Assembly: GCA_016932575.1 (NCBI GenBank)
Contig: JAFGCO010000039.1
Location: 1 to 59,429, forward strand
DNA: 59,429 nucleotides
Source of the DNA: a bacterium
Lineage (GTDB): Bacteria; Zhuqueibacterota; QNDG01; JAFGCO01
Direction: 5' to 3'
Made by a program: the position numbers and the translations under genes
The notes under the pieces: generated by a model
Seen by the model: only the letters and a program-made list of their open reading frames with translations
Database searches by the model: none
Told to the model about the DNA's origin: nothing
Part shown: positions 1-59,429 of the stretch, piece by piece
How the letters are laid out: each line of letters opens with the position of its first letter
How positions within the stretch are numbered: the first letter of the stretch is position 1

Positions 1-2408
1 TAATTGTCTCTGGTTTCCGTGTCGGATCCTTTAGGCCCGGTCACAGTTAATGAGACGGTGAAGGTGTCTGCAAGCTCGTATGCGTGCAGAGGGCTCTGCT
101 CGGTACTGGACTGACCATCCCCGAAATCCCAGAACCAGGTATCGATGGTCCCTGTAGAACTGTCCGAAAACTGAACGGTCAGAGGCTGTGTTCCAACAAC
201 CGGATCAGCGCTGAAATTGGCAACCGGAGTTTCAATGAGTATCATATCATTTCGATACCATGCGATTTTATGATCGGAGTCGGATGCAGAAAGCACGTCC
301 ATGTCTCCGTCGCCATCCATATCCGCTGCATAAACTGAACATGCTCCCTCTGCATCGGTCGTGATCACATAGGTTACAAAATTTTCATCGCCGTCGTTCT
401 CATACCAGGCGATTTTATCATCATTATCTGAGGCAGAGAGCACATCCAGATCGCCGTCACCATCCACATCGGCGGCATAAACTGATTCCGCTCCCCATGC
501 CTCCTCTGTAATGATATGGATCGTGAAGTTCTCGTTCCCATCATTTTCATACCAGGCGACCCTGCTGTCATAAGTTGGATATTCTCCGGAAGAAGCAGAA
601 AGCATATCCACATCTCCGTCACCGTCAATATCGGCCGAATACACCGTCATAGCGCCGTCTGCCTGGGTCGTGATAACATGGGCGGAAAATTTTTCATTGC
701 CGTCGTTTTCATACCAGGCGATTTTGTCATCTGAATAGGAAGCAGAAAGCACATCCAGGTCTCCATCACTGTCCACATCTGTTGCATAGACTTCACTGGC
801 ACCATGCGCGTTGGTTGTGATGACATGGGCGCTAAAATTCTCATTGCCGTCGTTTTCATACCAGGCGATTTTGTCATCTGAATAGGAAGCAGAAAGCACA
901 TCCATATCGCCGTCACCATCCATATCGGTGGCGTACACAGACTGCGCGCACTCTGCATCTGAAGAAATGATGTGGGGGGTAAAAATCTCGTCTCCGTCGT
1001 TTTCGAACCAGACAATCCTGTTATCCAAACATGAAGCTGAAAGTACATCTACATCTTCATCTCCATCCAGATCCAGAGCAAAAACAGACTCTGGTGAATT
1101 CACCAATAATGTGATCATGTGATGGTAAAAATTTTCGCTGCCATCATTCTCATACCAGGCGATTTTGTTGTCCCAACTGGAAGCGGAGAGCACATCCATA
1201 TGTCCGTCTGTATTGACGTCTGCTGCATACACACAATTGACAACTATCGCAGAGTTTGAGACAGGACAGGCCGTAAAACTTTCATCGCCGTCGTTTTCAT
1301 ACCAGGCGATTGTATTATCATCTTCAGATGCGGAAAGCACATCCATATCCCCGTCACTGTCCATATCTGTGGCAAAAACATCAACGGCACCATAGGCACT
1401 GGTTGTGATAATAATGGAAGTATAATTAAATTGCCCCTCCCCCTCATTTTCATGCCAGGCGATCTGATTATGACTTTCATACGCGGAAACGACATCCATA
1501 TCTCCATCGCTGTCCACATCTGTGGCATAGATTTCTCCTGCAAAATCAAATGAAATAAGGTGAGGCATCCATCCACCACTGTCATCATTCTCAAACCATA
1601 CGATCGCATCAATATCTGAAGAAAGTACGTCCATATCACCATCCCCATCCATATCAGCGGCAGTCACACATTGAGCCCATTCCGCATTCTTCGTGATGAT
1701 ATGCCTGCTGAACTGCTGGCTCCCGTCATTTTCATACCAGGCAATCATATCATCATACCTTGAAGAAGAGAGTATGTCCATATCACCGTCGCTGTCTACA
1801 TCAGTGGCATAAATGGATGTGATATCGATAAGGTCGGTTGTGATCATATGGGCACTGAATTGTTGACTACCGTCATTCTCGTACCATGCAATATAATCAT
1901 AAATTCCATAAATCGCATACTTGCCTTCAAATCCACAAACCAGATCCATATCACCATCTGAGTCTATATCGACAGCACACACTTTATAGGGATAATCTTT
2001 GGTTGTCGCAATCGTATGGGTTGTAAAATTTTTATTACCATCATTTTCTATCCAGATTAGCTTACCTTCACCATGGCTTGTGTAAAGCACATCCATGTCC
2101 CCGTCACTGTCTACATCGGCAGCGGTCACATCGGTGGGATCCATTCCTTCCTTGGTTAATATATGGGCTATAAATTGCTCGTTACCGTCATTCTCGAACC
2201 AGTGGATTGCATCGGGCCAATCAGATGCGGAAAGTATATCAGCATCACCGTCATTGTCAAAATCAGTAGCGTATACTGCGGTGGGTGAACCTGTTGTATA
2301 TTCTCCACCCACAATCCTGAAAGGAGTAAACGGTATCTGGGCATGACTTTGATGAGTAAAAATCAAACAGGCGAGTATTGACATAAAAAAGGATGTTCTA
2401 TTTTTCAT
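1..2408 (-). CDS. Secreted VCBS/FG-GAP repeat protein with PKD domain (3' end outside window)
   Basis: Reading leftward from an ATG at 2408, one frame stays open to the window edge (802 codons seen), so the C-terminus is missing. A signal peptide (positive start, hydrophobic stretch, SHA before the mature part) covers about the first 25 residues. About 14 repeats of 50-55 residues follow, each with a D-x-D-x-DGD-x-D Ca-binding-type segment and an IAWYENDG-type segment, as in VCBS/FG-GAP beta-propeller repeats. The last residues seen match a PKD domain (DTWFWDFGDG, then SPLHAYE). Probably an exported surface or adhesion-like protein; its ligand cannot be told. Two neighbouring repeats near 690-755 and 840-905 are almost identical in DNA, so the array has expanded recently. 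Short open frames on the other strand here are by-products of the repeat. Confidence 0.88.
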   Translation of the reverse strand, partial: MKNRTSFFMSILACLIFTHQSHAQIPFTPFRIVGGEYTTGSPTAVYATDFDNDGDADILSASDWPDAIHWFENDGNEQFIAHILTKEGMDPTDVTAADVDSDGDMDVLYTSHGEGKLIWIENDGNKNFTTHTIATTKDYPYKVCAVDIDSDGDMDLVCGFEGKYAIYGIYDYIAWYENDGSQQFSAHMITTDLIDITSIYATDVDSDGDMDILSSSRYDDMIAWYENDGSQQFSRHIITKNAEWAQCVTAADMDGDGDMDVLSSDIDAIVWFENDDSGGWMPHLISFDFAGEIYATDVDSDGDMDVVSAYESHNQIAWHENEGEGQFNYTSIIITTSAYGAVDVFATDMDSDGDMDVLSASEDDNTIAWYENDGDESFTACPVSNSAIVVNCVYAADVNTDGHMDVLSASSWDNKIAWYENDGSENFYHHMITLLVNSPESVFALDLDGDEDVDVLSASCLDNRIVWFENDGDEIFTPHIISSDAECAQSVYATDMDGDGDMDVLSASYSDDKIAWYENDGNENFSAHVITTNAHGASEVYATDVDSDGDLDVLSASYSDDKIAWYENDGNEKFSAHVITTQADGAMTVYSADIDGDGDVDMLSASSGEYPTYDSRVAWYENDGNENFTIHIITEEAWGAESVYAADVDGDGDLDVLSASDNDDKIAWYENDGDENFVTYVITTDAEGACSVYAADMDGDGDMDVLSASDSDHKIAWYRNDMILIETPVANFSADPVVGTQPLTVQFSDSSTGTIDTWFWDFGDGQSSTEQSPLHAYELADTFTVSLTVTGPKGSDTETRDN

Positions 2409-2570
2409 AATTTTCTCCTTAATTATTTGACTCATCCAATTTTACAGTGCCGCCACGTGACTTATGGCACTCTTTATGGAATTGTTTGATACTTTTCAAA
2501 TGCCTGACGGCTTTTTGTTTAAACAATCCTTTCTTGCTGGTTTTGGTTACAAAAAATGATGCGCAACGGA

Positions 2571-2975
2571 CTAAACGGCCCAATACTTCCTTAAAGCCAG
2601 ATCATTCAGAAAAACAATATCATATTGATCCATTGCTTCGAATCCTGCCCAGACATACTCACTGGATTCTTCGTTCAGCACAATTTCTCCCGTTACATGA
2701 CATTCAAAATAAAAGGTGATATAATGTTCCTGTAAAGATTCTGTGGGCAGATTATCCAAATAAAATAAAAAACGCTTCGAAATACATTTCAAAGCCGTCT
2801 CTTCCTCAATTTCTTTTTCGACTGTATCCTCAATTGTATCACCAAATTCAACTTTCCCGCCCGGCAAGCACCAGCTGCCGGAATCATGCGTACTGTGACT
2901 GCGTTTGAGCAGTAAAATTTCATTTTTTTGATTGCAGATAATGGCACGGACAACAGGGATTGGAAGTTGATACAT
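2571..2975 (-). CDS. Nudix hydrolase
   Basis: A 134-residue protein when started at the ATG at 2975, which has GGAG eight bases upstream; an ATG at 3041 would add 22 residues but lacks a ribosome binding site. The Nudix box is clear but slightly off consensus: GKVEFGD then KEIEEETAL, with Asp for the first Glu, Lys for Arg and Ala for the late Gly. The metal-binding Glu residues of REUxEE are kept. A YQLPIPVVRAII strand start and a GSWCLPGGK lead-in are typical of the family. It should hydrolyse a nucleoside diphosphate linked to another moiety; the substrate cannot be read from sequence. It stands alone between the surface protein and the ATPase gene. Confidence 0.85.
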   Translation of the reverse strand: MYQLPIPVVRAIICNQKNEILLLKRSHSTHDSGSWCLPGGKVEFGDTIEDTVEKEIEEETALKCISKRFLFYLDNLPTESLQEHYITFYFECHVTGEIVLNEESSEYVWAGFEAMDQYDIVFLNDLALRKYWAV

Positions 2976-3209
2976 CCAAAATTCTCCGGTTGATATACGG
3001 TTAAAAAAATTTTTAAACTTTAAATAATTTCGTCTGCACACATCGGGGAACTTGATTGTAATGACCGCATGGAATCATGAACAGCAGGTACACTTTATCA
3101 TTTTTTTAAAAACGTGTCAGGCAGCGGATTATCATCGTTCTTGATCCGGATGCTTTTATGGTCCTTTTATATCATGCATTGCCCATTTCATTGACCTCTC
3201 TCTGATGGC

Positions 3210-5831
3210 TTACTCATGACTGCCAGTGTTCAAAGTGAATACAATTTTATACTTTGCCGCTTTCAATATATCCACATACTTTCGAACAGAATTCCTGTCC
3301 TTCTCCTTATCCGCCTCGGAAAGTTGTGCATAGGCAATTAAACAATTATGCGTCTTTCTCGCATCGTTCCGCCTGCCTGGTGTCCAGCCGTTCCTCCGTT
3401 TTTGATCCATCCAGCCTTTGTGCTCGGCCTCGGCGAGCAATTCGATATTCTGTTCCATCAACGACTTTATTTCTTTTTCGGATTCTCTGACCGGATAAGA
3501 TTCCGGAACAACATAAAGACCGATCAGATCCAGAACCTGATGGATTCTTTCGGCAGCCGCCCGATTGTCTTCTTTGTAATCCTCAGACAAATTCTCATAA
3601 TCCACATCCATCTCCTGTTTCAGCCACTTTTCCTTTCTGCCAAGCTTCCGATAACAGGCATGCACAAACGGCGCCAGTATTTCTGCATGGGTTCTGAATT
3701 TTAAATCACGATTGATTATATCGACGAATTGATCATAGTCGACGTGCAATGAAATAATTTCCGGTGAAGGCAAGTCAGAACGACGAATAGCGACCTGTTC
3801 CGGTCGTTTCACCTGCGATATTATCTTATCAAGAGATCGGGATCCGTGCTTATATTTGTCGATCTCAATAAAAGCAGAAAGCATTCCATGGTCAATATTG
3901 AGATAATCAGTCTCTTTCAATCTCAGCATCGAGCGCATCAGCAATGCCCGTCTCACAGGAAAACAGATATCATTGTCATCCTCCTGCCATTTATTTATTT
4001 CAAGATCAAAATACTGTCTTCGATTCGGTCCCAGAACGTTCAGATAACCGCTCAAACGGCTGATAAAATCCGGTCCTTTTTTCAGCTGAAACTTTTGCCA
4101 TTGATCTGACTCTTCTTTCCGTGGCCCGAAGTTTTCCATGGTCAAACTCGTCCCACCTGCAAAGATGAAAATACATTTTCCAATCGGGTGGGTGATCTGA
4201 CCTTCCTGAAATTTGCCATCCTGCATGGGAGCGAGAAGATACTGCAGCCAGAAATATTCTTTTGAATCGAATTCATCCCAGAATACGATCGGAGTGGTGC
4301 CTTCCAGCACTTTATCACGAACCTGATGAAAAGCCCCGATTAAACAACCGGGATCATTGCTGAATTGAGAAAGGTTAAATTCCAGAATCGGGACATTTTT
4401 CCCAAAAATCCCTTCTGCAATCTGAACAATACCAAACGACTTACCGGAACCAGGAGGGCCAAACACAGCCATTGAAAGCGGCTTTTTGCCTTTGTCTTTT
4501 TTTTCATAGTCCAGAATGAGCTTGCTGACATTCCGCAAACTTTCAATCTCATTTCGGTCCACTGTGAGCAAATCCCCAAATCTGGCGTAAGGAATGTCGG
4601 CCAGGGCCTTCGGACCGATCAGTGCCACTCTTCTTCCCACACCGTAAAGAGGACGCGGATTCTTTTTGGCACCCTCTAAACACGCAGTCATTATCGTCCA
4701 GTTATTATGATTAGACTCTCCCGGATCTTCAGGCACCGGCAACGCAATGTTTGAATAGTGGTAATGCGGCTGATGAATATCCTGAACGACCCCGTTCATC
4801 GGGAAACCGGCAGGGCGTCCGTTTTGCTTGGTTTTCAGGTACCCGTGACCATTGATATGCATGGTTCGCATAGTGGACAATCCGGCCTGAATACCCTTAT
4901 TAAAATCCATTCTCTCACCGGATTGAATCAGACAGGCAACCATACCGGCCGTAAAACAGGTCATGTATCCCAATCCCATGCCGGAAAACTGGTCCAGCCA
5001 CTCCCCTTCCATGAAAGCCGGATCATAAAAAAGCCGGAACTTTTTATGGTTACCGTCTTTTTTTACAAGAAGGGCCCCTTCTGTACCAAGACGGACTATC
5101 AGGTATTTACTGGCAAGCAATTGATTGATGGCCGGATTAAAGAGAAGCTCACGGGTCAAATCCAGCGCGGTTCTTTCCCAGGATATCCCCCTGGATATTT
5201 TGACTTCTTCTTCCCGAATATCATCAATGGATACAATTGTAATTAAACGGTCTTTGTATTCAGTGCTGAGCAGTCTCCACAAATCCCCCTGACCAAGCGG
5301 TTTGGACATTTTCAGAACAATCCATTCAGGACTGTCCTTCTTTCTGTTTTGAAGCATACCGGGCCAGGCCTTAACCTCTGTGTTGTGCCTAAAACCCAGT
5401 CCGCTGTCATTAATAACCAAAATATCCGATGCCTGATTAGAGGCATTGCTGATATATGCCGAATAGGGGAAAAAGGGAGTATTTAAATGACCATAACCCA
5501 GTGTCCGGGCCATCCTCCATACAAAATGATCCGAACCGGCTTTCAAAGGGCATGGCTTCCAGAGTGCATACCTGTGTAAATTGGTATAGAGCTTCCCGAA
5601 TATGGTCTTATTGTATCCAAATTGAACCCGAAAAGGAACAGCCTTTTCATTGTGGTTCCTTTGGTGACTGATCACTTCGAGCATTTTATACAATAACCCG
5701 GCTCCGCCATTGGTCTTTTTAATATGGGTGCCGAGAGACTGGATGGAACTTGATGAGTTGCGCTCTCCCAGGTAAATATGATGATCGATTAACACATCAC
5801 CTGTGATCAAAATGACAGGCTTATTGTTCAT
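3210..5831 (-). CDS. Degenerate PfkB-like domain - AAA ATPase - RyR domain protein
   Basis: An 873-residue protein with GAGGGG ten bases before the ATG. Residues 1-350 resemble a PfkB/ribokinase fold: ITGDVLIDHH at the start, NGGAG at 41-45, VRLGTEGALLV at 246-256. The catalytic GAGD motif is GMGLG (284-288), so the kinase base Asp is absent and a ligand-sensing role is more likely. Residues 450-640 form a P-loop ATPase with Walker A GPPGSGKS (458-465) and Walker B PIVFWDEFD (514-522). Residues 797-860 match a RyR (ryanodine receptor repeat) domain: HKGWMDQKRRNGW, then GRRNDARKTHNCLIAYAQL. Prokaryotic RyR domains occur in predicted nucleotide-responsive conflict proteins. It is followed on the same strand by the AAA+ regulator and is divergent from the ubiquitin-like operon, so it may be its sensor. 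Confidence 0.8.
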   Translation of the reverse strand: MNNKPVILITGDVLIDHHIYLGERNSSSSIQSLGTHIKKTNGGAGLLYKMLEVISHQRNHNEKAVPFRVQFGYNKTIFGKLYTNLHRYALWKPCPLKAGSDHFVWRMARTLGYGHLNTPFFPYSAYISNASNQASDILVINDSGLGFRHNTEVKAWPGMLQNRKKDSPEWIVLKMSKPLGQGDLWRLLSTEYKDRLITIVSIDDIREEEVKISRGISWERTALDLTRELLFNPAINQLLASKYLIVRLGTEGALLVKKDGNHKKFRLFYDPAFMEGEWLDQFSGMGLGYMTCFTAGMVACLIQSGERMDFNKGIQAGLSTMRTMHINGHGYLKTKQNGRPAGFPMNGVVQDIHQPHYHYSNIALPVPEDPGESNHNNWTIMTACLEGAKKNPRPLYGVGRRVALIGPKALADIPYARFGDLLTVDRNEIESLRNVSKLILDYEKKDKGKKPLSMAVFGPPGSGKSFGIVQIAEGIFGKNVPILEFNLSQFSNDPGCLIGAFHQVRDKVLEGTTPIVFWDEFDSKEYFWLQYLLAPMQDGKFQEGQITHPIGKCIFIFAGGTSLTMENFGPRKEESDQWQKFQLKKGPDFISRLSGYLNVLGPNRRQYFDLEINKWQEDDNDICFPVRRALLMRSMLRLKETDYLNIDHGMLSAFIEIDKYKHGSRSLDKIISQVKRPEQVAIRRSDLPSPEIISLHVDYDQFVDIINRDLKFRTHAEILAPFVHACYRKLGRKEKWLKQEMDVDYENLSEDYKEDNRAAAERIHQVLDLIGLYVVPESYPVRESEKEIKSLMEQNIELLAEAEHKGWMDQKRRNGWTPGRRNDARKTHNCLIAYAQLSEADKEKDRNSVRKYVDILKAAKYKIVFTLNTGSHE

Positions 5832-5964
5832 TGATTCCCCTCATTTAATTTCATTTTGATGGTAAAACAATGTCTTATCCTCATGCAATCACTGAGTGAG
5901 CTTTATTGATTCATTTAAATAGCATGAGTACATCAACACTTACCAGGCGCGAAAATATGTATCA

Positions 5965-7683
5965 TTATCTGCTGACAATATCTTCTATTTCCTGGATAAT
6001 GATCCCTTGCGTCACGATATATTGATCAGCAATATCTTCTTTCCAGTACTGAACCGCTTTCTTGATGCTCGTTTTGATCTGTTTACGAAAATTATGCAGC
6101 AAATCACTCAGTTTTCTAATTTGCGAATACACCCTTGGTTTCCGAAACAGAGCAGGATGCAGCAGCAATGTCTCGAGTTCAGAAAAATGCCTGTACAATC
6201 TTTCCTCAATTTCTTCCTTTATTTCTCTTTCATTCTTCTGCATGGTTAAGACCGGACTCAGGGTAATTTCTATAGCACGTAAAACTTCATCCATCCGTTT
6301 GAGCCGCCTTAGGCAATCGATGCGATGTAACCCGAATTCCTTTTCATCGGTCTCAACCGTCTGCAGGCCGAACATTTGTTTATCAAACATCAGGACCGCC
6401 CTCAAATGTGCAACTTTCAGATGTTCTTCACCAAATAAATTAACCAGTTGTGAAAGAATCATCTTAAGCTCCCGGGCATTCCCCGGCCAATGGTACTGCC
6501 GCAGCTCTTTTATAATATCCTCTGGCAATGCTGTATCATGTTTGGTATATCTTTTCCAGAAATGTCTGGCCAATCTCGCAATATCATCCGGATGGTGCCG
6601 AAGCGCCGGCGTGGGAATTAAAAAAGAGCGCAATCGATAATACAGGTCTTCCCTGAACTGTTCCTTTCGTACCATGGAAAACAGATCCCGGTTGGTTGCT
6701 GCAATGATTCTGACATCAACATCGATCGTTTCATTGGAACCGACCTTGCGTATGGCCCCTTCATCCAGAGCTCTTAAAATCTTGGCCTGATGTCTTAATG
6801 AAAGATCTCCGATCTCATCCAGAAAAAGACTGCCCTTATCAGCATACTCCCAGACACCTTTTCTATCAATAGCATCCGTATAGATTCCTTTTTTAGATCC
6901 AAACAGCTCCGTTTCCAGCAATTCGGTCGGAATGGCACTGCAGTTAATCGCTGCGAAGTGCTTGTTTTTACGGGGACTGTAATTGTGAATATTGCGTGCC
7001 ACGACTTCCTTGCCCGTGCCTGTTTCCCCCGTAATCAGGACCGGATCATCATTTTGAGAGGCCCGCAGGATGAGTCTGCGGATCAGCTTGATTTCACGCG
7101 ACTCCCCGACATAACTCTTTCTTAAATCCTCGGGTACTTCCATATCCGATATCAACTTGAGAAGTTCCTGATAAAATTCCGACCTTTCGAGGGGCCGGCA
7201 AAGTATCTGGTACTGATCAAATAATGTTGCCTTGGACGGTGACTTGAGGCTCCCCGCAGAATCCCAGATCGTGTCAAACAGAAGGGAATCTATGCCGATA
7301 AAATAAATATTTTCTCTGTCGTTGATTTTTTTCAGTGCAGACAAATCAGTATGTATCTGCCTGTTGGCCTCTTCTATGTTTTTAAGCAGACTCTGGCAGC
7401 CCCTTTTAAACTGACCAGACAATTTATAAGAGGCCCGAATCAATGGTATCTTCTCATGCTGAAGCATGTAATCAGCCAATCTTTTCCCCTGATGCTTATG
7501 ACCCCGGTCAATCACATTATCAAGCAGTAAATGGCTCACCTCGGATTTTTTTACGACAAATATTGCGGGTGCATTTTCTTTTTTAATATTTTCAAGCGTT
7601 GTCCCGGATTCCAAGTTGAATCGATATTGAAAAAATCGATCCGAAGCGTGAAATCCTGAAATTTTCAATGATTGAATTTCCAT
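5965..7683 (-). CDS. Sigma54-activator-type AAA+ protein without a recognisable DNA-binding helix
   Basis: A 572-residue protein with AAGGTGG just before the start. Residues 1-190 are an unrecognised N-terminal domain, not a receiver domain. The central AAA+ domain (about 190-420) is that of bacterial enhancer-binding proteins: YVGES, Walker A GETGTGKE, NCSAIP, LFLDEIGDL, RIIAATNRDL, FREDLYYRL and HWPGNARELK. The sigma54-contact loop, normally GAFTGA, reads GIYTDA. The C-terminal 150 residues are helical and I see no Fis-type helix-turn-helix, which is unusual. Its gene is divergent from the ubiquitin-like operon with a 378-bp shared upstream region, so it is the likely local regulator. RtcR-like activators have the same general layout (sensor domain plus AAA+), but I cannot confirm a CARF fold here. 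Confidence 0.8.
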   Translation of the reverse strand: MEIQSLKISGFHASDRFFQYRFNLESGTTLENIKKENAPAIFVVKKSEVSHLLLDNVIDRGHKHQGKRLADYMLQHEKIPLIRASYKLSGQFKRGCQSLLKNIEEANRQIHTDLSALKKINDRENIYFIGIDSLLFDTIWDSAGSLKSPSKATLFDQYQILCRPLERSEFYQELLKLISDMEVPEDLRKSYVGESREIKLIRRLILRASQNDDPVLITGETGTGKEVVARNIHNYSPRKNKHFAAINCSAIPTELLETELFGSKKGIYTDAIDRKGVWEYADKGSLFLDEIGDLSLRHQAKILRALDEGAIRKVGSNETIDVDVRIIAATNRDLFSMVRKEQFREDLYYRLRSFLIPTPALRHHPDDIARLARHFWKRYTKHDTALPEDIIKELRQYHWPGNARELKMILSQLVNLFGEEHLKVAHLRAVLMFDKQMFGLQTVETDEKEFGLHRIDCLRRLKRMDEVLRAIEITLSPVLTMQKNEREIKEEIEERLYRHFSELETLLLHPALFRKPRVYSQIRKLSDLLHNFRKQIKTSIKKAVQYWKEDIADQYIVTQGIIIQEIEDIVSR

Positions 7684-7825
7684 TTTCCACCTTCTCGTTG
7701 TCTATTTCTTATTCTTTTATTTTATCAGAAATACATTGCCGTCAAAATCAATCGGTGTCAGGCATTCAATTATCATTTCAGCCGGCATGTCTCTCTGTTG
7801 TTGAATAAACGCTCACAGACAAGAA

Positions 7826-8022
7826 CTCAACCCCTGAAATTGTTGAGTTGTTTCTTTCTCAACAAGACAGAACTCAACCCTAAAATTAATTTTTATTGTT
7901 TCTATTGTCTTTACATGCGTTGAGTTATAAGCGGGTATACCTTTTGCGTTATTCTCAGACAAATGCTGTTGAGAAAATTACATGAAAGTTGAGAAAGTCA
8001 AAATGTTATAAAAAACTATAAT
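7826..8022 (+). promoter_or_regulatory. Regulatory region of the ubiquitin-like operon: seven GTTGAG sites, GG-N10-GC element, TATAAT box
   Basis: The hexamer GTTGAG or its complement CTCAAC occurs at 7826-7831, 7842-7847, 7858-7863, 7873-7878, 7919-7924, 7968-7973 and 7988-7993, far above chance for under 200 bp. The first two face each other as an inverted repeat (AACTCAAC...GTTGAGTT). A GG-N10-GC pair at 7934-7947 with TTGC at the -12 side fits a sigma54 promoter. A consensus TATAAT at 8017-8022 fits a sigma70 -10 with two hexamers around its -35 region. Which promoter is real cannot be decided from sequence. The first gene starts at 8062. Confidence 0.55.
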
Positions 8023-8061
8023 AAATATTTATCAAAGTCAAGTTATTTATGGAGCATCTCA

Positions 8062-8517
8062 ATGTATAAAATTACTGAAAAACCGCTGCATACCGATCCA
8101 CTCACTTTCACAGATGATTTATACATCACGATTCACTCGCATAAAGACATTGTTTTTACTGAAAATCCTGATCATTCTCATTCTGTTCTGGCTTCTATTA
8201 TAAAGAATGACCGGTCAGTCTATCTGTTTAAAGACAGCAGGTTGAGTGGCTTCGACATTCTCGTTAATGGTCAAAAAGTCTTTTCTTTTACGCCACTTCC
8301 CGTGAATTGCAATATTTCAGTCTGCCATCAGGATAAAATCCATGATTTTTCCTTTGAATATACTGAGGACAGAAAAAAAACGGCTTCCACATCCTATTGT
8401 CCATATTGCTGGCTGCCTTTTGAAAAAAACGAGCAGGTGATTTGTATTAAAGGAGATGAATTCCATGAATGGTGTGCAGAAAAAATTCAGGAATTTAATA
8501 TCAAAAAAACCCATTGA
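8062..8517 (+). CDS. Small protein with C-terminal treble-clef (RING-like) zinc finger
   Basis: A 151-residue protein, first gene of the long rightward operon, with GGAG seven bases before the ATG. Residues 15-100 are rich in short beta strands and include DSRLSGFDILVNGQKV, reminiscent of an FHA-like sandwich, but this is not certain. The C-terminus holds C113-x2-C116, C128, then H135-x2-C138, a compact metal site like the prokaryotic RING/treble-clef fingers known from operons with E1, E2 and JAB genes. By analogy it may recruit targets or the E2 (an E3-like role); this is inferred from context. The next gene starts inside its 3' end (53-bp overlap), so the two are probably co-translated. 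Confidence 0.65.
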   Translation: MYKITEKPLHTDPLTFTDDLYITIHSHKDIVFTENPDHSHSVLASIIKNDRSVYLFKDSRLSGFDILVNGQKVFSFTPLPVNCNISVCHQDKIHDFSFEYTEDRKKTASTSYCPYCWLPFEKNEQVICIKGDEFHEWCAEKIQEFNIKKTH

Positions 8518-9676
8518 TAACACTGCCAGGACAGCGCGCATTCATAAAATTCCCTGGATGCAGCTTGAAAAAATCCAAAACACCATTCCCGTAGTATTGG
8601 GTTGCGGGATGAACGGGCATTATGTTATCCTTAATTTTGCAACACTGGGTGTAAAAAAAATAATCGTGATCGATCCTGACAGACTGGCTCCTACCGATCT
8701 GGGAAAAACCCTCTTTCCTGAGCATCATGCAAAAAGAAAAACACTGAAAGTCGATGCGATTAAAGCCATGGTTCGAGCTGTCAATCCATCGGTTGCTGTT
8801 TCCTCCTATCCGATGAGTTTTTCGGTTTTTCCCAAAAGCATTATTTTGGATTTGCTGAATAACGGATCGGCCATTTTTCCCATCATTACCGTGGATAACC
8901 GGAAAACAATGCTGCAGGCGAGTCTTTTCTTCCGCTTACTTAACCAGACAAGCTACATGGGCGCATTAACAGCGCCGCAGCTTAAATCTCAAGTTTATGT
9001 GTCCAGACCGGACAGTGGCTGCATTGCCTGCCTTTTTACAGAAGAGGATTATAACTTTTTATCTATTCAAGAAAGCTGTACCGGAGAAGCAGGCGCTCCG
9101 GCATTAAATTCTGTAGCTGCTCAATGCAGTTCAGGCATTATTCATGAAATATTTAAAAATTCCATGAGCCAACTGGATGCTCAGACAGAGGAATCATATA
9201 AGATCGTTTTTTCAAGTCTGCAAGGATTTGAATCTCTGAGCATTCCTGTATCCGGCCGATGCCGGTATCATTATTCATCGGCAAAAAAAGTCATCTCAGC
9301 AAAAAAAGAATGGACGCTGGATACACTTTTTAAACAGTGTTCACAAAGTCTAAATTCTGCAGAAAATGACATCCATTTAAGTTTTGCTTTGCAGGATAAG
9401 AAATATCATTTGTCGGCCCGTTGTTCGAAATGTGGCTCTGTTTTCCCTCTGGGGAGTATCGACCGACAGGGAAAACGATGTTCTCAATGCAATGAAAAGA
9501 ACAAAATACTGATACCTGATCGTTATCAGGAAAAAATAACAAAAAACGATCTGACCTTAACCTATCCCGAACAATTGAACCAAACATTGAACGATATTGG
9601 CCTGCTCAGCCGGGATGTCCTGTTTTGTTCGACATCCTCTAAAAAGAAATCAGTACTGATTCGTATTCAGAAATAA
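8465..9676 (+). CDS. E1-like (ThiF/UBA-fold) ubiquitin-activating enzyme, divergent
   Basis: A 403-residue protein. I prefer the ATG at 8465 because AGGAG lies nine bases upstream; an ATG at 8456 sits directly against it. The Rossmann nucleotide-binding motif GCGMNGH (46-52) is followed by IDPDR (about 69-73), and TVDNRK (about 142-147) takes the place of the usual DNxxxR segment. The family NLNRQ motif is replaced by TDLGKTLF, so the usual ATP-binding Arg is not evident. C186-x2-C189 and a C-terminal CxxC...CxxC pair suggest zinc binding; C205 in ESCTGE is a possible thioester cysteine. The expected role is to adenylate a small ubiquitin-like protein and pass it to the E2 encoded next. Confidence 0.85.
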   Translation: MNGVQKKFRNLISKKPIDNTARTARIHKIPWMQLEKIQNTIPVVLGCGMNGHYVILNFATLGVKKIIVIDPDRLAPTDLGKTLFPEHHAKRKTLKVDAIKAMVRAVNPSVAVSSYPMSFSVFPKSIILDLLNNGSAIFPIITVDNRKTMLQASLFFRLLNQTSYMGALTAPQLKSQVYVSRPDSGCIACLFTEEDYNFLSIQESCTGEAGAPALNSVAAQCSSGIIHEIFKNSMSQLDAQTEESYKIVFSSLQGFESLSIPVSGRCRYHYSSAKKVISAKKEWTLDTLFKQCSQSLNSAENDIHLSFALQDKKYHLSARCSKCGSVFPLGSIDRQGKRCSQCNEKNKILIPDRYQEKITKNDLTLTYPEQLNQTLNDIGLLSRDVLFCSTSSKKKSVLIRIQK

Positions 9677-9692
9677 ACCAAAGAGGAACTTT

Positions 9693-10316
9693 ATGCCCCT
9701 GAATAAAAAAGAAAGCAACCGACTAATCCAGGAAAAGGCGCTGCTGGAAAAATGGATTGTGAATCATGACCGCATTTCAATCCAGGAAACAGGTGGAAAT
9801 CCGCCGACTTTCTATCGGATTGTGTTTCAAAACATAAAAACCACAGTGGTTCAGAACAAGGAAGATCTGAAATTGACCGAACCGCCGGTAAAAATCATGC
9901 CGGTCACCATTGTCATGACGATGAATTTGGAAAACTATCCTTTATCAAAGCCGGAGATCATCATGAGCCCTGCATTTGATCAAAAAGGATCCATTCTTTA
10001 TCTGTATAATACACATGTACTTTTCTTCAGTGTTTGTTTATTTACCAGATGGCACATTCAGTTTACCCTGGTGGATGTGATCCGGAGAGCATGGAATCTT
10101 ATTACATACAATCATCATATCATGGGCCTCGACAGAAAGGACTGCCTTAATCCTTATGCGCTTGAATATTATAAGACCATGATGCTTAAACAAAAACTTT
10201 ATTTTCCATTGGATACAGCAATCGAATATGAGGACCTTTCGATGCTGCATCAACAAAAGAAAAATCCAGGTGCTTTATTTAAATTTTCAAACCTGAAGAA
10301 CGGGACAATCAAATGA
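9693..10316 (+). CDS. E2-like (UBC-fold) conjugating protein
   Basis: A 207-residue protein with GAGGAAC before the ATG. The core matches the E2 signature: MNLENYPLSKPEIIMSP (YP..PP-like strand segment, 77-93), His108, then Cys115 followed by Trp120 and a TLVDVIRRAWNLI helix. This reproduces the E2 order HPN...C...W...L..v...l. Cys115 is the predicted thioester cysteine that takes the modifier from E1. The region after residue 140 is specific to this protein. It follows the E1 gene by 16 bp and its stop overlaps the next start as ATGA, so the products are made together. The fold assignment comes from motif order only. Confidence 0.72.
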   Translation: MPLNKKESNRLIQEKALLEKWIVNHDRISIQETGGNPPTFYRIVFQNIKTTVVQNKEDLKLTEPPVKIMPVTIVMTMNLENYPLSKPEIIMSPAFDQKGSILYLYNTHVLFFSVCLFTRWHIQFTLVDVIRRAWNLITYNHHIMGLDRKDCLNPYALEYYKTMMLKQKLYFPLDTAIEYEDLSMLHQQKKNPGALFKFSNLKNGTIK

Positions 10317-10993
10317 AGCCACAGGTGGTTAAAAACCGGTCCAGAAAAACTCTATCCATGAACTTTTCATCTGCCAGGGAGACAGATCCCTGGCATTGTC
10401 TGATGCAAAATCTGGCCAACCCTGTTCGTCACGGAATAGACCTGCAGGGAAAATGTTATTTGTCCCTGGACCTGCCTTCGGAACAGGAAGAAAACACATT
10501 GGACTACTGGCTCAAAAATTTTCAAAAAGTACAGAAAGAATGGCTGTCCGGACGATGGGCCAAAGAACGAAAACTGTCCAGACAAATCAATAGAGAGACG
10601 TTCCCGATCTCACAGGAATTCAAGTGTGATGTCTATTCATACGGTCCTTTCTATACCTGTGTCTACAAATTGCCATTGTTTTTATTTCAAACAGATCAAA
10701 CCGAAACCGGGGAAAATAAAAAGACAGTCATCGCTCCTGCAGTTTACGGATGTTATGTCAATACCCGTATTCATTTCGGCAATCTTTTTTTCACACAGGC
10801 AATGGGATGGGGATTGTGTATCACTTTTTCAAGGCATTCCTGTTACAATGATCAGAATGCCATGCTTAAGCGGTTTCATGACCTGACCATTCATTTCAAA
10901 CAACAGGCATGGCCGAATATTATTTCTATGTACAATCCAAGGTTGGCCCATGAATTTCTTATCAGAAATGGGCTGAAACAAGCTGCATCTTAG
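10313..10993 (+). CDS. Unknown protein of the ubiquitin-like operon
   Basis: A 226-residue protein joined to the E2 gene through an ATGA overlap and followed 21 bp later by the small modifier-like gene. I do not recognise it. It is rich in aromatic residues and Cys, with a YGPFYTCVYKLPLF segment and a GNLFFTQAMGWGLCITF strand-rich stretch in the second half that suggest an alpha/beta or all-beta core. No signal peptide or membrane helix is visible, so it is probably cytoplasmic. Tight coupling to E2 suggests a co-factor of conjugation, such as an E2 partner or target adaptor; this is a guess from position. Confidence 0.6.
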   Translation: MKPQVVKNRSRKTLSMNFSSARETDPWHCLMQNLANPVRHGIDLQGKCYLSLDLPSEQEENTLDYWLKNFQKVQKEWLSGRWAKERKLSRQINRETFPISQEFKCDVYSYGPFYTCVYKLPLFLFQTDQTETGENKKTVIAPAVYGCYVNTRIHFGNLFFTQAMGWGLCITFSRHSCYNDQNAMLKRFHDLTIHFKQQAWPNIISMYNPRLAHEFLIRNGLKQAAS

Positions 10994-11014
10994 GCCGAAA
11001 GGAGGTGAAGTCTG

Positions 11015-11290
11015 ATGGGTGAAATCACCTTTAGACTCAGAGATGCCACTCAGTCTCATAAAGTTCAAACGGTAAAATTTCGAGAGGATGACAATCCGTT
11101 GGTGTCCGAGTTCAAAGCAAGTTTGAGTGAACAAATCGTTCGTGGTTCGGAAAGCAATGGATTGGAAGGTGAAACGATCCAACTGACCAACAAATCTCGA
11201 AACAAAGCCATTGTCGAAGGCTACTTGCGTGATCAAGTGTCTGAAGACGAAGAGGTGATCTACGGGACTGATGGTGTTGCGGGTCGGTGA
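11015..11290 (+). CDS. Candidate ubiquitin-like modifier 1
   Basis: A 91-residue protein whose start has the best ribosome binding site of the operon (AAAGGAGGTGA), as expected for a protein needed in excess. The order of secondary structure fits a beta-grasp: strand ITFRLRD, strand VQTVKFRE, helix PLVSEFKASLSEQI, then strands ETIQLTN and VEGYLRDQ. It ends GVAGR, so an Ala-Gly end with one extra Arg is present, not the classical Gly-Gly. It lies between the E2-side genes and the JAB gene, the usual place of prokaryotic ubiquitin-like genes. The call rests on size, layout and neighbours and needs a fold prediction. Confidence 0.6.
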   Translation: MGEITFRLRDATQSHKVQTVKFREDDNPLVSEFKASLSEQIVRGSESNGLEGETIQLTNKSRNKAIVEGYLRDQVSEDEEVIYGTDGVAGR

Positions 11291-11306
11291 CAGCTTGTTT
11301 TACAAC

Positions 11307-11346
11307 GCCGGGTGGCAATTCAATGAATGGGTCACCCGGCAATTTT
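11307..11346 (+). terminator. Hairpin after the modifier gene (attenuator or processing stem)
   Basis: GCCGGGTG at 11307-11314 pairs perfectly with CACCCGGC at 11333-11340; the loop can form an inner ATTC/GAAT stem. AATTTT follows. It lies 16 bp after the modifier-like gene and before the JAB gene. The T-run is short, so partial termination or protection of the upstream mRNA end is more likely than a full stop. It would make the modifier more abundant than downstream products. Confidence 0.55.
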
Positions 11347-11387
11347 AAAAATTAACACATAACGTCATCCTTATAACCGGGGGCATC

Positions 11388-12488
11388 ATGAACCAGTCAG
11401 ATCATGACTATTTTGTGGATTATATTGACCGACTGCAGGTGTACAGGCAAGAAGAAACCAATACCCATTTTCTTCAATTGCATTCATATAAAATGGATCT
11501 TGGTGAAATCGCGGACTTTTGCATCTTTGAAAAGCAGGTTAAAAATGAAATACCTGACTCGGTTCGGTATATACTGAAATCCGGCCCCTCTCCGGAGATT
11601 GCCACATCAGATTCTGAAAAACAATCATATGGGGATCTGTTAAACGAGATTCAGATACAGATAATGTTTAAAAATCGGGGAAAACACAATATGATTGACC
11701 TCAATTCGATCAATCTGAAAACGCATGCATATTACCTCTTGAATAAAATTCAAATTCATGCCGGCCAAAACAGAATCAATCCGGTGTCTCAGGAAATTCG
11801 GCTGGTCAATCTAAAAATGAATTCGGTCATTGACAAATCAGACAAAACCGGGATTTTCTCTTTCAATCCAAGCCGGCAAAAAACGTTCAGATTTGATGAG
11901 AAACCGATTCCAAAGGATAATTCTCTTATCTGCTGGCAGGGGGGAACAGTGCAGGGAATGATTCCAATAGTTATCTCCAAACGCATTCTGAACATTTTTA
12001 AGGAAGCCATTCAACAGCACCACCCAAAGGAAATCGGAGGACAACTGGCAGGTCATCTGATAAAATTTCGTCATCGAAAAGCACTCATAGTGACGGATTT
12101 ATATTTTTTTAATTCAATTGGCAATGAAACCTCATTGATGATTTCAGCTGAGGAATATATTCGCACTGCCCAGCTTATCGAAAATGAAAACAAAATCATC
12201 GCAGGATGGATACATTCACATGCACTGGGTCAAAACAGCCTGTATTGTTCTTCTGTTGATATTAGCAATCATTATCAAAAATATACAATGCCTTATGCGG
12301 TGATGATGATTGCAGATGGATCTCAACTTACAAAATCCATAGAATCCGTGGGATGCGCACAATGCCCCTACAGGGCACAATGCACTTTGCCTGAAACGCT
12401 AAAGAAAAATCTTATTCCGGGCTGGACCCTTTATACATGGACACCCAATGGTTTTTTAATGCCCGCTCATGCCCATGTCTTTGAGTAG
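11388..12488 (+). CDS. JAMM/JAB-type isopeptidase 1 (AMSH-like)
   Basis: A 366-residue protein. Residues 1-185 are an unassigned N-terminal region. Residues 190-320 form a JAB/MPN metalloprotease: Glu215 in HPKEIGG, then GWIHSHALGQ with His276 and His278, then SSVD with Ser288 and Asp291. The spacing after the second His is two residues longer than the usual HxH-x7-S-x2-D, but SSVDISNHYQKY is very close to eukaryotic AMSH. All metal and catalytic residues are present. A CAQCPYRAQC cluster at 323-332 may bind zinc. It should trim the modifier precursor or remove it from targets. It follows the modifier gene in the same operon. Confidence 0.88.
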   Translation: MNQSDHDYFVDYIDRLQVYRQEETNTHFLQLHSYKMDLGEIADFCIFEKQVKNEIPDSVRYILKSGPSPEIATSDSEKQSYGDLLNEIQIQIMFKNRGKHNMIDLNSINLKTHAYYLLNKIQIHAGQNRINPVSQEIRLVNLKMNSVIDKSDKTGIFSFNPSRQKTFRFDEKPIPKDNSLICWQGGTVQGMIPIVISKRILNIFKEAIQQHHPKEIGGQLAGHLIKFRHRKALIVTDLYFFNSIGNETSLMISAEEYIRTAQLIENENKIIAGWIHSHALGQNSLYCSSVDISNHYQKYTMPYAVMMIADGSQLTKSIESVGCAQCPYRAQCTLPETLKKNLIPGWTLYTWTPNGFLMPAHAHVFE

Positions 12489-12575
12489 GCTTGATAGCAA
12501 ACTGAGCATATAAGTGTCTTTTTAACCAAGGTCAATTTTTAAAAGGACAGATGTAAAAAGAAGTGGAGGTTTGTA

Positions 12576-14162
12576 ATGGCAGAAAGCTTGTATCAGCAAA
12601 AAGAACAGATACAAGAAATAAACTGGAAAGAAGTCGAAGCCATTCTTCAGGAAAATGATGCTTTACGTAAAGAACTGAAGATCCGTGATGAAAATAAACC
12701 CCTGCATATTGCAGTCGTGGCTGAAGATTATAATCAGACAAAGTATCGAAATACCCTGATACCGCCGGCTACAAAGAATACGGATAAAATGCTGCCCCAG
12801 ATCAAAGTGATCGATCCAAGTGGAGGAGAGGTGATTGTCCCGGTTCACAATAAAATCAATCCAACATATCTGAAAAAGGGGAATACGGTTTATGTTAACG
12901 GTGATTCCCTGGTCATTGGGGCAAATGGTTTTTATGAAGGTGGAGAGGTTCTGTCATTTGAAAGAATACTGGAGGATGGCCGTATTGTTTTAAAAAGTGA
13001 ATCAAGCAATACATCAATCCTTTGCTGGCCGAGTCAATCCCTTGATACGACTGCATTAAAAAAGGGAGACGGTATCCGGCATTTGGGCTCCGTTGCATTA
13101 GAAAACGTTGGTCAATCCCTGAATCTGGATGATTTGACAATGATCCCTGAATATAAGCCTTATTCTGACATTATCGGAGATCGATGGAAAGAAATTTTCA
13201 ATATTTATTCAAGAAAAATCCAGTTGCTTTATAACCGGATTAAAAATAACACTCAAACCGGCCGAAAATATTTGAGCATCGCTCTCTGGGGATTAAATGG
13301 CAACGGGAAGACATCCGGGGCCCAGTGTATGATCTGGGATGCAGCCCAAAGATTCGGTATTTCAGATAAGAAAAGTATTATTGTTGTTAAGGCAGGTGAA
13401 ATACTCTCGAAATGGGTTGGACAAACACAAAACAACATCGCCAATATTTTTAAAAAACTCAGAGAGATCTCTGCAGAACACGGCTTTGCTATTCTAATGA
13501 TTGACGAATTTGATGCGCTCTGTCACGGAGGGGGAGGAGATACGGAAAGCTCCTGGATTGAAACTTCCATTGTGCCCCAGTGGAAAGCAGAACTGCAGGG
13601 GATGATACCCCTTGAAAATGTATTGATTATTGTCACCCTGAATGATAAACGCAATGTTGAAGCTGCCATCTTGAGAAGATTTACGGATATGGAGGTGATC
13701 GCACAACCCGAATGCGTTCCGCCACTGATGCATCATATTTTCCGTAAAGAATGGGCTGATCAAAAGTTGAATACCGACCGAATCTCAAAACCACTGATGC
13801 ATTTTCTCAAGTCACAATCCTTGGGAAAACTGCATTTTGCAAATAAACATTTTCGGGAATTCTATCCTGCTGATATCATGTGCTATGCGGATATAGAAAA
13901 TATCTGTATTGAATCCATAGAGATAGCTGAATTTGAAGAAAGACAACCCACTGAAAAAGACATACTGGCGTGTGCTCAAAAACTTTATACCGAAAAGGCA
14001 AAACGAATCCGGGTTGGTGTTGAGAATGGAGTCAGGCGCTCCAATGCGCGTAATTATTTCAATTTGTCAGATGAAGAGTTCAATCATCTTGACAGTGTCA
14101 TCCTCTCTGAAAATCAGTCGCATTCCGGTCATTTGACCGCAGATGACATGGAGGATTTATAA
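12576..14162 (+). CDS. Proteasomal/Cdc48-type AAA unfoldase (ARC/Mpa/PAN-like)
   Basis: A 528-residue protein with GTGGAGG upstream of the ATG. An N-terminal coiled coil (about 10-40) is followed by one or two OB-like beta barrels (70-180) and a single AAA module: Walker A GLNGNGKT (239-246), pore loop WVGQTQ (280-285), Walker B ILMIDEFD (306-313), sensor-1 TLND and arginine fingers in ILRRF (365-369). Coiled coil, OB and AAA in this order is the plan of ARC/Mpa and PAN, the ring ATPases that feed tagged proteins to proteasomes. No proteasome subunit is encoded here. Given the conjugation genes beside it, it probably recognises modified proteins and unfolds them. It is followed within one base by a second unfoldase gene. 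Confidence 0.82.
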   Translation: MAESLYQQKEQIQEINWKEVEAILQENDALRKELKIRDENKPLHIAVVAEDYNQTKYRNTLIPPATKNTDKMLPQIKVIDPSGGEVIVPVHNKINPTYLKKGNTVYVNGDSLVIGANGFYEGGEVLSFERILEDGRIVLKSESSNTSILCWPSQSLDTTALKKGDGIRHLGSVALENVGQSLNLDDLTMIPEYKPYSDIIGDRWKEIFNIYSRKIQLLYNRIKNNTQTGRKYLSIALWGLNGNGKTSGAQCMIWDAAQRFGISDKKSIIVVKAGEILSKWVGQTQNNIANIFKKLREISAEHGFAILMIDEFDALCHGGGGDTESSWIETSIVPQWKAELQGMIPLENVLIIVTLNDKRNVEAAILRRFTDMEVIAQPECVPPLMHHIFRKEWADQKLNTDRISKPLMHFLKSQSLGKLHFANKHFREFYPADIMCYADIENICIESIEIAEFEERQPTEKDILACAQKLYTEKAKRIRVGVENGVRRSNARNYFNLSDEEFNHLDSVILSENQSHSGHLTADDMEDL

Positions 14163-14163
14163 A

Positions 14164-16077
14164 ATGGCCAACGGTCGGACAGTGAATCATGAAAACAGAA
14201 ATTCTCTTTTTTTGTTCCGGGAAATACGGGATACCGATCGCCGTCAAGGCTATCGGGACACCTGGGCCTTGGCCAGCCAATTCAACGGTAACATTCAGGT
14301 GATAGAGCAATTGGGCATTATTGACCTCACACAGGCAGTCTATGAAAACGGGATGGAACGATGTGTGGGTATGGGCCGTGAAGTGAGAAAAGTGTTTACC
14401 ATACTCTGCCAAAGATATTCAAACACACCGCTTATCCATGGGAAAAATGGTGTGGGCAAAAGCTCCATTCCAAAACATATGGCTCACAGGATTGTTAACG
14501 GCAGGGTTATCACGCCGTTTCATACATGCCGGATTCTCAGCCTGAATCTGGCTTTGTTAACAGCAGGTGCCGGTATGCGCGGCGAGGTGGCTCAGAGGTT
14601 AAAAGATTACTTTGATATGTTAGATAAAAATCCCCATGTCATTACAGTCATTGATGAATGCCAGTTATTGGCAGCCAGAGATTTTATGGAAAGCGAAATT
14701 ATTCATTTTTTAAAAGTCAATCTGAGCAATGGAAAATACCGGTTTATCCTGATTACTGATTCAGCAGGCGTGGGTCTGATTACTGAGGATCCTGCAATAA
14801 TGGGGCGGGTATCTCCTGTTGAAATCCCCGTGCCCGGCGAACGTTCGGTGATACGAATCGTTCAAGGGGCAGTCTTGCCGGAATTGGAGCGGCATTATAA
14901 AATAAAAATACCGAAAAATCTGATTGAAACTGCTTACAAACTGAGCGAAGAAGTTTTATCGTATGACAGGGAACAACCGGCAAGATGTATCAAATTCATG
15001 GATACTTCCATGGCCCATACAAGCTATATTAAAACTCTCAGGAGATTGTCCGATTCAAGTTCAACTTTACTGCGGGAAGAAAACCTCGAAACGACAGCAA
15101 AGGAATTTCTGCAATCGAGCCGCTCAACACTCTGTCAGAAAGAGCGTTTAAGAAGACTCGACATACTCGCAGACACATTAAAAAAACAGATTATTGGTCA
15201 GGATGACATTATTGACGCAATTGTCCAGGATTTACAACTGAAGTTTCATCAGAAACCATCCAGGATTGGTGCCTATTTTCTCTACGGGGATAGTGGTACT
15301 GGCAAAACTGAACTTGCCACACAAATCGGGATTCAACTGAGCGGGGAACGGTTCTGGGTAAGAATTGATTGTTCCCAGCTCATTGATCGATGGGCAGTCA
15401 CCACACTCCTTGGAAGCTATCCGGGATTAATATACAGTGACAGAAGCTCGATGTTCAGCAGAATTCGCTTCAGCCCTTATACAACATTTATTTTTGATGA
15501 ACTGGAAAAAGCCCATCCGGAAGTGATCATGCTGTTTTTACAGATACTTCAGCCACCGTACATTATCCGGGACAATCGAGGTGTAAAACTGGATTTTTCA
15601 AGATCACTCTTTTTTTTCACAAGCAACGTTGCACATACGGATCAGGACAAGCAGACTTTTGGATTTCAAAATTCAAATAACATAAGTTTCAAAAAGGATG
15701 GTCTTCAATTGACAGCCTATTTTCCAAATGAATTTCTTGGCCGGCTTCATAATAAAATTTATCGTTTTCATCCGATCGATAGAATGAAGGATCTTCTTCT
15801 GATATGTGACCTTGAAATTGCCAAACTGGCAAAACGATGGGATGTTGAATTGCTGATAACAGAAAAGGCAAAAAGATCCCTCATTGATTCATCTCTTTGC
15901 AAGCGATTTGGAGTCAGGGGGATACAATCCGAGTTGTCACGCGTCATTGAACCTCAGCTTTGCAGGATCTTAAAAAATCGTTTTGATCGTATGGAAGGCA
16001 GGAGAGGAGAACCAATAATCCAAAAAATAAAAATTATCAAGAGTGGAAATCAGGTCAAACTGATTTCCGGAAAATAA
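14164..16077 (+). CDS. ClpA/ClpB-like double AAA+ unfoldase without N-domain
   Basis: A 637-residue protein. The ATG at 14164 has GGAGG nine bases upstream inside the preceding gene; an ATG at 14143 would overlap it with no signal. Two AAA+ modules are seen. D1 has Walker A GKNGVGKS (93-100) and Walker B TVIDECQ (161-167). D2 has IGQDD, Walker A GDSGTGKT (375-382), FIFDELEKAHPE (442-453), TSNVAH and VRGIQSEL. There is no Clp N-domain and no ClpB middle coiled coil, so it is shorter than Clp proteins. FGF (499-501) lies where ClpA/ClpC carry the [IVL]GF/L loop that docks ClpP. It may hand tagged substrates to ClpP or disassemble complexes. Confidence 0.82.
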   Translation: MANGRTVNHENRNSLFLFREIRDTDRRQGYRDTWALASQFNGNIQVIEQLGIIDLTQAVYENGMERCVGMGREVRKVFTILCQRYSNTPLIHGKNGVGKSSIPKHMAHRIVNGRVITPFHTCRILSLNLALLTAGAGMRGEVAQRLKDYFDMLDKNPHVITVIDECQLLAARDFMESEIIHFLKVNLSNGKYRFILITDSAGVGLITEDPAIMGRVSPVEIPVPGERSVIRIVQGAVLPELERHYKIKIPKNLIETAYKLSEEVLSYDREQPARCIKFMDTSMAHTSYIKTLRRLSDSSSTLLREENLETTAKEFLQSSRSTLCQKERLRRLDILADTLKKQIIGQDDIIDAIVQDLQLKFHQKPSRIGAYFLYGDSGTGKTELATQIGIQLSGERFWVRIDCSQLIDRWAVTTLLGSYPGLIYSDRSSMFSRIRFSPYTTFIFDELEKAHPEVIMLFLQILQPPYIIRDNRGVKLDFSRSLFFFTSNVAHTDQDKQTFGFQNSNNISFKKDGLQLTAYFPNEFLGRLHNKIYRFHPIDRMKDLLLICDLEIAKLAKRWDVELLITEKAKRSLIDSSLCKRFGVRGIQSELSRVIEPQLCRILKNRFDRMEGRRGEPIIQKIKIIKSGNQVKLISGK

Positions 16078-16119
16078 CTGCTCAATGAATCTGTATTTTA
16101 CTAAGAAAGGAGTGATGAA

Positions 16120-16176
16120 ATGAATTCCATCATTCTCAGACATCATCTTAAAAAACAACAGGCATTACTGAAATAA
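16120..16176 (+). CDS. Possible 18-residue microprotein or leader peptide
   Basis: AAAGGAG at 16106-16112 sits seven bases before an ATG that opens an 18-codon frame ending with TAA (a basic, amphipathic peptide with HHLKKQQ in the middle). It lies in the 130-bp gap between the Clp-like gene and the next operon gene. The ribosome binding site is as good as that of any large gene here. It may be a leader peptide that controls the downstream genes, or chance. Confidence 0.35.
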   Translation: MNSIILRHHLKKQQALLK

Positions 16177-16206
16177 CAATAAAACCAGAATATCGGAGGT
16201 AATCCC

Positions 16207-16596
16207 ATGAAAAAGCAACAGGAAAAAGAAGCATCCAAAACTGTAAAAGTGTCTGTTCGGGCGGGTTTTGGAAGCAAACTAAGCACGCAATTGCCCCTAA
16301 ACAGTCTGCAAAATACTTCTGTGAGCGATTTGGCCAAAGTAGTCGTCAAGGAACATATCAAAAGTCCGGATATCTCAGCACAAAAGGCAGCCGAATCACT
16401 GAATGACATTTTGCAGGATCCTTTCTCTGATATCGATATGCGTATGCATACGCAGAATGAGGTTATCCCTGTCTCGAGCGATGTTGAACACGAAAAAATC
16501 CGGAATCTGATTAATGAGAAAAAACTTCATTCAGATGATATCATGGAATTTGAATTGGCAGCATCAAGAATGGCCAGAGGGGGCCATGATCAATGA
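16207..16596 (+). CDS. Candidate ubiquitin-like modifier 2 with ARGG-HDQ end
   Basis: A 129-residue protein with GGAGG before the ATG. It opens with a Lys/Gln-rich tail (1-11), then strand TVKVSVRAG, strand KLSTQLPL and helix SVSDLAKVVVKEH, the start of a beta-grasp pattern. It closes with EFELAASRMARGGHDQ: Gly125-Gly126 after an Arg, as in ubiquitin (LRLRGG), followed by a three-residue tail that an isopeptidase would have to remove. The middle part is longer and more helical than in ubiquitin. Its stop overlaps the next start (ATGA). A JAB and a full E1 gene follow, consistent with its being their substrate. It could instead be an unrelated small helical protein. Confidence 0.5.
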   Translation: MKKQQEKEASKTVKVSVRAGFGSKLSTQLPLNSLQNTSVSDLAKVVVKEHIKSPDISAQKAAESLNDILQDPFSDIDMRMHTQNEVIPVSSDVEHEKIRNLINEKKLHSDDIMEFELAASRMARGGHDQ

Positions 16597-18047
16597 GTTC
16601 ACAATTTCCGGAAATACCATTATTCGAAACATTAGAAATACTGCTGCATAAAGATGAACCGTTATTTTTATCGAATGATACAATATATGAATTGATAAAA
16701 TATTCAATCCCCAATACATCTGCCAGGCCATTGAATATTGTCCTGACTTCCGGTTCTGTACAGGACTGTATTCGAAATGACATGAAGCAAGTATTGAAAA
16801 CACTTCTTCATTCTATCCTGAAAGAATGGAATATTGATGAATGCTTTTTTGAGGACTTATCTCTCTATTCCTTTCTTTCAGAGATTGAAAAACGTATGTG
16901 TGAAATTGCCGCCTGCAGAAAGTTTAAAAAAACAATTCAGCTGGATCTGCTAGAGTCACTTCAAATTCAGGAACATGACATCCAAAATATCAGAATGTTT
17001 CAGAGTGAAACTGAATCCGCTTTGAATAAAATATCACAAAAATATCATTCAGGATTCAATTACCTCCTTAAGAATTTGTGGATTGAAAACCTGTTTGTTT
17101 ATCAGCTGCCGCACGATGAAAGCCTTTATATGCAGCAGGTCTTAAATGACATGAAGGCTTTAATATCAAATAACATGAATGATTTGATGGGCATGCTGTA
17201 TCAACGGGAAATGATACCTGAATTTCTTCGCGGGCGAAGAATGCACCGATATATCATCGGGCTTCTTGAGCAGGACAAATCATTCCTCACAAATCTCAAA
17301 TCTTCCAACCGGATGCTGAAAAGGGCAAAGAAAAAAATCAAAATGAAGGAAATGCCGAACATGTCGCTTGACATATTCAGAAAACAATTTTACAGAAAAG
17401 TGCAGAAACAATGTCAAAAAATGAAGGCAGAATTCCTTACTGAAAAAACAATGATCAGACAACTTCGTTATATGAGACAAATCCTGAAGCAAATGAATTC
17501 AATGCATATCAGCCTCATGACTGAATATGGGCAATTTCAATGCGGTCCGTTTGAGATCCGATATAATGGCCGGGGACAGTTTCATTTTGGCTACCATACA
17601 GGCCAATATATCATGCAGGATGGAGATGAACCGTTTTCCCAATACTATCTTTTTGATGATGCCTATGTTGCTGTTCCCTTAACCAAAAAAGATATTAAAA
17701 GAGGCTATTTGGGATCGAGCATACCTCCGCCTGTTGTGGTCAATTCATATGGCCCTCATCCGTTTCTCCAGAATCCGCAAACAAAAAACCAGGTGATCTG
17801 TCTGGGAGACACCGCTGTATCAGAGTTGGTTGACAAGAGACATCCACTTGTGGACAGGGTCATGAATGCCATATTAATGGGAGTAAAAGTCATGCGTGAA
17901 GGGCATCATATGAAGAATAAAAATTCCTATTATTTCAAGCTGTCTGACCCGATTTTCAGTACAAGACGCATCGATAAAAAAGGGCTGAAGACATATGCTG
18001 AAAACAGTTTTATCTCAAAATATCATAAAAAACCAAGGGGCATATAA
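16593..18047 (+). CDS. Unknown operon protein, possible second E2-like domain
   Basis: A 484-residue protein coupled to both neighbours (ATGA overlap upstream; the next ATG follows its stop directly). Residues 1-310 are mainly helical with a Lys/Met-rich coiled segment at 240-300. Residues 315-440 are strand-rich and hold an E2-like string: IPPPVVVNSYGPHPFL (377-392), then NQVICLGD with Cys403, then a helix VDRVMNAILMGVKVM. This mirrors the E2 order pP.v.f...HPN...G.iCl...helix. If correct, Cys403 would be the thioester cysteine of a second conjugation cascade with the JAB and E1 downstream. Otherwise it is an unknown scaffold. No membrane segments are seen. Confidence 0.5.
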   Translation: MSSQFPEIPLFETLEILLHKDEPLFLSNDTIYELIKYSIPNTSARPLNIVLTSGSVQDCIRNDMKQVLKTLLHSILKEWNIDECFFEDLSLYSFLSEIEKRMCEIAACRKFKKTIQLDLLESLQIQEHDIQNIRMFQSETESALNKISQKYHSGFNYLLKNLWIENLFVYQLPHDESLYMQQVLNDMKALISNNMNDLMGMLYQREMIPEFLRGRRMHRYIIGLLEQDKSFLTNLKSSNRMLKRAKKKIKMKEMPNMSLDIFRKQFYRKVQKQCQKMKAEFLTEKTMIRQLRYMRQILKQMNSMHISLMTEYGQFQCGPFEIRYNGRGQFHFGYHTGQYIMQDGDEPFSQYYLFDDAYVAVPLTKKDIKRGYLGSSIPPPVVVNSYGPHPFLQNPQTKNQVICLGDTAVSELVDKRHPLVDRVMNAILMGVKVMREGHHMKNKNSYYFKLSDPIFSTRRIDKKGLKTYAENSFISKYHKKPRGI

Positions 18048-18998
18048 ATGAACGCAAATCAAAAAAAGAAAAGACGGACAAAATCAAAAAAACAAGCGAT
18101 CCTTTGGATGACTGATTTTGCCAAAAAAAAACTCGACGGCTATGCTTCGATTGCAAACCGGGATGAATTTATGGTAATATTGCTTGGCCAAAAAAACAAC
18201 AAAGACGTGGTCGCCGATGTATTTTTGTTATATGACCAGACAATCGGATGCGGTTCTGTTAAAGTCTCCGGACGGGGGATCAATCAATCTCTCTGGGAAC
18301 TGCAGGATAAATATCCTGAAGAAAAATGGGAAATCCTGGGCTGGTCTCACGGACACGGAGATATGGATGTATTTCATTCTTCGATTGATGATGAAAATAC
18401 CCGGGAAATCTTTCTCGAACAACTGGCACCTGTTCGAATGGTTGTTAAAAACCTTGTTTCCCAAATGGAACTGTCAATGTGTGATAATAACCCGTATATG
18501 TATACCGATAACCGCGGCAGTTATCTGAAGTTTACGGATTTAACGCAAAAATCACTTCCTGCGACTATCAAGATGGAAAAACATACGCCATTTTATACAG
18601 GCTGGATATTCTCACTGGTCACCAACGCAAAACACCAATATTATGCAGAACGGTTTAGCAAACACTGGTGCAAAGAATGCAACCGGGTGGTAATTAAGCA
18701 AACTCAAATGACAGTGAAATTTTTAAAAACTCCATCTTCATGGAAACTCGATCTTTCAGATCTTGAGCGGGAGTTTTATGAAAAGACTGAAAGGTACAGA
18801 ATGGGCATTTCATACGGAAACTGGAATATTCATTATATGGTTGGCAATCAGCGGGGAAAATCAGGCAGTGAGAATATCCCCATGTCCTGTGACAATGAAA
18901 ACAGCCTGATTGATTTGTCCTCATGTGATGGATGTTACCGTTTTTCATATTTAAAAGGAGACAAAAATGGACAGGCTCCATCGTCAGAGGATCATTAA
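18048..18998 (+). CDS. JAMM/JAB-type isopeptidase 2
   Basis: A 316-residue protein that starts on the base after the preceding stop codon. After a Lys-rich N-terminus, the JAB domain (18-150) has Glu40 in RDEFMV and GWSHGHGD with His101 and His103, then HSSIDDEN with Ser111 and Asp114: a canonical HxH-x7-S-x2-D site. The second half has a WCKECNRV Cys pair near residue 210 and lacks recognised domains. It differs strongly from JAB 1, so the locus carries two unlike proteases, probably for two modifiers or for processing versus removal. Its 3' end overlaps the following E1 gene by 32 bp. Confidence 0.87.
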   Translation: MNANQKKKRRTKSKKQAILWMTDFAKKKLDGYASIANRDEFMVILLGQKNNKDVVADVFLLYDQTIGCGSVKVSGRGINQSLWELQDKYPEEKWEILGWSHGHGDMDVFHSSIDDENTREIFLEQLAPVRMVVKNLVSQMELSMCDNNPYMYTDNRGSYLKFTDLTQKSLPATIKMEKHTPFYTGWIFSLVTNAKHQYYAERFSKHWCKECNRVVIKQTQMTVKFLKTPSSWKLDLSDLEREFYEKTERYRMGISYGNWNIHYMVGNQRGKSGSENIPMSCDNENSLIDLSSCDGCYRFSYLKGDKNGQAPSSEDH

Positions 18999-20271
18999 TG
19001 GATGGGTCCAGTCCTATCTGAGTGAATCCCAAATCCATGTTCTTGTTTCAGAAGAAACAAATCCGCTTTTACTGGATGCGCTTATCAAGGGATTCATCAT
19101 GATAGGTATGGGAGCGGTTCATCTGATTTGCGACAGGCCAATTTTTCATTGTGATGACTACAGGGCATTTGCAAATGCCATCCAGTCATTGACAGCAATT
19201 GACAGTGAAAGCAATCCTGATCAACATTCGGATTGTATTGTGGATTTATGTAATACGTATAATGAGTCTGCAAGATTAAACCGGATGAAAGGCGGATCAA
19301 AGGAAATCCTGGCTTTTATGAATAATGAAAAGGTACTATGGACCACAGGAGATCAAACCGGCCCGATGATACATGCAGTGAATAAAATTGAACAGGCGGT
19401 TTTAGAACCCGCCTCATTGAGCCTTTTTCTCGCCGGAGCAGTTCTTGCAGAAGTGGTCCGGAAGCTGATGCCCCTGGAAAAATGGAAACACAGTGAAATG
19501 CAGCATGATGTGCATTTTCCATTACTCACAGCCACTGCATCGGACGAAACATATCATCCGCGGTATCCCTCTATTGCTGTCATTGGTGCGGGGGCTCTGG
19601 GGAACTGGTTTCTTTATGCCCTCCTCGATGAAGCCATGCTCCTTGGAGTATCAGAAATCATCCTTATCGATAATGACAGTGTTGATCCGACGAATCTCAA
19701 CCGGCAGGTTTTTTTCACCCATGAGGACACGAATAAGTACAAGGCAGAAGTCATAGCAGAAAAAATTGGTCAATTATACCCCGGATTGACTGTGATCCCG
19801 ATAACCAGCCGCGTAGAAGATGTAACGTTTTTTGACCGTAAAAAACTCAACCCTTCCATTCTGATCTCCTGCCTTGATTCATGGAAAGCCAGGGCGATTG
19901 TCAATGAAATTGCCAAAATCAAGGGCATTCCATTGATCAATGGAGGCTCTGATCCCTATTCATGCAATGCTTATGGTTTTTTTCCGGGTCTTTCATGTTG
20001 TCTGGACTGTGCTATCGGCATCAATGCCAAAACAGAGTTGGAGACCCATGCGGCTTCGTGCCGGGACGCCGAACCCAGTGTGGTCTTTACCAATATGATC
20101 GCAGCCGGCCTGATGCTCTGGCTGATGCAGCATCCCCGACAGTCATGTTCGGGTCTGCTGCAATATGATTTAACCCAGCCTGAACGTATTGGAACCATCG
20201 ATCTCCGTATGAAAAACGAAAATTGCCGTTGTTTAACACTAAAAACGGGAAATATTGAGGTGCTTTCATGA
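18967..20271 (+). CDS. E1-like enzyme 2 with canonical adenylation domain
   Basis: A 434-residue protein; AAAAGGAG stands six bases before the ATG. Residues 196-430 form a full ThiF/E1 adenylation domain: GAGALGN (207-213), IDNDSVDPTNLNRQ (234-247), Lys-rich crossover, CLD (302-304), zinc pair C345/C348, and Cys365 in AASCRD followed by PSVVFTN, a likely thioester cysteine. Residues 20-60 read like a worn Rossmann start (IHVLVSEE...IGMGAVHLICD), so the protein may be an inactive-plus-active pair in one chain, as in eukaryotic UBA1. It is the last gene of the rightward operon and probably works with JAB 2, the 484-residue protein and modifier 2. Confidence 0.9.
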   Translation: MDRLHRQRIINGWVQSYLSESQIHVLVSEETNPLLLDALIKGFIMIGMGAVHLICDRPIFHCDDYRAFANAIQSLTAIDSESNPDQHSDCIVDLCNTYNESARLNRMKGGSKEILAFMNNEKVLWTTGDQTGPMIHAVNKIEQAVLEPASLSLFLAGAVLAEVVRKLMPLEKWKHSEMQHDVHFPLLTATASDETYHPRYPSIAVIGAGALGNWFLYALLDEAMLLGVSEIILIDNDSVDPTNLNRQVFFTHEDTNKYKAEVIAEKIGQLYPGLTVIPITSRVEDVTFFDRKKLNPSILISCLDSWKARAIVNEIAKIKGIPLINGGSDPYSCNAYGFFPGLSCCLDCAIGINAKTELETHAASCRDAEPSVVFTNMIAAGLMLWLMQHPRQSCSGLLQYDLTQPERIGTIDLRMKNENCRCLTLKTGNIEVLS

Positions 20272-20318
20272 AAATTCCAATAATTCCCTTCAATATCTGT
20301 CCTCCCATTTCGGGAGAA

Positions 20319-20891
20319 CTACAGATTGAACATTTCATTATTTTTTAATTTGGATCTGACCAAATCAAGATTGACGCGTCGGAAGTAGTCCTCTAAATTA
20401 TCAATTCCATAGAGCGATTGTTCGATCCATTCATGTTTCACCTCTCCATCACTCAACAGATACTCCTCAATAATGACTTCGCGGTTAATTCCCAGAATGC
20501 TCAATAATGCAGCGATAACAACTCCGGTTCTGTCTTTACCTGTGGAGCAATGAATCAATAAAGGAAATTGGATCTCCTGTTCTTCAATTGTTTTTATTAT
20601 TTTCTGAAGCCAGGAGCGAACTTCCGGTGTTTTGGTCTCATACTTTTCATAGTCATTTGAGATCGGAAAATGAAAATAGGCTTCGGCAAACCGTCTTGGC
20701 CTGAGATCCGGGCCTTTCCGAAGATTAAAGATAGTGCCGGGCATACCGATATCTTGCGGTGAGGTAACAAAGTCTATTTTACCGCCTCGGTATAGTCGGT
20801 TCACCGGAAGAAGCGGCCTTTTTGCAATCTCATTCACCCATTCTCCCACATCACGAAAGTTCACGCATCCATTTGTATAGTCAAGGCCCAT
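20319..20891 (-). CDS. Tyrosine-specific protein phosphatase (CX5R)
   Basis: A 190-residue protein of the Y_phosphatase3 type. It begins with the family NFRDVG motif (11-16) and has the active-site loop HCSTGKDRTG with Cys115 and Arg121. It lacks a signal peptide and should act in the cytoplasm, on phosphotyrosine or possibly phosphoinositide-like substrates. It converges on the ubiquitin-like operon with a 47-bp gap that holds a small CTCCC/GGGAG hairpin. No clear ribosome binding site precedes the ATG. Its link to the TIR gene upstream on the same strand is positional only. Confidence 0.85.
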   Translation of the reverse strand: MGLDYTNGCVNFRDVGEWVNEIAKRPLLPVNRLYRGGKIDFVTSPQDIGMPGTIFNLRKGPDLRPRRFAEAYFHFPISNDYEKYETKTPEVRSWLQKIIKTIEEQEIQFPLLIHCSTGKDRTGVVIAALLSILGINREVIIEEYLLSDGEVKHEWIEQSLYGIDNLEDYFRRVNLDLVRSKLKNNEMFNL

Positions 20892-20977
20892 GGGTTATTA
20901 AATTCCAAATTTAAAATTTCAAATGACAAATTTATCCGACAGGATTTGGGTAACACATTCGGACAAGATACAGATGA

Positions 20978-22072
20978 TTATGATGATTCTATTCGTTTGC
21001 TTAATTGATCTATCTTTGATTTTAATTCATCAATAACATAATCCCTTGATGTCTTATATTGTGCCGGTTGGTTTTTTAATAAAGATTGAAATTCCTCATC
21101 AAATTTTTCGATTTGATCCTGTATGATGGGTGCATATCTCGTAAAAATAGTCTGTTGATACCCAATGCCCGGCACATTGCTGACTGACTGAGCAAGGAAC
21201 CAGTTGCCGACGATTGTCAGATTCTCACCTCTTGACATTTTCTCATTGATAACAATCTCAATCTGTTCTGGTGGCATAGATACTACAAATTCCAATAAGG
21301 ATTTTAAACGTACATATTTGGCCTGTTCATCAAATTGTTGATACTCTATGGAAAGATCAATCATAAGGCTGCACCCTTTTTTTCGTGCATGTTTCTCCAT
21401 ACTTATCCGTTCCCTCTTCAGCTCCTTGGCGCGAAATTGAAAACCTTTAAAATCCTCTGGACTGTAACGCTTCTGCCACGATTCATCAATGAACGCTTTA
21501 TCAGGGATATGAAATGTGCTCAGCGCACCCTTTTGACGCACATGACCAAAACCGATTTTTCCCAATGATAAAACATTGTCTGAATATTCCACCATCATCT
21601 TCGTACGGTCCTCATGAAGTTCAGCACTTTCATACAAAGGTCTTGGTTTTTTTCGAGCATTCCTGATTAATTTATCGAAAGTATTGAATGACAGCTGCTC
21701 CTTCATACGATTTTCATTATTAGACCATTGAATGGCCTGTAGATCCTGCAGCATCTGTCCTGGTATTTGGCCAAGCGTTATGGGAAGTATCGGAATTTTA
21801 AGAGCCATTGCATATCCAATTTCCTGATGTACCCACCCTCTTTTACTCGAACGCTTTGTAATTACAGGGACAAAAACATGAGAGTGAGCAATAAAATTTT
21901 TAATCTGATCCGGAAACCCTTGTCCTCCGGCAATATTCTCATCGAATAGAGGCTGAAGTTTGTTTTCTTTTAAAATATTGACAATCTTCTTAACCAGCTT
22001 GAAATCCTTGCTGGAATGACTGATGAAAACCCTGTATTGATTCTTATGTTTTTTCTTCAATACCCTCTTCAT
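20978..22072 (-). CDS. TIR domain protein with unknown C-terminal domain
   Basis: A 364-residue protein. The TIR domain covers residues 11-140: YRVFISHSSKDF (13-24), a DENIAGG loop (45-51), and GWVHQEIGYAM where Glu84 is the likely NADase catalytic residue. Residues 150-364 are an unrecognised, strand- and helix-mixed domain that may sense a trigger or bring copies together. TIR domains of this type in bacteria cleave NAD or make cyclic ADP-ribose signals in phage defence. It shares a strand with the phosphatase downstream and lies beside a RAYT repeat cassette. Confidence 0.85.
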   Translation of the reverse strand: MKRVLKKKHKNQYRVFISHSSKDFKLVKKIVNILKENKLQPLFDENIAGGQGFPDQIKNFIAHSHVFVPVITKRSSKRGWVHQEIGYAMALKIPILPITLGQIPGQMLQDLQAIQWSNNENRMKEQLSFNTFDKLIRNARKKPRPLYESAELHEDRTKMMVEYSDNVLSLGKIGFGHVRQKGALSTFHIPDKAFIDESWQKRYSPEDFKGFQFRAKELKRERISMEKHARKKGCSLMIDLSIEYQQFDEQAKYVRLKSLLEFVVSMPPEQIEIVINEKMSRGENLTIVGNWFLAQSVSNVPGIGYQQTIFTRYAPIIQDQIEKFDEEFQSLLKNQPAQYKTSRDYVIDELKSKIDQLSKRIESS

Positions 22073-22108
22073 AATTCAACTCTTCTATTCTTATATAGTG
22101 ATGTCAAG

Positions 22109-22176
22109 TTCGTAGTACCGGCTTTAGCCGGCCGGCAAACATCGCCTGAAGGCGGCGCTACGAACATCCACTCTCC
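22109..22176. repeat. REP-like palindromic element, copy A (RAYT-associated)
   Basis: A 68-bp unit with outer arms TTCGTAG and CTACGAA and two inner hairpins, CCGGC-TTTA-GCCGG and CGCC-TGAA-GGCG. It matches copy B at 22852-22919 with two differences. A partial third copy follows at 22185-22210. It lies just past the 3' end of the RAYT transposase gene, the normal place for such elements. Confidence 0.85.
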
Positions 22177-22228
22177 TTCCGCAGGTTCGTTGTTCCGGCT
22201 TCAGCCGGTGTTTTTAAAAATCATCCCA

Positions 22229-22813
22229 TCATTTCCCATAATCAAAAAGCGGATAATCCTCCCAGATTTGCTTTACTTTATCCATCCCCTCTTTCAAAAT
22301 AAACTCGCTTGCAGATGAAAACGGCCAGTCCTGCCATTTCTTAACATAGCCATGCCTTACAGGATTATGATGAATATAATTGACAGTGGCCCATAGATGA
22401 TTTTCATTGCGTATGCTGCGGTCGGCACAGCGATGCCATACACGTCTACCTCTCTGCTGATCTTCGCCATTCCACATAAACGAGGTACGGCCGTGAAGCC
22501 TTCCCAGAGTGGCTGCAATGAATTTAACATCCAGGTGTTCAGCCAAGATATGATAATGATTGAGTAATACACACCAGGCGTGAACGACAATATTACTTTC
22601 TTTCAGGGACAATAAAAGCTTGTGTGAAAACGCCTCTATTCTTTGAACACTTCTTCCAATAATTGCCTGATGACGATAACATGCGGCTGTGATGTGATAC
22701 TGCTCCGATTCAAATTGAATATGAGGCGGGGAATGCCAGGGAAAACCGCGTGCCTTACGTTCCTCAAGCACTCTTTCCCGCTCTTCGGGAGACAGTTTAT
22801 TCCAGTTATACAT
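22229..22813 (-). CDS. REP-associated tyrosine transposase (RAYT, Y1/IS200-like)
   Basis: A 194-residue protein from the ATG at 22813, chosen for AAAGGAG five bases upstream; the open frame extends 24 codons further only because it runs into the flanking repeat. It has the HUH motif as LNHYHIL and the C-terminal NYIHHNPVRHGYVKKWQDWPFSS block, which contains the nucleophile Tyr and the family DWPFSS signature. RAYT enzymes bind and cut single-stranded palindromic repeats and spread them. Here the enzyme is flanked by two near-identical 68-bp palindromic units, so the cassette looks intact and perhaps still active. It interrupts the TIR island. Confidence 0.9.
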   Translation of the reverse strand: MYNWNKLSPEERERVLEERKARGFPWHSPPHIQFESEQYHITAACYRHQAIIGRSVQRIEAFSHKLLLSLKESNIVVHAWCVLLNHYHILAEHLDVKFIAATLGRLHGRTSFMWNGEDQQRGRRVWHRCADRSIRNENHLWATVNYIHHNPVRHGYVKKWQDWPFSSASEFILKEGMDKVKQIWEDYPLFDYGK

Positions 22814-22851
22814 CTTTCTCCTTTTTATTTGAAGTTCGTTCGTAGTTCCGA

Positions 22852-22919
22852 TTCGTAGTTCCGGCTTTAGCCGGCCGGCAAACATCGCCTGAAGGCGGTG
22901 CTACGAACATCCACTCTCC
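22852..22919. repeat. REP-like palindromic element, copy B (RAYT-associated)
   Basis: The same 68-bp palindromic unit as at 22109-22176, in direct orientation, upstream of the RAYT gene. It differs from copy A at two bases. The pair brackets the transposase gene and defines a cassette of about 0.8 kb. Confidence 0.85.
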
Positions 22920-22946
22920 TCCCCCGCGATAAACGGATCCCACGTG

Positions 22947-25316
22947 TCATGTCAAATCGGGTTTGATCGGATATGGCGTTACCAAATCATGATGTTGCTC
23001 TGTTTTTGAGATAACGGATTTCCAAAACATGCCCTGCGGCGGGATTCTTTTCCTTCCGAGCACAACAAGCTCGAGAGGAACCAGGGCAAATTCAGTCAGC
23101 CACTGGCTGATCATGCAATCGGTGTACCCGGCCATTGCCGCATCAACGGCCAATAAACCCAGACGTTGACCGGTAATGATATCCGAAGTACTGGGCTCAA
23201 GAGCACGGACAAGATGACGTGGTTCACTGCATACAACTCGTAGTTTTGACCAATCTGGTTCATCCCATCCAAAAGCATCCTCTTCTGTTAAAAGGTTTTC
23301 TTGACTCAATAAGATTGGTATCGCTTCTGCCATAATTTTCAGTCCTAGTTTGCGTATTGTATCACTTGTTTGCCCCTCTAATCTTTGCCCCTCCTGACGC
23401 CGCTTTATAAAAACGCGAATTTCATCTTTATCATTCTGTGTCAGTTCAAACTGACCAGCAATTTTTACATATGCATCTCTAAGATCCGGATAGTTGTTTA
23501 AAAATTCATTCCGGGGATCTGACAATCCAAGACATTCAAGAGCATCCTGTGGCACTGCATTCTCAGCCATAACTACCAAACCATGTGGAAACATACTATC
23601 AATCGGGGCAGTCGGGGAATGCTCCTGAAAGTCAGGATTCGCCGTTTCCCACAGACGTTTCTTCAGATAACGCGCGACACCTGCTGCACTGAATTCGATC
23701 TCAGGGATCAGAGCCAGCATGGCATGTCCTGCTGCAGAAGCCAGAACCGCATGACTCACAACAAACCCTGAGTCTGAACCAAAGAGCTGAACAATGCCAA
23801 GGCGCGGATTTGATCTGACTTCCGTATGCAATGTCTCAACGATCTTACGAGATTCATCAACTGCCGAAAGGAAACCAAATGACTGCCATACCCAGAGAAT
23901 GTCATTATCCATAGTTTTTGGAATAGTAACAACAGCCATTTTCCGATTTATTTGACGTTTTCGATTGGTAAAATGCCATAAGGCATGCGCAGCCTTCATA
24001 CTGCCATCACCACCAATGATATACAAAATATCGATCATTCGTCCTCTTTGAGACAATGCATTTGATATGTTTTCTAAACGATTATATCGGGTTTTCAATC
24101 CAAGCAGATCCTCGTCTCGGGAGGTGCCCAACATGGATCCCCCCCGCGTAGCAAATTCGATAGTATTCTGGGGCCTGAGTGGAACCAAATGTGACGAAAT
24201 CGCAGAATTGGATTCACCAATAGCTAAAAATCCGTTTTTTACACCAAAAATTCGCAGTTCATACCTGTGGCCCCGGCCTTCAGCATCCCGCTTATAAATA
24301 TAGTGACGTTGTACCAGAGCGTCAATTACAGCATTGATACCAGGTGCAATTCCTCCTGCCACCAAAATCGCTACATTAATCTGTCTGGGAGCACCACGTT
24401 GTGGAAAAGACAATTTAGGACGTGGTCCTGCTTCCGGAAAAATCGGTGGAGAATTGATCGGCTCAAGTTCCATCAAAGCGGCCGCACGAACCAATGCTTC
24501 ACGGCCTTCTTGCCCGGTTCGAAAGTCTCCTGCAATAGCAGTTTTAAGATAATTATCGCGTAAGGGAGGATATCGATGAACCGTAGGCCATTGAGCAGGC
24601 ACACCATATTCTAACCACTCTTCGATTTTTTCTTTCGGCCAACGTTCACATGCATCGCAAAACCGTTCGCGTGTATCAGGAGAAACCGATTCACCTTCAC
24701 CATTGTTTTCAATTTCCCGAAGCTGTTTGACTGAATAGAATTCAATGATCCGTTTTTCATAGTCAAATAATTGTGGAACACTGGGAAGCCCGTTTAACAA
24801 TTTTTTATCATCCCAGTCTACCCATGTTTCTGTAGCAAAGTCACTCCGCCACCAGTTTTTAATTGTTCCCATTATCTCCATAGCACATTTGACTGATCCG
24901 GGTGGTACCATATTCGTAAAATTATCCCAAATCATATGACGATTACCAGCATGCATGACGATAAAGTTTGGAAAGTCTTCTGGCTTTTTTTGTGAACCAA
25001 TACCAACAAGCAAAATTGCTTTATTATCAGCAGAATTAATACTACTCGCAAGCTCAATGCATTGATAGTCTCCAAAACGTTTTCCGACAAAGAAAATGAC
25101 TCCATCTGCCTGACCTGATTCATGCATTATTACCTCTAGAAAGTTTTTTTTAGGACTGGGGTGCTCTTCAAATAAAAACATATTTTCACGACCCCAATAC
25201 AACTCAAGAATATTACATGTCTCATAAACAAACTTTTTATCATCGACACAGTATGAAATAAAAAAATAAGGCCTTGTTTTCTTTTTGCTATTTCTTTGAA
25301 CAGATTCCTTTTCCAT
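22947..25316 (-). CDS. TIR-like domain fused to phosphofructokinase (fusion 1)
   Basis: A 789-residue protein with AAAAAGGA before the ATG. Residues 15-150 form a TIR-like domain (RPYFFISYCVDD at 15-26; Glu88 in YQCIELA is a candidate catalytic residue). A linker with a DACERWPKEKIEEWL helix follows. Residues 313-770 form a PFK-A fold: GGIAPGINA (321-329), GGSMLGTSR (392-400), GGDGSM (435-440, ATP type), PKTMDND (466-472) and AGYTDCMISQWL near the end. The usual MGR that binds fructose 6-phosphate is FGSD (512-515), so the sugar-binding Arg is missing. The kinase part may sense or modify a different nucleotide or sugar. A second, independent copy of this rare fusion lies at 47006-49141. Confidence 0.85.
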   Translation of the reverse strand: MEKESVQRNSKKKTRPYFFISYCVDDKKFVYETCNILELYWGRENMFLFEEHPSPKKNFLEVIMHESGQADGVIFFVGKRFGDYQCIELASSINSADNKAILLVGIGSQKKPEDFPNFIVMHAGNRHMIWDNFTNMVPPGSVKCAMEIMGTIKNWWRSDFATETWVDWDDKKLLNGLPSVPQLFDYEKRIIEFYSVKQLREIENNGEGESVSPDTRERFCDACERWPKEKIEEWLEYGVPAQWPTVHRYPPLRDNYLKTAIAGDFRTGQEGREALVRAAALMELEPINSPPIFPEAGPRPKLSFPQRGAPRQINVAILVAGGIAPGINAVIDALVQRHYIYKRDAEGRGHRYELRIFGVKNGFLAIGESNSAISSHLVPLRPQNTIEFATRGGSMLGTSRDEDLLGLKTRYNRLENISNALSQRGRMIDILYIIGGDGSMKAAHALWHFTNRKRQINRKMAVVTIPKTMDNDILWVWQSFGFLSAVDESRKIVETLHTEVRSNPRLGIVQLFGSDSGFVVSHAVLASAAGHAMLALIPEIEFSAAGVARYLKKRLWETANPDFQEHSPTAPIDSMFPHGLVVMAENAVPQDALECLGLSDPRNEFLNNYPDLRDAYVKIAGQFELTQNDKDEIRVFIKRRQEGQRLEGQTSDTIRKLGLKIMAEAIPILLSQENLLTEEDAFGWDEPDWSKLRVVCSEPRHLVRALEPSTSDIITGQRLGLLAVDAAMAGYTDCMISQWLTEFALVPLELVVLGRKRIPPQGMFWKSVISKTEQHHDLVTPYPIKPDLT

Positions 25317-25397
25317 TTTATTTCCTTTTTCTTTGATATTGAGATCAGAAATATCTTCTTTTATACCTGCCGGATCGAAATAAACTCAGTAACCAGG

Positions 25398-27566
25398 TTA
25401 ACGCATCAGAATCATTTTCCTGCTCAAATTCTCACAGGTTCCATCTTGATATTGAATCTTAAGAGAATATGTATAAATTCCGCTTGCGACTTTGGTCCCC
25501 AGATCATTGCAACCTTCCCAGAAGATTCTGTAATTTCCGGCGGATTGACGCATATCCAGCAGATGACGAACCATTTTACCGTGGTTGTTAAACACTTTGA
25601 TGTTTACCTGACCAGATTTCGAAAGCATGTACTCGATGGCTGTCCCCGGATTGAAGGGATTGGGATAATTCTGCCTGAGCATAAATTGACGGGGAGAACG
25701 GTCACTGCCCAAATCCTCATGAATGTCTGTGGCCTGTGTCACTGTCACTGTCATCGAAGTGGTATCCGAAAGTCCGCCCGCATCAGTGGCAGTGAACAAC
25801 ACCCTGACTGGGGATGCAGTGGTAAAACCGGGTGTACAGCTGAAAACAGCTTCTTTTGTTTTGTTATCGATCATGATAAACAGATCTTCCTCATCATGTG
25901 TTGTCACTTGATGCAATTTTTTCTGAATCAGCCGATTTCGGATATATCCGGATTCATCCTTCGACTCTGCGTCCCTGTTTCGCATGCTGCCACAACTCTT
26001 ACTGGGCAACGGGGCGTATACGGCATTGAAAACAAGGGAAGATTTCTTGTTCAGTCTGGTATTTGACTGAACAGAGGCATTCCATTGTATATACATATCC
26101 GGATGATCACTGTCTTCCACATACGGACTCAGGGACAGATTGTAGGTTTCATCATTTTTAAATTCAATTTCAGGCATAGCCGACAATACAGGTGCCTGGT
26201 TCACATGACTCTGTAAAATATTTTCTATTAAAGCATTCCCTTTCTCATATATAATTGTCGGCGTAATTAATTGAGGCTCTGGTTTAATCATGTTGATTTC
26301 GGCCATGAAATTTTCCCACTGATGTGGAAATTGTTCCTCAACATATCGGAAAAACGCTGCGTAACGCATGGTTTTAACGGCCGCATCCCATACACACGGA
26401 TTAATTGCCCGCAGGAGGTCCGGATAGTCGGATATGCGGCGGCTGTATCCCTGAAGATAATCCACTCGAAATGCATCCATATCTGCCAAAAGAGAAACCA
26501 AACCATCCGCATAAAGTGAATTCGTTGTATATTGCTCAAGATAGCTTCTTCTTCCGGCATCCGTTGGAATTTGAATCGCATCGAGAACCCAATATATTTC
26601 ATAAAAATCATGATAGGTTTCATATTCATGAAGTGCTTCGAGTATTTGATCAATCAGCCAGTCACGATAGTCCAAACCGGCATTTTGCTGAGAAGCAGAA
26701 TCCCAGGCATCATCCAGAGCCTGCATAATCGAATCAATGGCAGCATCTGCATCATAGTCCGACCGATCATATTCATATTGCCAGCAGAAAAAATAAGGTG
26801 TTTCAGTCAATATTAATGAATCATTTCTTACAAAAAATTGTATATCCCTTGTATAATCCGAAATAACATAGGACCTGTGAATGACTCCCAGGTCATTGAT
26901 GATGTCTGTCATATGATTGTCAAATGCAACGTACCCCGCCTGATTGTTCAACAGGATCGGCGCTTTTTCACCCGGACCCAGTATGTACTCGCCATCTTCT
27001 TTGGGAAGATCTGTATTAAAATCATATAAAATCAGCATATCCATCTGAAAATGCCTCAATCCCAGAAGTGTGTTCTCCAGCTGGGGATGATAATTCACGA
27101 TCCAGTCACTCTTTTCAACCTGCTCTTCCGTCTTGGCTGTGTAAAATGCATCGTCGACGTTTTCATCTAATGCATGCCCAAAAAGTGAGAATATGGAATA
27201 GTAATCTGAAGCCACGTATTCAGCAACCGGCAGAAGCATCCAGTCATAAATGGGCGATGCCAGCTTTTGATTATTCAGTGTGATTTCAAGTCGTTCTCCA
27301 TCATGATCATCCTGATGATAATGAAGAACCACACTCTGAATGTTCAGTCCGGATGCGGGCCGGGCTGTCTGATCAAAAGTAATGCCGCCTACGTCTGTTA
27401 CGGCGGCAGACGATTGTCTGATAAATTCCATGTCATTGGAATGCATCAGCCTCGCTGCATTCAGATATTCAAGACTTTTCATTGCCAAAGACTGTTCAGC
27501 AACTGACGTGGCACATAAGGCGGCAAGCAGAATGAAAATAATTTTTATTCTGAGTATGGATTTCAT
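25398..27566 (-). CDS. Secreted protein with C-terminal NYPNPFNP sorting/FlgD-like domain
   Basis: A 722-residue protein with a signal peptide at 1-23 (hydrophobic core IIFILLAALCATSVA). The large N-terminal part (30-430) is unrecognised but homologous to the protein at 34518-35834: shared IYDW, NYH...ENTLLGLR..QMD, ISDY and CVWDAAVKTMRYAAFFRY. A cadherin/Ig-like segment with VLFTATDAGG follows, then a C-terminal domain with RQNYPNPFNPGTAIEY and GSGIYTYSL-type strands, typical of T9SS or FlgD-like sorting domains. It should be exported. It follows a TIR-TPR gene on the same strand by 59 bp, the same pairing as in the second copy. Confidence 0.8.
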   Translation of the reverse strand: MKSILRIKIIFILLAALCATSVAEQSLAMKSLEYLNAARLMHSNDMEFIRQSSAAVTDVGGITFDQTARPASGLNIQSVVLHYHQDDHDGERLEITLNNQKLASPIYDWMLLPVAEYVASDYYSIFSLFGHALDENVDDAFYTAKTEEQVEKSDWIVNYHPQLENTLLGLRHFQMDMLILYDFNTDLPKEDGEYILGPGEKAPILLNNQAGYVAFDNHMTDIINDLGVIHRSYVISDYTRDIQFFVRNDSLILTETPYFFCWQYEYDRSDYDADAAIDSIMQALDDAWDSASQQNAGLDYRDWLIDQILEALHEYETYHDFYEIYWVLDAIQIPTDAGRRSYLEQYTTNSLYADGLVSLLADMDAFRVDYLQGYSRRISDYPDLLRAINPCVWDAAVKTMRYAAFFRYVEEQFPHQWENFMAEINMIKPEPQLITPTIIYEKGNALIENILQSHVNQAPVLSAMPEIEFKNDETYNLSLSPYVEDSDHPDMYIQWNASVQSNTRLNKKSSLVFNAVYAPLPSKSCGSMRNRDAESKDESGYIRNRLIQKKLHQVTTHDEEDLFIMIDNKTKEAVFSCTPGFTTASPVRVLFTATDAGGLSDTTSMTVTVTQATDIHEDLGSDRSPRQFMLRQNYPNPFNPGTAIEYMLSKSGQVNIKVFNNHGKMVRHLLDMRQSAGNYRIFWEGCNDLGTKVASGIYTYSLKIQYQDGTCENLSRKMILMR

Positions 27567-27625
27567 ACGGCTCTCCCTGCATTTTCAGATTTCAATGAGG
27601 ACTATTATTTTTTTATTCTTTTAAT

Positions 27626-29182
27626 TCAAACGGGAAACTGATTGTAATAATCATCAAAAGCTTCAGATCGTTCAAAATCATACCGGGCTCTTTCAAGTTC
27701 ATCCAATAAATAATTGGCAAATCCTGTAAAGTAGAAATCCTTTTTTGTTTGTGGCAATGATAAACCGGCATCTGATATCACCCGTTTGCACAGTTCCTTC
27801 ATCTTTTCATGGTTTTCAAGCTGCCGGAAAATTCTGGCCTGTATAATCAGAGTTTCGCGTGTGACGGTTTCAGGATCGGTATTGAGTTTTTCAAAAATTT
27901 GTATTGCCTGATCAAATTCCCGGAATCGAAACAGCTGTTTCCCTTTGAAAGCCAATAGCTCCGGATTTGACTCATAACAACCTTTGGAGATCAGCCGTTG
28001 GAATGCCTCGTCCTTTTTATCCAGATAAAGCAGGCAATAATAGTAATAGATCTCTGCATCTTCGTCCATGGTATCACGCATATTATCCAATTGATTAAAT
28101 TTTTGCTCAGCTTCGCGGTACTGTTCGTCCAAAAATAGAATGACCGCCTGAAGCTTTAAGACCGTGTACCAGTCATGCCCGGGAATTATTTGAAGTGTAT
28201 ATTGCAGTATTTCAGTTTTCAGGGTAACCGGCACAGGATTATCCGCCTTAATCAGGATAGTTGCATAATTGATTTTCTCATCTGTATTGTCTGTTTTACA
28301 CTGTTCCAATGCCATTCTGTAATGATCAATGGCCTTTTCATAATCGCCCCGATCCGAATAGACACCGCCAAGACCGCCATGCACATATCGATGGCCTCTT
28401 CTTATGCGGCCGGCCTGTTTAAATGTTTGTTCTGCCTGGTCCCAATCACCGAGTATTTGTTCACAAACACCTTTGACAATATAAGGATAGAATAATCTGT
28501 TTTTCCCTCCGGCGCTTTCGGGAATTTTATAGGCACAGGAATCCAAAAAATAGCGAATAAGAAAATAAGCCTCCTCCCAGGCCTCTTGCTGAAACTTCGT
28601 ATTAAAGAGGCTGAGAATGATCATCAGCTCAACATGCGCTGCATTTGAATGCGTAAATTGAAAAGACTCTTCTTTAAACTTTTTCCAGAAAGGCATCCGC
28701 TCATGCGTCTCAATAATGGGTTTATATTTTTTATGAATATTTCTTTCATACACCTTCTCACAAATACGGCCAATTGCTTCTTCATATCCTTTTTCATCGA
28801 TAAAATTCATATGAAGATATATTTTATTTTCAAAAGACTTAAAAGGGCCCTCAAGACATCTCGGACATTTATTTTTAATCATGAGCGGGATGACATTTTT
28901 TGAAGACTGACCGGCGTTTTTCAGAATATATTCGACTTCCAGCCTTGTAAATCGTCCGCTATCCTTATCGACACTATCCCGACTGATCAGGGGAATAAAA
29001 TATTTGGAATTATCGATCTGCTTAAATAAATAGTCCGGTAAATTTTCGCCTAACTCAATCTGTTCTATATCATTTGAATAATCCCAGAATGTAATTCCCT
29101 GGTATTGTAAGCTGGCCATCAGCTGCCTGACGTATTTTAAATCCTTTGAAGAAAAACTGATAAAAACATCATATTTTTTCAT
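27626..29182 (-). CDS. TIR-TPR protein, copy 1
   Basis: A 518-residue protein. The TIR domain (residues 3-150) has YDVFISFSSKDL (4-15) and GRFTRLEVEYIL, where Glu82 or Glu84 is the likely catalytic residue. Residues 180-500 are tetratricopeptide repeats, for example GDYEKAIDHYRMALEQC. It ends in a block (FANYLLDELERARYDFERSE) closely matched in the TIR-TPR protein at 32966-34486, so the two arose by duplication. The TPR part probably binds a trigger or partner and controls TIR NAD cleavage. The next gene on the strand encodes an exported protein, paralogous to the one beside copy 2. Confidence 0.87.
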   Translation of the reverse strand: MKKYDVFISFSSKDLKYVRQLMASLQYQGITFWDYSNDIEQIELGENLPDYLFKQIDNSKYFIPLISRDSVDKDSGRFTRLEVEYILKNAGQSSKNVIPLMIKNKCPRCLEGPFKSFENKIYLHMNFIDEKGYEEAIGRICEKVYERNIHKKYKPIIETHERMPFWKKFKEESFQFTHSNAAHVELMIILSLFNTKFQQEAWEEAYFLIRYFLDSCAYKIPESAGGKNRLFYPYIVKGVCEQILGDWDQAEQTFKQAGRIRRGHRYVHGGLGGVYSDRGDYEKAIDHYRMALEQCKTDNTDEKINYATILIKADNPVPVTLKTEILQYTLQIIPGHDWYTVLKLQAVILFLDEQYREAEQKFNQLDNMRDTMDEDAEIYYYYCLLYLDKKDEAFQRLISKGCYESNPELLAFKGKQLFRFREFDQAIQIFEKLNTDPETVTRETLIIQARIFRQLENHEKMKELCKRVISDAGLSLPQTKKDFYFTGFANYLLDELERARYDFERSEAFDDYYNQFPV

Positions 29183-29275
29183 TTAGGACGCCTGAAATAA
29201 ATAGGGATAAATCAAACCGTTGCGGAACTGTTTCGCCAATTTACGGCGATTTTCACAAACTTGCAACAGTTCAGT

Positions 29276-29809
29276 TTATTCTCCGGATTTTATCACAATG
29301 GGAACATCTGCCGGCAGAATCCGCCAAAGCTCTTCAATTTCCCGATTCGTCACCGCAATACAGCCGCTTGTCCAGTCAAACCATCTATGTAGCCTGCCCA
29401 CAAATCCGAATCCGTTCGGAAGACCATGGATAGTGATATCGCCGCCGGGTGAATACCCGTTCATTATAGCCTGTTTTGTGTCCTCTTCATTCGGATAAGA
29501 AATATGCAGGGACCGGTGGCAGACACTGCCTGCATTTCTGTAGTCAATGATATATTCCCCCTCCGGTGTTTTCTGATCTCCCTGCCTTCGTTTGGCACCT
29601 CTGGGCACCTTACCCAGAGCGATCCTGTAGACTCTAACTGTTTCGCCTTGAGAAAAGACAGCCATTCGACGTTTCAATTTATTGACAACAACACGGTCCC
29701 CCCTTGCATCCGGAGGCAACTCTTTATAGAATCCATGAGCGTAAATCAACAATCCCAATAAAGTCACTGCAGGAAAACACAAAAGCAAAATGGACCTTCG
29801 TTGCATCAT
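29276..29809 (-). CDS. L,D-transpeptidase (YkuD/ErfK family)
   Basis: A 177-residue protein from the ATG at 29809; a TTG two codons earlier is less likely. A membrane anchor or uncleaved signal spans residues 5-24. The YkuD domain shows LGKVPRGAKRRQGDQKTPEG (substrate lid), ITIHGLPN and the catalytic TSGCIAVTN with the active Cys. It should form 3-3 crosslinks in peptidoglycan or attach proteins to it, in the periplasm. It is the only plain cell-wall gene in the TIR island and may be a bystander. Confidence 0.88.
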   Translation of the reverse strand: MMQRRSILLLCFPAVTLLGLLIYAHGFYKELPPDARGDRVVVNKLKRRMAVFSQGETVRVYRIALGKVPRGAKRRQGDQKTPEGEYIIDYRNAGSVCHRSLHISYPNEEDTKQAIMNGYSPGGDITIHGLPNGFGFVGRLHRWFDWTSGCIAVTNREIEELWRILPADVPIVIKSGE

Positions 29810-30067
29810 GAACAAATACCCAATGGTTATTTGTTAATCAGGACATGGAAATAATAATAAAAAAATCTACAAATATTTTATTTTTAACGGGACAGGTATT
29901 GGATTAATTTTATTATTCGTTTCAGGATTCTATATTGAAACATTTTATATAGAAAAAATGAATCCTCCTTTTTATCCATCCTGGCATTGAGCTTCATAAC
30001 AATTATAGTTCATTCTTTAACCTTGTAAGATGTAATTCAAATAACTCTCAATATCAAATTCAATGTA

Positions 30068-32737
30068 TTATCTGCCCACCTTTTTCTCTTTTATTTTCTC
30101 CAAAATTTTGATCCAGTTATTGATCATAACTCGATCGTATTCTTTTACCATGTCATCCAACTTATCCCACTCCACAAGAAAAGGATTTGTTTTTTTGAGA
30201 TCATCTCTTTTCTCCCCATATTTCCATCCTTCAGCCAACCTTTCAATCCACCATCGAGCATGCTCACATTCTGCAAGTTCTTCTTTCTTATTCTCAAATT
30301 CATCCCAATCTATATCCAGCTTCCTCTCGTCTTTAATAACACTCCCGACACGTTTTAGTGTCGGTTCAATAAACCGCACCTGTTCTGCATTGGATATTTT
30401 TAAATCTTCAAGTTCTTTTGTTTTGTCAGCGATTAACTTTTCCCAAGGTTTCATTGTCGAATCGCTGGAAAGGCCATTATCATATTTATACTTTCGATAA
30501 CATTCATGTACATGTTCCTGAACCTCATCGATTATTTCATCAGATATGACCTGATTTTGATACTGATTGACAAATGCCCAGACAAGAATTTCTTTCTCGG
30601 GTATGACAACAATATGTTGATGCCCCATCCAATCCGGATCAGATAAAATACCCGTTACGGCACGACCGCTGTTTTCGATCAGTCCAACCTGTACTCCCAT
30701 TGCCAAGGCAATTCGATATTCCAGATCGGAAAAACGGCCTCCATTGATACCCAAAACATTAACACGATCAAAATTAACATCATTAAGAACCAGATCGATC
30801 CAGTATTGAATCATATCGAGGATTGAAAACGTTTTTTGATTAATACATATGGGAATATAATTCTGATCTTTCAGCTTTTCATCAATTCCTTCAGGATAAT
30901 AGCCCAGCAGATAGACGGGTTCTTTCTTTTTTAACCGATTATTATTGATTGCTCCGACAATTGCTCCAACCTGGCCTGGAATTCCCTGTCTTGTCCCACC
31001 TGAAATAATAATACCCTGATAATTTTCCAATGCATTGTTTAGCAATTTACGATAAGCAGCTGCATTTTCCAAAAATTCAGCGCCACCGGCTACAATAAGT
31101 ACCGTGGATCTCTTCAGATATTCCGGATCTTTCTTTAAGAACTCCAAATCGCCCAATGCCTCTGAAGTATGAAGGTTCTTTTTTATTTCAGCACGAATTT
31201 GATAATTATCTTTGGCCTCAATATGGTTATATTTTCCCAAGAGCAATAGAAATCGAATGACCTGATAATCAATTTCTTCAATATCTTCATTGTTAATTCG
31301 GTCAAGGGAAGCCAATTGATCATCAAAAATTTCAATGGGGAATATCGGATTTTCATTATTACAGAAATCAATGGCTTTTGCATAGGCATTCAATGATTGA
31401 TCAATATCACCGATAATCAAAAACAGTTTCCCGATGGTCCAGTAACAATCCGGCATCTCTAATTGATATTGTATATGCTCCTGACATTTTTCAATTGCAT
31501 CCCTGACTGCCGGTTTTAAAATACTGCCCTGTTTTTTATCATGAGCAATTTTGCATTCAAGGTAATTGGTTAAATAATAAGGATTTGCAGGTACGAGATT
31601 ATAAGCAAGATCAAAACATTTCAAAGCCATTTCAATATCATTTTTCCGAATATAACACTCTCCCAGCAAATATAGCGCCCTTGCCCTTCTGTGTTTTTGC
31701 AACTCATTCTCTTCCTTATCTTTATCTTTTATTTTATAATCATACGCGCTGATTCTCTTAATCTTTTTTTCAGGCCGGGCAAGTTTTTCTAAAAGCTTTA
31801 TTCCTTCATTAAATTTTTCTTCTGTTCCATCAATACCCAGCATGCATTGAACGTAACCGAGCAGCATATTGATTTTTTGTGATTCGCCCTTATAATCATT
31901 CAAAAGCTTTTCAACCTCATGCCAATCTCTTTTAATACAATGCAATTTTGTCAACTCAAATGCATATTTCATTGCCGACCTTTTCCACTTCTTAAAATCA
32001 GGGCCGTTACCACGACATTTATCCTTTGCATTCTGGTACAATGTTTCAAACCTTGACCGAGTTTTCTCGAATCTTTCCTTATTTAAGACTGCCGCATAAT
32101 TGGAAGCAAACGCATCCAGGGTTTGTGCAAAACTTAAAAACGACTTATCCGCTTCCTCTAAGATCGCTGCAAGACGATAGGATTCCCTCTCCCAGTAAGC
32201 TGGGACTTTAATTGCCGCTTTATATATCCTGTCGTGACTGATATCTGCCCAGGCATGCTGAAGGAACGTCTTGATCTGGACTTCGGCCTTTTTTTTAATC
32301 AAATCGTTATTAAATTTTACACCCATAATTTTTCTTTTTGGCGATACGATCAGATGAACCGAAACATATCCAAATTCTGAAGTCTTCATCACATCTCGTT
32401 TATCAATGCAATTTTTCTCATCAATTTGAAATTCTCTCCTGATTCTTTGACATATCAAATCCACTTCACTCTGAAAATGTACAATAATCCGTCCACCGCA
32501 CAGGTCTGTAATTTCTTCTTCTGGCTTCTCATATTTTTGTTTTCTCATGACTTTCTCTGCAAATCCGTCAACACTCTTGATCCTGGTCTGAACAATGCCC
32601 AGCGGTGCATATTCATCTTTAATTTTATTCAGAATGCGTTCAAGCTTTTTTCTGAACTCTTCATAATGTCCCCTAACCTTCAAATAATCATCAATATGCT
32701 TTTGAAGATCCCCTTTATTAATTTCAATTTCACTCAT
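30068..32737 (-). CDS. RelA/SpoT synthetase-like - TPR - SLOG - RyR protein
   Basis: An 889-residue protein with GGAGGGTG before the ATG. Residues 1-200 resemble a (p)ppGpp synthetase: KSVDGFAEKVMRK, DLCGGRIIV (78-86), EFGYVSVH (121-128) and AEVQIKTFLQHAW (151-163), keeping the catalytic Asp and Glu. Residues 230-530 are TPR-like helices. Residues 544-725 match a SLOG (Rossmann, nucleotide-binding) domain: VLIVAGGAEF, IIISGGTRQGIPG and GGRFSDLEYRIALAMG. Residues 823-882 are a RyR domain: CEHARWWIERLAEGWKYG, then KKTNPFLVEW. It likely senses a nucleotide and makes or answers with another alarm nucleotide. The same RyR module ends the protein at 3210-5831. Confidence 0.85.
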   Translation of the reverse strand: MSEIEINKGDLQKHIDDYLKVRGHYEEFRKKLERILNKIKDEYAPLGIVQTRIKSVDGFAEKVMRKQKYEKPEEEITDLCGGRIIVHFQSEVDLICQRIRREFQIDEKNCIDKRDVMKTSEFGYVSVHLIVSPKRKIMGVKFNNDLIKKKAEVQIKTFLQHAWADISHDRIYKAAIKVPAYWERESYRLAAILEEADKSFLSFAQTLDAFASNYAAVLNKERFEKTRSRFETLYQNAKDKCRGNGPDFKKWKRSAMKYAFELTKLHCIKRDWHEVEKLLNDYKGESQKINMLLGYVQCMLGIDGTEEKFNEGIKLLEKLARPEKKIKRISAYDYKIKDKDKEENELQKHRRARALYLLGECYIRKNDIEMALKCFDLAYNLVPANPYYLTNYLECKIAHDKKQGSILKPAVRDAIEKCQEHIQYQLEMPDCYWTIGKLFLIIGDIDQSLNAYAKAIDFCNNENPIFPIEIFDDQLASLDRINNEDIEEIDYQVIRFLLLLGKYNHIEAKDNYQIRAEIKKNLHTSEALGDLEFLKKDPEYLKRSTVLIVAGGAEFLENAAAYRKLLNNALENYQGIIISGGTRQGIPGQVGAIVGAINNNRLKKKEPVYLLGYYPEGIDEKLKDQNYIPICINQKTFSILDMIQYWIDLVLNDVNFDRVNVLGINGGRFSDLEYRIALAMGVQVGLIENSGRAVTGILSDPDWMGHQHIVVIPEKEILVWAFVNQYQNQVISDEIIDEVQEHVHECYRKYKYDNGLSSDSTMKPWEKLIADKTKELEDLKISNAEQVRFIEPTLKRVGSVIKDERKLDIDWDEFENKKEELAECEHARWWIERLAEGWKYGEKRDDLKKTNPFLVEWDKLDDMVKEYDRVMINNWIKILEKIKEKKVGR

Positions 32738-32965
32738 TTTTCACCCTCCGTCTTTAAACCAAATGGTTAAAATTGAATCTTGCTTCATGGCATTAAGATT
32801 ATACCATTATAGTAGTTGTTCATAAAATTCAGGAATTTCCCAATCTCTCATATCCCTTTTGGTCACTTTTTATAACGATTCGATTGCCAGTAAGACCATC
32901 TTATCCCTCACTGGATAATGAAATTGAATAAATTCAGCGTCCTGCCGGATGCCAGAAGCAAAATT

Positions 32966-34486
32966 TTAATCAAGCTGATTATAATATTGATCACAAAAAT
33001 CTTCAGACCTTTCATAATCATACTTTGCACGTTCATGATTCTCCAATAAAAAATTTGCATATCCATCATAAAAAAAATCTTCTTTTGTTTTCGGGATTGG
33101 AAAATAATCCCGGTTTAATACTTCTTCACATACTCTTCTCATTTTTAATTGATCATAATATTTCATGATTCTTGCATATTCGATTGTAAATTGCCGGGAG
33201 GGGGGCCGATAATGTAATAATTTCTCTTCATAGACCTTTATCGCTTTCTGATCCATACCCAGATAAAAATAAAAAAGAGCCAGATAATGATCCAACAGAG
33301 ATTCAGTAAAATGATCTGATTCTTCCTCCAGGATTGCCAGAGCATCTTCCTGATTTTCCATCTCTTTCAAAACCAGATGGATATAAATCACAGTTGTTAC
33401 ATTATATGTTTTCTGTTGACGCATTGCTGTTAAAAAATTCAGCGCTTTATCATAATCCTTTTTTTTATAAAAAGCGATGCTTTTCATATTCAAATAATTG
33501 ATCCTTTCAGATTCAGACAGTGCTGAAACATCAAAAGCATCCAGGAATGAAAAATCTGTTATCTCCTGACCGGACTGAATCAAAGCGCCAAGAATATTGA
33601 ACCATATTTCAAGATTGTGCTCCGGAGGACACATCTTTAAAGCCTGATTGAACGCTTTTAGCGCTTCTTCATACCGTTTCTGCCGGAAATAAACCTGACC
33701 CAGTCCGCCATAACTGTTTTCATCGCATAAAGGATGATGGACGGCATCAAGAAAAGCCTGCTCTGCTTCAGCAAACTCTCCCAAATGAAGATGACACACT
33801 CCCTTCACAATGAGAGGATAATAGGGCTTGAGTCCGGGTATATTATATCCGCAGTACAACAGGAAATAGGTAATATGTTTCTCTGCTGCAATATAATCAT
33901 ATTCTGCATAATGATGTGAAAAATCATGAATAATCAGCATCAGCTCCTGGTATACGGCATTGGGAAGATTCCACCCTTTGATTTCTTCATCAAACCGGCC
34001 GGAAAAGGGCAATCGGGAATGGGCTATAAAAAGAGGGATATAGGGTACGCTTAAGTGTTTTGCAATTTTCGCAACAGCCTCTTCAAAGCACTTCGGATTT
34101 TCTGTATCCACTTCCAGATACATCGTATCCCGAAGAGATTCATAGCCGTCTGCCCATTTACCAGGCTTATGATTAAGCAGAAGCAGCGGCAAAATCCGTC
34201 CCTGCCTCTGCCAACCCTTGGAAAGCACATACTCCACTTCGAGAGTTGTATACCGGCCGATTTCAGGATCCATACTGTATTTGCTGAGAACAGTGATAAA
34301 AAAATCGGATTGATCAATCTGCTCCCTCAGTACCGTGGGTATATGGCCCCCCAAAGGAATCTCTTCACCTCTGTGCGAATAATCCCAGATATCGATATTC
34401 TGGCTTTTCAGCCGATAGAATATTTTTCGCACATACGGTTTATCCTTCGAAGAGAAACTGATAAATACTTTCGGAGATGAACTCAT
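32966..34486 (-). CDS. TIR-TPR protein, copy 2
   Basis: A 506-residue protein. The TIR domain (5-150) has KVFISFSSKDK (6-16), IDIWDYSHRG and GRYTTLEVEYVL with Glu83 or Glu85 as the catalytic candidate. TPR repeats fill residues 190-490 (for example KRYEEALKAFNQALKMC). It ends with DFFYDGYANFLLENHERAKY, nearly the same as copy 1 at 27626-29182. It lies 31 bp downstream of a secreted-protein gene, so gene order is reversed relative to copy 1. A cytoplasmic TIR effector and an exported partner appear to have been duplicated as a unit. Confidence 0.87.
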   Translation of the reverse strand: MSSSPKVFISFSSKDKPYVRKIFYRLKSQNIDIWDYSHRGEEIPLGGHIPTVLREQIDQSDFFITVLSKYSMDPEIGRYTTLEVEYVLSKGWQRQGRILPLLLLNHKPGKWADGYESLRDTMYLEVDTENPKCFEEAVAKIAKHLSVPYIPLFIAHSRLPFSGRFDEEIKGWNLPNAVYQELMLIIHDFSHHYAEYDYIAAEKHITYFLLYCGYNIPGLKPYYPLIVKGVCHLHLGEFAEAEQAFLDAVHHPLCDENSYGGLGQVYFRQKRYEEALKAFNQALKMCPPEHNLEIWFNILGALIQSGQEITDFSFLDAFDVSALSESERINYLNMKSIAFYKKKDYDKALNFLTAMRQQKTYNVTTVIYIHLVLKEMENQEDALAILEEESDHFTESLLDHYLALFYFYLGMDQKAIKVYEEKLLHYRPPSRQFTIEYARIMKYYDQLKMRRVCEEVLNRDYFPIPKTKEDFFYDGYANFLLENHERAKYDYERSEDFCDQYYNQLD

Positions 34487-34517
34487 GCCCTCTCCCTCCC
34501 GGTATGATAAAAAGAAA

Positions 34518-35834
34518 TTACGGCCTCAATACCGTGGGTGTTTCTGCGACAGGTTTGACATCGATATCATTGATTTGTTCTAAAAACGCCTGCCACTCAT
34601 TGGGATAGTGAGATTTACAGTACCGGAAGAATGCCGCATACCGCATCGTATTCACAGAAGCATCCCATACAGGGGGATTCATGTCTCTCAACACATCAGG
34701 CTCGTCTGAAAGACGCTTGCTGTACTCTTCCAGGAATACGGGACGATACATTTCCATTTCATATCGTAATTCGATGAGCATCTGCCGCAATGAAGACGTA
34801 TAATATTGATCCAGAAAATTCCGTCTGGCCTCATCACCTGATTGTTCAATGGCCATATTCACAGTCGTACCGGCAGCGTAAAGCGCATAGCTTCCCTGGT
34901 ACCGCTTCAGCTCCGCAAGCAGCTTATCGATATACCATTTTCTCTCATCAAAGTATCCCTCAGATTGCGAATTTATTTTTTCAATTTCTTCATCAATATC
35001 CGCAACAACCTTTTGATTAAATTGCGACTGTTCATCTTGACTCATCGTATCAAAAACATATTTCCAGCAATAATAAAAGGGATATCCTGTGATCTGCAGT
35101 GTATCATTTTTGATAAAAAATCGAATATTCTGCTGATAATCCGAAATGAGATAGGATCGAAACTGCACCTGTAATTCAGCTTCCACGTTTTTCAGTTTAA
35201 GAACAACACGACTCATTGCATCAAGGTTTGCAAACACATTCGGTTGAGATTCCCCTTTTCCCAAGATATAAACATTGTTTTTTTTCGGCAAATCCGCACA
35301 ATCATCATACATAAGCATCAAATCCATTTGCATCAGCCGCAATCCCAATAATGTATTCTCAAAAGCGGAATGATAATTCATAATATGACCGCCCTCATCC
35401 ATGATTCTTTTTTCCTCGATTTTATCCTTCAGACTGCCAAAATAGGTGAAACATGCATAGTAAGGGCTTTCTGCATACATGGCGATGGGAATCAGCTGCC
35501 AATCATAAATCTTCGTATCAATCCGTTGACCGTTGATAACAACCACCAATCGATTTCCGTCTTGATTTTGACTATTGTAGGAACATCGGACTAAATGTAC
35601 GGACAGACTGTCTGGCGGCAAAGCCTCCAGTTCAAAAGCGATCCCCCCCACACCGCTGAGTGAGCTTTGACTGTAAACGCTTCCACGATGCATATCTGTG
35701 GGGCTTTGCAAAGGAGGGGCCTCCATTTGTGGCATGGTCATTTTACCGAGAGTGATTTGTGCAGAAAGTTGAAACGACATGCACAAAACCAACATCAGGC
35801 TCAGCACACCGCGGATCCAATTTCTTTTTCTCAT
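34518..35834 (-). CDS. Secreted protein paired with TIR-TPR copy 2
   Basis: A 438-residue protein from the ATG at 35834, chosen because GGGAGG lies five bases upstream. A signal peptide covers residues 1-27 (MRKRNWIRG, then a hydrophobic run ending LSAQ). The rest is unrecognised but is a clear paralogue of the first 430 residues of the protein at 25398-27566: VGGIAFE, IYDWQLIPIA, NYHSAFENTLLGLRLMQMD, ISDYQQNIRFF and VWDASVNTMRYAAFFRY. It lacks the Ig-like and C-terminal sorting domains of its paralogue, so it probably stays in the periplasm. Function unknown. Confidence 0.75.
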   Translation of the reverse strand: MRKRNWIRGVLSLMLVLCMSFQLSAQITLGKMTMPQMEAPPLQSPTDMHRGSVYSQSSLSGVGGIAFELEALPPDSLSVHLVRCSYNSQNQDGNRLVVVINGQRIDTKIYDWQLIPIAMYAESPYYACFTYFGSLKDKIEEKRIMDEGGHIMNYHSAFENTLLGLRLMQMDLMLMYDDCADLPKKNNVYILGKGESQPNVFANLDAMSRVVLKLKNVEAELQVQFRSYLISDYQQNIRFFIKNDTLQITGYPFYYCWKYVFDTMSQDEQSQFNQKVVADIDEEIEKINSQSEGYFDERKWYIDKLLAELKRYQGSYALYAAGTTVNMAIEQSGDEARRNFLDQYYTSSLRQMLIELRYEMEMYRPVFLEEYSKRLSDEPDVLRDMNPPVWDASVNTMRYAAFFRYCKSHYPNEWQAFLEQINDIDVKPVAETPTVLRP

Positions 35835-36168
35835 TTTATCCTCCCTCATATTTAAACCTAATGCATTCAAAACACCCGGAACCACTTCCGAAAAAGCAGC
35901 AGAGATCCGGCTTGATTTATCTTTGAATTTTCTGAATACCGTATTTACTGTTTTTGTAAAACATTATTGACATACACAAACAACTTTTCAAATGAATCCT
36001 GTGGTGAGGCAGAATGATAGGGGATATTCTGCACATTGCGTAAACCGTAAGGAAGTTGATCCACTGAAAGAACTTCGTAAATGTATAAACCTGTCCGTCT
36101 TTACGATCTGAAAGACAGTTCTATTATTTTTGTTTATTTATTTCATCGAATCTTGCAATTTTGTCTGT

Positions 36169-36948
36169 TTAATCCTGGATTTTTCTTCTGTCCATGGATT
36201 GAATGGAGTATTGCTCACTGATTTTCCGGGCGATTCTCTCGACGAGTAATGGGATATTCCCCCTCTCCTCTTCTGTGGCGTCCTTCCAAACAGCTTCTGA
36301 GATCACCTGCAGCACATTTCTGGGCTCATGCTCTGTGCCCTTATCATCAAAATACCGGTATTTCAGTGCTTCATCTGCCAGTGTTTCACTCACCAGACGT
36401 GCCGGATTAAACTGTCCCAGGCTGACAGCCCGGGTATAGCATAACTGAAATCCCACGCGCAACCGCTGTTGTGTTAAGTCAGAGGAACGCCTCTCTTTGG
36501 ATTTATTTCTCCGATCCTGGTCTTTTGGCATATTCTTCTTTTTTTCATACGGCAGGAATGTCTTACCGAACACGGCCATGACCTTTTCAAATCCGGTTTT
36601 CATGCAAGATCTGAAATCAATGGTCTGATAGGCTTCCATACCGTCAACAAAGCGGGACAGATCTGTATCATCCAGAATCAATGGTAAAACTGCGCCTTTC
36701 GGTTTTAAAGTCTGAAAACGAACAAATTCCTTAATCACCCATTTGGAGTCTGCTGAATGGCTTGAAACCACGACAATTAAAGATTCAGCCTTTTCCAGAG
36801 CCCTGTCAATTTCATCTCTGTACTGGTGGCTGCCTTTAATATCATCCGTGCTGCACCAGGTTTTAACTCCATGATACTCCAGAAGCGCGACCAGCAGATT
36901 TACAAAATACCGATCATCACTTGAATGTGAAATAAAAACAGGCTGCAT
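36169..36948 (-). CDS. TIR domain protein with basic linker and C-terminal domain
   Basis: A 259-residue protein. The TIR domain (1-135) starts with PVFISHSSDDRYF and has SADSKWVIKEFVRF, with Trp70 and Glu74 at the NADase positions. A highly charged linker (KKKNMPKDQDRRNKSKERR, 136-154) leads to an 85-residue domain with VGFQLCYTRAVSLG that I do not recognise. It is the upstream end of the leftward TIR island. The 334-bp gap between it and the next gene (35835-36168) holds nothing I recognise. Confidence 0.83.
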   Translation of the reverse strand: MQPVFISHSSDDRYFVNLLVALLEYHGVKTWCSTDDIKGSHQYRDEIDRALEKAESLIVVVSSHSADSKWVIKEFVRFQTLKPKGAVLPLILDDTDLSRFVDGMEAYQTIDFRSCMKTGFEKVMAVFGKTFLPYEKKKNMPKDQDRRNKSKERRSSDLTQQRLRVGFQLCYTRAVSLGQFNPARLVSETLADEALKYRYFDDKGTEHEPRNVLQVISEAVWKDATEEERGNIPLLVERIARKISEQYSIQSMDRRKIQD

Positions 36949-37019
36949 CGTTTCATCCTCGTGGTTAAATGACCTGCATATTCATGTGTATAATGATTAT
37001 TCTGTATTTTCATCTTCAC

Positions 37020-37910
37020 TCAATGAAAAATCGCATAAATAACACCGTTCACATAATAAAGTATAATAATTCCGACAATCACCAGCACAGATAATACGAG
37101 AAACATTCCCAGATTATGGGCACTGTACTGTTCGCTTTCACGAAGGGCGCGCAACTCCTGCAATGTTAATTTGAATCGGGGTTTTTTAAAAGGAGAGTCG
37201 TCCAGTAAACGCTTTGCCATGACAATGATGATGATGATCAGGAAAAAAAGATACAATATAAGCAAAGCCAGTGTATGTTTTTGAGAAATGAAAACAATCA
37301 TATTAAAAATTCCATGACACAAAATTCCGAAAAAGAGCGCAAGAAAATGGAATATTCGTCTGTTATTTTTATGGATAAATTCGCCCATGGCAATAAAATA
37401 CCCGCTGATCGCTCCAAATAACACATGACCCGGCAGGGACCGTATGGCGGCTACAGACAGGCTTGCCCTGTGAAAATCAGACAGATCACCCGTTCTCTGG
37501 CCTTCCATAAGACTCTCTATGGATCCAGACAAAATATAGACAAAGTCTTCATATACGGCAAATCCGGCGGCAACGGCTACATAATAAATCATACCATCAA
37601 ATGGCTCATTAAAAAATTCTGAGCGGGTAACAACCCGTCTGACGACCCAATATTTAAGACCCTCCTCAATAAAAGCAGCAATAACAAAACATCTGAACAG
37701 AACCTGGATTAAATCTGAAGGGAACCGAATCGAAAAAAAACCGGGAAAACACGATTGCAAGAAAGTAATGGGCACAGACAAAGCCGCTCCGCAAAGAAAA
37801 CAGAAAAAAATCATATGAAGCGGTTCTTTCTCATACCGGTCAGAAAAGAAAAAAAGGATAAGTACGACGATTGAGGGGAAAAAAGCCAGAAAAAATAATT
37901 GAAAATACAT
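37020..37910 (-). CDS. PrsW-family intramembrane protease
   Basis: A 296-residue multi-pass membrane protein with about eight hydrophobic helices. It has the PrsW signature motifs in order: AAFIEEGLKYW (paired Glu, active site), GFAVYEDFVYI, PGHVLFGAISGYF and CHGIFN. PrsW proteases cut membrane proteins such as anti-sigma factors. It is 71 bp upstream of the TIR gene on the same strand, so it could belong to the island's signalling, but no anti-sigma factor is seen here. Confidence 0.85.
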   Translation of the reverse strand: MYFQLFFLAFFPSIVVLILFFFSDRYEKEPLHMIFFCFLCGAALSVPITFLQSCFPGFFSIRFPSDLIQVLFRCFVIAAFIEEGLKYWVVRRVVTRSEFFNEPFDGMIYYVAVAAGFAVYEDFVYILSGSIESLMEGQRTGDLSDFHRASLSVAAIRSLPGHVLFGAISGYFIAMGEFIHKNNRRIFHFLALFFGILCHGIFNMIVFISQKHTLALLILYLFFLIIIIIVMAKRLLDDSPFKKPRFKLTLQELRALRESEQYSAHNLGMFLVLSVLVIVGIIILYYVNGVIYAIFH

Positions 37911-38051
37911 CGAATCTTACCATATTTATTTATAATAGCCAATTAAAAAGGAGATTTCCGTTCACAGGGAAAGAATATAATATTATGTTTAAAATACCTG
38001 AGAAAAATTTCATTGTCAATGGTTTATTGTCTAGCGGCAGAAAAAAATGAC

Positions 38052-38140
38052 TTGACATATTGTATACAATATTATATATTATGTATAGTTTAGTATACTT
38101 TTAGTATAGTATGAAATACTTTTAGTCAAACGGAGGGCCG
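38052..38140 (+). promoter_or_regulatory. Promoter and operator of the XRE regulator
   Basis: TTGACA (38052-38057), a 17-bp spacer and TATATT (38075-38080) make a near-perfect sigma70 promoter. The perfect palindrome ATTGTATACAAT (38059-38070) fills most of the spacer, and related GTATA/TATAC words continue to about 38110. This is the usual layout of an autorepressed XRE gene. GGAGGG (38132-38137) serves the TTG start at 38144. Confidence 0.75.
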
Positions 38141-38143
38141 CTC

Positions 38144-38374
38144 TTGAAACTTGGCAACCATATCCGGCGATGCCGCTTCGAGCACAATGAAATATCGCAG
38201 CAGGCGCTGGCCAATGCAGTGGGTGTCACGCGATTGACCATACACTCTATTGAAAAAGGCAAGTTTGTGCCTTCCACATTTCTGGCGTTCAAACTGGCGC
38301 GATTTTTTAAAAAAAATGTTGAAGACATCTTCTATTTAATAGATACTGAACAAGAGAATTCGGGGGAAACATGA
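38144..38374 (+). CDS. XRE-family transcriptional regulator
   Basis: A 76-residue protein starting at TTG, supported by GGAGGG seven bases upstream and no nearby ATG in frame. The helix-turn-helix spans about 16-45 (SQQALANAVGVTRLTIHSIE), followed by the usual KGKFVPST and LARFFKKNVEDIFY helices, as in YozG/Cro-like regulators. Its stop overlaps the start of a membrane protein gene (ATGA), a pairing common for XRE regulators that sense through a membrane partner. It probably represses its own promoter through the palindrome at 38059-38070. Confidence 0.9.
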   Translation: MKLGNHIRRCRFEHNEISQQALANAVGVTRLTIHSIEKGKFVPSTFLAFKLARFFKKNVEDIFYLIDTEQENSGET

Positions 38375-39270
38375 AAAAGGGATTCCTGATCACAAACATC
38401 ACCGCCTCTTTTTTTGCAGTGGTTTCAATCGGATGGCTCATATATGACTTTATCGCCTATGGCATCCTTCGGGGAAAAATGCTACAACTCGAACCCTTGA
38501 CATCCCTGGATGAGAAGCTGGGACTATTCATCTGGCTGGGGGTTCTGGTTTTTCTCATTTTTCACATCGTATCGTTTCTTGCGATTGCCAGCCAGTTCCA
38601 GTTTTTTAAAAAAGCAGGCGCATTGCGTGTGATTGCACTTCTCCTCGCGATCGTCTCATGCATCTTTATCCTCGATGATATTGCCTGCCTTTCGGATATC
38701 GGAAAGGAATATCAGGAGGGACTGGAAGTGGAGTTTGAATGGAGATCACTGTACAGAAGCTCGGCATTGCATGGTCTTTTCTTTCTGGTCATGCTGGCAA
38801 ATCTAATCCAGGCATTATACCGGAGAACGGAGGTGAAACCCGGTGAAGCCGCAGTGCACGATGTAACCATTTTTACTCTTGTTCATGCAGTGGGCGTTCT
38901 CTGTTCCGGTATCGGATTATTCGGAGCATTTGCCGCGCTGATTGTACAGCGTAGCCATCCGCTTCTTCATATTACATTCCCCTTTCTTTTCATACTCTCG
39001 CTTATTCCCTATGGTTTACTTGCCGGCTACTGGCTGATCATGAAAGTAAAGGAAAAACCGGAGAACTGGTATGATGAGAAGCAATTTCGTGATATTTCCC
39101 GGGCCGCGCTTTTAACCATGTTCACCACCATTCCACTCATGGCCCTGATCTATATCCTGACTTACAATGCGCCAAAAAATCCGATGGATATTCTCTGGTT
39201 CCCGGTTTATCTCTACTGGGTTATATTCTGTTTTTCACTGGGATCTCTCTATTTTAATTGGAACAATTAG
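38371..39270 (+). CDS. Multi-pass membrane protein paired with XRE regulator
   Basis: A 299-residue protein with about seven or eight hydrophobic helices (for example 8-28, 52-72, 83-101, 130-150, 165-187, 198-222, 243-262, 274-296). It is translationally coupled to the XRE gene by ATGA. I do not recognise a catalytic motif; DUF2975-type partners of XRE regulators have a similar arrangement but are shorter. A role in sensing or transport linked to the regulator is inferred from coupling. Confidence 0.75.
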   Translation: MKKGFLITNITASFFAVVSIGWLIYDFIAYGILRGKMLQLEPLTSLDEKLGLFIWLGVLVFLIFHIVSFLAIASQFQFFKKAGALRVIALLLAIVSCIFILDDIACLSDIGKEYQEGLEVEFEWRSLYRSSALHGLFFLVMLANLIQALYRRTEVKPGEAAVHDVTIFTLVHAVGVLCSGIGLFGAFAALIVQRSHPLLHITFPFLFILSLIPYGLLAGYWLIMKVKEKPENWYDEKQFRDISRAALLTMFTTIPLMALIYILTYNAPKNPMDILWFPVYLYWVIFCFSLGSLYFNWNN

Positions 39271-39280
39271 GAGTAATATC

Positions 39281-40024
39281 ATGCGATTCACTAGTTTCTC
39301 TGCAGGACTTATTCTCATTATCTGCCTTTTGGTCATTGGATTGGAGACCGATGCAAATTCAAATTTATCTGCCCGGGGAAGCAATCCGACCGCCATCACA
39401 ATCGATTTGCCCGGCATACCGGCTGACGCCAAATCCCTCGAACTGATTCTTGTCCAACCTGGTAAGTTTGTCATGGGTTCAGATAAGGCTGACTCCGGTT
39501 CTTATGAACATTCATGGCCGGAGCATGAGGTCACGATTACCCGTCCGTTTTATTTAGGAAAGCTTGAAATCACACAAGCTCAATACGAAGCGTTGCGGGG
39601 AAACAAGGCCAATCATTCAAAACATAAAGGTCCGGACCTGCCTGTTGAAAAAGCAAGCTGGTATGATACATGGCTGTTCCTTCGAAGACTGAATAAACTG
39701 AAATTGGGACAATTTCGTCTGCCCTCTGAAGCGGAATGGGAATATGCCTGCATGCTTTCGGATTCTCTGGGCATTCTTGATATGAAAGCCGGTCTGTGTG
39801 AATGGTGTGAAGACAAATGGCAGAAACCCCACAACCGGGGACCGCAAACCAATCCCAGAAGAAAAGGCGGATTTTTCAGTTTTATCTGGCCACTGACAAA
39901 CCGTGTACTCAAGGGTGCATCAAATGATTTTGGACCGGAAAATATGTCTGCGTTCCGATCATTCGAACAATCTATCGATTATCATTACCTTATTGGATTT
40001 CGGATTGTAAAGGAACTGGAATAA
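39281..40024 (+). CDS. Exported formylglycine-generating-enzyme-like (SUMF1) protein
   Basis: A 247-residue protein from the ATG at 39281, chosen for AGGAG eight bases upstream; the longer frame is overlap with the previous gene. A signal peptide spans 1-25. The FGE-sulfatase domain shows VQPGKFVMGS, HEVTITRPFYLGKLEITQAQYE, FRLPSEAEWEYA, CEWCEDKW and YLIGFRIV. The middle YPWG segment is missing, and the copper-binding Cys pair of real FGE is not evident, so this is probably a C-lectin-like member without formylglycine activity. It ends the XRE operon at a strong terminator. Confidence 0.82.
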   Translation: MRFTSFSAGLILIICLLVIGLETDANSNLSARGSNPTAITIDLPGIPADAKSLELILVQPGKFVMGSDKADSGSYEHSWPEHEVTITRPFYLGKLEITQAQYEALRGNKANHSKHKGPDLPVEKASWYDTWLFLRRLNKLKLGQFRLPSEAEWEYACMLSDSLGILDMKAGLCEWCEDKWQKPHNRGPQTNPRRKGGFFSFIWPLTNRVLKGASNDFGPENMSAFRSFEQSIDYHYLIGFRIVKELE

Positions 40025-40031
40025 AGATTCT

Positions 40032-40071
40032 AATCCTGCCGGATATTAAAAACCCGGCAGGATTTTTTTTT
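40032..40071 (+). terminator. Rho-independent terminator
   Basis: AATCCTGCCGG (40032-40042) pairs perfectly with CCGGCAGGATT (40054-40064) and runs into a T tract to 40071. It lies 8 bp after the SUMF1-like gene and separates the XRE operon from the jelly-roll/two-component cluster. Confidence 0.92.
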
Positions 40072-40300
40072 AAAAAAGGCATAATCTATTCTTCCAGCCA
40101 ATCAATCCGCAAATTATCCTCCGATAAACACACAAAACAGCTTCCATCCGGAGAAAATCTGACCAGATACAATTACATTTTTTGACATCTTTTGACTTAC
40201 TGCTGACAACCCTGTTATCATTTGTTAGTATATATGAAATGTGAAAGCAATTGATTTTTTTCAAATTATTTGTTTATTTAATGCAAGAGGAGAATATGCG

Positions 40301-41347
40301 ATGAAAATCCAGCTGACCGTTGCATTCATGATTATGCTGAGCCACATGCTCATCGCAGGCTCACCAAAACGGGAAATCAATCTGCGGGGCAAATGGTATT
40401 TCGAACTGGGAGACATACCTGCTTATGCAGAAGCGGACTTTGATCATTCGCACTGGGAAAAAGTAAGGGTTCCTGCCCCCTGGGAAGACCAGGGATTTCC
40501 CGGTTATGACGGATATGCCTGGTACAGAAGAACCTTCCGCGTTCCGGAAAAACTGCAAAAAAAATCGCTCACCCTGGCACTGGGATACATCGACGATGTA
40601 GATCAGGTCTATATCAACGGGCAATTTCTCAACGGTCGGGGAATTGACGCACCCCATTATGTTTCAGCGTATAATCAGAGAAGGCTGTATCAGATTCCCG
40701 GCAATTTGTTAAAATATGGAGATGATAACGTGATCGCTGTCCGTGTATATGATGACTGGGGCGAAGGCGGTATTGTTTCAGGCAAAGTGGGAATCTATTC
40801 TCAACAATCATCCGGTACGACAGTGGACCTGGCAGGCAGATGGAAGTTCCGGAGCGGTGATAATCCCGGCTGGGCAGTTGAGGATCTGGATGACAGCGGC
40901 TGGAACACTCTGGTTGTACCGGGCCGCTGGGAAGACCAGGGATACCAGGATCTGGACGAGTATGCCTGGTACCGGACTGAAATCATCTTGCCAAAAACCA
41001 TGGAAGATGAAAAACTCATCCTGTACATCGGAGCGATCGATGATGCAGATGAATTATATATCAACGGTAAGAAAATCAGTTCCAAGGGCAAGTTCCCCGG
41101 TGAAAATTTCAGAGAGTACAACCGCCGTTTTTACAATCACGAACGCTTTTATTATATTCCCGGCCATGTGTTACAGCCGGGTGAAAAAAACGTCATTGCC
41201 ATCCGGGTTTGGGATTCCGGAGGAGACGGCGGCATATACCGCGGACCCGTGGGTATTACCACCCGGCAGGAATATCGTAAATTCCGAAAATCCCATCATT
41301 ATCATCATTCAAATTTTTCGTATTTTCTGAATGATCTTTTGGATTGA
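40301..41347 (+). CDS. Secreted tandem GH2-type jelly-roll protein, paralogue 1
   Basis: A 348-residue protein from the ATG at 40301 with AGGAG eight bases before it. After a signal peptide (1-20) it has two similar 150-residue domains. Each carries LRGKWYFELGD / DSGWNTLVVPGRWEDQG, GYAWYR, IDDVDQVYING and NVIAVRVYDDWGEGGI. This is the sugar-binding jelly roll found at the start of GH2 enzymes and in sialate esterases, here with no catalytic domain. It likely binds carbohydrate outside the inner membrane. Three paralogues follow after the two-component genes. Confidence 0.82.
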   Translation: MKIQLTVAFMIMLSHMLIAGSPKREINLRGKWYFELGDIPAYAEADFDHSHWEKVRVPAPWEDQGFPGYDGYAWYRRTFRVPEKLQKKSLTLALGYIDDVDQVYINGQFLNGRGIDAPHYVSAYNQRRLYQIPGNLLKYGDDNVIAVRVYDDWGEGGIVSGKVGIYSQQSSGTTVDLAGRWKFRSGDNPGWAVEDLDDSGWNTLVVPGRWEDQGYQDLDEYAWYRTEIILPKTMEDEKLILYIGAIDDADELYINGKKISSKGKFPGENFREYNRRFYNHERFYYIPGHVLQPGEKNVIAIRVWDSGGDGGIYRGPVGITTRQEYRKFRKSHHYHHSNFSYFLNDLLD

Positions 41348-41418
41348 GCCTTTTGATTATTGAATACTCCCGGGCCTTTCTTGGAAAAAATATTATTTTT
41401 TGGAGTAACCAGAACAAC

Positions 41419-42981
41419 ATGAAACGTCCGCACCTGACATATTTGGTTCTTGGAGGACTGGCACTGTTTCTTCCGCTGTTTAGCTACACCATTTACCAAT
41501 GGTCTGAACGCAACAAGGACGAAGCGCTCATTAACGAAATTTACGAACGGCAGCTCAATACCATCCTGTTCTCAGTAAACCAGTATTGCTGGGATAAGTT
41601 CGCCAACTGGACATCCATTTTCACAGAAATCGCTGCAACACCGGACGAGAACAGTCACCGCATTGATCTTTTGCTGAAACAAAACCGCTCCATTCTCGGC
41701 GTATGCTTGCTGGACAGTAATAAAAATGTGATCGTGAACAGGGGCCGGTTTCGTTTTTTTGAAAAACCGGACGAAGCCTGCCGGGTCGTACAGCATCAAA
41801 TACAGGCACACCAACAGCAATTAAACCGAATGAAGCGGCGCGCTGAAGAAGGATACATGCAACCGCTGAGTCTGGTTATGGATCATATCGATCCCGTTCT
41901 GGATCTAATTTTAATACCGGTCATTCCCCTGTCAGATTCTACCTCAGACTGGATGATCGCCGGTTTGTTTATTGATACGCATCGCTTCGTACAAGATATC
42001 GTGGTACGTAAATTTAATGAAATGAATGACGGTAATCTGGCATTTGCCACGAAAGCTCAGGACAATGAACTGCTGTTTATTTCGGATGCGGAAACAAGCC
42101 CGACCTTTGAAAGAAGCGAACCGATGTGGATTCTTCCGGATCTGCACCTGATGGTTAAAATTAAAGGGACCACACCTCAGAATCTTTCAAAAAAACGCAT
42201 CCGTACCAACTTACTTTTTCTGGTGGTCATCAATTACCTGTTTGGTGCGGGAATCGTGATTCTCATGCGCAATGTCTCCAAAGCAATAAACCTCGCCCGT
42301 ATGAAAAGCGATTTTGTGGCCAATGTGTCTCATGAGCTGAGAACACCTCTGGCCCTGATACGCATGTATGCGGAAACCCTTGAAATGGGACGTATCCAGT
42401 CAAAAAAGAAACAACAGCGTTACTATCAGACCATTATGAATGAATGCTCCCGCCTGACCAAACTGATCAATAATATTCTTGATTTCTCAAAAATCGAATC
42501 CCATAAAAAAGAATATGCATTTCAAAGCATCCAGCCGGATCTCTGGCTTCGGGAATCCCTTAATATGTATCAATTTCATCTGGATCAAAAAGGTTTCAGA
42601 CTGGAATCCACCATAAAAAAATGTCCGAAGATCCGGGCGGACCGTGAGGCCATTACCCAGGCCTTAACCAACCTGCTGGATAACGCAGTAAAATTCAGCA
42701 ATCAAAGCAAGAAGGTCCGGGTAGGCCTCGAGCCGGCAGACAGTAAAATATGCCTGACTGTGACTGACTATGGCATCGGTATCGCTCCTTCCGATCAAAA
42801 ACATATTTTTGATAAATTTTTCCGTGTCGGCTCGAGTTTGATACATGATGTCAAAGGAACGGGTCTCGGATTAAGTTTGGTTAAGCATATTATGGAGGTA
42901 CATGGCGGTCATGTGGAAGTAAAAAGTGAACCGGGACACGGAAGCACTTTTTTTCTGTACTTTCCCGCCGGAGAATTTTAA
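41419..42981 (+). CDS. Sensor histidine kinase with periplasmic domain
   Basis: A 520-residue protein from the ATG at 41419; GGAG is 13 bases upstream, so the start is not certain. Membrane helices lie at about 6-26 and 264-284 and enclose a 235-residue periplasmic sensor. The kinase core has the phosphoacceptor His305 in VSHELRTPL, the N box NLLDNAVKFS, and the G boxes DYGIGIAP and GTGLGLSLV. The gene sits between jelly-roll paralogue 1 and the response regulator; the secreted sugar-binding proteins may present the ligand to its sensor. This coupling is inferred from the cluster. Confidence 0.92.
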   Translation: MKRPHLTYLVLGGLALFLPLFSYTIYQWSERNKDEALINEIYERQLNTILFSVNQYCWDKFANWTSIFTEIAATPDENSHRIDLLLKQNRSILGVCLLDSNKNVIVNRGRFRFFEKPDEACRVVQHQIQAHQQQLNRMKRRAEEGYMQPLSLVMDHIDPVLDLILIPVIPLSDSTSDWMIAGLFIDTHRFVQDIVVRKFNEMNDGNLAFATKAQDNELLFISDAETSPTFERSEPMWILPDLHLMVKIKGTTPQNLSKKRIRTNLLFLVVINYLFGAGIVILMRNVSKAINLARMKSDFVANVSHELRTPLALIRMYAETLEMGRIQSKKKQQRYYQTIMNECSRLTKLINNILDFSKIESHKKEYAFQSIQPDLWLRESLNMYQFHLDQKGFRLESTIKKCPKIRADREAITQALTNLLDNAVKFSNQSKKVRVGLEPADSKICLTVTDYGIGIAPSDQKHIFDKFFRVGSSLIHDVKGTGLGLSLVKHIMEVHGGHVEVKSEPGHGSTFFLYFPAGEF

Positions 42982-43105
42982 TATGTTTTCTGCAGGAGAT
43001 AAAAAATTGTTGAATTTAGGTTGTTACTTTATAAAAACGGTTTTGAAAAACAAGCCGTTTCGATGTCGAATGTATCATGATTTTTAAGCGAAATGGGAGG
43101 ACATT

Positions 43106-43789
43106 ATGCCCAGCATTCTCATTATTGAGGATGAACCGGACATGGCTGCCGGATTAAAAGATAATTTTGAATTCGAAGGGTATGACGTGATTATCGCGCA
43201 TGACGGAGAAAACGGTCTGGCCATGGCACTTTCGCACACACCGGATTTTATTCTTCTGGATATTATGCTTCCAAAAAAATCCGGATTGGATGTCTGCCGT
43301 GAACTGCGCATGAGAAAAAGCAAAATCCCCATTATCATGCTTACGGCAAAGGGACAGGAAATCGATAAAGTCCTAGGTTTGGAACTGGGGGCAGACGATT
43401 ATATCACCAAACCTTTCAGTGTCAGGGAGCTTCTGGCGCGTGTCAAAGCCGTACTGAGGCGGGTACCGGACAGTGATGAAACAACTTCGGAATCGGTCAC
43501 CATGGGACGATTAACCCTGAATTTTCAATATTATGAAGCCACAGAGGGAGAAGAACCGGTCGAAATGACACATCGTGAATTTGAATTGTTGAAATATTTT
43601 TATGAGCACTCGGGGAAAACCATCTCACGGGATGAACTGCTTAATCAGGTTTGGGGATACGAATCATATCCGACTTCACGCACGGTAGACAATCATATTC
43701 TGAATCTGCGTAAAAAACTGGAAGTCAATCCGGCGCATCCGCGGCATCTTCTCACAGTTCACGGAGTAGGGTATAAATACATCAATTGA
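43106..43789 (+). CDS. OmpR-family response regulator
   Basis: A 227-residue protein with GGGAGG seven bases before the ATG. The receiver domain has EDEPD at 8-12, phosphoacceptor Asp52 in LLDIMLP, and Lys near 105 in TKPFS. The winged-helix DNA-binding domain (about 130-225) shows EMTHREFELLKYF, RDELLNQVWGY, RTVDNHILNLRKKLE and TVHGVGYKY. It is the partner of the kinase encoded just before and probably controls the surrounding jelly-roll genes. The 124-bp gap before it has an AAACGG/CCGTTT hairpin. Confidence 0.95.
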   Translation: MPSILIIEDEPDMAAGLKDNFEFEGYDVIIAHDGENGLAMALSHTPDFILLDIMLPKKSGLDVCRELRMRKSKIPIIMLTAKGQEIDKVLGLELGADDYITKPFSVRELLARVKAVLRRVPDSDETTSESVTMGRLTLNFQYYEATEGEEPVEMTHREFELLKYFYEHSGKTISRDELLNQVWGYESYPTSRTVDNHILNLRKKLEVNPAHPRHLLTVHGVGYKYIN

Positions 43790-43804
43790 AGGAGGATTTC
43801 AGCC

Positions 43805-44845
43805 ATGAATAAATGGATCCTATTGTTCATTCCGCTGGTTTGCACGATCAGTTCAGCCAGAGATCTGCGCCGGGAAATATCATTGCACGCAGGCTGGCGT
43901 TTCGAAATCGGGGACAATCTTGATTATGCCCAGCCAGGATATGATGATTCAGATTGGGAACGCATCCGCGTGCCGAGTACCTGGGAATCGGAAGGATTCC
44001 CGGGATATGACGGTTATGCCTGGTATCGAATGCATATGAAGTTTCCAAAGCAACTGGAAGATAAATCTCTTTATATCAAGCTTGGCTATATAGATGACGT
44101 GGATGAAGTATATATCAACGGCCGGTTTTTAAACGGAAGCGGAAGCTTTCCTCCGGAATATCAATCCGCTTACAATCATGAGCGTATCTATCACTTGCCT
44201 CATAATATGCTGCGTTTCGGGGATGAAAATGTTATTGCTGTTCGTGTATATGATGATTATCTGGATGGAGGTATAAGAAACGGCAGTATCGGTATCTATT
44301 CTTACCCCATGATTTCCATGAAAATGGATCTCTCGGGACAATGGCTGTTCAGTCCGGGAGATGCGCCTGAATGGGCGGATACGGAATATGACGATTCGGA
44401 TTGGGACCGTATGCAGATACCAAGCAACTGGGAAAATCAGGACTTTCCCTTTCATGACGGTTATGGCTGGTACCGAAAACATATCACAATTCCGGATAAA
44501 TTCAAAGCCGACAGACTGATTCTGGCATTGGGGCTGATTGATGATGCTGATGAAGTTTACTTTAACGGCACCAAAATCGGCAGAACCGGTTCGTTTCCCG
44601 GAGAAGGTTCGGGCAATTATTATGGCAATTCCTGGCAGGAAGACCGGTTTTATATGGTTCCGCCCCATCTGATGCGATGGAATGAAACCAACACAATTGC
44701 TGTCCGTGTATATGATTATCAGGGACCCGGAGGTATTTATGACGGTCCTCTGGGTCTGACAACCAAAGAAGCCTATATAAAATACCGTCGGAACAAAAAA
44801 TCATTTGATCACTGGCTGAAACAGTTATTCGATTCCTGGGATTGA
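43805..44845 (+). CDS. Secreted tandem GH2-type jelly-roll protein, paralogue 2
   Basis: A 346-residue protein 15 bp after the response regulator, with GGAGG before the ATG, so it shares its transcript. It has a short signal peptide (ILLFIPLVCTISSA) and two jelly-roll domains with the same motif set: WERIRVPSTWESEGFPGYDG, YIDDVDEVYING, NVIAVRVYDDY, then WDRMQIPSNWENQ, IDDADEVYFNG and NTIAVRVYDYQGPGGIYDG. Sugar-binding is inferred from the fold. It is closest in layout to the following two paralogues. Confidence 0.82.
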   Translation: MNKWILLFIPLVCTISSARDLRREISLHAGWRFEIGDNLDYAQPGYDDSDWERIRVPSTWESEGFPGYDGYAWYRMHMKFPKQLEDKSLYIKLGYIDDVDEVYINGRFLNGSGSFPPEYQSAYNHERIYHLPHNMLRFGDENVIAVRVYDDYLDGGIRNGSIGIYSYPMISMKMDLSGQWLFSPGDAPEWADTEYDDSDWDRMQIPSNWENQDFPFHDGYGWYRKHITIPDKFKADRLILALGLIDDADEVYFNGTKIGRTGSFPGEGSGNYYGNSWQEDRFYMVPPHLMRWNETNTIAVRVYDYQGPGGIYDGPLGLTTKEAYIKYRRNKKSFDHWLKQLFDSWD

Positions 44846-44877
44846 TACAATCAACTCATTAAAAGAGGGTTATGATT

Positions 44878-45867
44878 ATGAAATATAGAATCATTATTCT
44901 GTCATGCTGCCTGACACTCCCTGTTATTGCGGGGGAAGCCCTGCAAGAAATTGACATGCGGGGTACCTGGCGATTTTTAACCGATGACAATCTGAATTTT
45001 TCAAAAAAAAACTGGGATGATTCGACCTGGGATACGATCCGCGTCCCCGGGAAGTGGGAAGATCAGGGATATCGGGATCATGATGGATACGCCTGGTATC
45101 GATATCGTGTGAAAATTCCAAAATCCTTAAAAGATCAGGGAATCGTACTTCGGCTCGGAAAAATCGATGATGTAGACAGGGTATATATCAATGGCCATTT
45201 CCTGCAGGGCCGCGGAGGATTTCCACCAAATTATATATCCGCATTTAATTGGGACCGGCAGTATCTCATTCCCGCTGATTTAATCGAATTTGACCAGGAA
45301 AATGTCATCGCGGTTCGGGTATACGATGAATGGGGAGACGGTGGCATTACTTCGGGTCCGATTGGCATCTACAGCCAGAAAATCATTGGGCTTGATATCG
45401 ATCTCTCCGGGGCATGGCGTTTTATGCCCGGCGATAATCCGGAATATGCCGAATTCGATTACAACGACCGTTCCTGGGAAACCATCCGCGTTCCCGAGAC
45501 CTGGGAATCACAGTCACATCCGGATCTTGACGGTTTCGCCTGGTATCGAAAAACAGTGACTGTTCCCGAATCTATGAAAAAAGACAAAGTGATTCTGGTA
45601 CTGGGCCGAATCGATGATTTTGACGAAGTCTACTTTAACAGCATCCGAATCGCCCGTCATCGCAGTATGCCGAACCGGATAGAAACCATACACAGCGATG
45701 CCTGGCAGCAGGAACGTTTTTATTATGTTCCCCTCCATATCATCCGATGGAACGCAGACAACGTGATCGCCGTACGTGTCTATGATTCGATAAATACCGG
45801 AGGTATTTACGAAGGTCCGGTCGGTCTGACCAATCAAAAATTTCTTATCCAATACCGAAGTCAATGA
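44878..45867 (+). CDS. Secreted tandem GH2-type jelly-roll protein, paralogue 3
   Basis: A 329-residue protein. The ATG at 44878 is preferred to the one at 44872 because GAGGG lies eight bases from it but only two from the other. A signal peptide (1-20, IIILSCCLTLPVIAG) is followed by two jelly-roll domains: WDTIRVPGKWEDQGYRDHDG, IDDVDRVYING, NVIAVRVYDEWGDGGI, then WETIRVPETWESQ, IDDFDEVYFN and NVIAVRVYDSINTGGIYEG. It is shorter at the C-terminus than its paralogues and sits 32 bp behind paralogue 2. Confidence 0.82.
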   Translation: MKYRIIILSCCLTLPVIAGEALQEIDMRGTWRFLTDDNLNFSKKNWDDSTWDTIRVPGKWEDQGYRDHDGYAWYRYRVKIPKSLKDQGIVLRLGKIDDVDRVYINGHFLQGRGGFPPNYISAFNWDRQYLIPADLIEFDQENVIAVRVYDEWGDGGITSGPIGIYSQKIIGLDIDLSGAWRFMPGDNPEYAEFDYNDRSWETIRVPETWESQSHPDLDGFAWYRKTVTVPESMKKDKVILVLGRIDDFDEVYFNSIRIARHRSMPNRIETIHSDAWQQERFYYVPLHIIRWNADNVIAVRVYDSINTGGIYEGPVGLTNQKFLIQYRSQ

Positions 45868-45909
45868 ACTCAGCACAATAAAATCACCGAAAGGTGGAAC
45901 TGAAGACAT

Positions 45910-46920
45910 ATGAAATCCAGAATCCTTCAAATACTGATCCTGCCGCTGATGGCTGCCCGTCTTATATCCGGATCCAACGAGTTGTCAAAAGAAGTCGATC
46001 TGCGGGGAGAATGGCGTTTCGAAATCGGCAACCTGAAACTGTATTCAAATCCGGATTTCGATGATTCGAACTGGGAAACCATCGATGTGCCCGGCAATTG
46101 GGAACGTCAGGGATTCCCTGGTTATGACGGGTATGCCTGGTATCGTACCCGTTTTAAAATATCCTCCCGGCTTTCAGAATCCGCGCTTTATCTTGAATTG
46201 GGCTATGTGGATGATGTGGATCGTGTATATATCAATGGCCATTTTCTAAATGGTTCAGGCAGCTTGCCGCCGAATTTTCTGACTGCCTGGGACCGTAGCC
46301 GGCTGTATACGATTCCCAATTCATTTCTCAACTTCCATGGTGATAACTGTTTGGCAGTACAGGTTTATGACAATGAAGCCGAAGGCGGCATCCGGAAAGG
46401 CTCTGTGGGTATCTATTCAAAAAGGCAGCCTTATCACCTGTCCTTTGATCTATCCGGCCTGTGGAAATTCATGCCAGGAGACAATATGGATTGGAATCGG
46501 CCGGATTATGTCGACGAGGCATGGCATACCATTGAAGTTCCTGGCAAATGGGAATATCATGGTTTCAAAGACCTGGATGGATTTGCCTGGTATCGCAAGG
46601 CATTTGTACTGCCAAATTTTATGAAAGACGACCGCTGGATTCTTGTGCTGGGGCGAATCGACGACATCGATGAGGTATTTTTCAACGGAACACGAATCGG
46701 CCAAACCGGCCAGTTTCCTGACCGAACGGATCTTTTCATAGAAACGGGATATGGAAAACTGCGGCTCTACTCTATTCCCCGGTCCTTATTACGCGCCAAC
46801 CGAATCAATGTGATTGCCGTGCGTGTTTATGACAAAATCGGCGAGGGCGGCATATATGAAGGCCCTGTCGGCCTGATCAGCCGAAAAACATACCTGAGAA
46901 AAAGAAGATATTTTCATTAA
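45910..46920 (+). CDS. Secreted tandem GH2-type jelly-roll protein, paralogue 4
   Basis: A 336-residue protein, last of the series, with AAAGGTGG before the ATG. A signal peptide spans about 1-20. The two jelly-roll domains show DLRGEWRFEIGN, WETIDVPGNWERQG, VDDVDRVYING, NCLAVQVYDNEAEGGI and then WHTIEVPGKWEYHG, IDDIDEVFFNG and NVIAVRVYDKIGEGGIYEG. In the first domain ALAV-type NVIAVRVYD is changed to NCLAVQVYD. The gene converges on the TIR-phosphofructokinase gene with an 85-bp gap. Confidence 0.82.
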   Translation: MKSRILQILILPLMAARLISGSNELSKEVDLRGEWRFEIGNLKLYSNPDFDDSNWETIDVPGNWERQGFPGYDGYAWYRTRFKISSRLSESALYLELGYVDDVDRVYINGHFLNGSGSLPPNFLTAWDRSRLYTIPNSFLNFHGDNCLAVQVYDNEAEGGIRKGSVGIYSKRQPYHLSFDLSGLWKFMPGDNMDWNRPDYVDEAWHTIEVPGKWEYHGFKDLDGFAWYRKAFVLPNFMKDDRWILVLGRIDDIDEVFFNGTRIGQTGQFPDRTDLFIETGYGKLRLYSIPRSLLRANRINVIAVRVYDKIGEGGIYEGPVGLISRKTYLRKRRYFH

Positions 46921-47005
46921 AGATTAAATACTACTATATCATACAATCATCTAACTTTAGCATCATGCTGCTTTTAGTCGGGCGGATTACCTGCGATAAT
47001 AAGTT

Positions 47006-49141
47006 TTATATCAAATCCGCCGGCTGGCCCGTACTTGCAATGGCAGACCGGTAAAATATCCCGTTTTCAGGCACACGTTTCCGTCCCAGGATCACGAGGC
47101 GAAGGGGCACCATGACATATTCGGTTAACCATTGACTGATCATGAAATCCGTATAACCGGCCATGGCCCCGTCCACGGACAGAGTGCCCAGCCGCTGTCC
47201 GAAAAGGATATCCGAACTCGTGGGATCCACGGCTCGCAGCAAATGCCGTGGTTCGTTGGTGAATATACGAAAGTTGTTCCAATAATTTCTCGGTCTGAAT
47301 TGTCTGTCTTCTTTAAATCGCCGCTTCAGGACTTTCGTGAATATTCGCAAACCCGCAGACCGGAGCTCATCCGGCGTTTGTCCGGCTGTTCTGAGCTGTT
47401 CCGCATAATCCCGGATGTGTTGTTTTTCTTCGTCACTTAATGATTTGATTTTTTCTTTGGGAATTTTTTTATCGATGCCTAAATAGCTTCGAATATTTGA
47501 CACACTGTTATTTTTAATACCGATCGGCGGGGAATCCCAATACTCGTGTTTTAAATAGTCATTCACCGCCTCAACTTCTTCTTTAGGAAAACAAAAAGAC
47601 TCATCCTCGATATACCATCTGGCATCCAGGGGAATTGCCGTTTCTGCCATCAGGATCAATCCGTGAGACCGATACGGCGGAATGCTATTGTTGTAATTAT
47701 CCATAAGCCGCTTGCGCACATATTTCCAAACCGAACGCATTGTAAAAGGAACTTCGGGGATTAAAAAAAGATCGCATGCCCCGCTTCCGCTGGCCAGGGA
47801 AGCATGCGTCACCACATGGCCTGAATCGGATCCGAACAACTGTAAAACGCAAAGCCGTGGATTGGACAGAGCTTCCACATGCAGCTGATGAATGATTCCA
47901 TTGGCTTTCTCCACCGCAGATTCGAAACCAAATGTCTGCCATCCCCACAGCACATCATTGTCCATGGTTTTCGGGATAGCAACAATCGTAACATCTTTTT
48001 TTCTTGCCTGAATCCGTTTATGCAGAACGTGAGCGGCCCGCATGCTGCCGTCACCGCCAAGAATATAGAGAATTTTAATTTTCTCAACCAAAATCCTATT
48101 AACCGCATCTTCCAGTGTTTCATCGCGAACCGATGGATCCGGATCATTAAATTCCGACACCCGGGATGTTCCTAAAATAGACCCCCCTTTATTAAACTGC
48201 TCTTCCAGAAATTTTTCATTGAGCGTCTGACTTGGCTCATCTGAAAGCAATCCGTCAAAACCATCAAAGAATCCGCAAACCCTGACATTGTATTTACCAT
48301 ACTCTGCATACATCTTATGCCGTTTGTAAATGGCTGCGATAACAGCATTCGTGCCCGGGGCGATTCCGCCTGAAACAAGAATTCCGATATTTAATCGGGC
48401 GCCTTCTTCAATTCTTACAATATCTTTCCGCGGGCCTGCCAGGGGAAATACCATGCCTTTGTTTTTTAATTCTTCAGGCTGAAAATCGGAAATCGTGGAT
48501 ACATAAACCACCGGATTGTCTGTTCTGTCATCCCGGAACCGTCCTGCATGTTCCTCCGGGATTGGATTTGGGTGCAGATATTCATCTTCTTTTCTGTTGA
48601 CTGCAGGCCACTTTTCCGGACACCCCTGAGCGATCAATTGAATATTTATTTTATCTTTGACAAAATGATCAATAATCGCCTTTTCATAATCAAAAGGATA
48701 GCCCTCCGGGATATCGTCTTCCACGATCCATGGATTCCCCAGCAGGCGGACACATTCTTTTGCGCATTGATAAGCATCTGTATCTGTAAGCGGCAATTTA
48801 TTTTGTGAAAATTCAATTATTTGATGAGCATCTTCCAATAAGTCTGAATCATCAGGTATTTTCGGCAGTTTCACGATGATAATGCCCTTTTTGTTATTTT
48901 TGGCTTCGTCCAATTCCTGTTTCTGGACCTTGCCCACATGTTCACCGTGAAAAAACAAAATCGTGCCGGCAGAGGATAATTCTTCCTGTATCACGCTCCG
49001 CCAGCCGGGAACTTCTCTTCGGATCGGGGCATCTCTGTGAAAAAAAATGGACAGGCCCTGTTTTCGCAAATAGTAACATACCCTGACAATGAAGGCTTCG
49101 TTTTCTTCAAAATGGTATGAAATAAACAGCTTCGTTTCCAT
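47006..49141 (-). CDS. TIR-like domain fused to phosphofructokinase (fusion 2)
   Basis: A 711-residue protein with AAAGGGAG before the ATG and a TATAAT box further up (49160-49165). Residues 1-140 are TIR-like (TKLFISYHFEENEAF; Glu76 or Glu79 as catalytic candidate). A linker with CPEKWPAVNR, also seen in fusion 1, follows. Residues 250-700 form the PFK fold: GGIAPGTNA (258-266), KGGSILGTSR, GGDGSM (362-367), PKTMDND (390-396), FGSDSG (436-441, replacing MGRxxG) and MAGYTDFMISQWL. The same loss of the sugar-binding Arg in both copies argues for a changed ligand, not decay. Gene order gives no partner. Confidence 0.85.
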   Translation of the reverse strand: METKLFISYHFEENEAFIVRVCYYLRKQGLSIFFHRDAPIRREVPGWRSVIQEELSSAGTILFFHGEHVGKVQKQELDEAKNNKKGIIIVKLPKIPDDSDLLEDAHQIIEFSQNKLPLTDTDAYQCAKECVRLLGNPWIVEDDIPEGYPFDYEKAIIDHFVKDKINIQLIAQGCPEKWPAVNRKEDEYLHPNPIPEEHAGRFRDDRTDNPVVYVSTISDFQPEELKNKGMVFPLAGPRKDIVRIEEGARLNIGILVSGGIAPGTNAVIAAIYKRHKMYAEYGKYNVRVCGFFDGFDGLLSDEPSQTLNEKFLEEQFNKGGSILGTSRVSEFNDPDPSVRDETLEDAVNRILVEKIKILYILGGDGSMRAAHVLHKRIQARKKDVTIVAIPKTMDNDVLWGWQTFGFESAVEKANGIIHQLHVEALSNPRLCVLQLFGSDSGHVVTHASLASGSGACDLFLIPEVPFTMRSVWKYVRKRLMDNYNNSIPPYRSHGLILMAETAIPLDARWYIEDESFCFPKEEVEAVNDYLKHEYWDSPPIGIKNNSVSNIRSYLGIDKKIPKEKIKSLSDEEKQHIRDYAEQLRTAGQTPDELRSAGLRIFTKVLKRRFKEDRQFRPRNYWNNFRIFTNEPRHLLRAVDPTSSDILFGQRLGTLSVDGAMAGYTDFMISQWLTEYVMVPLRLVILGRKRVPENGIFYRSAIASTGQPADLI

Positions 49142-49624
49142 GCTCTTCTCTCCCTTTATATTATAAGCTGTGCCTGTATAGCAGCGGACTCCTCCACTTC
49201 CATGATATCTTTATCAAAATATTTAAAAAACGTTAAAATTTAACTGGAACTGACCATGATAATAAAAAGAATGCCGGTGATCTTTATCATTTCAAGCGCC
49301 AGAAACTCAGGATTGAGGATATCAAATCGGTATTTCATAAAAAATGAATTAAAATAATAAAACTATGACTTGAAAACGGCATGCAAAAAAATAACATCCA
49401 CCGACGCAATTTGCATCCACCCGATCAACAGAATTTTTCATTCATAATCGAATAATATGTGTGAAATATATAAACAAAGGCGAAAAATGCAATAAAAAAA
49501 ATGGGTTTTTCCCTCTCCTCCACTCTCTATGGAATACCTTTGACAGGAAAAAGGCCAATAGAAACAGGGAAAGAATTCCATTTCTGGAAGTCTTTCTCTT
49601 TCATTGAGCTGTTTTTCGATCGGA
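49142..49624. other. Intergenic region of 483 bp
   Basis: It lies between the TIR-phosphofructokinase start and the end of the TPR kinase gene. Near 49160 it holds the TATAAT box and Shine-Dalgarno sequence of the former. The rest is A+T-rich with no open frame, repeat or terminator that I could support. Confidence 0.6.
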
Positions 49625-52093
49625 TCATTTCCGTGATTTCAGCAGCTTAGAAAATATTTCTTTATTTCCGGATTCAATGGCACTCAGCAATTCTTCTTTC
49701 CAAATTTTTATACGATCACCTTTTGAAGAATCGATATCTTTTATAATTTTATGTAACGATGAAACCTCATACACCTCATGATTTCTCAGGTTCCTGACAA
49801 ATGGTGCCAGATATTTCCTGTCTTCCTGAGTCAAAATGAATGGCTGTTTTTCATTAAGCCCGGACATTGTGCTGATGACATTTTTTTGAACAGGCTTGAT
49901 TCTTGGCAGGGTAAACCAGAATGCGGTTCCATGATCGATATCTGAACGAACGCCGATTGTTCCGCCATGGGCCTCAACAGCAAGTTTACAGAAAGTCAAG
50001 CCCATTCCCGATGAGCGGATCCGTCCCGAGCTTTTTGCATTCACCTGACCGAACTTATCAAAGACACGATCCAGTTTGTCTGCCGGAATACCCACTCCCA
50101 TATCGCTGACTTCAATACGGACAAACTTAGAAGATTGATTAAAATTCTCAGACTTTGCAGAAAGATGAATATTGCCACTGTTGGAAGAATATTTAATTCC
50201 GTTGGTTAATAAATTGATAAATATACGCTCGACAATTTCCGGATCAATCCGGACCGTGATCTGAGACGGCAGGGAATTTTGTATGGTAATATTTTTCTGT
50301 TGACTCAGAAAACTGACTTGTTCTATGGCCCGCTCAGCGACATCTGATAACAGAACCTTACTTGTTTTCAGAATCATTTTCGTTTCTTCAAACTTTTGCA
50401 CATCAAGTATGTTCAGTACCATATGAAGCATTTGCTTGCCTGCATTTTTTAATCCCGGTTTTTGCGCCTGGCTGAGAATTGCATTCAATGGATTTTTCAA
50501 ATCATGAACAATCATGGCGGTCAATCCCTGTTTGAATTCATCCAGCTCAGTAATTTTTTTATTGGCGGTGCGTATTCTGAAGTATGCAATCCCTGCAAGC
50601 ACCATAATGATCAGTACAGCGACAAGTCCGCCTAAAAGTGATTTTTGACGAGTCCGTTGCTGATCTATTTCAGCCTGCTGCAATGAAAGCTTCGATTTTT
50701 GAAGCTCTATCTCTTTTTCTTTTCCCTCCAGTTCAAAGCGCAATTCCAAAGCATTGATTTTCTTCTGGCTTTCTTTTGTTAAAATGCTGTCGGATATCTG
50801 CTGGTACAGCAATTGATACTGATAAGCATCTTTAAAATTCTGCTGCGCTGAATAACACTTGGCCAATATCAGAGAAGCCAGCTTAATATCTTCTTTGCGG
50901 TCGGTTTCCCTGGCGATTTCCAGTCCTTTGAGAGTGCTCATGATCGCATCGGCATAATATCCCATTTCAAAATGCGTTTCGCCTATTTTAATATGGTCTC
51001 TGGCAATGAATCCTATCTCGCCAAGGGCCGTATGAAGTTTCAATGTTTTCTCAAATTGCTGCAAAGCCAGCGCATATTCACCCTGTATCATATAAAGGTT
51101 GCCGAGAAGAAAAATAGATCTTGCCATACAACTTTGAGCGCCGATATGATAACTGATATCCCATGCTTTTTCAAGATGCTGCAATGCCTGCTCAATATTG
51201 CCCTGTTCAAGACTGGCTTCGCCGATATTGTTCAGAATATCTGCAACATCAAACTTGCTGCCGAGTGTTTCCTGTATTCTCAATGACTTTATATAGGTTG
51301 AAATGGCTTCGGAATAATTGCCAAGGCGGCTGTGTACGATTCCAATTTCATTTAAGGATCGCGCCATATCAAGCTGGCTGTCGAGTTCTTCCTGTATTTT
51401 TATGGCTTTTTCATATAATTCAATGGCTTTGGAATAATTACCCAGGCGGCTGTGCACGATCCCGATATGATACAGAGTCTTGGCGATTTCCGATTTATCT
51501 CCAAGGTCTTCCTGTATGTTCATGGCCTTTTCGTAAAATTCAATGGCTTTGGAATAGTTGCCCTGAAAATCGTATATCATTCCTATATTTTTATAGATCA
51601 GTGCAATTCTTTGTTTATCGCCTAATTCCGCACTTTTTATCAATGCCTGCTGGTAATATTCAAAAGCTTTGGGATAATTGCCTTGCTCCAGGTAAGTAAT
51701 ACCCATATCATTCAAACATTTTGCAACCCCTAATTTGTCTCTGATTTCTCGATGAATCTCCAGAGATTGCTGGAAATATTCAAGAGCACGGGGATAATCA
51801 GCATTATTACGATGATAAATCCCGATAATATATAAACTGACAGCTTTCCCCTTTAAATACCCTGTTTCCTCCGCAAGTCTTCCGGCTGCTTCTGCATATT
51901 TGAAGGATTTTTCGCTATCCAGTCTGCTTAAATAACCGGCGGTTTCGTTTAATAATTTTACTCTGACTGTATCCTGCTTATTGTGTTCCAGCAGCAGATC
52001 TTCAAGACTGTCAATGACAGCGGTCTGTGCCTTCACTTTCATTGAAAGCAGACACGCAATCAATAATAAAAAAATCCTGATAATCTTTCTCAT
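49625..52093 (-). CDS. TPR-repeat sensor histidine kinase
   Basis: An 822-residue protein. Signal peptide at 1-22, then about nine TPR units in 40-residue steps (80-435; for example GNYSKAIEFYEKAMNIQEDLGDK), a coiled coil (440-485), one membrane helix (486-505) and a cytoplasmic kinase. The H box is MIVHDLKNPLNAIL with His530; SDMGVGIPADKLDRVF and SGMGLTFCKLAVEAHGG are the ATP-binding G boxes. This plan is typical of Bacteroidota and related phyla. The 80 residues after the kinase are unassigned. It lies downstream of a response regulator gene with a 196-bp gap. Confidence 0.9.
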   Translation of the reverse strand: MRKIIRIFLLLIACLLSMKVKAQTAVIDSLEDLLLEHNKQDTVRVKLLNETAGYLSRLDSEKSFKYAEAAGRLAEETGYLKGKAVSLYIIGIYHRNNADYPRALEYFQQSLEIHREIRDKLGVAKCLNDMGITYLEQGNYPKAFEYYQQALIKSAELGDKQRIALIYKNIGMIYDFQGNYSKAIEFYEKAMNIQEDLGDKSEIAKTLYHIGIVHSRLGNYSKAIELYEKAIKIQEELDSQLDMARSLNEIGIVHSRLGNYSEAISTYIKSLRIQETLGSKFDVADILNNIGEASLEQGNIEQALQHLEKAWDISYHIGAQSCMARSIFLLGNLYMIQGEYALALQQFEKTLKLHTALGEIGFIARDHIKIGETHFEMGYYADAIMSTLKGLEIARETDRKEDIKLASLILAKCYSAQQNFKDAYQYQLLYQQISDSILTKESQKKINALELRFELEGKEKEIELQKSKLSLQQAEIDQQRTRQKSLLGGLVAVLIIMVLAGIAYFRIRTANKKITELDEFKQGLTAMIVHDLKNPLNAILSQAQKPGLKNAGKQMLHMVLNILDVQKFEETKMILKTSKVLLSDVAERAIEQVSFLSQQKNITIQNSLPSQITVRIDPEIVERIFINLLTNGIKYSSNSGNIHLSAKSENFNQSSKFVRIEVSDMGVGIPADKLDRVFDKFGQVNAKSSGRIRSSGMGLTFCKLAVEAHGGTIGVRSDIDHGTAFWFTLPRIKPVQKNVISTMSGLNEKQPFILTQEDRKYLAPFVRNLRNHEVYEVSSLHKIIKDIDSSKGDRIKIWKEELLSAIESGNKEIFSKLLKSRK

Positions 52094-52293
52094 ATCAGAC
52101 TGATCTTTCGTAACGAACGGTCACCTGTTCCATCAGACGCTCTATAAACCGCCAGTAATTTAACTCTTATTTCTCTGTTTAGCAGCCTGTACACAGTTCT
52201 GCTGTACTCTCTTTGGGAACACAGGTCGCGAGATATTTTATTTGAACACCCGCAGGGAGACACAAACCAGTGAACGATTGAACTATTTATCAT
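52090..52293 (-). CDS. Possible 67-residue protein bridging response regulator and kinase
   Basis: The ATG overlaps the response regulator stop (ATGA at 52290-52293) and its TGA overlaps the kinase ATG (52090-52093), so it fills the gap exactly. The peptide is Arg/Ser-rich with no recognised motif, and no ribosome binding site precedes it. It may be translated by coupling, or the fit may be chance. Confidence 0.3.
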   Translation of the reverse strand: MINSSIVHWFVSPCGCSNKISRDLCSQREYSRTVYRLLNREIRVKLLAVYRASDGTGDRSLRKISLI

Positions 52294-52967
52294 TCTTCAG
52301 GAGGATCTTCCATTAATGATTGATAAATATCCGGATAATGTTCCTTCATGCAAGCCGGGCACAGCCCGTGGCTGAATGTAGCGAGTGAATGTTCACTGAC
52401 GTAAGTCTCAACTTGCTTCCAGAATCCTTCATCATCCCTGACCTTCTTGCAATGCACGCATATTGGGATCAATCCCCTGAGCGTTTTTATATTTTCCAAT
52501 GCTTGCTGAAGTTCAGTTTGTTTTTTTTCTAAAAGCTGATTCTGATCCTGAAGCTGCTGTTTCTGTTCCTTAACCTTCTTAAATGATTCGGATAATTGCA
52601 GTACGGTTCGTATCCGGGCCAGTAATTCTATGGGATCCAACGGTTTTCTGATATAGTCGACCGCCCCTGCCTCAAGGGCCAGTTCAAGATGTTCAGAAGT
52701 GGTCATGACTCCGGTAAACATAATCACCGGGATTTCCCGGGTTGATTCATTCGCTTTAAGATTCTTGATAAGTTCCAGCCCGTCCACATGCGGCATATTC
52801 CAGTCAGAAATCACAAGGTCGGGCAATTTGACCTGAGCAATTTCCAGAGCCGTCTCTCCATTTACAGCCTGATAGATTTCATAGGGAAGCTCGCTTATTT
52901 CAATGAACTGGACGATAGACTTCAGATTTTCCGGTTCATCATCGACAATTAAGATACGCGGTTTCAT
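52290..52967 (-). CDS. Response regulator with coiled coil and Cys-rich C-terminal motif
   Basis: A 225-residue protein from the ATG at 52967; a GTG five codons earlier is possible. The receiver domain has VDDEPEN, SDWNMPHVDG (phosphoacceptor Asp in ISDW) and YIRKPLDP. A coiled coil of Lys/Gln/Leu (about 125-160) follows. The C-terminus has PICVHCKKVRDDEGFW and SHGLCPACMKEHYPD, a Cys module often seen at the end of sensor and regulator proteins in Deltaproteobacteria-type and FCB genomes, perhaps a metal or redox site. There is no DNA-binding domain. Likely partner of the TPR kinase. Confidence 0.87.
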   Translation of the reverse strand: MKPRILIVDDEPENLKSIVQFIEISELPYEIYQAVNGETALEIAQVKLPDLVISDWNMPHVDGLELIKNLKANESTREIPVIMFTGVMTTSEHLELALEAGAVDYIRKPLDPIELLARIRTVLQLSESFKKVKEQKQQLQDQNQLLEKKQTELQQALENIKTLRGLIPICVHCKKVRDDEGFWKQVETYVSEHSLATFSHGLCPACMKEHYPDIYQSLMEDPPEE

Positions 52968-53057
52968 GGGTTTTTCTTTCACTATTTAATTTGTTACAGA
53001 GCATCATGTACCGTTATAACACAGATAATGATTGCTGTGATAAATTAAGAGAGAATT

Positions 53058-54233
53058 TTATAAAAATATATCATCCATTCGCTGGCCCAGCAAATTCCAC
53101 CCGATCACATGCCCGGTATTCCGCATTTGATTTTCCGATCCATTATAAATCAGGAATGCAGACGCTGTATCCATCTTGGCAAGACTGCAATAATAACGAA
53201 TATTTTTAAAATAATCTTCCGTAATCGTTTTCCCTGATTTTATTTCGACAGGAATGGATGCTCCCGCCTTGTCCACGATTAAATCAATCTCACGGCCCAT
53301 TTTATCCCGCCAGAAATAACAATTAGGCTCTCTGCCCAGATTAAAACGATACTTCAGGAATTCAGAAACAATCATGGTTTCAAACAGTTCTCCCCTCAAG
53401 TAATGTGTTTTAATCTGATCCTTTGTTTCAATGTTGATCAGGGCACAAACAAGCCCAGGATCAAGAAAATAGAGTTTCGGCATTTTTATTAACCGCTTCG
53501 AAAAATTATTGTGATGGGGATATAATAAATGTACAATATAGCTTGTCTGTAGAATTGAAAGCCAGGCTTTTATTGTGTTATGGGTCACACCACAATCATT
53601 CGCCAGGGATGATAAATTCAGTATCTGCCCTGTTCTTGCTGCACACATTTTTAGGAATCGCTGAAAGGTATTCAAATCAGTGATATTTTTTATTTGCCGC
53701 ACGTCTCGTTCAATATAGGTCTGTATATAATTTTGGTAATATTCGTAGACTGAAAAATTTTGATCGTAAAGTTTTGGATAAAATCCGGTATAAATATGTG
53801 CATCACTCTGTCGGTTTAATAATTTGGCCGATTTCAATTCATGCATACTGAAAGGCATTAATTTAAAAATTGCCACTCTTCCTGCCAGTGATTGTGTGAT
53901 ATTCTCCATCAAAAGAAAATTATGAGAACCTGTCAATATAAATTGCGAGGATTTGTTTTTATCATCAGAGAAGGCCTGAATATATGAAAAAAGCTGAGGC
54001 GATCTCTGCACTTCATCCAGAATCACACTCTCAGGAAAATCAGAAAGAAAACCGCGCGGATCTTCATTCGCATAGATCCGAATATCCGGTGATTCCAAAT
54101 TAACATAGGGTATATCCGGAAAAAGATTTTTAACAAGTGTGGTTTTTCCGGATTGTCTCGGCCCTGTGATCGATACAATGGGATATTGTTTAAATGCACT
54201 CAGTATATTTGTAGATATATCTCGTTTGATCAT
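53058..54233 (-). CDS. AAA_14/DUF4143-family ATPase
   Basis: A 391-residue protein from the ATG at 54233. Walker A is GPRQSGKT (24-31), Walker B is VILDEVQRSP, and FILTGSHNFLLMENI and LAGRV follow, as in AAA_14. The C-terminal DUF4143 part has FYPKLYDQ, RDVRQI, GVTHNTIKAWLSIL, FLDPGLVCALI and a nuclease-like YFWRDKMGREIDLIVD...PVEIKSG segment. Members occur on mobile and defence regions; function is poorly known. A perfect promoter ends only six bases before the start codon, so the mRNA is probably leaderless. Confidence 0.88.
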   Translation of the reverse strand: MIKRDISTNILSAFKQYPIVSITGPRQSGKTTLVKNLFPDIPYVNLESPDIRIYANEDPRGFLSDFPESVILDEVQRSPQLFSYIQAFSDDKNKSSQFILTGSHNFLLMENITQSLAGRVAIFKLMPFSMHELKSAKLLNRQSDAHIYTGFYPKLYDQNFSVYEYYQNYIQTYIERDVRQIKNITDLNTFQRFLKMCAARTGQILNLSSLANDCGVTHNTIKAWLSILQTSYIVHLLYPHHNNFSKRLIKMPKLYFLDPGLVCALINIETKDQIKTHYLRGELFETMIVSEFLKYRFNLGREPNCYFWRDKMGREIDLIVDKAGASIPVEIKSGKTITEDYFKNIRYYCSLAKMDTASAFLIYNGSENQMRNTGHVIGWNLLGQRMDDIFL

Positions 54234-54239
54234 GAGTTT

Positions 54240-54268
54240 AATATATAAAAGTATAGACAAATTGTCAA
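54240..54268 (-). promoter_or_regulatory. Sigma70-type promoter giving a leaderless mRNA
   Basis: Read on the minus strand, TTGACA (54268-54263), 17 bp and TATATT (54245-54240). The ATG of the ATPase gene starts at 54233, so the expected transcription start falls on or next to the start codon. No ribosome binding site is present there, in agreement. Confidence 0.65.
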
Positions 54269-54564
54269 TATGATTATCAATTTGTCCAAGATCTTCATGG
54301 TGTTGCAAGAGTAAACAGCATTTCTGTTAAAAAATGTTGGAAAGTATGAATCCCTAACGGAAAAAAGCCCATGTTAAAAAAACACAGGCTTTTCGCAGCC
54401 TCCCCAGCAATTCAGATAACAAATCAACTGATTGAAGACTTGACAAAAATATATGCTCTACAAGCTTTTATCTCAGTAGAAAAAATCAAGTGGAAACATA
54501 TTCAGAGCAAAGTATATACCTAATAATTGCCTTACGGGTAATAAACAATATATAAGGTAGTATA

Positions 54565-54855
54565 ATGAGTCTAAAGACACGGATTGAAAAGCTGGAAAAA
54601 TCGACAAATATAAATCATGATGATTATCCTGGTATCAGATTGATACTTTATCCCAGTCCTGAGAATATAGATTATGATAAATGTTTGAAATATAAAAAAC
54701 ACAAAGCTGAAACAGCGGGAGATTATTTCGGATTACTCATTATTAATTGTATTGGATGTGAGGAAGCATGTAAATACGCTTTTGATGGTAAGGATATGGG
54801 TATTGAAGAACGCTCTAAAAAAGCAAAAGAGTATTGGGATTCTTTAAAAGATTGA
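54565..54855 (+). CDS. Small unknown protein with CxxC-x3-CKY motif (1)
   Basis: A 96-residue acidic/basic protein with AAGGTAG before the ATG. It starts KTRIEKLEK, a short coiled coil, and has NCIGCEEACKYAF near residue 65. The same ends-of-protein plan and the C-x2-C-x3-CKY motif recur in the protein at 55136-55405, so the two are distant paralogues. No known family recognised. It opens the A+T-rich region at the right end. Confidence 0.6.
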   Translation: MSLKTRIEKLEKSTNINHDDYPGIRLILYPSPENIDYDKCLKYKKHKAETAGDYFGLLIINCIGCEEACKYAFDGKDMGIEERSKKAKEYWDSLKD

Positions 54856-54921
54856 AAATAAAAAGCACACATTTAAAGAAGATTAAGTTATTATAATTAA
54901 AAACTCTATAATATAGGGTGT

Positions 54922-55134
54922 ATGGCTAATAAACGACATATAAAACTAAAAACGATTGGTGATGTTTCAGCATTTTTATCAAAGATAATCAACCAGTTTT
55001 ATAGAGGTGAAATTGAAGGGCCGAAAGCCTCTAAACTTGGTTATCTCTGCAACATTCTGATTGGATCTTTGAAAGATTCACAGCTTGAAGAAAGAGTAAA
55101 AGCATTGGAAGAAAGTATGGCAAAAAGGAAATAA
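54922..55134 (+). CDS. Small unknown phage/mobile-element-like protein
   Basis: A 70-residue protein with GGTGT before the ATG. It reads IKLKTIGDVSAFLSKIINQF and then RGEIEGPKASKLGYLCNILI, ending in a charged helix (LEERVKALEESM). Proteins of this length and pattern are common near phage terminase and integrated-element genes, where they are thought to assist DNA or control functions; that link is from memory of the family look only. The next gene starts one base after its stop. Confidence 0.6.
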   Translation: MANKRHIKLKTIGDVSAFLSKIINQFYRGEIEGPKASKLGYLCNILIGSLKDSQLEERVKALEESMAKRK

Positions 55135-55135
55135 A

Positions 55136-55405
55136 ATGAAAAGGAAATGTAAAAGTATTGAATCTCGAATTAATGCCCTTGAAAATGAAATTGAAAATGA
55201 AGATGAAATTATTTTATTTGAAATAAAATATGACAGAGACAATCCTGAAATTGAAGAAGATGAAAGAGAAATAAATTATGAAAAAGAATGTAATCGGTAT
55301 CAAAAATTTAAAAAAGAAATCGCTGGGAAAAAGGGGCCTCATCTGTTTATGATTGGATGTAGAAATTGTAACGAAGTTTGTAAATATAAATTAACAATGA
55401 AATGA
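55136..55405 (+). CDS. Small unknown protein with CxxC-x3-CKY motif (2)
   Basis: An 89-residue protein very rich in Glu and Lys. It begins with an ESRINALENEIEN coiled coil and ends with GCRNCNEVCKYKL, the same Cys motif as the protein at 54565-54855. It is one base behind the preceding gene, so translation is coupled. No function can be named; a metal-binding site is possible. Confidence 0.6.
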   Translation: MKRKCKSIESRINALENEIENEDEIILFEIKYDRDNPEIEEDEREINYEKECNRYQKFKKEIAGKKGPHLFMIGCRNCNEVCKYKLTMK

Positions 55406-55564
55406 ATAAAAAAGTCAATTAGAGGAGCAAAAAAATTATATATAAAAAAATATTCAAGCCCTTACGGCTTAAGGCATTTTAGTTATAATTACAATACAAA
55501 TGATTATTGTTGCAATATATCTTTCAGTTATCATTCATGTAGGTATGTACATATACTGTGAAGA

Positions 55565-56041
55565 TTATTTTAAAATTTCCAAGCGTAGTAAAAAATCTGG
55601 TTCTTCAGGTAATATAGTGAAAATGACAATTGAATAATGCCATATTTTATTTTCACCTTGTATCGGTTTTATATATGAGCCAGATGATCCAATGTATTCT
55701 AACAGGGGTGCTGTTGTGAAAAGTGTATTAAAATAAACAGATACATTAAAATCCGGTTCAAAGCCATCGACATGCTCATTTAACTTGTTTATACCTGTTT
55801 TTTTTACTATCAAACTATCAATATATTGGACAGCACCATGATCATATTTAATCTTTCCAGAATGATCAAATAATAGAAAAGGCCGAATATTTAATGAAAT
55901 TTTTTCAATATATTCTAAATTATTTATCTTCCTATCTATTTGATTATCAATATAGTCATCAAAAACAATCAACCCCCCAATGATTGCAAAGACAGCTAAA
56001 ACAAAGCTAATGGGTACTTTAAATATATCTATCAATTTCAT
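55565..56041 (-). CDS. Unknown membrane-anchored protein
   Basis: A 158-residue protein with one N-terminal membrane helix (about 9-28, ISFVLAVFAIIGGLIVF) and a soluble part of mixed strands and helices facing the periplasm or the cytoplasm. I do not recognise a family. It lies alone on its strand between the small rightward genes and the palindromic element. Confidence 0.6.
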   Translation of the reverse strand: MKLIDIFKVPISFVLAVFAIIGGLIVFDDYIDNQIDRKINNLEYIEKISLNIRPFLLFDHSGKIKYDHGAVQYIDSLIVKKTGINKLNEHVDGFEPDFNVSVYFNTLFTTAPLLEYIGSSGSYIKPIQGENKIWHYSIVIFTILPEEPDFLLRLEILK

Positions 56042-56194
56042 AGGAATATCAAATTATTAATAGAATGCTAATCAAACATAACGAAACAAAAGAAATGAAG
56101 CAATAATAAAATACAGATTCTCTTTGATTTCTACAAAGAAATTGATAGAATCAAATTAGTTGGTCTTTGACATTTTCCATCATACGAAATTTAG

Positions 56195-56556
56195 AATTTT
56201 GCGGGCAATAAAAGGCCGGCAGGGAACAGTCTTTACTAAGTTTATCGCCGGGAGTGTTGGCCTTTTCGGGCACTATCCCTGATAATCTTTCTGGCAAACT
56301 ATTCCGAACCTTATCCTTTCATCGGCCCTTTTGGGGCCGGGATAGGCCCAAACAATACCGGTATATCATTTGGAGTGGGCCATAAGAACGTATCCTTATG
56401 GTTTAGCACATTCGGAACTGCCGACCACATGAACCGCCTTGCCAGATTACCGACTATACCGGTAGTCGAGTAAAGGACGGAAACTCAAAAGTTTGGTTAA
56501 CATAACCGCCCCCTTGTGTTTTGGTTTCATGTACGGACCCAATTGTCCGCAAAATT
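56195..56556. ncRNA. Candidate structured RNA or palindromic element bounded by 15-bp inverted repeats
   Basis: AATTTTGCGGGCAAT (56195-56209) and its near-complement (56542-56556, one mismatch) bound 362 bp that are far richer in G+C than the flanks. Inside are many hairpins: AAAAGGCC/GGCCTTTT (56210-56217 with 56259-56266), with CAGGGA/TCCCTG (56220-56225 with 56276-56281) crossing it as a pseudoknot; CGGCCC/GGGCCG (56323-56339); GGCCCA/TGGGCC (56345-56381); CATAAG/CTTATG (56381-56400); and CGACTA/TAGTCG (56451-56468). No open frame of note. It matches no RNA family I know. Either strand could be the transcript. Confidence 0.55.
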
Positions 56557-57263
56557 TTAATAGGATGCCAGTTCGTGGTGTATAAAATAATAGGTAAATA
56601 ATAAAACTATGTCAAGATAAAATTGCACTTTCATTAAGTGTTTATTCACATTTAAAAAAAATAGGTTTATAAACCAAGAAAAACTAATATATCTTAACTA
56701 ATAAGAATTCATAATAAATGATTATAATATTAAATACTATGAACTTACAAAAAATATTTTTACACTATAGAACGATCATTTTTAAACCTGAAATATTTCA
56801 AGTCTCTAATTATAATATAATTGATTTAATTAAAGGAGAAGTTTAACTGGCCATTTTTTTTAATACAAAGAAGTCAATACTTAGGGCATTTATTTAAAAA
56901 GAAGACTGTTAAAATACACAAATTTTTGCTAATATAAATATGGCTATTTCTGTTAATGCAAAGAGGTTAATATCTTTAAGTATTCTTACACTATAAAAAA
57001 AGGGTAAGTGTGGCTTTTATGATACATACACAAAAACGAAAAAAGTTAAGTTTTTAAACTAAAAAAACTAAAAATGATTAAGTTTTTTGCATACCCTAAA
57101 AGGGCTCTTATATATTACCAAAAATAAAAGATTTTGTACTCTCATTTAAAAAATACTAAAGCATAGATTGAGTTTTTTTGCATTAAAAAAAGAGGATATA
57201 TATCTCTTCAAGTGATTCTCAACAATAAAATAAATACGTTTATAAACGGAGAAAACGGAAAAA
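56557..57263. other. A+T-rich intergenic region with imperfect direct repeats
   Basis: No supported gene. Two stretches, at about 56847-56885 and 56940-56980, resemble each other (GGC-ATTT, then TTAAT-CAAAGA and AATA words), and AGTTTTTTGCAT recurs near 57080 and 57171. They may be remnants of a duplicated element. Nothing firmer is seen. Confidence 0.4.
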
Positions 57264-57404
57264 ATGAAGAGTGAAAATAAAATCATTTGCCCTATATGCC
57301 AAAAGGAAATTGTAAAAATCGGAGTAATGGGGATCAATCCAAAGACTGGCAAAAATGCCATGATGCATAAGAAGTGTTTTGAACTTTCAAAAAATGAAAA
57401 TTGA
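57264..57404 (+). CDS. 46-residue zinc-finger microprotein
   Basis: An ATG at 57264 opens a 46-codon frame. The peptide has C9-P-I-C12 and H35-K-K-C38, a CxxC...HxxC metal site like a treble-clef finger, with Lys-rich surroundings. GGAG lies further upstream (57248), so the ribosome binding site is weak. Single-finger proteins of this size are frequent in phage and plasmid regions. The pattern resembles the finger at the end of the protein at 8062-8517. Confidence 0.5.
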   Translation: MKSENKIICPICQKEIVKIGVMGINPKTGKNAMMHKKCFELSKNEN

Positions 57405-57550
57405 TCATTGACTTAAAATTTTTCTATTCTATTACCAAATATATTAACCTTATAAAACCTGACATTTTTAATATTATCTATGAATTTTGTCGTCACTATA
57501 AAAAGGGGATTTCTGGGACAAAATGAATGGAGATTATAACTAATAACAAT

Positions 57551-59344
57551 TTAAAAACTCTCTTCCACAATTTTTATTTCTTCTTCTGTCAGATCATAGA
57601 ATCTATAAACTAAGTGATCTATTTCTCTATATATTTGATCTATTTGCATTTTTAATTCATATGTTTTTTGCTTTTGCTCATTAAAAAACTGCATCCATTC
57701 TGATTCTTCTGATAAATTCAATTCTATTTTTAATTTTTTTAATTCATTTATAAACATTCTAAAATTATATTCATGCCAATTATACAATTTTTTACTTGGT
57801 TTTTCGATAGATAATTTAAAATGCAGTAATTCAATCATCTGATTGGCAATTTTTTCCAGCTTTGTATTGTATCTTAAAATATTTTTAACTTTATCTGATA
57901 TATTCTGTGATTCATCAGACCTTATTAATGGGATCGGAATTTCTTGTAATTGATTAATTTTTATATGTAATCCTTCAGGAAAATGGCTTTTAAACCAACA
58001 TGTACATAAAGTAGAATTTAAAATACCCAACAGTGAGAACATATTAAAAGGTGGCTTAACTTCATGTATGACGTTTATTGTGTCATTTACAAGATAGTTT
58101 TCGTCATCGTATGTACATATAACAATTTTTGCGACATCCTGAATTAAAATTTTTGGTTTTAAAAAATGTTCAATTACTCTTGGCCTGCCACCCACTTTCT
58201 CTTTAATCAACTCAGGCATATACCAAATATATGTATTATTAAATTTTTTTCTATATCTACCAATATCCTTTCCTCTAAGCATAGGGTAACATTTATCATT
58301 TCGTTTATAATTAAAAATAAAACGTTTGTCATCACTTGTTTTTATTCCTAAAGAGAATTTGACAATATCGCCAAGTTTTAAATGATAGCCTTTAAGCTGT
58401 ATCATTGGATCAAATGAATATGAATAATTTGCTGTGCTTAAAATTTCTTGAATTGTAAGAGTATGATTTTTTGGAATTATATTTTTTTCATCCATATAGT
58501 AAAGCTGGATACAATGACTATTTTTTGGTTTTTTATTAGATACTATCATTATTACTGTGGTTACAATTGCATCTATAAATACTCCATTAGGTAATTCAAC
58601 AAGCTGTTCAGGGCAAACATTAATAGTTAAAGCTTTTCTAAACTTTAAAAAACTACTTGTTCCTAACCAGCTATTGGGGAAAATAAATCCAAGTTTTCCA
58701 TTAGGCTTTATAAATCCAATTGATCTTTCAATAAACAAACTATAAAGATCACATTTGTTTTTAAATGTTGAAAAATTGTCACGATAATATTTTCGAATTT
58801 TTGTGTCCTCAATATTTACTATATTAACATAAGGCGGATTCCCAATCACTACATCAAATCCACCATTTTTAAAAATCTTTGGAAATTCCTCTTGCCAATT
58901 AAAGGCTTTATCTCCAGCCACATCAGGAACATCAATCAAGGAATTTCCACATTTAATATGATCGCTTAAAGTGTTTAATTTTCGGCCCTTCTTGGCAGTA
59001 CGTAACCAGAGAGAGAGCTTGGCAATCTCCACAGATTCCTCATTTAAATCAACACCGTATATATTTTTTTCTAAAATATCTTTTTCAATATCAGAGAAAA
59101 CAAGTCCCCCTCCTAATAACTGTGTTTTTAGAGTATCAACTTTGTGATGTTCTTCAATGAGAAAATCAAGGGCTTGATTTAAAAATGCTCCTGATCCACA
59201 GGCGGGATCGAGAATCGTTAAACTTAAAAGCCACTCCCTGTAATCATCCAGTTTCTGAATGAGTTTCTTTTTTGTCGTTTTCTTTCGATTAGGTGTATAA
59301 TCTTCATCAATAATTTCAAGTTCTTTTCGTTTCTCCTCACAAAG
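57551..59344 (-). pseudogene. Eco57I-type DNA methyltransferase/restriction protein, 5' truncated
   Basis: The open frame carries motif I DPACGSGAFL, GVDLNEESVEIAKLSLW and motif IV NPPY of N6-adenine methyltransferases of the Eco57I (type IIG/BREX-like) group, then a target-recognition part (MLRGKDIGRY, IQDVAKI) and a C-terminal EEIKIVEESF. In this family several hundred residues normally come before motif I; here only about 45 native residues do. The frame then enters a repetitive sequence that fits an IS21-like end (59345 onward), with the apparent ATG at 59419 inside it. The gene is probably cut by the insertion and inactive, or it expresses a shortened protein. Confidence 0.75.
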
Positions 59345-59429
59345 TGTATATTCCGGTCCAAACCTGCCACCCATTCCGGTGAAACCTGCCACCTGTTCCG
59401 GCTGAAAGTTGCCACCCATTCCGGTTGAA
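59345..59429. mobile_element. End of an IS21-like insertion sequence (runs out of window)
   Basis: From TGTATATTCCGG at 59345 the sequence consists of 22-23-bp repeats beginning TTCCGG at 59351, 59374, 59396 and 59419, each followed by (A/T)GAAA..TGCCACC-like text. Multiple terminal repeats and a TG end are features of IS21-family ends. The istA/istB genes would lie beyond the right edge, so the assignment is not proven here. Confidence 0.6.

Follow-up and report, generated by a model that had tools for sequence, protein, structure and literature searches.

One gene of the window, by which we mean the whole 59,429-nucleotide stretch of DNA analysed here, encodes a protein in which a PfkB/ribokinase fold without its catalytic base, an AAA+ domain and a tandem RyR domain follow one another. 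The protein and its family were named PAR (PfkB-AAA-RyR) in this analysis. We propose, with moderate confidence, that PAR couples a receptor for an ADP-ribose-type nucleotide to an AAA+ motor, that its pseudo-sugar-kinase serves as a second sensor, and that it belongs to nucleotide-signalling conflict islands.

A conserved three-part protein with a patchy distribution

The extent of the gene given by an earlier sequence-only reading held (Table 1), and its strand is minus, the plus strand there being full of stops. The domain order of that reading (PfkB fold, AAA, RyR) was confirmed using Pfam for RyR, Pfam together with motifs for AAA, and AlphaFold2 with Foldseek and VIA for the PfkB fold. 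On the window protein itself, Pfam reported RyR at residues 780–863 and a sub-threshold AAA match at 455–523, and nothing else convincing. In PADLOC, PAR matched no system, the sole hit being a weak one on the AAA stretch (mad8, E 0.005).

PAR is present as a single copy in its own genome, a 4.4-Mb draft. Approximately 35 homologues (the full-length members at loci L003–L012 and about 25 more) were found in several phyla at 28–59% identity, nearly all aligned over the whole length, indicating that the layout did not arise by chance. Contig matches placed relatives in Actinomycetota, Acidobacteria, Chloroflexi/Anaerolineales, Desulfobacteraceae, Planctomycetota and Chlorobiaceae. The distribution is patchy, with PAR found in 8 of 82 genomes of its own phylum and in 4/301, 8/297, 16/296 and 2/246 genomes of four other phyla. 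PAR is widespread in bacteria yet uncharacterised.

Table 1. Positions of PAR, its domains and key residues, and neighbouring genes in the window
Feature	Position	Strand	Basis or remark
PAR gene (P0001), pseudo-PfkB, AAA+, tandem RyR protein	3210..5831	-	873 aa; ORF and full-length homologues
PfkB/ribokinase-fold domain, residues 1-365, catalytic base lost	4737..5831	-	AF2 and Foldseek/VIA
Substrate motif GD..xD, D12 and D16	5784..5798	-	alignment; invariant 36/36
GG of substrate-lid motif, G42 and G43	5703..5708	-	alignment; G42 36/36, position 43 24 G and 12 S
GAGD-motif position G288-Y-M-T291	4959..4970	-	hhalign and alignment; Asp to Thr, Ser in most homologues
AAA+ domain, residues ~424-645	3897..4562	-	Pfam and motifs
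RyR repeat 1, residues ~708-779, degenerate (H724, Y727, Q739, N756)	3495..3710	-	hhalign, Pfam, alignment
RyR repeat 2, residues ~784-866	3234..3482	-	Pfam RyR (PF02026) E 6.5e-16; model
H804, counterpart of RyDEP H75 (ligand ribose, catalytic dyad)	3420..3422	-	alignment; 34/34 homologues
W807, counterpart of RyDEP W78 (adenine stacking)	3411..3413	-	alignment; 34/34 homologues
H828, counterpart of RyDEP H100 (phosphates)	3348..3350	-	alignment; 29/34 homologues
D845, counterpart of RyDEP D117 (catalytic dyad)	3297..3299	-	alignment; 29/34 homologues
NUDIX hydrolase, 169 bases downstream of PAR, same strand	2571..3041	-	neighbour survey
NtrC/RtcR-like AAA protein upstream of PAR, same strand, 134-base gap	5965..7683	-	near PAR family in 6/39 loci
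Divergent ubiquitin-like operon (FHA-like+RING, E1 with Zn ribbon, E2-like, unknown, Ubl candidate, JAB, ARC-like AAA, ClpA-like AAA)	8062..16077	+	context only

A PfkB fold without its catalytic base

None of the 36 members gave a Pfam match to PfkB (PF00294) at E 0.1, and NCBIfam returned nothing for PfkB in PAR; the fold was therefore established from structure prediction. For the full-length AlphaFold2 model (11 sequences, mean pLDDT 76, pTM 0.76), the top Foldseek matches were PfkB/ribokinase structures, and VIA aligned the N-terminal domain (residues 2–365) with pseudouridine kinase 7c1z over 272 residues, spanning model residues 5–370 (Z 18.8, rmsd 4.5). Fold prediction thus bore out an assignment that had been made from motifs alone.

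The loss of the catalytic Asp had also been read correctly and extends to the whole family: the corresponding column in 36 homologues holds Ser (26), Thr (4), Ala (4), Cys (1) and Arg (1), and Asp in none. The motif first taken as the GAGD counterpart, GMGLG (residues 284–288), was a few residues out of register, the Asp falling on T291. This register was obtained by hhalign against the PfkB kinases of the same genome, in an alignment that was weak (probability 2.7%, E 0.017) and was used for register only; it matched G288 to the first glycine of the GAGD motif and T291 to the Asp. A helix at residues 289–303 of the model, after G288, agrees with this placement. Since none of the 36 homologues has an acidic residue in this column, the kinase is predicted to be dead across the family. 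The substrate side of the fold is retained, with D12, D16 and G42 invariant and position 43 either Gly or Ser.

It is very improbable that the N-terminal domain is still enzymatic by means of another catalytic residue. Such a reading would draw on the invariance of D12 and D16, and of R206, S217 and W218, which do not vary among the 36 homologues. However, the base position is non-acidic throughout, the anion-hole motif of PfkB kinases is altered in every PAR homologue, and GxGD is kept in the eight PfkB proteins of PAR's own genome.

Preserved AAA+ motifs

The AAA+ motifs of PAR comprise Walker A (458–465), Walker B (D519/E520), an Arg finger (R592, in PDFxSRL) and sensor 2 (R627/R628), their roles being presumed by comparison with Clp/MoxR-type AAA+ proteins. 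All were invariant or nearly so in 36 homologues, with G463, K464, D519, E520, R592 and R628 unchanged in 36/36, and because of this conservation the ATPase is expected to work. Pfam AAA was matched in all 36 members at E up to 0.1 (under the curated cut-off in the window protein), and bpMoxR was matched in 20 of them. A likeness to the pre-sensor-1 insert of Clp/MoxR-type AAA+ proteins is seen in the segment LLAPMQDGxFQxGQ...IFVFAGGT, which may correspond to it. In the model, the pLDDT of the AAA region was low at about 520–600, and the VIA list of the full-length model was filled by PfkB chains.

Two RyR repeats and a ligand quartet

The C-terminal RyR domain seen in the earlier reading was confirmed and proved to be a tandem; the tandem arrangement and the ligand quartet described below had been missed. 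Foldseek placed about 190 PAR residues on Repeat12 of RyR3, a stretch longer than a single RyR domain, and hhalign showed that residues 690–779 and 781–873 are homologous repeats (98.6%, E 7e-16). Two Pfam RyR stretches were present in five of the six homologues scanned (L012, L066, L064, L011 and L065). Furthermore, a model of residues 680–873 (pLDDT 86) matched the Bt-hRyR_12 chimera with a Z of 13.2 and human RyR3 Repeat12 with azumolene and AMP-PCP (9l91) with a Z of 12.7, unrelated folds reaching at most 4.5. In human Repeat12, ADP/AMP-PCP and dantrolene bind in the cleft between the halves (PMC12627627).

A Repeat12 relative from phage, RyDEP (DyoEdafos gp78), binds and cleaves 2'/3'cADPR via H75, W78, H100 and D117, as reported in a 2026 preprint (PMC13232231). 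The gp78 sequence carries these four residues, and in the alignment to PAR they fall exactly on H804, W807, H828 and D845, with matching spacing. This quartet, recognised at the sequence level, is the strongest new pointer to the function of PAR.

The same residues could belong to a signal terminator, in which the RyR tandem would be a glycosidase cleaving cyclic ADP-ribose as RyDEP does, the AAA+ and PfkB parts would regulate it, and self-damage by TIR immunity would be limited. The counterparts of the catalytic dyad H75/D117 (H804 and D845, the latter in 29/34 homologues) are consistent with this role, and the NUDIX hydrolase next door could process the product. However, when eight further phage RyR homologues were assayed, cADPR signals were bound by six and cleaved by none, despite the conservation (PMC13232231), a pattern that also fits the receptor reading. 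In PAR, five Chlorobi members lack the Asp yet retain H, W and H, a loss that would be compatible with binding but not with catalysis of the RyDEP type. Moreover, a purely catabolic enzyme would leave the conserved ATPase unexplained, and we regard a terminator as quite unlikely.

The receptor reading that we prefer is itself weakened by two features of the RyR region. D845 and H828 are each replaced in 5/34 homologues, and the His/Asp partners have degenerated in repeat 1 (Q739, N756), which makes the cleft identical to neither template.

Recurrent neighbours of PAR

Genes within 10 kb of PAR were tallied at 39 loci as raw counts, with no per-genome background. A SLOG-SLATT-type protein was present at 13/39 loci, an identity that rests on sub-threshold but recurring Pfam matches (SLATT_1, SLATT_3, YpsA). 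A RelA/SpoT-TPR-SLOG-RyR or other second RyR protein was present at 9/39, NUDIX at 6/39 and an NtrC-like AAA protein at 6/39. The SLOG-SLATT proteins had no sequence match in the PDB, some of the second RyR partners are TrkA_N-RyR fusions, and TIR domains occur in several PAR loci. YpsA-like SLOG domains include cADPR sensors (PMC9503650). Together, the SLOG, second RyR, NUDIX and TIR neighbours fit NAD/ADPR signalling, as do the TIR genes of the window described below.

At two loci only, L004 and L008, PAR is accompanied by NtrC-like, Clp-like, MoxR-like and vWA genes, the MoxR and vWA assignments being made by motif only. No scored partner gene was found at the 12 Chlorobi loci (L071–L082) and a few others, amounting to about 13–16 of the 39 loci. 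The 12 Chlorobi loci argue against an obligate conflict partner and suggest that PAR can function where the partners usual for it are missing.

A different role would be that of an energy- or sugar-status sensor in a general stress or proteostasis machine, in which the RyR tandem would read ATP/ADP, the pseudo-kinase would read a metabolite and the AAA+ domain would be an unfoldase or assembly chaperone, with no immune role. The Clp-like, MoxR-like and ARC-like AAA genes near PAR in the window, L004 and L008 are consistent with such a sensor, as are the stand-alone chromosomal copies in Chlorobi. Furthermore, animal RyR Repeat12 binds plain ATP/ADP (PMC12627627), and this counts against the receptor reading too, given that the signal could be adenylate charge. 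The SLOG-SLATT, RelA-SLOG-RyR, TIR and NUDIX neighbours, however, are typical of conflict systems, and the patchy distribution is unlike that of a housekeeping gene. We give the energy sensor a minor but real chance of being correct.

Further genes of the window, and the setting of some Chlorobi copies, were also recorded. At 30068–32737 on the minus strand, the window encodes a protein with RelA/SpoT, TPR, probable SLOG and RyR domains, a homologue of which adjoins PAR in L004, L012 and L027. An NAD-signalling island lies at 20978–36948 of the same strand, where TIR domains are encoded by at least four genes (20978, 27626, 32966 and 36169), some with TPR repeats. Two proteins, at 22947–25316 and 47006–49141 (both minus strand), have a C-terminal phosphofructokinase (PfkA) domain; the latter has an N-terminal TIR_2 match, and the former is similar by eye. 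The Chlorobi PAR genes inspected (L071, L074 and L078) lie amid housekeeping genes (recR-like, radC-like and others).

A sporadic link to ubiquitin-like conjugation

PAR lies directly across from the divergent ubiquitin-like operon of the window, and the sequence-only reading had implied a link to that operon and asked whether its homologues always accompany E1/E2/JAB operons. They are mostly unlinked, and the implied link is not supported for the family. E1 linkage was assessed by a direct ThiF search, the Pfam neighbour tallies being swamped by WD40 models and unable to show an absence of ThiF or JAB. An E1 was found within 10 kb of PAR in 2 of 40 PAR genomes, that of the window and that of the acidobacterium G665 (L064), some PAR contigs being too short to exclude an E1. 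Among five genomes with close relatives of the window E1, three (G516, G549 and G074) gave no PAR match.

These counts, together with the other neighbours, or none, that PAR has elsewhere, argue against PAR serving the conjugation operon as a dedicated part or regulator, for example as an unfoldase or adaptor for tagged proteins. The placement of PAR in the window supports such a role, as does a pair of FHA-like-RING and E1 (Zn-ribbon) genes like that of the window, which flanks PAR in G665; we nevertheless consider it improbable. The operon link is real at the window but sporadic, whereas the SLOG/RyR/NUDIX link is recurrent.

The Ubl candidate of the window operon ends in GVAGR. A second JAB and E1 unit, with a 484-aa protein ahead, directly follows the first operon at 16593–20271 (plus strand). 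In L064, FHA-like/RING and E1 genes lie beside PAR (4407–7652, minus strand); a truncated FHA-like fragment comes after them, along with a short RING-like ORF. In G074 (L115), the operon order is the same from E1 on, and the 7-kb contig begins just before the E1 gene.

The NtrC/RtcR-like protein upstream of PAR had been taken as the regulator of this operon, a role that its sequence does not support. Its sigma-54 contact loop (GAFTGA) reads GIYTDA, and the loop is also degenerate in relatives (L004, L008 and L065), reading HYLPEI, GSFTDA or IFTGAD. No C-terminal helix-turn-helix was recognisable in the protein. In addition, 25 sigma-54 -24/-12 sites were found in the window against 28 expected, and sigma-54 control is unsupported because the sites do not exceed chance. 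The protein may be an NtrC-type AAA that has taken up a role outside transcription.

Discussion

We propose that the C-terminal RyR clamshell of PAR would bind an ADP-ribose-type, NAD-derived nucleotide, which could be ADPR, 2'/3'cADPR or a closely related molecule. At the N-terminus, the PfkB fold would offer a non-phosphorylating pocket, occupied by a second small ligand (sugar, nucleoside or nucleotide), by analogy with Gal3p, in which a dead galactokinase serves as a galactose sensor. The ATPase would then be switched by ligand binding and would remodel a partner, thereby turning on a downstream effector. The partner would vary by lineage and could be a SLOG-SLATT membrane protein, a RelA/SpoT-TPR-SLOG-RyR or TrkA_N-RyR protein, or a MoxR/vWA-type module; in the window and in one acidobacterium it may be the ubiquitin-like conjugation operon. 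Such a receptor would probably act in antiviral or other conflict responses. The sensor-like layout suggested earlier, with a pocket at each end and a motor between, gains support from substrate-side PfkB motifs that are invariant with the base gone and from a RyR end with all four RyDEP residues.

A narrower reading is possible and is put forward tentatively: PAR may be a receptor that turns NAD-derived, cADPR-type immune signals into AAA+ work, a prokaryotic counterpart of the animal Repeat12 regulatory module with a pseudo-sugar-kinase as second sensor. If true, TIR/SLOG signalling would be connected to AAA+ machines, and the old question of whether the Repeat12 region of the animal ryanodine receptor reads cADPR would become more testable. 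PAR would also offer a clear example of a sugar-kinase fold that has given up catalysis for sensing. In the literature searched, RyR domains are tied to cADPR immune signals only by the 2026 preprint, where they act as countermeasures of phages (PMC13232231). Should this pocket serve host bacteria as a receptor on an ATPase, PAR would be a host-side relative, and possibly the origin, of the phage RyR proteins.

PAR can be compared with several known systems. The neighbours of PAR at L004 and L008 may be like those of MoxR-vWA and related NTP-dependent conflict systems, and SLATT effectors recur, although most PAR loci are without such genes; PfkB and RyR are unmentioned in the main text describing those systems (PMC7159879). 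Residues 2–365 share the fold and the substrate-side GD..D and GG motifs of the PfkB/ribokinase family (pseudouridine kinase, tagatose-6-P kinase), whereas a Pfam match, the catalytic Asp and an intact anion-hole motif are missing from all PAR homologues. Regulatory roles have been reported for the sugar-kinase relatives Gal3p, which binds ATP and galactose without catalysis, and plastid FLN1/FLN2 (PMC3409070); in contrast to PAR, Gal3p is of the galactokinase family and the FLNs have no AAA or RyR fusion. Repeat 2 of PAR and RyDEP are both members of the RyR/Repeat12 family, and each of the four RyDEP ligand residues (H, W, H and D) has an aligned counterpart in PAR. RyDEP, however, is a 138-aa single-domain phage homodimer, whereas PAR, known here from sequence and models, is bacterial and multidomain, combining a tandem repeat of its own with an AAA+ ATPase and a pseudo-kinase. 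As in Repeat12 of the animal ryanodine receptor (RyR3 848–1055; PMC12627627), two RyR repeats form one clamshell in the PAR model, although in PAR this module lies outside any channel, has a degenerate repeat 1 and is coupled to an ATPase.

Follow-up and report, generated by a model that had tools for sequence, protein, structure and literature searches.

Two ubiquitin-like conjugation cassettes and two unfoldase-type ATPases in a single operon of a KSB1-phylum bacterium

The analysed stretch of DNA, hereafter the window (59,429 nucleotides), carries 12 co-directional genes between positions 8062 and 20271 of the (+) strand, to which all coordinates below refer. All the ORFs were present at the expected place and strand, and the distances between them ranged from small overlaps to a gap of 129 bp, confirming that the 12-gene operon is real, as the first-pass annotation of this DNA had proposed when it read the region as one rightward operon. 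The operon encodes a zinc finger protein, two E1s, one clear E2, two modifiers, two JAMM proteins, an OB-AAA ATPase and a ClpA-like double AAA+ ATPase, and contains no protease gene. Genes for TIR and RyR-AAA proteins adjoin it in the window.

When the same gene order was sought in other genomes, it recurred in a second KSB1 family (G058), where the same 12 genes lie in the same order on contigs L021 and L118 with 26-51% identity. A third family (G046; L022) carries a rearranged and more distant homologous set. Because the order recurs in G058, and in rearranged form in G046, the combination of two conjugation cassettes and two ATPases is a conserved arrangement, and the two sub-cassettes predicted earlier persist as units in the three families. 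The distribution is patchy (3 of 82 KSB1 genomes), and a scan of genome contigs with the AAA alignment matched only the G058 contig of KSB1. The flanks of the operon are not conserved, those of G058 and G046 looking housekeeping on inspection.

The first cassette starts with a 151-aa finger protein (8062-8517), a candidate E3 or adaptor ending in CPYC...HEWC. A RING-like finger had been expected here; the zinc-finger site is present, but as one CxxC...HxxC site and not as a full binuclear RING, the complete RING-like ligand set being found in the orthologues of L022 and of L053 and L054, two loci of other phyla described below. The protein is homologous to those of L021 (28%) and L022, and the latter matched Prok-RING_1 (9.5e-6). 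It is followed by E1a (406 aa, 8456-9676), a member of the ThiF/E1 family (ThiF 4.9e-18) with a GCGMNG ATP site, a conserved Cys208 and a C-terminal zinc ribbon, 36% identical to the L021 E1. E2a (207 aa, 9693-10316) gave no Pfam match on its own, but UQ_con was matched by 10 of the 16 members of its family (best 3.2e-10) and the family profile matched E2 structures (8e-12), assigning it to the UBC fold; its catalytic Cys115 (VCLF) is invariant in the 16 members, and the usual HPN motif has been lost from the window protein. Between E2a and Ubl1 lies, in a conserved place, protein X (226 aa, 10313-10993), which has no assigned fold and no Pfam match and shares 30% identity with its L021 counterpart; those of L022 and L053 were assigned by position. 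Ubl1 (91 aa, 11015-11290) is a YukD/ubiquitin-like modifier ending in ...TDGVAG-R. Within its family, YukD was matched by 11 of 17 sequences (best 7.7e-17) and ubiquitin by 7, and all 17 relatives retain the C-terminal Ala-Gly, with a variable tail of 0 to about 6 residues behind it. JAB1 (366 aa, 11388-12488), a predicted JAMM isopeptidase (JAB 3.6e-4), carries the motif E215/H276-S-H278/S288/D291, whose Glu, HxH, Ser and Asp do not vary among six relatives.

The second cassette opens with Ubl2 (129 aa, 16207-16596), a predicted beta-grasp modifier precursor ending in ...RGG-HDQ; the G058 protein ends in ...IGG-RHAG, so that the Gly-Gly near the C-terminus is conserved. Its AlphaFold2 model was a beta-grasp (pLDDT 80.6, pTM 0.74) whose fold matches included SUMO, ISG15, NEDD8 and Caldiarchaeum ubiquitin. 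A direct homology between Ubl2 and Ubl1 was also considered and found no backing in profile comparison. The next gene (P0010, 16593-18047) encodes a 484-aa protein with an N-terminal part without assigned fold and a C-terminal domain in which an HPF-x11-C-x-G motif is conserved (VVVNSYGPHPFL...QxIC[LM]G, Cys403). This motif and the slot that the gene occupies make the protein a possible second E2 (E2b candidate). It is 34% identical to the L118 orthologue over residues 244-462, its profile matched that of E2a in the 15 columns of the motif only, a sequence search of PDB gave no match, and the AlphaFold2 model of the C-terminal domain (pLDDT 38) was not usable. JAB2 (316 aa, 18048-18998), another predicted JAMM isopeptidase, has an intact JAMM motif (E40/H101-G-H103/S111/D114) and a CxxC motif, is 37% identical to its L118 counterpart, and matched PADLOC JAB (2e-3) and, weakly, Rpn11 (E 0.009). 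E1b (434 aa, 18967-20271) consists of some 190 N-terminal residues without assigned fold and a ThiF domain (3.7e-38); it shows 40% identity to L118 and matched SUMO/NEDD8 E1 structures (1.6e-18), C365 being the candidate catalytic Cys and CLDC/CRC the candidate zinc ligands. The catalytic Cys is conserved in the alignments of both E1s.

The ThiF matches and the retained JAMM motifs thus bear out two different E1s and two different JAMM proteins, and the two modifiers of the first-pass annotation also held, through the YukD/ubiquitin matches of Ubl1 and the Ubl2 model. With beta-grasp evidence for both small proteins and a UBC fold for E2a, the conjugation reading stood; of its "perhaps two" E2s, E2a is a UBC protein and the other is represented by a conserved motif and an operon slot.

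The two ATPases are of different unfoldase types, as had been claimed. OB-AAA (528 aa, 12576-14162; AAA 1.9e-14) is ARC/Mpa/Rpt-like, with an N-terminal region, then OB domains, then a single AAA module with an aromatic pore loop (KWVG). It matched the proteasomal OB domain PF16450 (4.1e-5) above the cut-off and PF17758 (4.9e-4) below it; the pup_AAA match (2.8e-31) also fell below the family cut-off, and the profile matched Mpa structures. OB-AAA is the last gene of cassette 1 in every locus found and adjoins JAB1 in ten loci, with Walker motifs intact in most and a pore-loop aromatic residue in all, the loop of the L021 protein being altered. It ends in ...TADDMEDL and lacks the GQYL tail with which the actinobacterial controls end. 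The ClpA-like ATPase (644 aa, 14143-16077; AAA_2 1.6e-21) is a double AAA+ protein without the Clp N-domain that matched the ClpA model at 1.5e-73, below its cut-off. Its D2 loop (FGF in the window, otherwise VGF) aligned with the LGF of the ClpC-type protein of the same genome and is missing from the ClpB-type protein of that genome. This [V/F]-G-F loop resembles ClpP-docking loops, from which ClpP binding is predicted, and ClpP is present in the window genome. Delivery to ClpP would not be general, since the Clp-like proteins of G046 and L097 are of single-AAA size, without D2 and its loop.

Cassette 1 was also found, in the same order up to OB-AAA (finger-E1-E2-X-Ubl1-JAB1-OB-AAA), in seven loci from two non-KSB1 phyla (L053, L054, L095, L096, L097, L104 and L106). 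In these loci the second slot is taken by a pair of Pup-ligase-family genes (Dop/PafA type), joined in 5 of the 7 by a Pup-like ORF ending in GGE or GGQ, whereas in the KSB1 operon Ubl2, the E2b candidate, JAB2, E1b and the ClpA-like ATPase stand where the other phyla carry the Pup kit. Ubl and Pup cassettes are apparently interchangeable around one type of unfoldase. Kaur et al. 2020 (PMC7159879) devoted a single sentence to a coupling of Ubl with Pup conjugation, and we infer that these seven loci are those meant. The first-pass annotation missed these closest relatives, and its statement that known operons usually have no unfoldase overlooked both this coupling and the AAA+ proteins of the FtsH-ternary systems (see below). 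In the OB-AAA tree, the G046 protein clustered with the Pup-coupled clade (85/86). We make no claim that the KSB1 loci descend from Pup-coupled ones because the window and G058 proteins, with long branches and skewed composition, are not placeable.

The OB-AAA is related to ARC/Mpa of the Pup-proteasome (ARC/Mpa, Dop, Pup, PafA and PrcAB, as in L127), but neither a Pup ligase nor a 20S-type subunit was found alongside it in these KSB1 genomes. The Pup-ligase model PF03136 had no match in the window genome (G000, 94.5% complete), G058 (70%) or G046, and was found in G372 and G179. PF00227 had one 182-aa match per KSB1 genome, of HslV size and therefore probably HslV, and no 20S-type subunit was found.

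As for the 26S proteasome, a JAMM protein adjoining an OB-AAA unfoldase with E1-E2-Ubl upstream recalls the Rpn11-Rpt module, and the JAB2 profile weakly matches Rpn11, but the operon has no 20S core and its JAB and AAA are separate genes; this likeness is likely an analogy from related parts rather than descent. Bil, Bub and CBASS Cap2-Cap3 share the E1-E2-JAB logic. To our knowledge, Bub is a single-modifier system without unfoldases; Bil and CBASS Cap2-Cap3 likewise have one modifier and no unfoldase, in contrast with the two sets and two ATPases described here. Neither the four-gene BilABCD layout nor a tandem-Ubl protein was found among the twelve genes, and E1b weakly matched PADLOC BilD (25 bits) and E1-E2 models. 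The gene order also presumably resembles that of the PRTRC cassette (proteins A, B, C and ThiF). JAB2 and E1b of L022 matched TIGR03735 and TIGR03736 (1.2e-5 and 3.3e-9), but these scores lie far below the curated NCBIfam cut-offs, the window E1b also matched below threshold, the window JAB2 had no match, and no PRTRC genes beyond the JAB and E1 analogues were identified in the operon. With the FtsH-ternary Ubl tri-ligase systems, which include AAA+ proteins (Kaur et al. 2020, PMC7159879), and other prokaryotic E1/E2/RING/JAB/YukD-like operons, the operon shares a separate E1, RING-type finger, E2, Ubl and JAB with an AAA+ nearby; it differs in its ARC-like AAA, in a Ubl separate from the E2, and in that Pfam scans of the 12 proteins found no FtsH, MoxR/vWA, EAD domain or caspase.

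Taken together, the operon is best explained as a stand-alone system that tags proteins with two modifiers and links this to ATP-driven unfolding (probability about 0.6), and a tag-and-unfold pathway can reasonably be inferred. JAB1 and JAB2 would trim the modifier precursors back to Ala-Gly and Gly-Gly; the retention of these residues while the tails vary fits precursors trimmed by a protease. E1a would then activate Ubl1 and hand it on to E2a, while the finger, and perhaps X, would steer it onto target proteins; E1b would activate Ubl2 and hand it on to the 484-aa protein. These pairings are proposed from gene order only. The OB-AAA ring would engage Ubl1-tagged proteins and pull them through its pore, and JAB1, like Rpn11 on the eukaryotic proteasome, would remove Ubl1 as the substrate enters. 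Ubl2-tagged proteins would go to the ClpA-like ring, the companion of cassette 2, which in the window genome and G058 would hand them to housekeeping ClpP. This mechanism is favoured by the full enzyme and modifier sets, with one E2 at minimum, that keep their catalytic residues, by the synteny with G058 and the equivalent set of G046, by the OB-AAA beside JAB1, by the Pup-ligase linkage in the other phyla and by the ClpC-like D2 loop. The lack of an operon protease, a GQYL tail and a 20S-type subunit, the Clp-like proteins of G046 and L097 without D2, the candidate status of the second E2, the HPN loss in E2a and the altered pore loop of the L021 OB-AAA speak against it. As no 20S-type core was found, the pathway would end at ClpP, HslV or some other protease, or with unfolding itself.

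The coupling of Ubl tagging with an unfoldase is typical of eukaryotes and some archaea, and the bacterial representative of a tag plus unfoldase is Pup, a tag with no kinship to ubiquitin. In this bacterium, genes for true E1-E2-Ubl-JAMM chemistry adjoin those for two rings, one of Mpa/Rpt type and one of Clp type. We tentatively entertain a bacterial pathway resembling the ubiquitin-proteasome system and built on two orthogonal modifiers, for each of which there is a separate E1, JAMM protein and AAA+ motor. Ubl1 would supply an Mpa/Rpt-like ring that operates without 20S and Ubl2 a dedicated ClpA-like motor of ClpP, and a Pup cassette and a second Ubl cassette could replace one another at one and the same unfoldase. 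It becomes testable whether a bacterial ubiquitin-like tag can drive unfolding or degradation, and whether an Mpa-like ring with no 20S core can act on a beta-grasp tag.

The absence of an operon protease, a 20S-type subunit and a GQYL tail would also suit Cdc48-like segregase rings that extract Ubl-tagged proteins while the JAMM proteins recycle the tags, with no proteolysis. The genome G179, whose Ubl-Pup version occurs without 20S (HslV-like match only), and the Clp-like ATPase of G046, without D2, point the same way. We consider this rather unlikely given the ClpP-type loop in the Clp proteins of the window and G058, and given the joining of cassette 1 to Pup-ligase genes in the seven loci, which ties the cassette independently to degradative tagging. 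A role against phages or in other conflicts, in which conjugation disables a protein of the invader or sets off an effector as in Bil, CBASS Cap2/Cap3 and FtsH-ternary systems, concerns purpose and could be compatible with either degradation or segregation. Characterised bacterial E1-E2-JAB operons are mostly defensive, and the patchy distribution and the TIR and RyR-AAA neighbours agree with such a role. CBASS is one defensive example (PMC10097602). The neighbours are not conserved, however, the operon holds no effector, PADLOC matches were low-scoring and to single proteins, and viral contigs scanned with E1a and E1b yielded no relatives; we hold this role doubtful. ThiF domains, and a MoaD-type structure among the many matches of the Ubl2 model, would be expected if the Ubls were ThiS/MoaD-like carriers in sulfur or cofactor chemistry and the rest incidental, but cofactor synthesis has no use for a UBC-fold E2, two JAMM proteins, two AAA rings or a RING-like finger, and the operon has neither a sulfurtransferase nor a cofactor gene, making this very improbable.

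A divergent sigma-54 activator gene prompted a search for a sigma-54 site upstream of the operon; none was found, matches across the window being at chance level. A viral or mobile origin was rejected, the viral scans being empty and plasmid searches giving remote ARC/Cdc48 and ThiF matches only. The other KSB1 relatives of E1b (L113-L117) were set aside: they belong to E1-E2-JAB operons or to loci of the MoeB/cysteine-synthase type, without AAA genes.

The stretch at 8062-20271 contained twelve rightward genes, with intergenic distances ranging from overlap up to 129 bp, in agreement with the single continuous operon described in the first-pass annotation, and both AT and GC skew switched sign here relative to the leftward genes flanking both ends. 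Cassette 1 comprised, in order, the genes for a finger protein (start 8062), the E1-like enzyme E1a (8456), E2a (9693), the 226-aa protein X (10313), the modifier Ubl1 (11015), the JAMM protease JAB1 (11388) and OB-AAA, an ARC/Mpa-like ATPase (12576). A gene for a ClpA-like double AAA+ protein, Clp (14143), lay between this cassette and cassette 2, which encoded Ubl2 (16207), the 484-aa protein P0010 (16593), JAB2 (18048) and E1b (18967), all on the forward strand. By the features tested, the operon is a ubiquitin-like (Ubl) conjugation system.

A ThiF domain was present in E1a (4.9e-18) and in E1b (3.7e-38), the structures nearest to the E1b profile being the SUMO and NEDD8 E1s (1.6e-18), and both JAB1 and JAB2 retained the JAMM residues. 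Single-sequence Pfam scans of E2a and Ubl1 gave no match. Among the E2a family members collected here, 10 out of 16 matched UQ_con (best 3.2e-10), the family profile retrieved yeast Ubc4-type structures at 8e-12, and the catalytic cysteine, C115, was unchanged throughout. P0010 conserved a VVVNSYGPHPFL...ICxG motif that includes C403 and occupied the operon position where an E2 would be expected; its structure prediction was too poor for use. Of the "E2 (perhaps two)" originally proposed, E2a was thus borne out by UQ_con and the Ubc4-type structures, and P0010 is a candidate by motif and slot.

Both candidate modifiers named at first reading had beta-grasp evidence. YukD was matched by 11 of the 17 Ubl1 members (best 7.7e-17) and the ubiquitin family by 7 of them; an invariant, near-C-terminal Ala-Gly had a tail of 0 to about 6 residues behind it. 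Ubl2 was predicted to adopt a beta-grasp of order beta-beta-alpha-alpha-beta-beta-alpha-beta (pLDDT 80.6, pTM 0.74). Structural matches of this model included SUMO-2/3, ISG15, NEDD8 and Caldiarchaeum ubiquitin, with modest Z scores (up to 6.8), so they back the fold and not the function. The C-terminal end was RGG-HDQ in Ubl2 and IGG-RHAG in its orthologue.

OB-AAA combined proteasomal-ATPase OB domains with a single AAA module. It carried Walker A/B motifs, and its pore loop, KWVG, was aromatic, as in ARC and Cdc48-type proteins. Its best curated match was the Pup-proteasome ATPase (2.8e-31), under that family's cut-off. Clp matched ClpA at 1.5e-73, also below the cut-off, and domain scans found no Clp N-domain. 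The FGF of its D2 (VGF in a second KSB1 genome, G058) aligned exactly with the LGF of the ClpC-type protein of the same genome, and the ClpB-type protein of that genome had no LGF-type loop at this position. A ClpP gene was present elsewhere in the genome, outside the operon. The Walker and pore-loop motifs and the D2 FGF loop support predicted motor roles for OB-AAA and Clp.

The search for the same gene order in other genomes was positive. Among 82 genomes of the phylum, candidate division KSB1, the system was found in two further families. In G058 it was spread over two contigs, L021 from the finger to Clp and L118 from Clp to E1b, with the contig break falling within the Clp gene, and all twelve genes appeared in identical order, with 26-51% identity to those of the window. 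The version in G046 (locus L022) was more distant, starting with finger-E1-E2-X-Ubl-JAB-OB-AAA and continuing with a small protein ending in RAG-EKGRD, a 275-aa protein, JAB2, E1b and a terminal Clp-like gene; roles were given to the small and 275-aa proteins by position, and JAB2 and E1b weakly matched PRTRC proteins. The observation of the operon is sound and, since it is conserved, more than a one-genome curiosity.

A JAB1-profile search reached two other phyla, in which seven loci (L053, L095, L096, L097 and L106; L054 and L104) held cassette 1, or the portion retained on the contig, ending in OB-AAA. This gene was followed by one or two Pup-ligase-family genes (confirmed in L053 by Pfam and NCBIfam), and 5/7 loci also had a Pup-like ORF with a GGE or GGQ end. 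In KSB1 genomes bearing the dual-Ubl operon no Pup ligase was found, and a PF00227 search gave only an HslV-sized match and no 20S. Thus, the partner of the same unfoldase cassette is a Pup cassette in some phyla, and in KSB1 it is a second Ubl cassette; the OB-AAA tree gave no direction for this exchange. A single sentence in Kaur et al. 2020 (PMC7159879) mentions, for Thermofonsia and Planctomycetes, the coupling of a Ubl system with Pup conjugation, and we infer that our seven loci are those meant. These loci stood outside canonical Pup-proteasome loci, and several of their OB-AAAs shared a tyrosine-containing tail, e.g. RYLHIA, in place of GQYL. G372, a genome outside KSB1, had a separate canonical ARC-Dop-Pup-PrcBA-PafA locus (L127; names by order, size and profile matches), so its Ubl-Pup locus is an additional system. 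In G179, also outside KSB1, there was no 20S-type match and a single HslV-like one.

The KSB1 loci had Clp adjoining cassette 2, and the Pup-ligase genes of L097 were followed by a Clp-like gene. This gene order suggests that OB-AAA would serve cassette 1 and Clp the second cassette. The Clp-like proteins of L022 and L097 were single-AAA, lacking D2. On the basis of the parts, motifs, order and conservation observed, we propose that the JAMMs would trim the modifiers, that two conjugation routes would operate side by side, and that the AAA rings would capture tagged proteins, with deconjugation at the ring entrance.

The operon belongs to none of four known systems with which it was compared. 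Pup-proteasome systems have a ligase and a 20S, neither of which was found with the operon; Bil is a four-gene system, whereas the operon has twelve genes; its PRTRC matches were below cut-offs; and the EAD, FtsH and MoxR-vWA of the FtsH-ternary system were not found in it. The operon may work like the Rpn11-Rpt module but is not that module. Nor is it unprecedented: links of Ubl systems with AAA+ proteins and with Pup have already been described. The literature searched, whose coverage was partial, gave no account of a dual-Ubl form with a pair of unfoldases, and an earlier description is possible. Clusters without AAA genes (L099, L100, L101, L102, L107 and L109) carried a Ubl, an E1, one or two E2s, two or three different JABs and often a finger-like protein, and clusters of this type were frequent in the phylum of G372.

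A RyR-domain AAA protein (PF02026, 6.5e-16; 3210-5831, reverse strand) and a sigma-54 activator (5965-7683, reverse strand) are encoded divergently from the operon, and a regulator of it may lie here; upstream of the operon, the search for a sigma-54 promoter was negative. By eye, the upstream intergenic region (7750-8010) contained repeated GTTGAG/CTCAAC, some copies inverted, which could be an operator. Beyond the operon, a TIR-domain protein (20978-22072, reverse strand) and a 789-aa protein with a phosphofructokinase domain and an extended N-terminus that looked TIR-like by eye (22947-25316, reverse strand) may mark a conflict-related neighbourhood. Finally, the GC content at 54001-58000 (0.28-0.30) was far under that of the remainder of the window, possibly reflecting a recent insertion.

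Follow-up and report, generated by a model that had tools for sequence, protein, structure and literature searches.

A ubiquitin-like bacterial operon encoding an ARC-like ATPase and a ClpA/ClpC-like unfoldase with a possible ClpP-docking tripeptide

ClpP is a widespread chambered protease of bacteria, and its partners ClpA and ClpC, like ClpB, meet their adaptors through the N-domain and the middle domain. Several described systems are close to the operon analysed here. In the FtsH-ternary systems with a ubiquitin-like protein (Ubl) tri-ligase, genes for Ubl, E1, E2, RING-type and JAB proteins lie beside an AAA+ protease or chaperone, and others of this kind are coupled to Pup, according to Burroughs et al. 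(2020; PMC7159879). The operon has a similar gene set, in which the E2-like and RING-like proteins are candidates. However, it lacks the FtsH, MoxR and vWA genes given there, and has a pair of ARC-like and ClpA-like ATPases. The ThiS/MoaD–JAB–ClpS neighbourhoods gave rise to a printed prediction linking bacterial Ubl and JAB proteins to Clp proteolysis (Iyer et al., 2006, PMC1779556); the link there is the adaptor ClpS in a sulfur-type operon, whereas the present operon encodes an entire unfoldase, along with an E2-like protein. The Bil operon also unites Ubl, E1, E2 and JAB genes, but as outlined in a review (PMC11354881) it consists of four genes without unfoldases, whereas the present operon has twelve genes, with two E1-like proteins, two JAB-like proteins and two AAA+ ATPases. 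The Pup system has Pup and PafA; the present operon encodes a beta-grasp Ubl with E1 and a putative E2. Published work thus includes bacterial systems that couple Ubl to FtsH or ClpS, and the present operon is a variant with an ARC-like and ClpA-like pair. Searches of the open-licence literature gave no account of such a pair in a Ubl operon; it may appear in the work of Burroughs (2011/2012) on prokaryotic RING and ubiquitin-like systems. The first-pass annotation of this DNA called a link between ubiquitin-like tagging and a Clp protease unusual in bacteria. As regards a route through ClpP the remark is reasonable, but predictions in print have linked bacterial Ubl systems to ClpS, FtsH and Pup.

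The window (the whole stretch of DNA analysed, 59,429 nucleotides) contains a 12-gene operon at positions 8062–20271, in which E1-, E2-, ubiquitin-, JAB- and RING-like proteins are encoded together with the two ATPases. The operon appears to be a ubiquitin-like tagging system of proteins. Its features are given below, with the relative denoting the related copy in the genome G074.

8062–8517, plus strand: RING-like zinc protein, 151 aa; degenerate, with a single CxxC...HxxC set whose residues are kept in the relative
8456–9676, plus strand: E1a, ThiF-type adenylating enzyme, 406 aa; PF00899 E 4.9e-18, 36% identity to G074
9693–10316, plus strand: E2-like protein, 207 aa, candidate active Cys115; motif kept in the relative
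10313–10993, plus strand: conserved protein, 226 aa; G074 counterpart at the same place, 30% identity
11015–11290, plus strand: Ubl1, ubiquitin-like, 91 aa, C-terminus TDGVAG-R; from the AlphaFold model and Foldseek
11388–12488, plus strand: JAB1, JAB/JAMM isopeptidase-like, 366 aa; PF01398 E 3.6e-4 (below cut-off), JAMM residues
12576–14162, plus strand: Mpa/ARC-like single-ring AAA+ ATPase, 528 aa, without HbYX tail; from TIGR03689, OB domains, solved relatives and C-termini
14164–16077, plus strand: ClpA/ClpC-like double-module AAA+ unfoldase, 637 aa, without N- or M-domain; from TIGR02639, alignment, model and fold search
15658–15666, plus strand: FGF tripeptide at the D2 ClpP-docking loop position; from alignments
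16207–16596, plus strand: Ubl2, small conserved protein, 129 aa, GG then HDQ; GG plus 3–4 C-terminal residues in both copies
16593–18047, plus strand: conserved protein, 484 aa; 27% identity to G074, GPHPFL kept
18048–18998, plus strand: JAB2, JAB/JAMM-like by motif, 316 aa; Glu40, His101, His103, Ser111 and Asp114 kept
18967–20271, plus strand: E1b, ThiF-type adenylating enzyme, 434 aa; PF00899 E 3.7e-38

The AlphaFold model of Ubl1 has the ubiquitin fold with beta-grasp order (pLDDT 74.6), and nearly all its Foldseek matches are ubiquitins and Ubls. E1a and E1b both score over the Pfam PF00899 cut-off, which identifies them as E1-type ThiF enzymes. The JAMM-type residues Glu215, His276, His278, Ser288 and Asp291 are kept in JAB1. 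JAB2 has no family match in the profile searches and was assigned by its kept motif residues. The 207-aa protein, likewise without a family match in these searches, is a candidate E2 from the motif N-x-H...VCLF-x-RW. The RING-like protein matches zf-RING_2 below cut-off in both copies (E 2.2 in the window, 0.086 in the relative), and for Ubl2 no family exceeds its own cut-off. Ubl2, the 484-aa protein, JAB2 and E1b were also considered as a PRTRC-type module. This was rejected, for E1b resembles PRTRC_ThiF only weakly, below cut-off, and the other three have no PRTRC match. As a divergent sigma-54 activator gene suggested a sigma-54 promoter ahead of the operon, such promoters were searched for; the window has 39 matches against 45.5 expected, with none in 7684–8061, and this candidate was rejected.

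A single further copy of the operon was found, in G074, which belongs to another family of the same phylum. The gene order is kept and is split across two contigs, which we infer to join over the gap as one operon. The Mpa-like and Clp-like genes are adjacent in both copies. Conservation within the operon is highest for the Clp-like protein, with identities of 53% in D1 and 49% in D2, compared with 27–40% for the other eleven proteins. Counting the own genome, 2 of 147 genomes were matched by the Clp-like protein at E 1e-80, and 2 of 82 genomes of the phylum by the Mpa-like protein at 1e-40. An alignment of the two Mpa-like proteins (A1) served as the query for wider searches. Three further sets gave no match (0/8, 0/395 and 0/400, at thresholds of 1e-20, 1e-25 and 1e-15), and these blanks weigh little, because the thresholds differ and the sets hold no known positive. 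A set of 387 members gave nine matches at the 1e-15 threshold (3.0e-21 to 3.5e-17). They are open frames of 560–614 aa aligned only across the OB–AAA part, and from their sequences are taken for ordinary ARC-type ATPases. The query alignments A1, A2, A3 and A4 had no match in viral contigs. Among plasmids, three generic matches were obtained for the Mpa-like protein and one for E1a, and 210 records match the Clp-like protein, none over 80% of its length; among phages, 150 records match it, 57 of which cover at least 80%, all at less than 60% identity. From their loops and lengths, 42 matching loci on genome contigs are read as generic Clp proteins.

The two ATPase genes had been placed at 12576–16077, one base apart, and these coordinates were right. 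The Clp-like reading frame opens at 14143. The start at 14164, giving 637 residues, is preferred because it lies one base past the Mpa-like stop, follows closely on a GGAGG and agrees with the start of the relative. The best NCBIfam match is ClpA (TIGR02639, E 1.5e-73), below its cut-off. According to the alignment, two AAA+ modules with Walker A and B are present. The first-pass annotation had the protein without a Clp N-domain or middle domain, and this is borne out. Clp_N has no match in the Pfam profile search, and only 53 residues precede D1, compared with 166–189 in the eight references that carry an N-domain and 78–85 in ClpE and ClpL. The stretch between D1 and D2 has 63 residues, compared with 57 in ClpA, 105–114 in ClpC, ClpE and ClpL, and 158–178 in ClpB and TssH. 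Without the coiled-coil M-domain (63 residues against 175–178), the protein is by its build not a ClpB-type disaggregase, which was ruled out.

The protein resembles ClpA, ClpC and ClpE in the order of its two AAA+ modules, in the docking tripeptide of D2, in sensor 2 and in lacking the ClpB-type M-domain. It differs from them in the missing N-domain, the pore loops, a long branch of its own in a tree of D2 and its place in a Ubl operon. This tree of 29 rows unites both orthologs as a starred pair on a branch of 4.74, but otherwise leaves them unplaced. The pore loops are altered in both copies, with GMRG in D1 and GLIY/GLVW in D2 in place of GYVG, which from the sequence may weaken ClpA-like threading. 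As the aromatic GYVG loop of D2 is absent, the protein is filed only as ClpA/ClpC-like and not as ClpA or ClpC. The AlphaFold model has the Clp fold, and a fold search with it did not separate ClpC from ClpB.

The FGF tripeptide (residues 499–501 of 637) aligns with IGL of ClpA, VGF of ClpC and ClpE, LGF of the own-genome ClpC and IGF of the G074 ClpC. A hydrophobic-G-[FL] tripeptide is found at this position in all five references that partner ClpP, and in none of six ClpB, ClpL and TssH references. In a wider alignment, collected by a pattern search and so over-representing ClpC, [ILVM]G[FY] is present in 40 of the 44 other readable rows; of the remaining four, two are ClpBs and two are unclassified. 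This alignment used 48 of 51 rows (L061 and L062, copies of L066 and L067, and L023, with the loop IGY, were omitted), and the loop was unreadable in two of the 48 (L052 and L035). Phenylalanine at the first position occurs in the window copy and in none of 40 comparison rows. The ortholog has the canonical form VGF at the same position, while the loop around it diverges, with 8 of 27 positions conserved compared with 128 of 251 outside the loop. From composition alone, the chance of such a tripeptide at one place is 0.0036. In the AlphaFold model FGF lies within a flexible, low-confidence loop (497–508, pLDDT <50).

Among NCBIfam families, the Mpa-like protein matches TIGR03689, a proteasome ATPase, best (E 2.8e-31, residues 81–367), but far below the cut-off (108.8 bits against 504.75). 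It shares with Mpa/ARC of the Pup system a layout in which OB domains in tandem are followed by one AAA+ domain; PF16450 is barely over and PF17758 barely under the Pfam cut-off. The HbYX tail is absent, and the C-termini, EDL in the window and ITV in the relative, are not kept. This tail is likewise missing in nine of nine ARC-type loci of another phylum, and its absence is thus a weak test of Mpa/ARC membership.

ClpP is encoded in both the own genome and G074, although not within the operon. The sole PF00227 match in each genome (completeness 94.5% for the own genome, only 70% for G074) is an HslV-like protein, which in the own genome has 182 residues and adjoins HslU. A 20S proteasome partner was therefore ruled out for the own genome. 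The first-pass annotation had proposed checking the genome for ClpP and the 20S proteasome, and the FGF for a place on an exposed loop. Neither of the two outcomes that it had named as refuting, an FGF away from a protease-facing surface loop or a genome lacking ClpP and proteasome, came about. With these results, and with FGF at the docking position of ClpA and ClpC as it had read, its suggestion that ubiquitin-like tagging feeds a Clp protease is partly supported.

In the mechanism that we propose, E1a, the E2-like protein and perhaps the RING-like protein would attach Ubl1 to targets; Ubl2, attached through E1b, would be an alternative tag. The JAB proteins would trim the precursors and take the tags off. 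As the Clp-like protein lacks the N- and middle domains that meet adaptors, its substrates would come from the Ubl side, handed over perhaps by the Mpa-like ATPase or through its own short N-terminal helix. It would then thread them into the ordinary ClpP of the cell, with the FGF/VGF loop under D2 docking. The binding of the loop to ClpP, the Ubl as substrate mark, the direction in which substrates travel and any cooperation between the ATPases are deduced. That a dedicated ClpA-like unfoldase delivers Ubl-marked proteins to the housekeeping ClpP seems to us evenly balanced between right and wrong. More tentatively, and with somewhat greater doubt than belief, we consider the operon a ClpP-based counterpart of the ubiquitin–proteasome route, in which an E1–E2–(RING-like)–Ubl set with JAB isopeptidases has an N-domain-less ClpA-like unfoldase of its own. 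This unfoldase, which the ARC-like ring might feed or stack with, would itself recognise proteins marked with Ubl and use the housekeeping ClpP to degrade them.

In favour of delivery to ClpP are the tripeptide at the docking position and its retention as VGF in a diverging loop, the high conservation of the Clp-like protein, its missing M-domain, the flexible loop of the model, the ubiquitin fold of Ubl1, and ClpP in both genomes with no proteasome beta subunit other than the HslV-like one. Several observations speak against it, namely the F-first tripeptide, the altered pore loops, the lack of a ClpP gene in the operon, the occurrence in two copies only, one of which is joined by inference across a contig gap, the fold search that did not separate ClpC from ClpB, and the role of the Mpa-like ATPase, which is unaccounted for. 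The altered D1 and D2 loops would also suit remodelling without a protease, in which the two ATPases extract Ubl-marked proteins from complexes in the manner of Cdc48, JAB recycles the tag, and the tripeptide is a remnant of a ClpA/ClpC-like ancestor or is otherwise used. The AAA part of the Mpa-like protein matches Cdc48 too, and no peptidase family except the JAB proteins is found among the matches of the operon proteins. However, the tripeptide stays hydrophobic-G-F within an otherwise diverging loop, the M-domain is missing and both genomes have ClpP, and we regard such remodelling as rather unlikely.

The phenylalanine, which lies outside the usual [ILV], together with the adjacency of the two ATPase genes, would fit a loop that docks the Mpa-like ring or another operon protein, with its likeness to the IGF loop being convergent. 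The VGF of the ortholog is that of canonical ClpP partners in form and position, which makes this improbable. It is more improbable still, to the point of being hardly credible, that the Mpa-like ATPase partners HslV rather than a 20S proteasome, with the Clp-like protein only in a supporting part. HslV-like proteins are the only PF00227 matches in both genomes, and the Mpa-like protein retains its Walker motifs, with a pore residue that is aromatic in both copies (W in the window and Y in the relative), but the own-genome HslV already has its HslU, and the Mpa-like C-termini are neither kept nor HbYX.

If delivery to ClpP is correct, proteins would be directed to this protease by a tag of ubiquitin fold, without a 20S proteasome. 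Tag-based degradation could then arise by joining a Ubl module to any chambered protease at hand, and the operon would offer a small system for testing how, and at what point, ubiquitin came to signal degradation.

The two adjacent AAA+ genes and the tripeptide of interest are located as follows.
12576-14162, + strand: Mpa/ARC-like AAA+ ATPase gene, an ORF with TIGR03689 and OB domains
14164-16077, + strand: Clp-like double-module AAA+ gene, an ORF with ClpA as the best NCBIfam match
15658-15666, + strand: FGF tripeptide, residues 499-501 of the 637 residues of the Clp-like protein

The Mpa-like protein matches TIGR03689 over residues 81-367 (E 2.8e-31), and its matches to two proteasomal OB domains score near the cut-offs. 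Among solved structures, its best relatives are ATPases associated with the proteasome. In the case of the Clp-like protein, the ClpA match (E 1.5e-73) is under the equivalog cut-off, and the best solved relatives are ClpC. The Clp-like ORF is open already from 14143. The start at 14164, located a few bases after GGAGG, agrees with the start in the relative G074, a genome from another family of the same phylum. This start leaves one base after the preceding stop, as the first-pass annotation described. The C-termini of the Mpa-like protein are EDL and ITV in the two copies, not HbYX. HbYX is also missing from nine ARC-type loci of another phylum, and thus the non-HbYX end says little by itself.

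The FGF tripeptide is in the second AAA+ module (D2) of the Clp-like protein. The IGF loops of ClpX and ClpA are described as docking into hydrophobic sites on ClpP (PMC9035409). According to the alignment with named proteins, FGF is aligned with IGL in E. coli ClpA, with VGF in both B. subtilis ClpC and ClpE, with LGF in the ClpC from the same genome and with IGF in the G074 ClpC, and no such tripeptide is present at this position in four ClpBs, ClpL and TssH. In a wider alignment, 40 of the 44 other readable rows show [ILVM]G[FY] here, none of the 40 with F as the first residue. The chance of hydrophobic-G-[FLY] at one given position is 0.0036 from composition, and the whole protein contains two such tripeptides, VGL at 203 and FGF. 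Judged from this alignment and the composition figure, the location of FGF at the predicted docking position is more than chance, and the spelling is unusual. In a model built by AlphaFold from 48 sequences (mean pLDDT 79.8, pTM 0.54), the loop sits between helices 493-497 and 509-519, after strand 482-487, and residues 497-508, containing FGF, show pLDDT < 50. Such values would be expected of a flexible docking loop, and equally of any poorly modelled loop.

Clp_N has no match in the Clp-like protein, which has 53 residues ahead of the first module (D1). The D1-D2 stretch of 63 residues is near that of ClpA (57) and far from that of ClpB (175-178). D2 retains Walker A, Walker B, TSN and the sensor-2 Arg. 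Several motifs differ from those of ordinary ClpA: both copies have GMRG as the D1 pore loop, where ClpA has KYRG; in the D2 pore loop, the two copies have GLIY and GLVW where ClpA has GYVG; D1 has a single Arg where ERRF has two; and sensor 1 is TD (TT in ClpA). The D1 pore-loop change has parallels, since TssH has GMKG and ClpE has GIRG; the D2 change has no parallel within the reference set aligned. In a Foldseek search with the model, ranks 1-10 were ClpC chains of ClpC-ClpP entries, and rank 11 was ClpB. The VIA-align values are tied (Z 24.5-27.3; top 9a66_A, Z 27.3, rmsd 10.1, 580 aligned), therefore the fold cannot separate ClpC from ClpB. In the D2 tree, the window and G074 orthologs pair on their own long branch.

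Of 147 related genomes, one other, G074, encodes a protein closely related to the Clp-like one (E 1.7e-90), and a search for the Mpa-like protein in 82 genomes from the phylum led to G074 again (40% identity, E 1.6e-118). The G074 contig C323 keeps the window gene order, RING-like, E1a, E2-like, 226-aa, Ubl1, JAB1 and Mpa-like, and ends within the Clp-like gene after its first 280 residues. Another contig, C536, begins inside D2 (52% identical to the window D2), followed downstream by Ubl2, the 484-aa family, JAB2 and E1b. The two contigs are probably one locus, with about 64 residues missing between them. The Clp-like protein is the best conserved operon protein (53% in D1, 49% in D2), and the remaining eleven show 27-40% identity. 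The G074 D2 loop is KKVGFSK; 8 of 27 loop positions are identical, G and F among those, versus 128 of 251 in D2 outside the loop. Downstream of the G074 copy, a fragment that is tyrosine recombinase-like by eye (L064:11254-11730, - strand) may hint at mobility.

No family was matched by the 91-aa Ubl1. Its model (pLDDT 74.6) shows the beta-grasp order. Nearly all of the 50 listed Foldseek matches are ubiquitins or Ubls (best E 8.9e-4), among them an archaeal ubiquitin and a complex of a bacterial Ubl with a deubiquitinase. A second Ubl set at 16207-20271 (+) consists of Ubl2 with a GG tail, the 484-aa protein, JAB2 and E1b, and two Ubl modules are side by side also in G074. In both copies, the Ubl1 tail is TDGVAG plus one or five further residues, and the Ubl2 GG is followed by three or four; such tails could be trimmed by a JAB peptidase. 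JAB1 retains Glu215, His276, His278, Ser288 and Asp291, and JAB2 retains Glu40, His101, His103, Ser111 and Asp114. The E2-like protein, which matched no family, retains the N-x-H...VCLF-x-RW motif with Cys115, and the RING-like protein has half of a RING, a single retained CxxC...HxxC set. The E2, RING and JAB2 identities are presumed from motifs.

Divergent from the operon, a sigma-54 activator (5965-7683, - strand; PF00158, E 9.3e-62) is a possible regulator; no sigma-54 promoter-like site was found in 7684-8061. Beyond it, 3210-5831 (-) encodes a protein of 873 aa that carries a RyR domain at its C-terminus (PF02026, E 6.5e-16) and matches AAA weakly in its middle part. Beside the operon end are a tyrosine-phosphatase-like gene (20319-20891, -; PF13350, E 2.7e-22) and, just downstream, a TIR-domain gene (20978-22072, -; PF13676, E 5.8e-18) whose product weakly matches models of Thoeris ThsB. 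These are followed by a weak IS200-like Y1 transposase match under the cut-off (22229-22885, -; PF01797, E 6.8e-4) and a 789-aa protein (22947-25316, -). The latter has an odd combination of a phosphofructokinase domain (314-725; PF00365, E 3.8e-37) and a long N-terminal part, TIR-like by eye.

The first-pass annotation suggested that Ubl tagging could feed a Clp protease, a suggestion that the absence of both ClpP and a proteasome would contradict. The genome that contains the window (4.41 Mb) is 94.5% complete. In it, a canonical ClpP adjoins ClpX; ClpC and ClpB are also encoded; HslV adjoins HslU, and PF00227 has no match besides HslV. ClpP is thus present, and the suggestion is not contradicted on this point. 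The names ClpX, ClpC, ClpB, HslV and HslU were assigned by reading the sequences, as was a second PF00574 match, SppA-like. G074 (70% complete) has ClpP and a single PF00227 match, HslV-like.

The genes, their order, the tripeptide in two orthologs, the folds and ClpP are observed; we infer docking, Ubl-based substrate choice and the part played by the Mpa-like ATPase. In the most likely reading, a roughly even call, Ubl-marked proteins reach the housekeeping ClpP via the ClpA-like unfoldase. The main rival, remodelling without a protease, seems rather unlikely. The altered pore loops fit it, and the JAB proteins are the only peptidase matches in the operon, whereas the retention of [FV]GF argues against it.

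Ties between bacterial Ubl and proteolysis have already been predicted in print. The predictions concern a ThiS/MoaD-JAB-ClpS neighbourhood (PMC1779556) and systems with a Ubl tri-ligase, some of which include FtsH while others are coupled to Pup (PMC7159879). Bil operons contain Ubl, E1, E2 and JAB (PMC11354881). The open-licence literature searched, which includes the work of Burroughs and colleagues only in part, contains no account of an ARC-like and ClpA-like pair in a Ubl operon. Within this literature, the pair is apparently a new variant of the predicted ties, in which the ClpA-like unfoldase would pass Ubl-marked proteins to the housekeeping ClpP.

Follow-up and report, generated by a model that had tools for sequence, protein, structure and literature searches.

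We identified a protein of 889 residues in which a RelQ-like alarmone synthetase is joined through a TPR-like solenoid to a SLOG domain and a tandem pair of RyR repeats, encoded among TIR genes in the 59,429-nucleotide stretch of bacterial DNA analysed here (the window). Its domain content marks the protein as a RelQ-like synthetase, its fold as a SLOG/LSDAT protein and its sequence as an RyR protein. We propose, with confidence that stands about midway, that it is a ligand-gated alarmone synthetase and the effector of a TIR-based alarm pathway, and that it may convert one alarm nucleotide into another. The preliminary description of this DNA had raised the idea of an alarm nucleotide made in reply to a TIR product; the idea is strengthened by the present analysis and is unproven.

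The open reading frame starts at an ATG that is immediately preceded by GGAGG as ribosome-binding site (Table 1). Pfam matches above the cut-off were obtained for RelA_SpoT (residues 51–175, E 2e-16) and RyR (residues 813–881, E 7.8e-13), together with a TPR_2 match (residues 352–385, E 2.8e-8), and the full-length AlphaFold2 (AF2) model was confident (pLDDT 85.7, pTM 0.86). The RelA/SpoT, TPR and RyR parts are secure from sequence alone, and the SLOG part needed family and fold evidence. Promoter and terminator scans added no information (39 promoter-like sites observed versus 37.4 expected).

Table 1 Features of the synthetase protein and of its surroundings in the window
Feature	Position	Strand	Basis
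889-aa RelA/SpoT-TPR-SLOG-RyR(x2) protein	30068..32737	(-)	ORF; full-length homologues
RelQ-like alarmone synthetase, ~residues 20-215; R52, K54, D78, Y124, E152	32093..32680	(-)	Pfam, RelQ profile match, invariance
TPR-like alpha-solenoid, ~residues 246-530	31148..32002	(-)	TPR_2 match; all-helical in AF2 model
SLOG, LSDAT/TRPM MHR1/2 type, ~residues 544-728	30554..31108	(-)	LSDAT_prok in 24/29; model Z 15-16 to TRPM2
Degenerate first RyR repeat, ~residues 733-800; H744, N783	30338..30541	(-)	Alignments; profile match
Canonical RyR repeat, ~residues 812-886; H826, W829, D868	30080..30304	(-)	Pfam 7.8e-13; 29/29 invariant
TIR-TPR protein, encoded by the adjacent upstream gene at a distance of 229 bp	32966..34486	(-)	Pfam
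TIR-TPR protein, downstream of the 889-aa gene	27626..29182	(-)	Pfam
TIR protein	36169..36948	(-)	TIR_2 2.1e-20; weak ThsB_TIR match
TIR protein	20978..22072	(-)	Weak ThsB_TIR match
TIR-phosphofructokinase fusion; relatives adjoin homologues in L044, L050	22947..25316	(-)	
MutT-like Nudix hydrolase, family of the Nudix genes adjoining homologues elsewhere	2571..3041	(-)	
AAA ATPase ending in a tandem RyR; partner family of the system	3210..5831	(-)	
Sigma-54-type AAA protein, recurring neighbour in five loci	5965..7683	(-)	

A single-sequence search of genome contigs with the 889-aa protein gave no match; a seed alignment, built on six full-length relatives present in whole genomes, then recovered the family when 84,980 species genomes were scanned. 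This survey of the architecture, which the preliminary description had suggested, yielded at least 28 full-length homologues besides the window protein, and one shorter relative. Family counts out of 29 refer to the window protein and 28 full-length homologues. The homologues align end to end at 27–41% identity, and the RelA/SpoT-TPR-SLOG-RyR order, proposed at first for the window protein only, is the same in all full-length members; all four domain types were named correctly, and the RyR, taken as single, is a tandem pair. The shorter relative (L047 9854-12028, 724 aa), from an Accumulibacter bin, has synthetase, solenoid and SLOG and stops before the RyR, either as a natural variant or through a frameshift.

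The family extends across about ten bacterial phyla and includes one archaeon. Represented are KSB1, Cloacimonadota, Nitrospirota, Chloroflexota, Hydrogenedentota, Planctomycetota, Verrucomicrobiota, Kiritimatiellota, Acidobacteriota, a bin labelled 'Deltaproteobacteria' and a methanomicrobial archaeon; most of these genomes are metagenome bins, and individual taxon labels need caution. Phyla are intermixed with good support in the family tree, where planctomycete L050 groups with verrucomicrobial L035 and archaeal L031 with L043 from Thermodesulfovibrionia. This conflict with taxonomy is as expected for horizontally moving, mobile defence genes. The viral contigs and plasmids searched held stand-alone synthetase domains only and no full-length member. 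Text searches of the literature returned no description of this combination of domains; the 2015 paper defining SLOG/LSDAT (NAR gkv1267) was outside their scope, and we therefore claim no priority for the bare architecture.

PF04607 (RelA_SpoT) matches the synthetase domain with 60.7 bits versus a curated cut-off of 27, and is matched in 29/29 members. Residues R52, K54, K62, D78, R83, G123, Y124, E152, Q154, T157 and H168 are identical in all 29. The ATP- and Mg-binding residues and the guanine-stacking Tyr (R52, K54, D78, Y124, E152) are thus intact, and in a comparison of the profile with RelQ structures they align with RelQ catalytic positions; by a count along the RelQ sequence, we take the RelQ counterparts to be R46/K48, D72, Y116 and E139. 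The catalytic motifs, which had looked intact at first reading, are so in every member, and the loss of a catalytic Asp or Glu, which the preliminary description would have counted against the idea, was looked for in all 29 without one being lost. Profile matches to solved structures were strongest for RelQ (5e-21 to 1e-17), followed by RelP (4e-12), CapRel (1e-6) and FaRel2 (3e-4), and RelQ structures were among the Foldseek matches of the full-length model. No HD hydrolase or TGS domain was detected in the 889-aa protein. From its invariant residues and its closest solved relatives, the domain is best read as a working pyrophosphokinase of the (p)ppGpp type.

The host genome (G000) gave no second RelA_SpoT or HD_4 match, so a canonical long Rel was not found in this 94.5%-complete assembly, in which a gap is possible; in contrast, a RelA_SpoT match is present in 28 of 29 related genomes. 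The notion that the protein stands in for a missing housekeeping Rel was rejected as a general explanation, since three genomes (G003, G011, G012) have both.

LSDAT_prok (PF18171) falls under its curated cut-off on the 889-aa protein alone (E 0.19; 11.4 bits versus 25.4), and across the family it is matched at E ≤ 0.01 in 24/29, with a best E of 7.6e-10. The AlphaFold2 model of residues 536–735 (pLDDT 90.7) matches TRPM MHR1/2 in Foldseek with E down to 5e-8 and aligns with TRPM2 and TRPM4 at VIA-align Z scores of 15–16 over ~195 of 200 residues. Smaller SLOG proteins, e.g. TM1055, have Z scores similar to those of the TRPM matches, and the alarmone-binding nucleosidase PpnN, at Z ~14, scores slightly under TRPM2 in the same list. 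The SLOG motifs VAGGA(E), GGTxxGIPG and LGxxGGxIxxxEY are present, with GG551-552, GGT580-582 and G585 in 29/29 and E673 in 28/29. As modelled, the domain has the TRPM MHR1/2 fold with its GG, GGTxxG and GGxxxxxE motifs. Human TRPM2 MHR1/2 binds ADPR and 8-Br-cADPR (PMC6759353), and SIR2-SLOG ThsA effectors are activated by 2'cADPR and 3'cADPR (PMC11204291).

PF02026 (RyR) is matched in 29/29, at 48.9 bits versus a curated cut-off of 27.4, and the profile of the degenerate first repeat matches second-repeat regions of animal RyR. RyDEP, a phage RyR-domain enzyme, binds and cleaves the TIR products 2'cADPR and 3'cADPR (PMC13232231). Its His/Asp catalytic dyad and adenine-stacking Trp (H75, W78, D117) correspond to H826, W829 and D868, which are kept in all 29 members; the offsets of 3, 25 and 42 from the dyad His lead exactly to W829, N851 and D868, the same spacing as in RyDEP. 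The phosphate-contact His of RyDEP (H100) is an Asn here (N851), and position 851 across the 29 is H (n = 12), S (n = 12), N (n = 3) or Q (n = 2). Other phage RyR homologues have been tested, and most bound the signals without cleavage (PMC13232231). The RyR part of the 889-aa protein is predicted to bind a (c)ADPR-type signal; cleavage is not claimed, and we do not file the protein as RyDEP.

Six of the seven TIR_2 matches in the 4.4-Mb host genome lie inside the 59-kb window, in agreement with the TIR island reported at first; one of these six, the TIR-phosphofructokinase (TIR-PFK) fusion at 22947, is under the curated cut-off. The window holds a second such fusion at 47006-49141(-), and relatives stand next to a RelA-SLOG-RyR homologue at L044 3507-5720 and L050 4400-6667. 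The fusions are ~40% identical and keep the PFK motif PKTMDND, and the TIR part of the L050 member has no Pfam call; a TIR domain fused to a sugar-phosphate kinase fold has no role that we are aware of. Two related-looking proteins without a specific Pfam family (25398-27566(-) and 34518-35885(-)) lie beside TIR genes; their N-terminal halves are alike by eye, and the former ends in a FlgD_ig/secretion-type tail. An L,D-transpeptidase (YkuD) gene at 29276-29815(-), with a TIR-TPR gene on one side and the RelA-SLOG-RyR gene on the other, is probably unrelated.

Conservation of the neighbourhood was assessed by running HMMs derived from neighbouring genes on the 29 family loci and on 49 control loci of stand-alone small synthetases from the same scan. 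With these models, whose seeds came from family loci and give some bias toward the family (Pfam confirms the identities on representatives), a Nudix gene was found at ≤100 bp in 16/29 loci versus 0/49 controls (p 4e-9), and a TIR gene at ≤10 kb, rarely directly adjacent, in 14/29 versus 1/49 (p ~9e-7). RCK (TrkA_N) channel-like genes, many with C-terminal RyR, occur in 11/29 loci versus 1/49 controls, and AAA proteins with C-terminal RyR in 9/29 versus 0/49. Within the host phylum, the 1.5-kb flanks of 8/8 other homologues contain a Nudix gene, and RyR partners are present in 6/9 genomes with the protein versus 6/73 (p 2e-4). The proposal that the alarm nucleotide answers a TIR product gains from this linkage and from the binding of ADPR or cADPR by SLOG and RyR families elsewhere; it is held back by the roughly half of loci near which no TIR gene was seen, although many contigs end nearby, and by the Asn at position 851.

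The Nudix neighbours are MutT-like, and one further locus (L046 9428-12517, 1029 aa) encodes a RelA-TPR-SLOG-RyR protein that carries a Nudix domain at its N-terminus as a natural fusion. MutT-type Nudix enzymes can cut (p)ppGpp (PMC7584652), an activity of MutT, NudG and NahA, so that either the alarmone or ADP-ribose may serve as substrate of the Nudix enzymes here. In the window, the Nudix gene stands beside the genes for the AAA-RyR protein and the sigma-54-type AAA protein, at a distance of 24 kb from the synthetase gene, which counts against the proposed mechanism; L183 likewise has a member of this Nudix family next to an AAA-RyR gene, with no synthetase beside it.

The AAA-RyR protein of the window has 873 aa, with an N-terminal half without assignment, an AAA ATPase middle and the RyR at its C-terminus, and its family also occurs beside homologues in L024, L025, L039, L049 and L064. 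Channel-like proteins (L023 8624-10495, L042 3982-5787, L043 8600-10414, L046 6405-8291, L064 2701-4461) consist of an N-terminal membrane segment, a TrkA_N/RCK region and, at the C-terminus, a tandem RyR that has the cADPR-type His/Trp pocket residues; these RCK-RyR proteins are candidate bacterial cADPR-gated ion channels. On one strand of L043 (7025-15768) stand, in a compact cluster, genes for a single RyR protein, a SLATT_1 two-TM protein, the RCK channel-RyR protein, an inositol-phosphatase-like protein, the RelA-TPR-SLOG-RyR protein, a Nudix and a TIR protein.

In the proposed mechanism, the TIR proteins of the island would turn NAD+ into a signal of the ADP-ribose or cyclic ADP-ribose type on infection or stress. 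The SLOG clamshell would bind this signal, and the TPR solenoid would relay the change to the RelQ-like domain or dock it; that SLOG reads a TIR product is suggested by family, fold and context, and binding would presumably switch the synthetase on rather than off. The RelQ-like domain would then pyrophosphorylate GDP/GTP, or another nucleotide, at its 3'-OH with ATP as donor, and the resulting (p)ppGpp-type alarmone would stop growth; (p)ppGpp itself is the probable product, judged by the kinship of the domain. The tandem RyR would bind signals of this class too; it may be a further sensor or a slow hydrolase that sets the timing of the response, and more probably senses the signal than destroys it. 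The Nudix enzyme would reset the system by cutting the alarmone or linear ADP-ribose.

The strongest rival, which we regard as unlikely, is a toxSAS-type toxin whose RelA/SpoT domain would pyrophosphorylate tRNA 3' ends or adenosine nucleotides, with the Nudix enzyme as antidote and with SLOG and RyR only timing its firing. A Nudix gene adjoins or overlaps in most loci and is fused in L046, an arrangement frequent among antidote genes; (p)ppGpp is a known substrate of MutT-like enzymes (PMC7584652), and PADLOC gave a weak match to the candidate PDC-S33 over the RelA domain. However, the domain is much nearer RelQ than CapRel or FaRel2, and the occurrence of the same Nudix family next to AAA-RyR genes without a synthetase, in the window and in L183, points to RyR/ADPR chemistry too.

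The ligand may also be a different one: SLOG would read (p)ppGpp or another cellular nucleotide as feedback, and the TIR genes would be unrelated island neighbours. We consider this distinctly improbable. The match of the SLOG model to PpnN and the loci without a TIR gene nearby, about half of them, speak for such a reading, but PpnN scores slightly below TRPM2, TIR genes are strongly enriched relative to the controls (p 9e-7) and RyR, as second sensor, has cADPR-type pocket residues. Those residues include the H826/D868 dyad of the glycosidase RyDEP, kept in 29/29, which together with the Nudix partner gene and the RyR domains that channels and AAA proteins carry in these loci would fit a protein that ends TIR signalling, its RyR and the Nudix enzyme degrading cADPR to ADPR and on to AMP and ribose phosphate. 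Such signal removal is very unlikely in our view, as it leaves the invariant synthetase unexplained and as most tested phage RyR homologues bound their ligands and did not cleave them (PMC13232231).

If the ligand-gated synthetase is the correct reading, the passage from a TIR signal to a ppGpp-type synthetase would unite, within a single molecule, two of the bacterial alarm nucleotide families that are known best. To our knowledge, the endpoints of TIR pathways are NAD+ depletion, pores and other direct killers. The RyR domain, for which cADPR chemistry was described in 2026 in phage proteins only, would thereby gain a role in cells, and the long-standing issue of cADPR reading by animal ryanodine receptors and TRPM2 via the same modules would gain a bacterial setting. 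More tentatively, and at somewhat less than even confidence, we picture a circuit in which TIR-made cADPR signals are read by SLOG and RyR and turned into a second alarmone within one polypeptide; with RyR also on RCK channels and AAA ATPases, and with a Nudix reset, it would amount to a parts kit holding the regulatory modules of TRPM2 and of ryanodine receptors.

Among known systems, RelQ/SAS1 (YjbM, PDB 5dec, 2be3) shares the synthetase fold and catalytic residues, but RelQ is a stand-alone protein of ~210 aa, whereas the 889-aa protein adds solenoid, SLOG and RyR. CapRel and other toxSAS also use a RelA/SpoT-family synthetase, and do so in defence; their sequence match is weaker, and no CapRel-type C-terminal sensor was recognised in the 889-aa protein. 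Thoeris (TIR ThsB with SIR2-SLOG ThsA) is similar in its nearby TIR genes and in an effector whose C-terminal SLOG, in the family described here, possibly reads (c)ADPR. It differs in that an alarmone synthetase replaces SIR2, in that the SLOG is of the LSDAT/TRPM type, and in that RyR and the Nudix, RCK channel and AAA-RyR partners are additional features of the family described here; Pfam found neither a SIR2 nor a macro domain in the 889-aa protein, the ThsA effector types being SIR2-SLOG and TM-macro, and despite the similar logic we therefore do not file it as Thoeris. RyDEP shares the His/Trp/Asp pocket residues of the RyR domain at the same spacing, but is a phage counter-defence protein, whereas the 889-aa protein is cellular and multidomain and has Asn in place of the phosphate-contact His. 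TRPM2, with its MHR1/2 SLOG and NUDT9-H Nudix, resembles the family in SLOG fold and Nudix partner, the latter fused in L046; its output is a channel, whereas that of the 889-aa protein is a predicted synthetase, although RCK-channel genes share the same loci.

What the first reader, a model, noticed from the sequence alone, without database searches (positions are those of the whole stretch)
47006..49141. Second, diverged TIR-phosphofructokinase fusion with the same FGSDSG change
The copy 22 kb away is diverged in the TIR part but has the identical PFK changes and a shared WP-V-R linker. Conservation of the altered site in two diverged copies argues for a selected new function.
Basis: partly seen in the sequence, partly recalled or inferred. 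Interest (0 to 1): 0.7.

Follow-up and report, generated by a model that had tools for sequence, protein, structure and literature searches.

The report
TIR immune domain fused to phosphofructokinase
Two distantly related genes join an NAD-destroying immune-type domain (TIR) to a glycolysis enzyme (phosphofructokinase) with one fixed active-site change, which suggests an immune or stress switch that reads the cell's sugar and energy state.

Summary
The ORF at 47006-49141(-), 711 aa, is a TIR-phosphofructokinase (PFK) fusion. A second, 789 aa, lies at 22947-25316(-), and both carry FGSDSG. I found six more in five other genomes (records titled Verrucomicrobia, Chloroflexota, Acidobacteria, Thermoplasmata; one from the window's phylum). 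All eight have Ser where PFKs have the Arg of MGR (E. coli R171). Nine other ligand or catalytic residues, and the TIR catalytic Glu, are invariant in all eight.

The two window copies are not a local duplication (AU p=0.00018) and show no gene conversion (fourfold sites agree 26/113). They belong to different, widely scattered subclades, which suggests transfer.

"New function" is only partly supported. R171S in E. coli PfkA is reported to leave KM unchanged and lower kcat by about 75%. I favour a ligand-binding, attenuated PFK module that gates TIR NADase activity.

Context supports an immune role: six of the genome's seven TIR hits lie in this window, and 3 of 8 fusions have a RelA/SpoT-RyR gene within 5 kb; a phage RyR protein cleaves cyclic ADP-ribose. 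No TIR-PFK fusion turned up in the open-access searches made. Function is inferred, not shown.

The parts
47006..49141 (-). TIR-PFK fusion gene B (711 aa), the finding
48722..49141 (-). TIR domain of B (residues 1-140); AlphaFold2 model mean pLDDT 85.4, pTM 0.83
48914..48916 (-). Glu76, invariant in 8 of 8, aligned with catalytic Glu74 of Cat1
48392..48721 (-). linker and PFK N-terminal extension of B (residues 141-250), with WP-V-R and AGPR
47009..48391 (-). PFK domain of B (residues 251-711); closest solved fold T. brucei PFK
47954..47974 (-). PKTMDND motif of B (T125, D127, D129 equivalents retained)
47819..47836 (-). FGSDSG of B (Ser438 = E. coli R171)
22947..25316 (-). TIR-PFK fusion gene A (789 aa), the distant partner copy
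23766..23783 (-). FGSDSG of A
30068..32737 (-). RelA_SpoT-TPR-RyR protein (889 aa) between A and B; homologues lie beside TIR-PFK genes in G046 and G085
2571..3041 (-). NUDIX hydrolase gene, 45% identical to the NUDIX gene beside the G046 fusion
3210..5831 (-). AAA-RyR protein next to the NUDIX gene
20978..22072 (-). TIR gene (TIR_2 5.8e-18, ThsB_TIR 1e-5) of the same TIR cluster
27626..29182 (-). TIR-TPR gene of the same TIR cluster
32966..34486 (-). TIR-TPR gene, 32% identical to 27626-29182
36169..36948 (-). TIR gene of the same TIR cluster

Best explanation
TIR-PFK is a metabolite-gated NADase. The PFK part folds as an ATP-type phosphofructokinase of the trypanosome/PRK06830 branch and forms oligomers (inferred). 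It binds nucleotide and a sugar phosphate (inferred from invariant ligand residues), but the R171S change slows phosphoryl transfer, so it works as a sensor or a slow timer, not as a glycolytic enzyme. When ligand occupancy shifts, as when infection or stress disturbs glycolysis and ATP, the PFK oligomer changes state and brings the N-terminal TIR domains together. They then cleave NAD+ through the invariant Glu, either depleting it or making (cyclic) ADP-ribose (inferred). In some loci that signal may be read by a neighbouring RelA/SpoT-RyR protein (inferred). Shown here: the fusion, the family, the fixed residue pattern, the phylogeny, the TIR-rich surroundings and the RyR proximity. Not shown: any activity.
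For: TIR: Pfam TIR_2 over its cut-off in 6 of 8 members; a TIR-only profile's hits in the PDB copy are led by 9m0n, a TPR protein (7.1e-7), and Cat1 (9.1e-6), followed by named TIR, TLR, MyD88 and ThsB chains; Glu76 8/8 matches Cat1 E74, which lines that NADase site and was among the residues tested by alanine substitution (PMC12162218 passages). PFK: nine ligand or catalytic residues other than D103 (R72, T125, D127, D129, R162, E222, R243, H249, R252) are all 8/8 invariant; the chance given 25% invariant PFK columns is 3.4e-6, though these residues were picked as known functional sites, which are conserved in PFKs generally. G104 8/8; D103 is Glu in 2/8. R171S keeps KM in E. coli PfkA (PMC11808435). 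The PFK part is far more conserved than the TIR part (25% against 3.6% invariant columns), as expected if it reads a fixed metabolite. Genomes keep another PFK: 5 of 6 have PF00365 hits besides the fusion. Context: 6 of 7 TIR_2 hits of the genome lie in this 59 kb (binomial 4e-11); 3 of 8 fusions have a RyR gene within 5 kb, expected 0.04. Distribution: 1 of 347, 1 of 337, 1 of 350, 1 of 292 and 2 of 82 genomes in five phylum samples, as for a horizontally moved accessory gene.
Against: No assay. No PADLOC model matches the window fusions; of the other six only L007 gives weak hits, to SAVED-TIR and Csx1/Csm6. No full-length copy in the viral, phage or plasmid searches. Four loci (L026-L029) showed no RyR/NUDIX neighbour and three of the six genomes have no RyR domain at all, so any relay is not universal. 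The RyR test was made after the neighbours had been seen, and immune genes cluster anyway. A slow but real kinase is equally compatible with the retained D127.
Confidence: 0.42

Rival explanations
1. The PFK domain is a working, slowed sugar-phosphate kinase acting as an output: infection or stress switches it on, and TIR and PFK together drain NAD+, ATP and hexose phosphate.
For: D127, T125, R72 and all F6P-contact residues are invariant in 8/8; R171S in E. coli keeps about a quarter of kcat.
Against: R171 is fixed as Ser in 8/8 while 118 of 127 distinct PFK segments in the loci scanned carry Arg (the sample was chosen by similarity to the fusions), which argues against selection for fast catalysis; D103 is Glu in 2/8.
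Confidence: 0.2
2. The PFK domain is only an oligomerisation scaffold (pseudo-enzyme) for TIR assembly, and another signal or a phage protein is sensed.
For: TIR enzymes such as Cat1 need assembly to form the active site (PMC12162218); classic bacterial PFKs are tetramers (PMC12203962).
Against: A bare scaffold would not keep nine ligand residues in 8/8.
Confidence: 0.15
3. The PFK domain acts on the TIR's own product or on a nucleotide (ADP-ribose, cADPR, NAD+), like a NAD-kinase relative.
For: Weak NAD_kinase and DAGK_cat profile echoes (0.015 and 0.08, one fusion each).
Against: F6P-phosphate contacts R162, R243, H249 and R252 are all kept, which a nucleotide acceptor would not require; the echoes are below the cut-offs and DAGK_cat also appears in the TIR-less relatives.
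Confidence: 0.07
4. A housekeeping PFK variant that gained a TIR for ordinary metabolic control, with no role in immunity.
For: No phage challenge data; several neighbours of L028 and L029 look metabolic (GcvP-type, anthranilate synthase-type, nucleotidyl transferase); the L027 genome shows only this one PF00365 hit.
Against: Five of six genomes have another PFK; very rare, scattered distribution; location inside a TIR cluster.
Confidence: 0.15
5. The two window copies are a recent duplication homogenised by gene conversion.
For: Same contig, 21.7 kb apart.
Against: Fourfold sites agree 26/113, longest exact match 12 nt; {A,B} clade rejected, AU p=0.00018; B is sister to L026 with 100/100 support.
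Confidence: 0.01

Closest known systems
Cat1 (CRISPR-associated TIR, PDB 9mud)
   Same: TIR NADase with the aligned catalytic Glu (E74 to E76), N-terminal TIR fused to a ligand-binding oligomerising module
   Different: Cat1's sensor is a CARF domain for cA4; here it is a PFK fold and Pfam reported no CARF domain
Thoeris ThsB (TIR signal generator) with ThsA (SIR2-SLOG)
   Same: TIR with NAD+ as likely substrate; in G046 a SLOG/LSDAT-RyR protein is the neighbouring large gene
   Different: No SIR2-SLOG ThsA found among the genes scanned; the TIR is fused to PFK; the candidate receiver carries RelA/SpoT
Trypanosoma brucei PFK / PRK06830-type ATP-PFK
   Same: Best sequence and fold match: E 1.9e-53 with the family profile, Z 34 over 398 residues at 2.3 A
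   Different: R171 is Ser, the R162-type Arg is kept where the aligned T. brucei chain has none, LW-WQ and SQWLTE signatures, TIR at the N terminus; NCBIfam score 219 against cut-off 400
Standalone PFKs of L030 (Bacillota MAG) and L031 (record titled Akkermansia muciniphila)
   Same: Nearest non-TIR relatives in the tree, share LFG, PRH and S-WL-EYVLVPL signatures
   Different: No TIR reported; R171 position is Arg (L030) or Ala (L031)

Membership tests
TIR NADases | TIR sequence profile or fold | tested here: met
   TIR_2 reported in 8/8 at E up to 0.1, over the cut-off in 6/8; profile hits to solved TIRs; model Z 13.7 to plant TIR and 13.1 to SARM1, but DNPH1 14.8, so fold alone does not decide
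TIR NADases | catalytic glutamate | tested here: met
   E76 invariant 8/8, aligned with Cat1 E74
TIR NADases | cleaves NAD+ | not testable with these tools
   needs protein
ATP-dependent 6-phosphofructokinase | PFK-A fold and general base D127 | tested here: met
   PF00365 in 8/8 over the cut-off, D127 8/8, fold of B
ATP-dependent 6-phosphofructokinase | F6P-phosphate contacts R162, R243, H249, R252 | tested here: met
   8/8 each (numbering); residue roles other than R162 are recalled
ATP-dependent 6-phosphofructokinase | Arg of the MGR motif (R171) | tested here: not met
   Ser 8/8
ATP-dependent 6-phosphofructokinase | NCBIfam equivalog score | tested here: not met
   best PRK06830, 219 bits against cut-off 400 for both window copies
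ATP-dependent 6-phosphofructokinase | F6P kinase activity | not testable with these tools
   needs protein
Thoeris | ThsA partner (SIR2-SLOG or macro/TM effector) | tested here: inconclusive
   none among the flank genes scanned, but not all flank genes were scanned
Thoeris | ThsB model match of the TIR protein | tested here: not met
   no ThsB model of PADLOC for 8/8 fusions

The most novel reading that the evidence does not exclude
TIR-PFK senses glycolytic or energy collapse and makes an ADP-ribose-type signal that a RelA/SpoT-SLOG-RyR protein reads, so that NAD+ signalling is converted into an alarmone response, with the NUDIX neighbour clearing the signal: a Thoeris-like relay with an alarmone synthetase as effector and central metabolism as trigger.
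Probability: 0.17. Interest if true: 0.87.

Novelty: new variant of a known kind. Interest (0 to 1): 0.62.

Why it matters
TIR proteins are known with many sensor domains, but the searches made here showed no report of one built on a glycolytic enzyme. If the PFK part gates the TIR, it would show a bacterial immune or stress enzyme reading central metabolism directly, and it comes with sharp single-residue tests (S438R, E76A, R429A).

Tried and rejected
Recent duplication and gene conversion: rejected. dN/dS of the site: not attempted because fourfold sites are saturated. Serine codon switching as a selection test: uninformative, all eight fusions use TCN codons. Phage, plasmid or viral origin: no full-length copy in viral contigs, 72,556 plasmid records or 50,697 phage records; only partial PFK matches. 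A conserved partner in all loci: none; all-against-all comparison of ORFs of the window, L025 and L026-L029 found no family shared by all beyond TIR-PFK itself (L110 was not in it). Further TIR-PFK candidates in G085 (C184, 669-aa frame) and G082 (C747, 888-aa frame) proved to be other PFKs without the fusion. More TIR-less relatives of L030 and L031: none beyond the query genome itself among 101 and 57 genomes at E 1e-60. My first idea that the changed residue is R162 was wrong: one search shows it is R171. In the whole-model comparison the N-terminal domain matches a deoxyribosyltransferase and DNPH1; in the TIR-only model DNPH1 leads plant TIRs by about 1 Z, and I keep TIR because of the sequence profiles.

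The script stopped at L070 and was replaced, where 1 of 127 segments (L112) could not be scored; L110 is not among those 127. In the tree 14 of 16 outgroup loci that I named gave a row (L034 and L037 did not pass the script's filter), and the outgroups were picked by hand. The NUDIX, RyR and RelA profiles were built from 2, 4 and 3 sequences. The 17 control regions were arbitrary contigs with fewer bases (165,747) than the 23 RyR regions (309,580). Rows L026 and L028 of the alignments start one residue after the start Met.

Full report
Observation. The ORF at 47006-49141(-) is an intact 711-aa gene with a TIR domain and a PFK domain. The partner is 22947-25316(-), 789 aa, whose TIR is weak in Pfam (0.0028). 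The pair are 34% identical by BLAST. The FGSDSG stretch, PKTMDND and WP-V-R are in both.

Which residue changed. Aligning the eight-member profile to E. coli PFK (1pfk) puts Ser438 on R171 (the Arg of MGR) and Phe436 on M169; R162, which binds the F6P phosphate across the subunit interface (PMC12203962 passages), is retained as Arg429 (residue numbers counted by me from the alignment). Phe at the M169 place is common (40 of 127 segments read FGR), so the Arg-to-Ser change is the distinctive one: of 127 distinct PFK segments in the loci scanned, 118 have Arg, 7 Ser (all fusions), 1 Ala (L031), 1 not scored. The eighth fusion, L110, also has Ser. Nine other ligand or catalytic residues are 8/8; D103 is Glu in 2/8. 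Roles of these residues apart from R162 and D127 are recalled. R171S in E. coli PfkA is reported to give a negligible change in KM and nearly 75% lower kcat (Hellinga and Evans 1987, as stated in PMC11808435, passages; the original was not read).

Family. Six more members came from a genome-contig scan (L026-L029) and genome searches (L007 in G046; L110 in G085). They sit in records titled Verrucomicrobia, Thermoplasmata, Chloroflexota and Acidobacteria and in one further genome of the window's phylum. Prevalence at the thresholds used was 2 of 82, 1 of 347, 1 of 337, 1 of 350 and 1 of 292; each count includes the genome already known. All four named records are metagenome-assembled, so mis-binning is possible for single loci.

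History. In a 24-row tree of PFK domains the eight fusions are one group (100/100), B is sister to L026 (100/100), and A groups with L110, L027 and L028 (96/99). Holding A and B together is rejected (AU p=0.00018), and so is the group of three same-phylum members. Fourfold sites shared by A and B agree 26/113 and the longest exact match is 12 nt. The copies are therefore old relatives that met in one genome, probably by separate transfers. G085 likewise has two fusions that do not group closely.

Structure. AlphaFold2 on an alignment of nine gave B mean pLDDT 77.9, pTM 0.72. The PFK part matches T. brucei PFK at Z 34.0, 2.3 A over 398 residues. The TIR alone gave pLDDT 85.4 and matches DNPH1 (Z 14.8), plant TIR (13.7) and SARM1 TIR (13.1). 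Sequence profiles favour TIR: best hits 9m0n and Cat1. Glu76 (8/8) aligns with Cat1 E74, which lines the NADase site (PMC12162218 passages).

Surroundings. Of seven TIR_2 hits in the 4.41 Mb genome, six lie in this contig (binomial 4e-11, which ignores that related immune genes tend to cluster). The window also carries an AAA, JAB-like and E1-like block. A RelA_SpoT-TPR-RyR gene lies at 30068-32737, 4.75 kb from A. Its homologue with a SLOG/LSDAT domain lies 536 bp from the G046 fusion, divergent (a 91-aa frame between them is unassigned), with a NUDIX gene overlapping it, and a RelA_SpoT-RyR gene lies 1.1 kb from the L110 fusion with one nucleotidyl-transferase gene between. Thus 3 of 8 fusions have a RyR gene within 5 kb, expected 0.04, P about 1.4e-5 under random placement (post hoc, and clustering of immune genes is not modelled). 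RyR domains occur in 17 of 82 genomes of the phylum and in 3 of the 6 fusion genomes. In 23 other RyR regions the PFK profile found nothing, a TIR was found in 4, and a NUDIX gene was found in all 8 regions with a RelA-RyR gene; 17 control regions gave none of the five profiles. The RelA part keeps EIQIRT or EVQIKT. A phage RyR-domain protein cleaves 2'cADPR and 3'cADPR (PMC13232231 passages). ThsA SIR2-SLOG effectors are activated by cADPR isomers (PMC11204291, abstract start in the listing).

Mechanism. The best reading is a TIR NADase gated by a ligand-binding, slowed PFK oligomer. The retained ligand residues, the binding-neutral R171S, the separate PFK in five of six genomes and the much higher conservation of the PFK part (25% against 3.6% invariant columns) support sensing of a fixed metabolite. 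Activity, ligand and oligomer state are inferred.

Literature. The open-access searches listed no paper on a TIR-PFK fusion; one search found 26 papers holding both 'TIR domain' and 'phosphofructokinase', 25 listed, and none of the titles concerns a fusion. A term search inside the TIR survey PMC7075850 and inside PMC9503650 and PMC7159879 found no PFK. Burroughs et al. 2015 (NAR), from recall the likeliest place for the RyR/SLOG context, is not held, so novelty of that context is not claimed.

Noticed in passing
L123, L127, L130, L132, L133, L134, L136, L141; also L025 and L110: RelA_SpoT-RyR genes are accompanied by a NUDIX gene in 8 of 8 flank regions that hold one and beside two of the TIR-PFK fusions; this looks like a conserved nucleotide-signalling pair. 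In the window the NUDIX gene (2571) is far from the RelA-RyR gene (30068).
   Followed up: partly
window 8456-20271: Block with two ThiF/E1-like genes, a JAB-like gene (weak, 0.0021), two AAA ATPases (one with proteasomal-ATPase OB matches) and unassigned ORFs: a possible ubiquitin-like conflict system.
   Followed up: no
window 25398-27566 and 34518-35885, 27626-29182 and 32966-34486: Two pairs of paralogues (a FlgD_ig-tailed protein with its relative, and TIR-TPR) sit as neighbours twice, as if a two-gene unit had been duplicated (36% and 32% identity).
   Followed up: no
window 22229-22885: IS200-like Y1 transposase-type gene (E 0.00068, below Pfam's cut-off) directly downstream of TIR-PFK A.
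   Followed up: no
L027 10191-10715: An 8xMP membrane-protein gene (PF24838, 4.2e-41) follows the Thermoplasmata TIR-PFK by about 40 bp on the same strand; a possible partner.
   Followed up: no
L027 8001-10151 (genome G083): The TIR-PFK is the only PF00365 hit of this 5.2 Mb genome.
   Followed up: no
L031 8001-9278: TIR-less PFK with Ala at the R171 position in a record titled Akkermansia muciniphila; no other strong match in 57 related genomes, its own included.
   Followed up: partly
window 40241-46920: Four paralogues (45-50% identical); the three scanned have only beta-galactosidase-type sugar-binding domains and no matched catalytic domain, with a response regulator gene beside them.
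   Followed up: no
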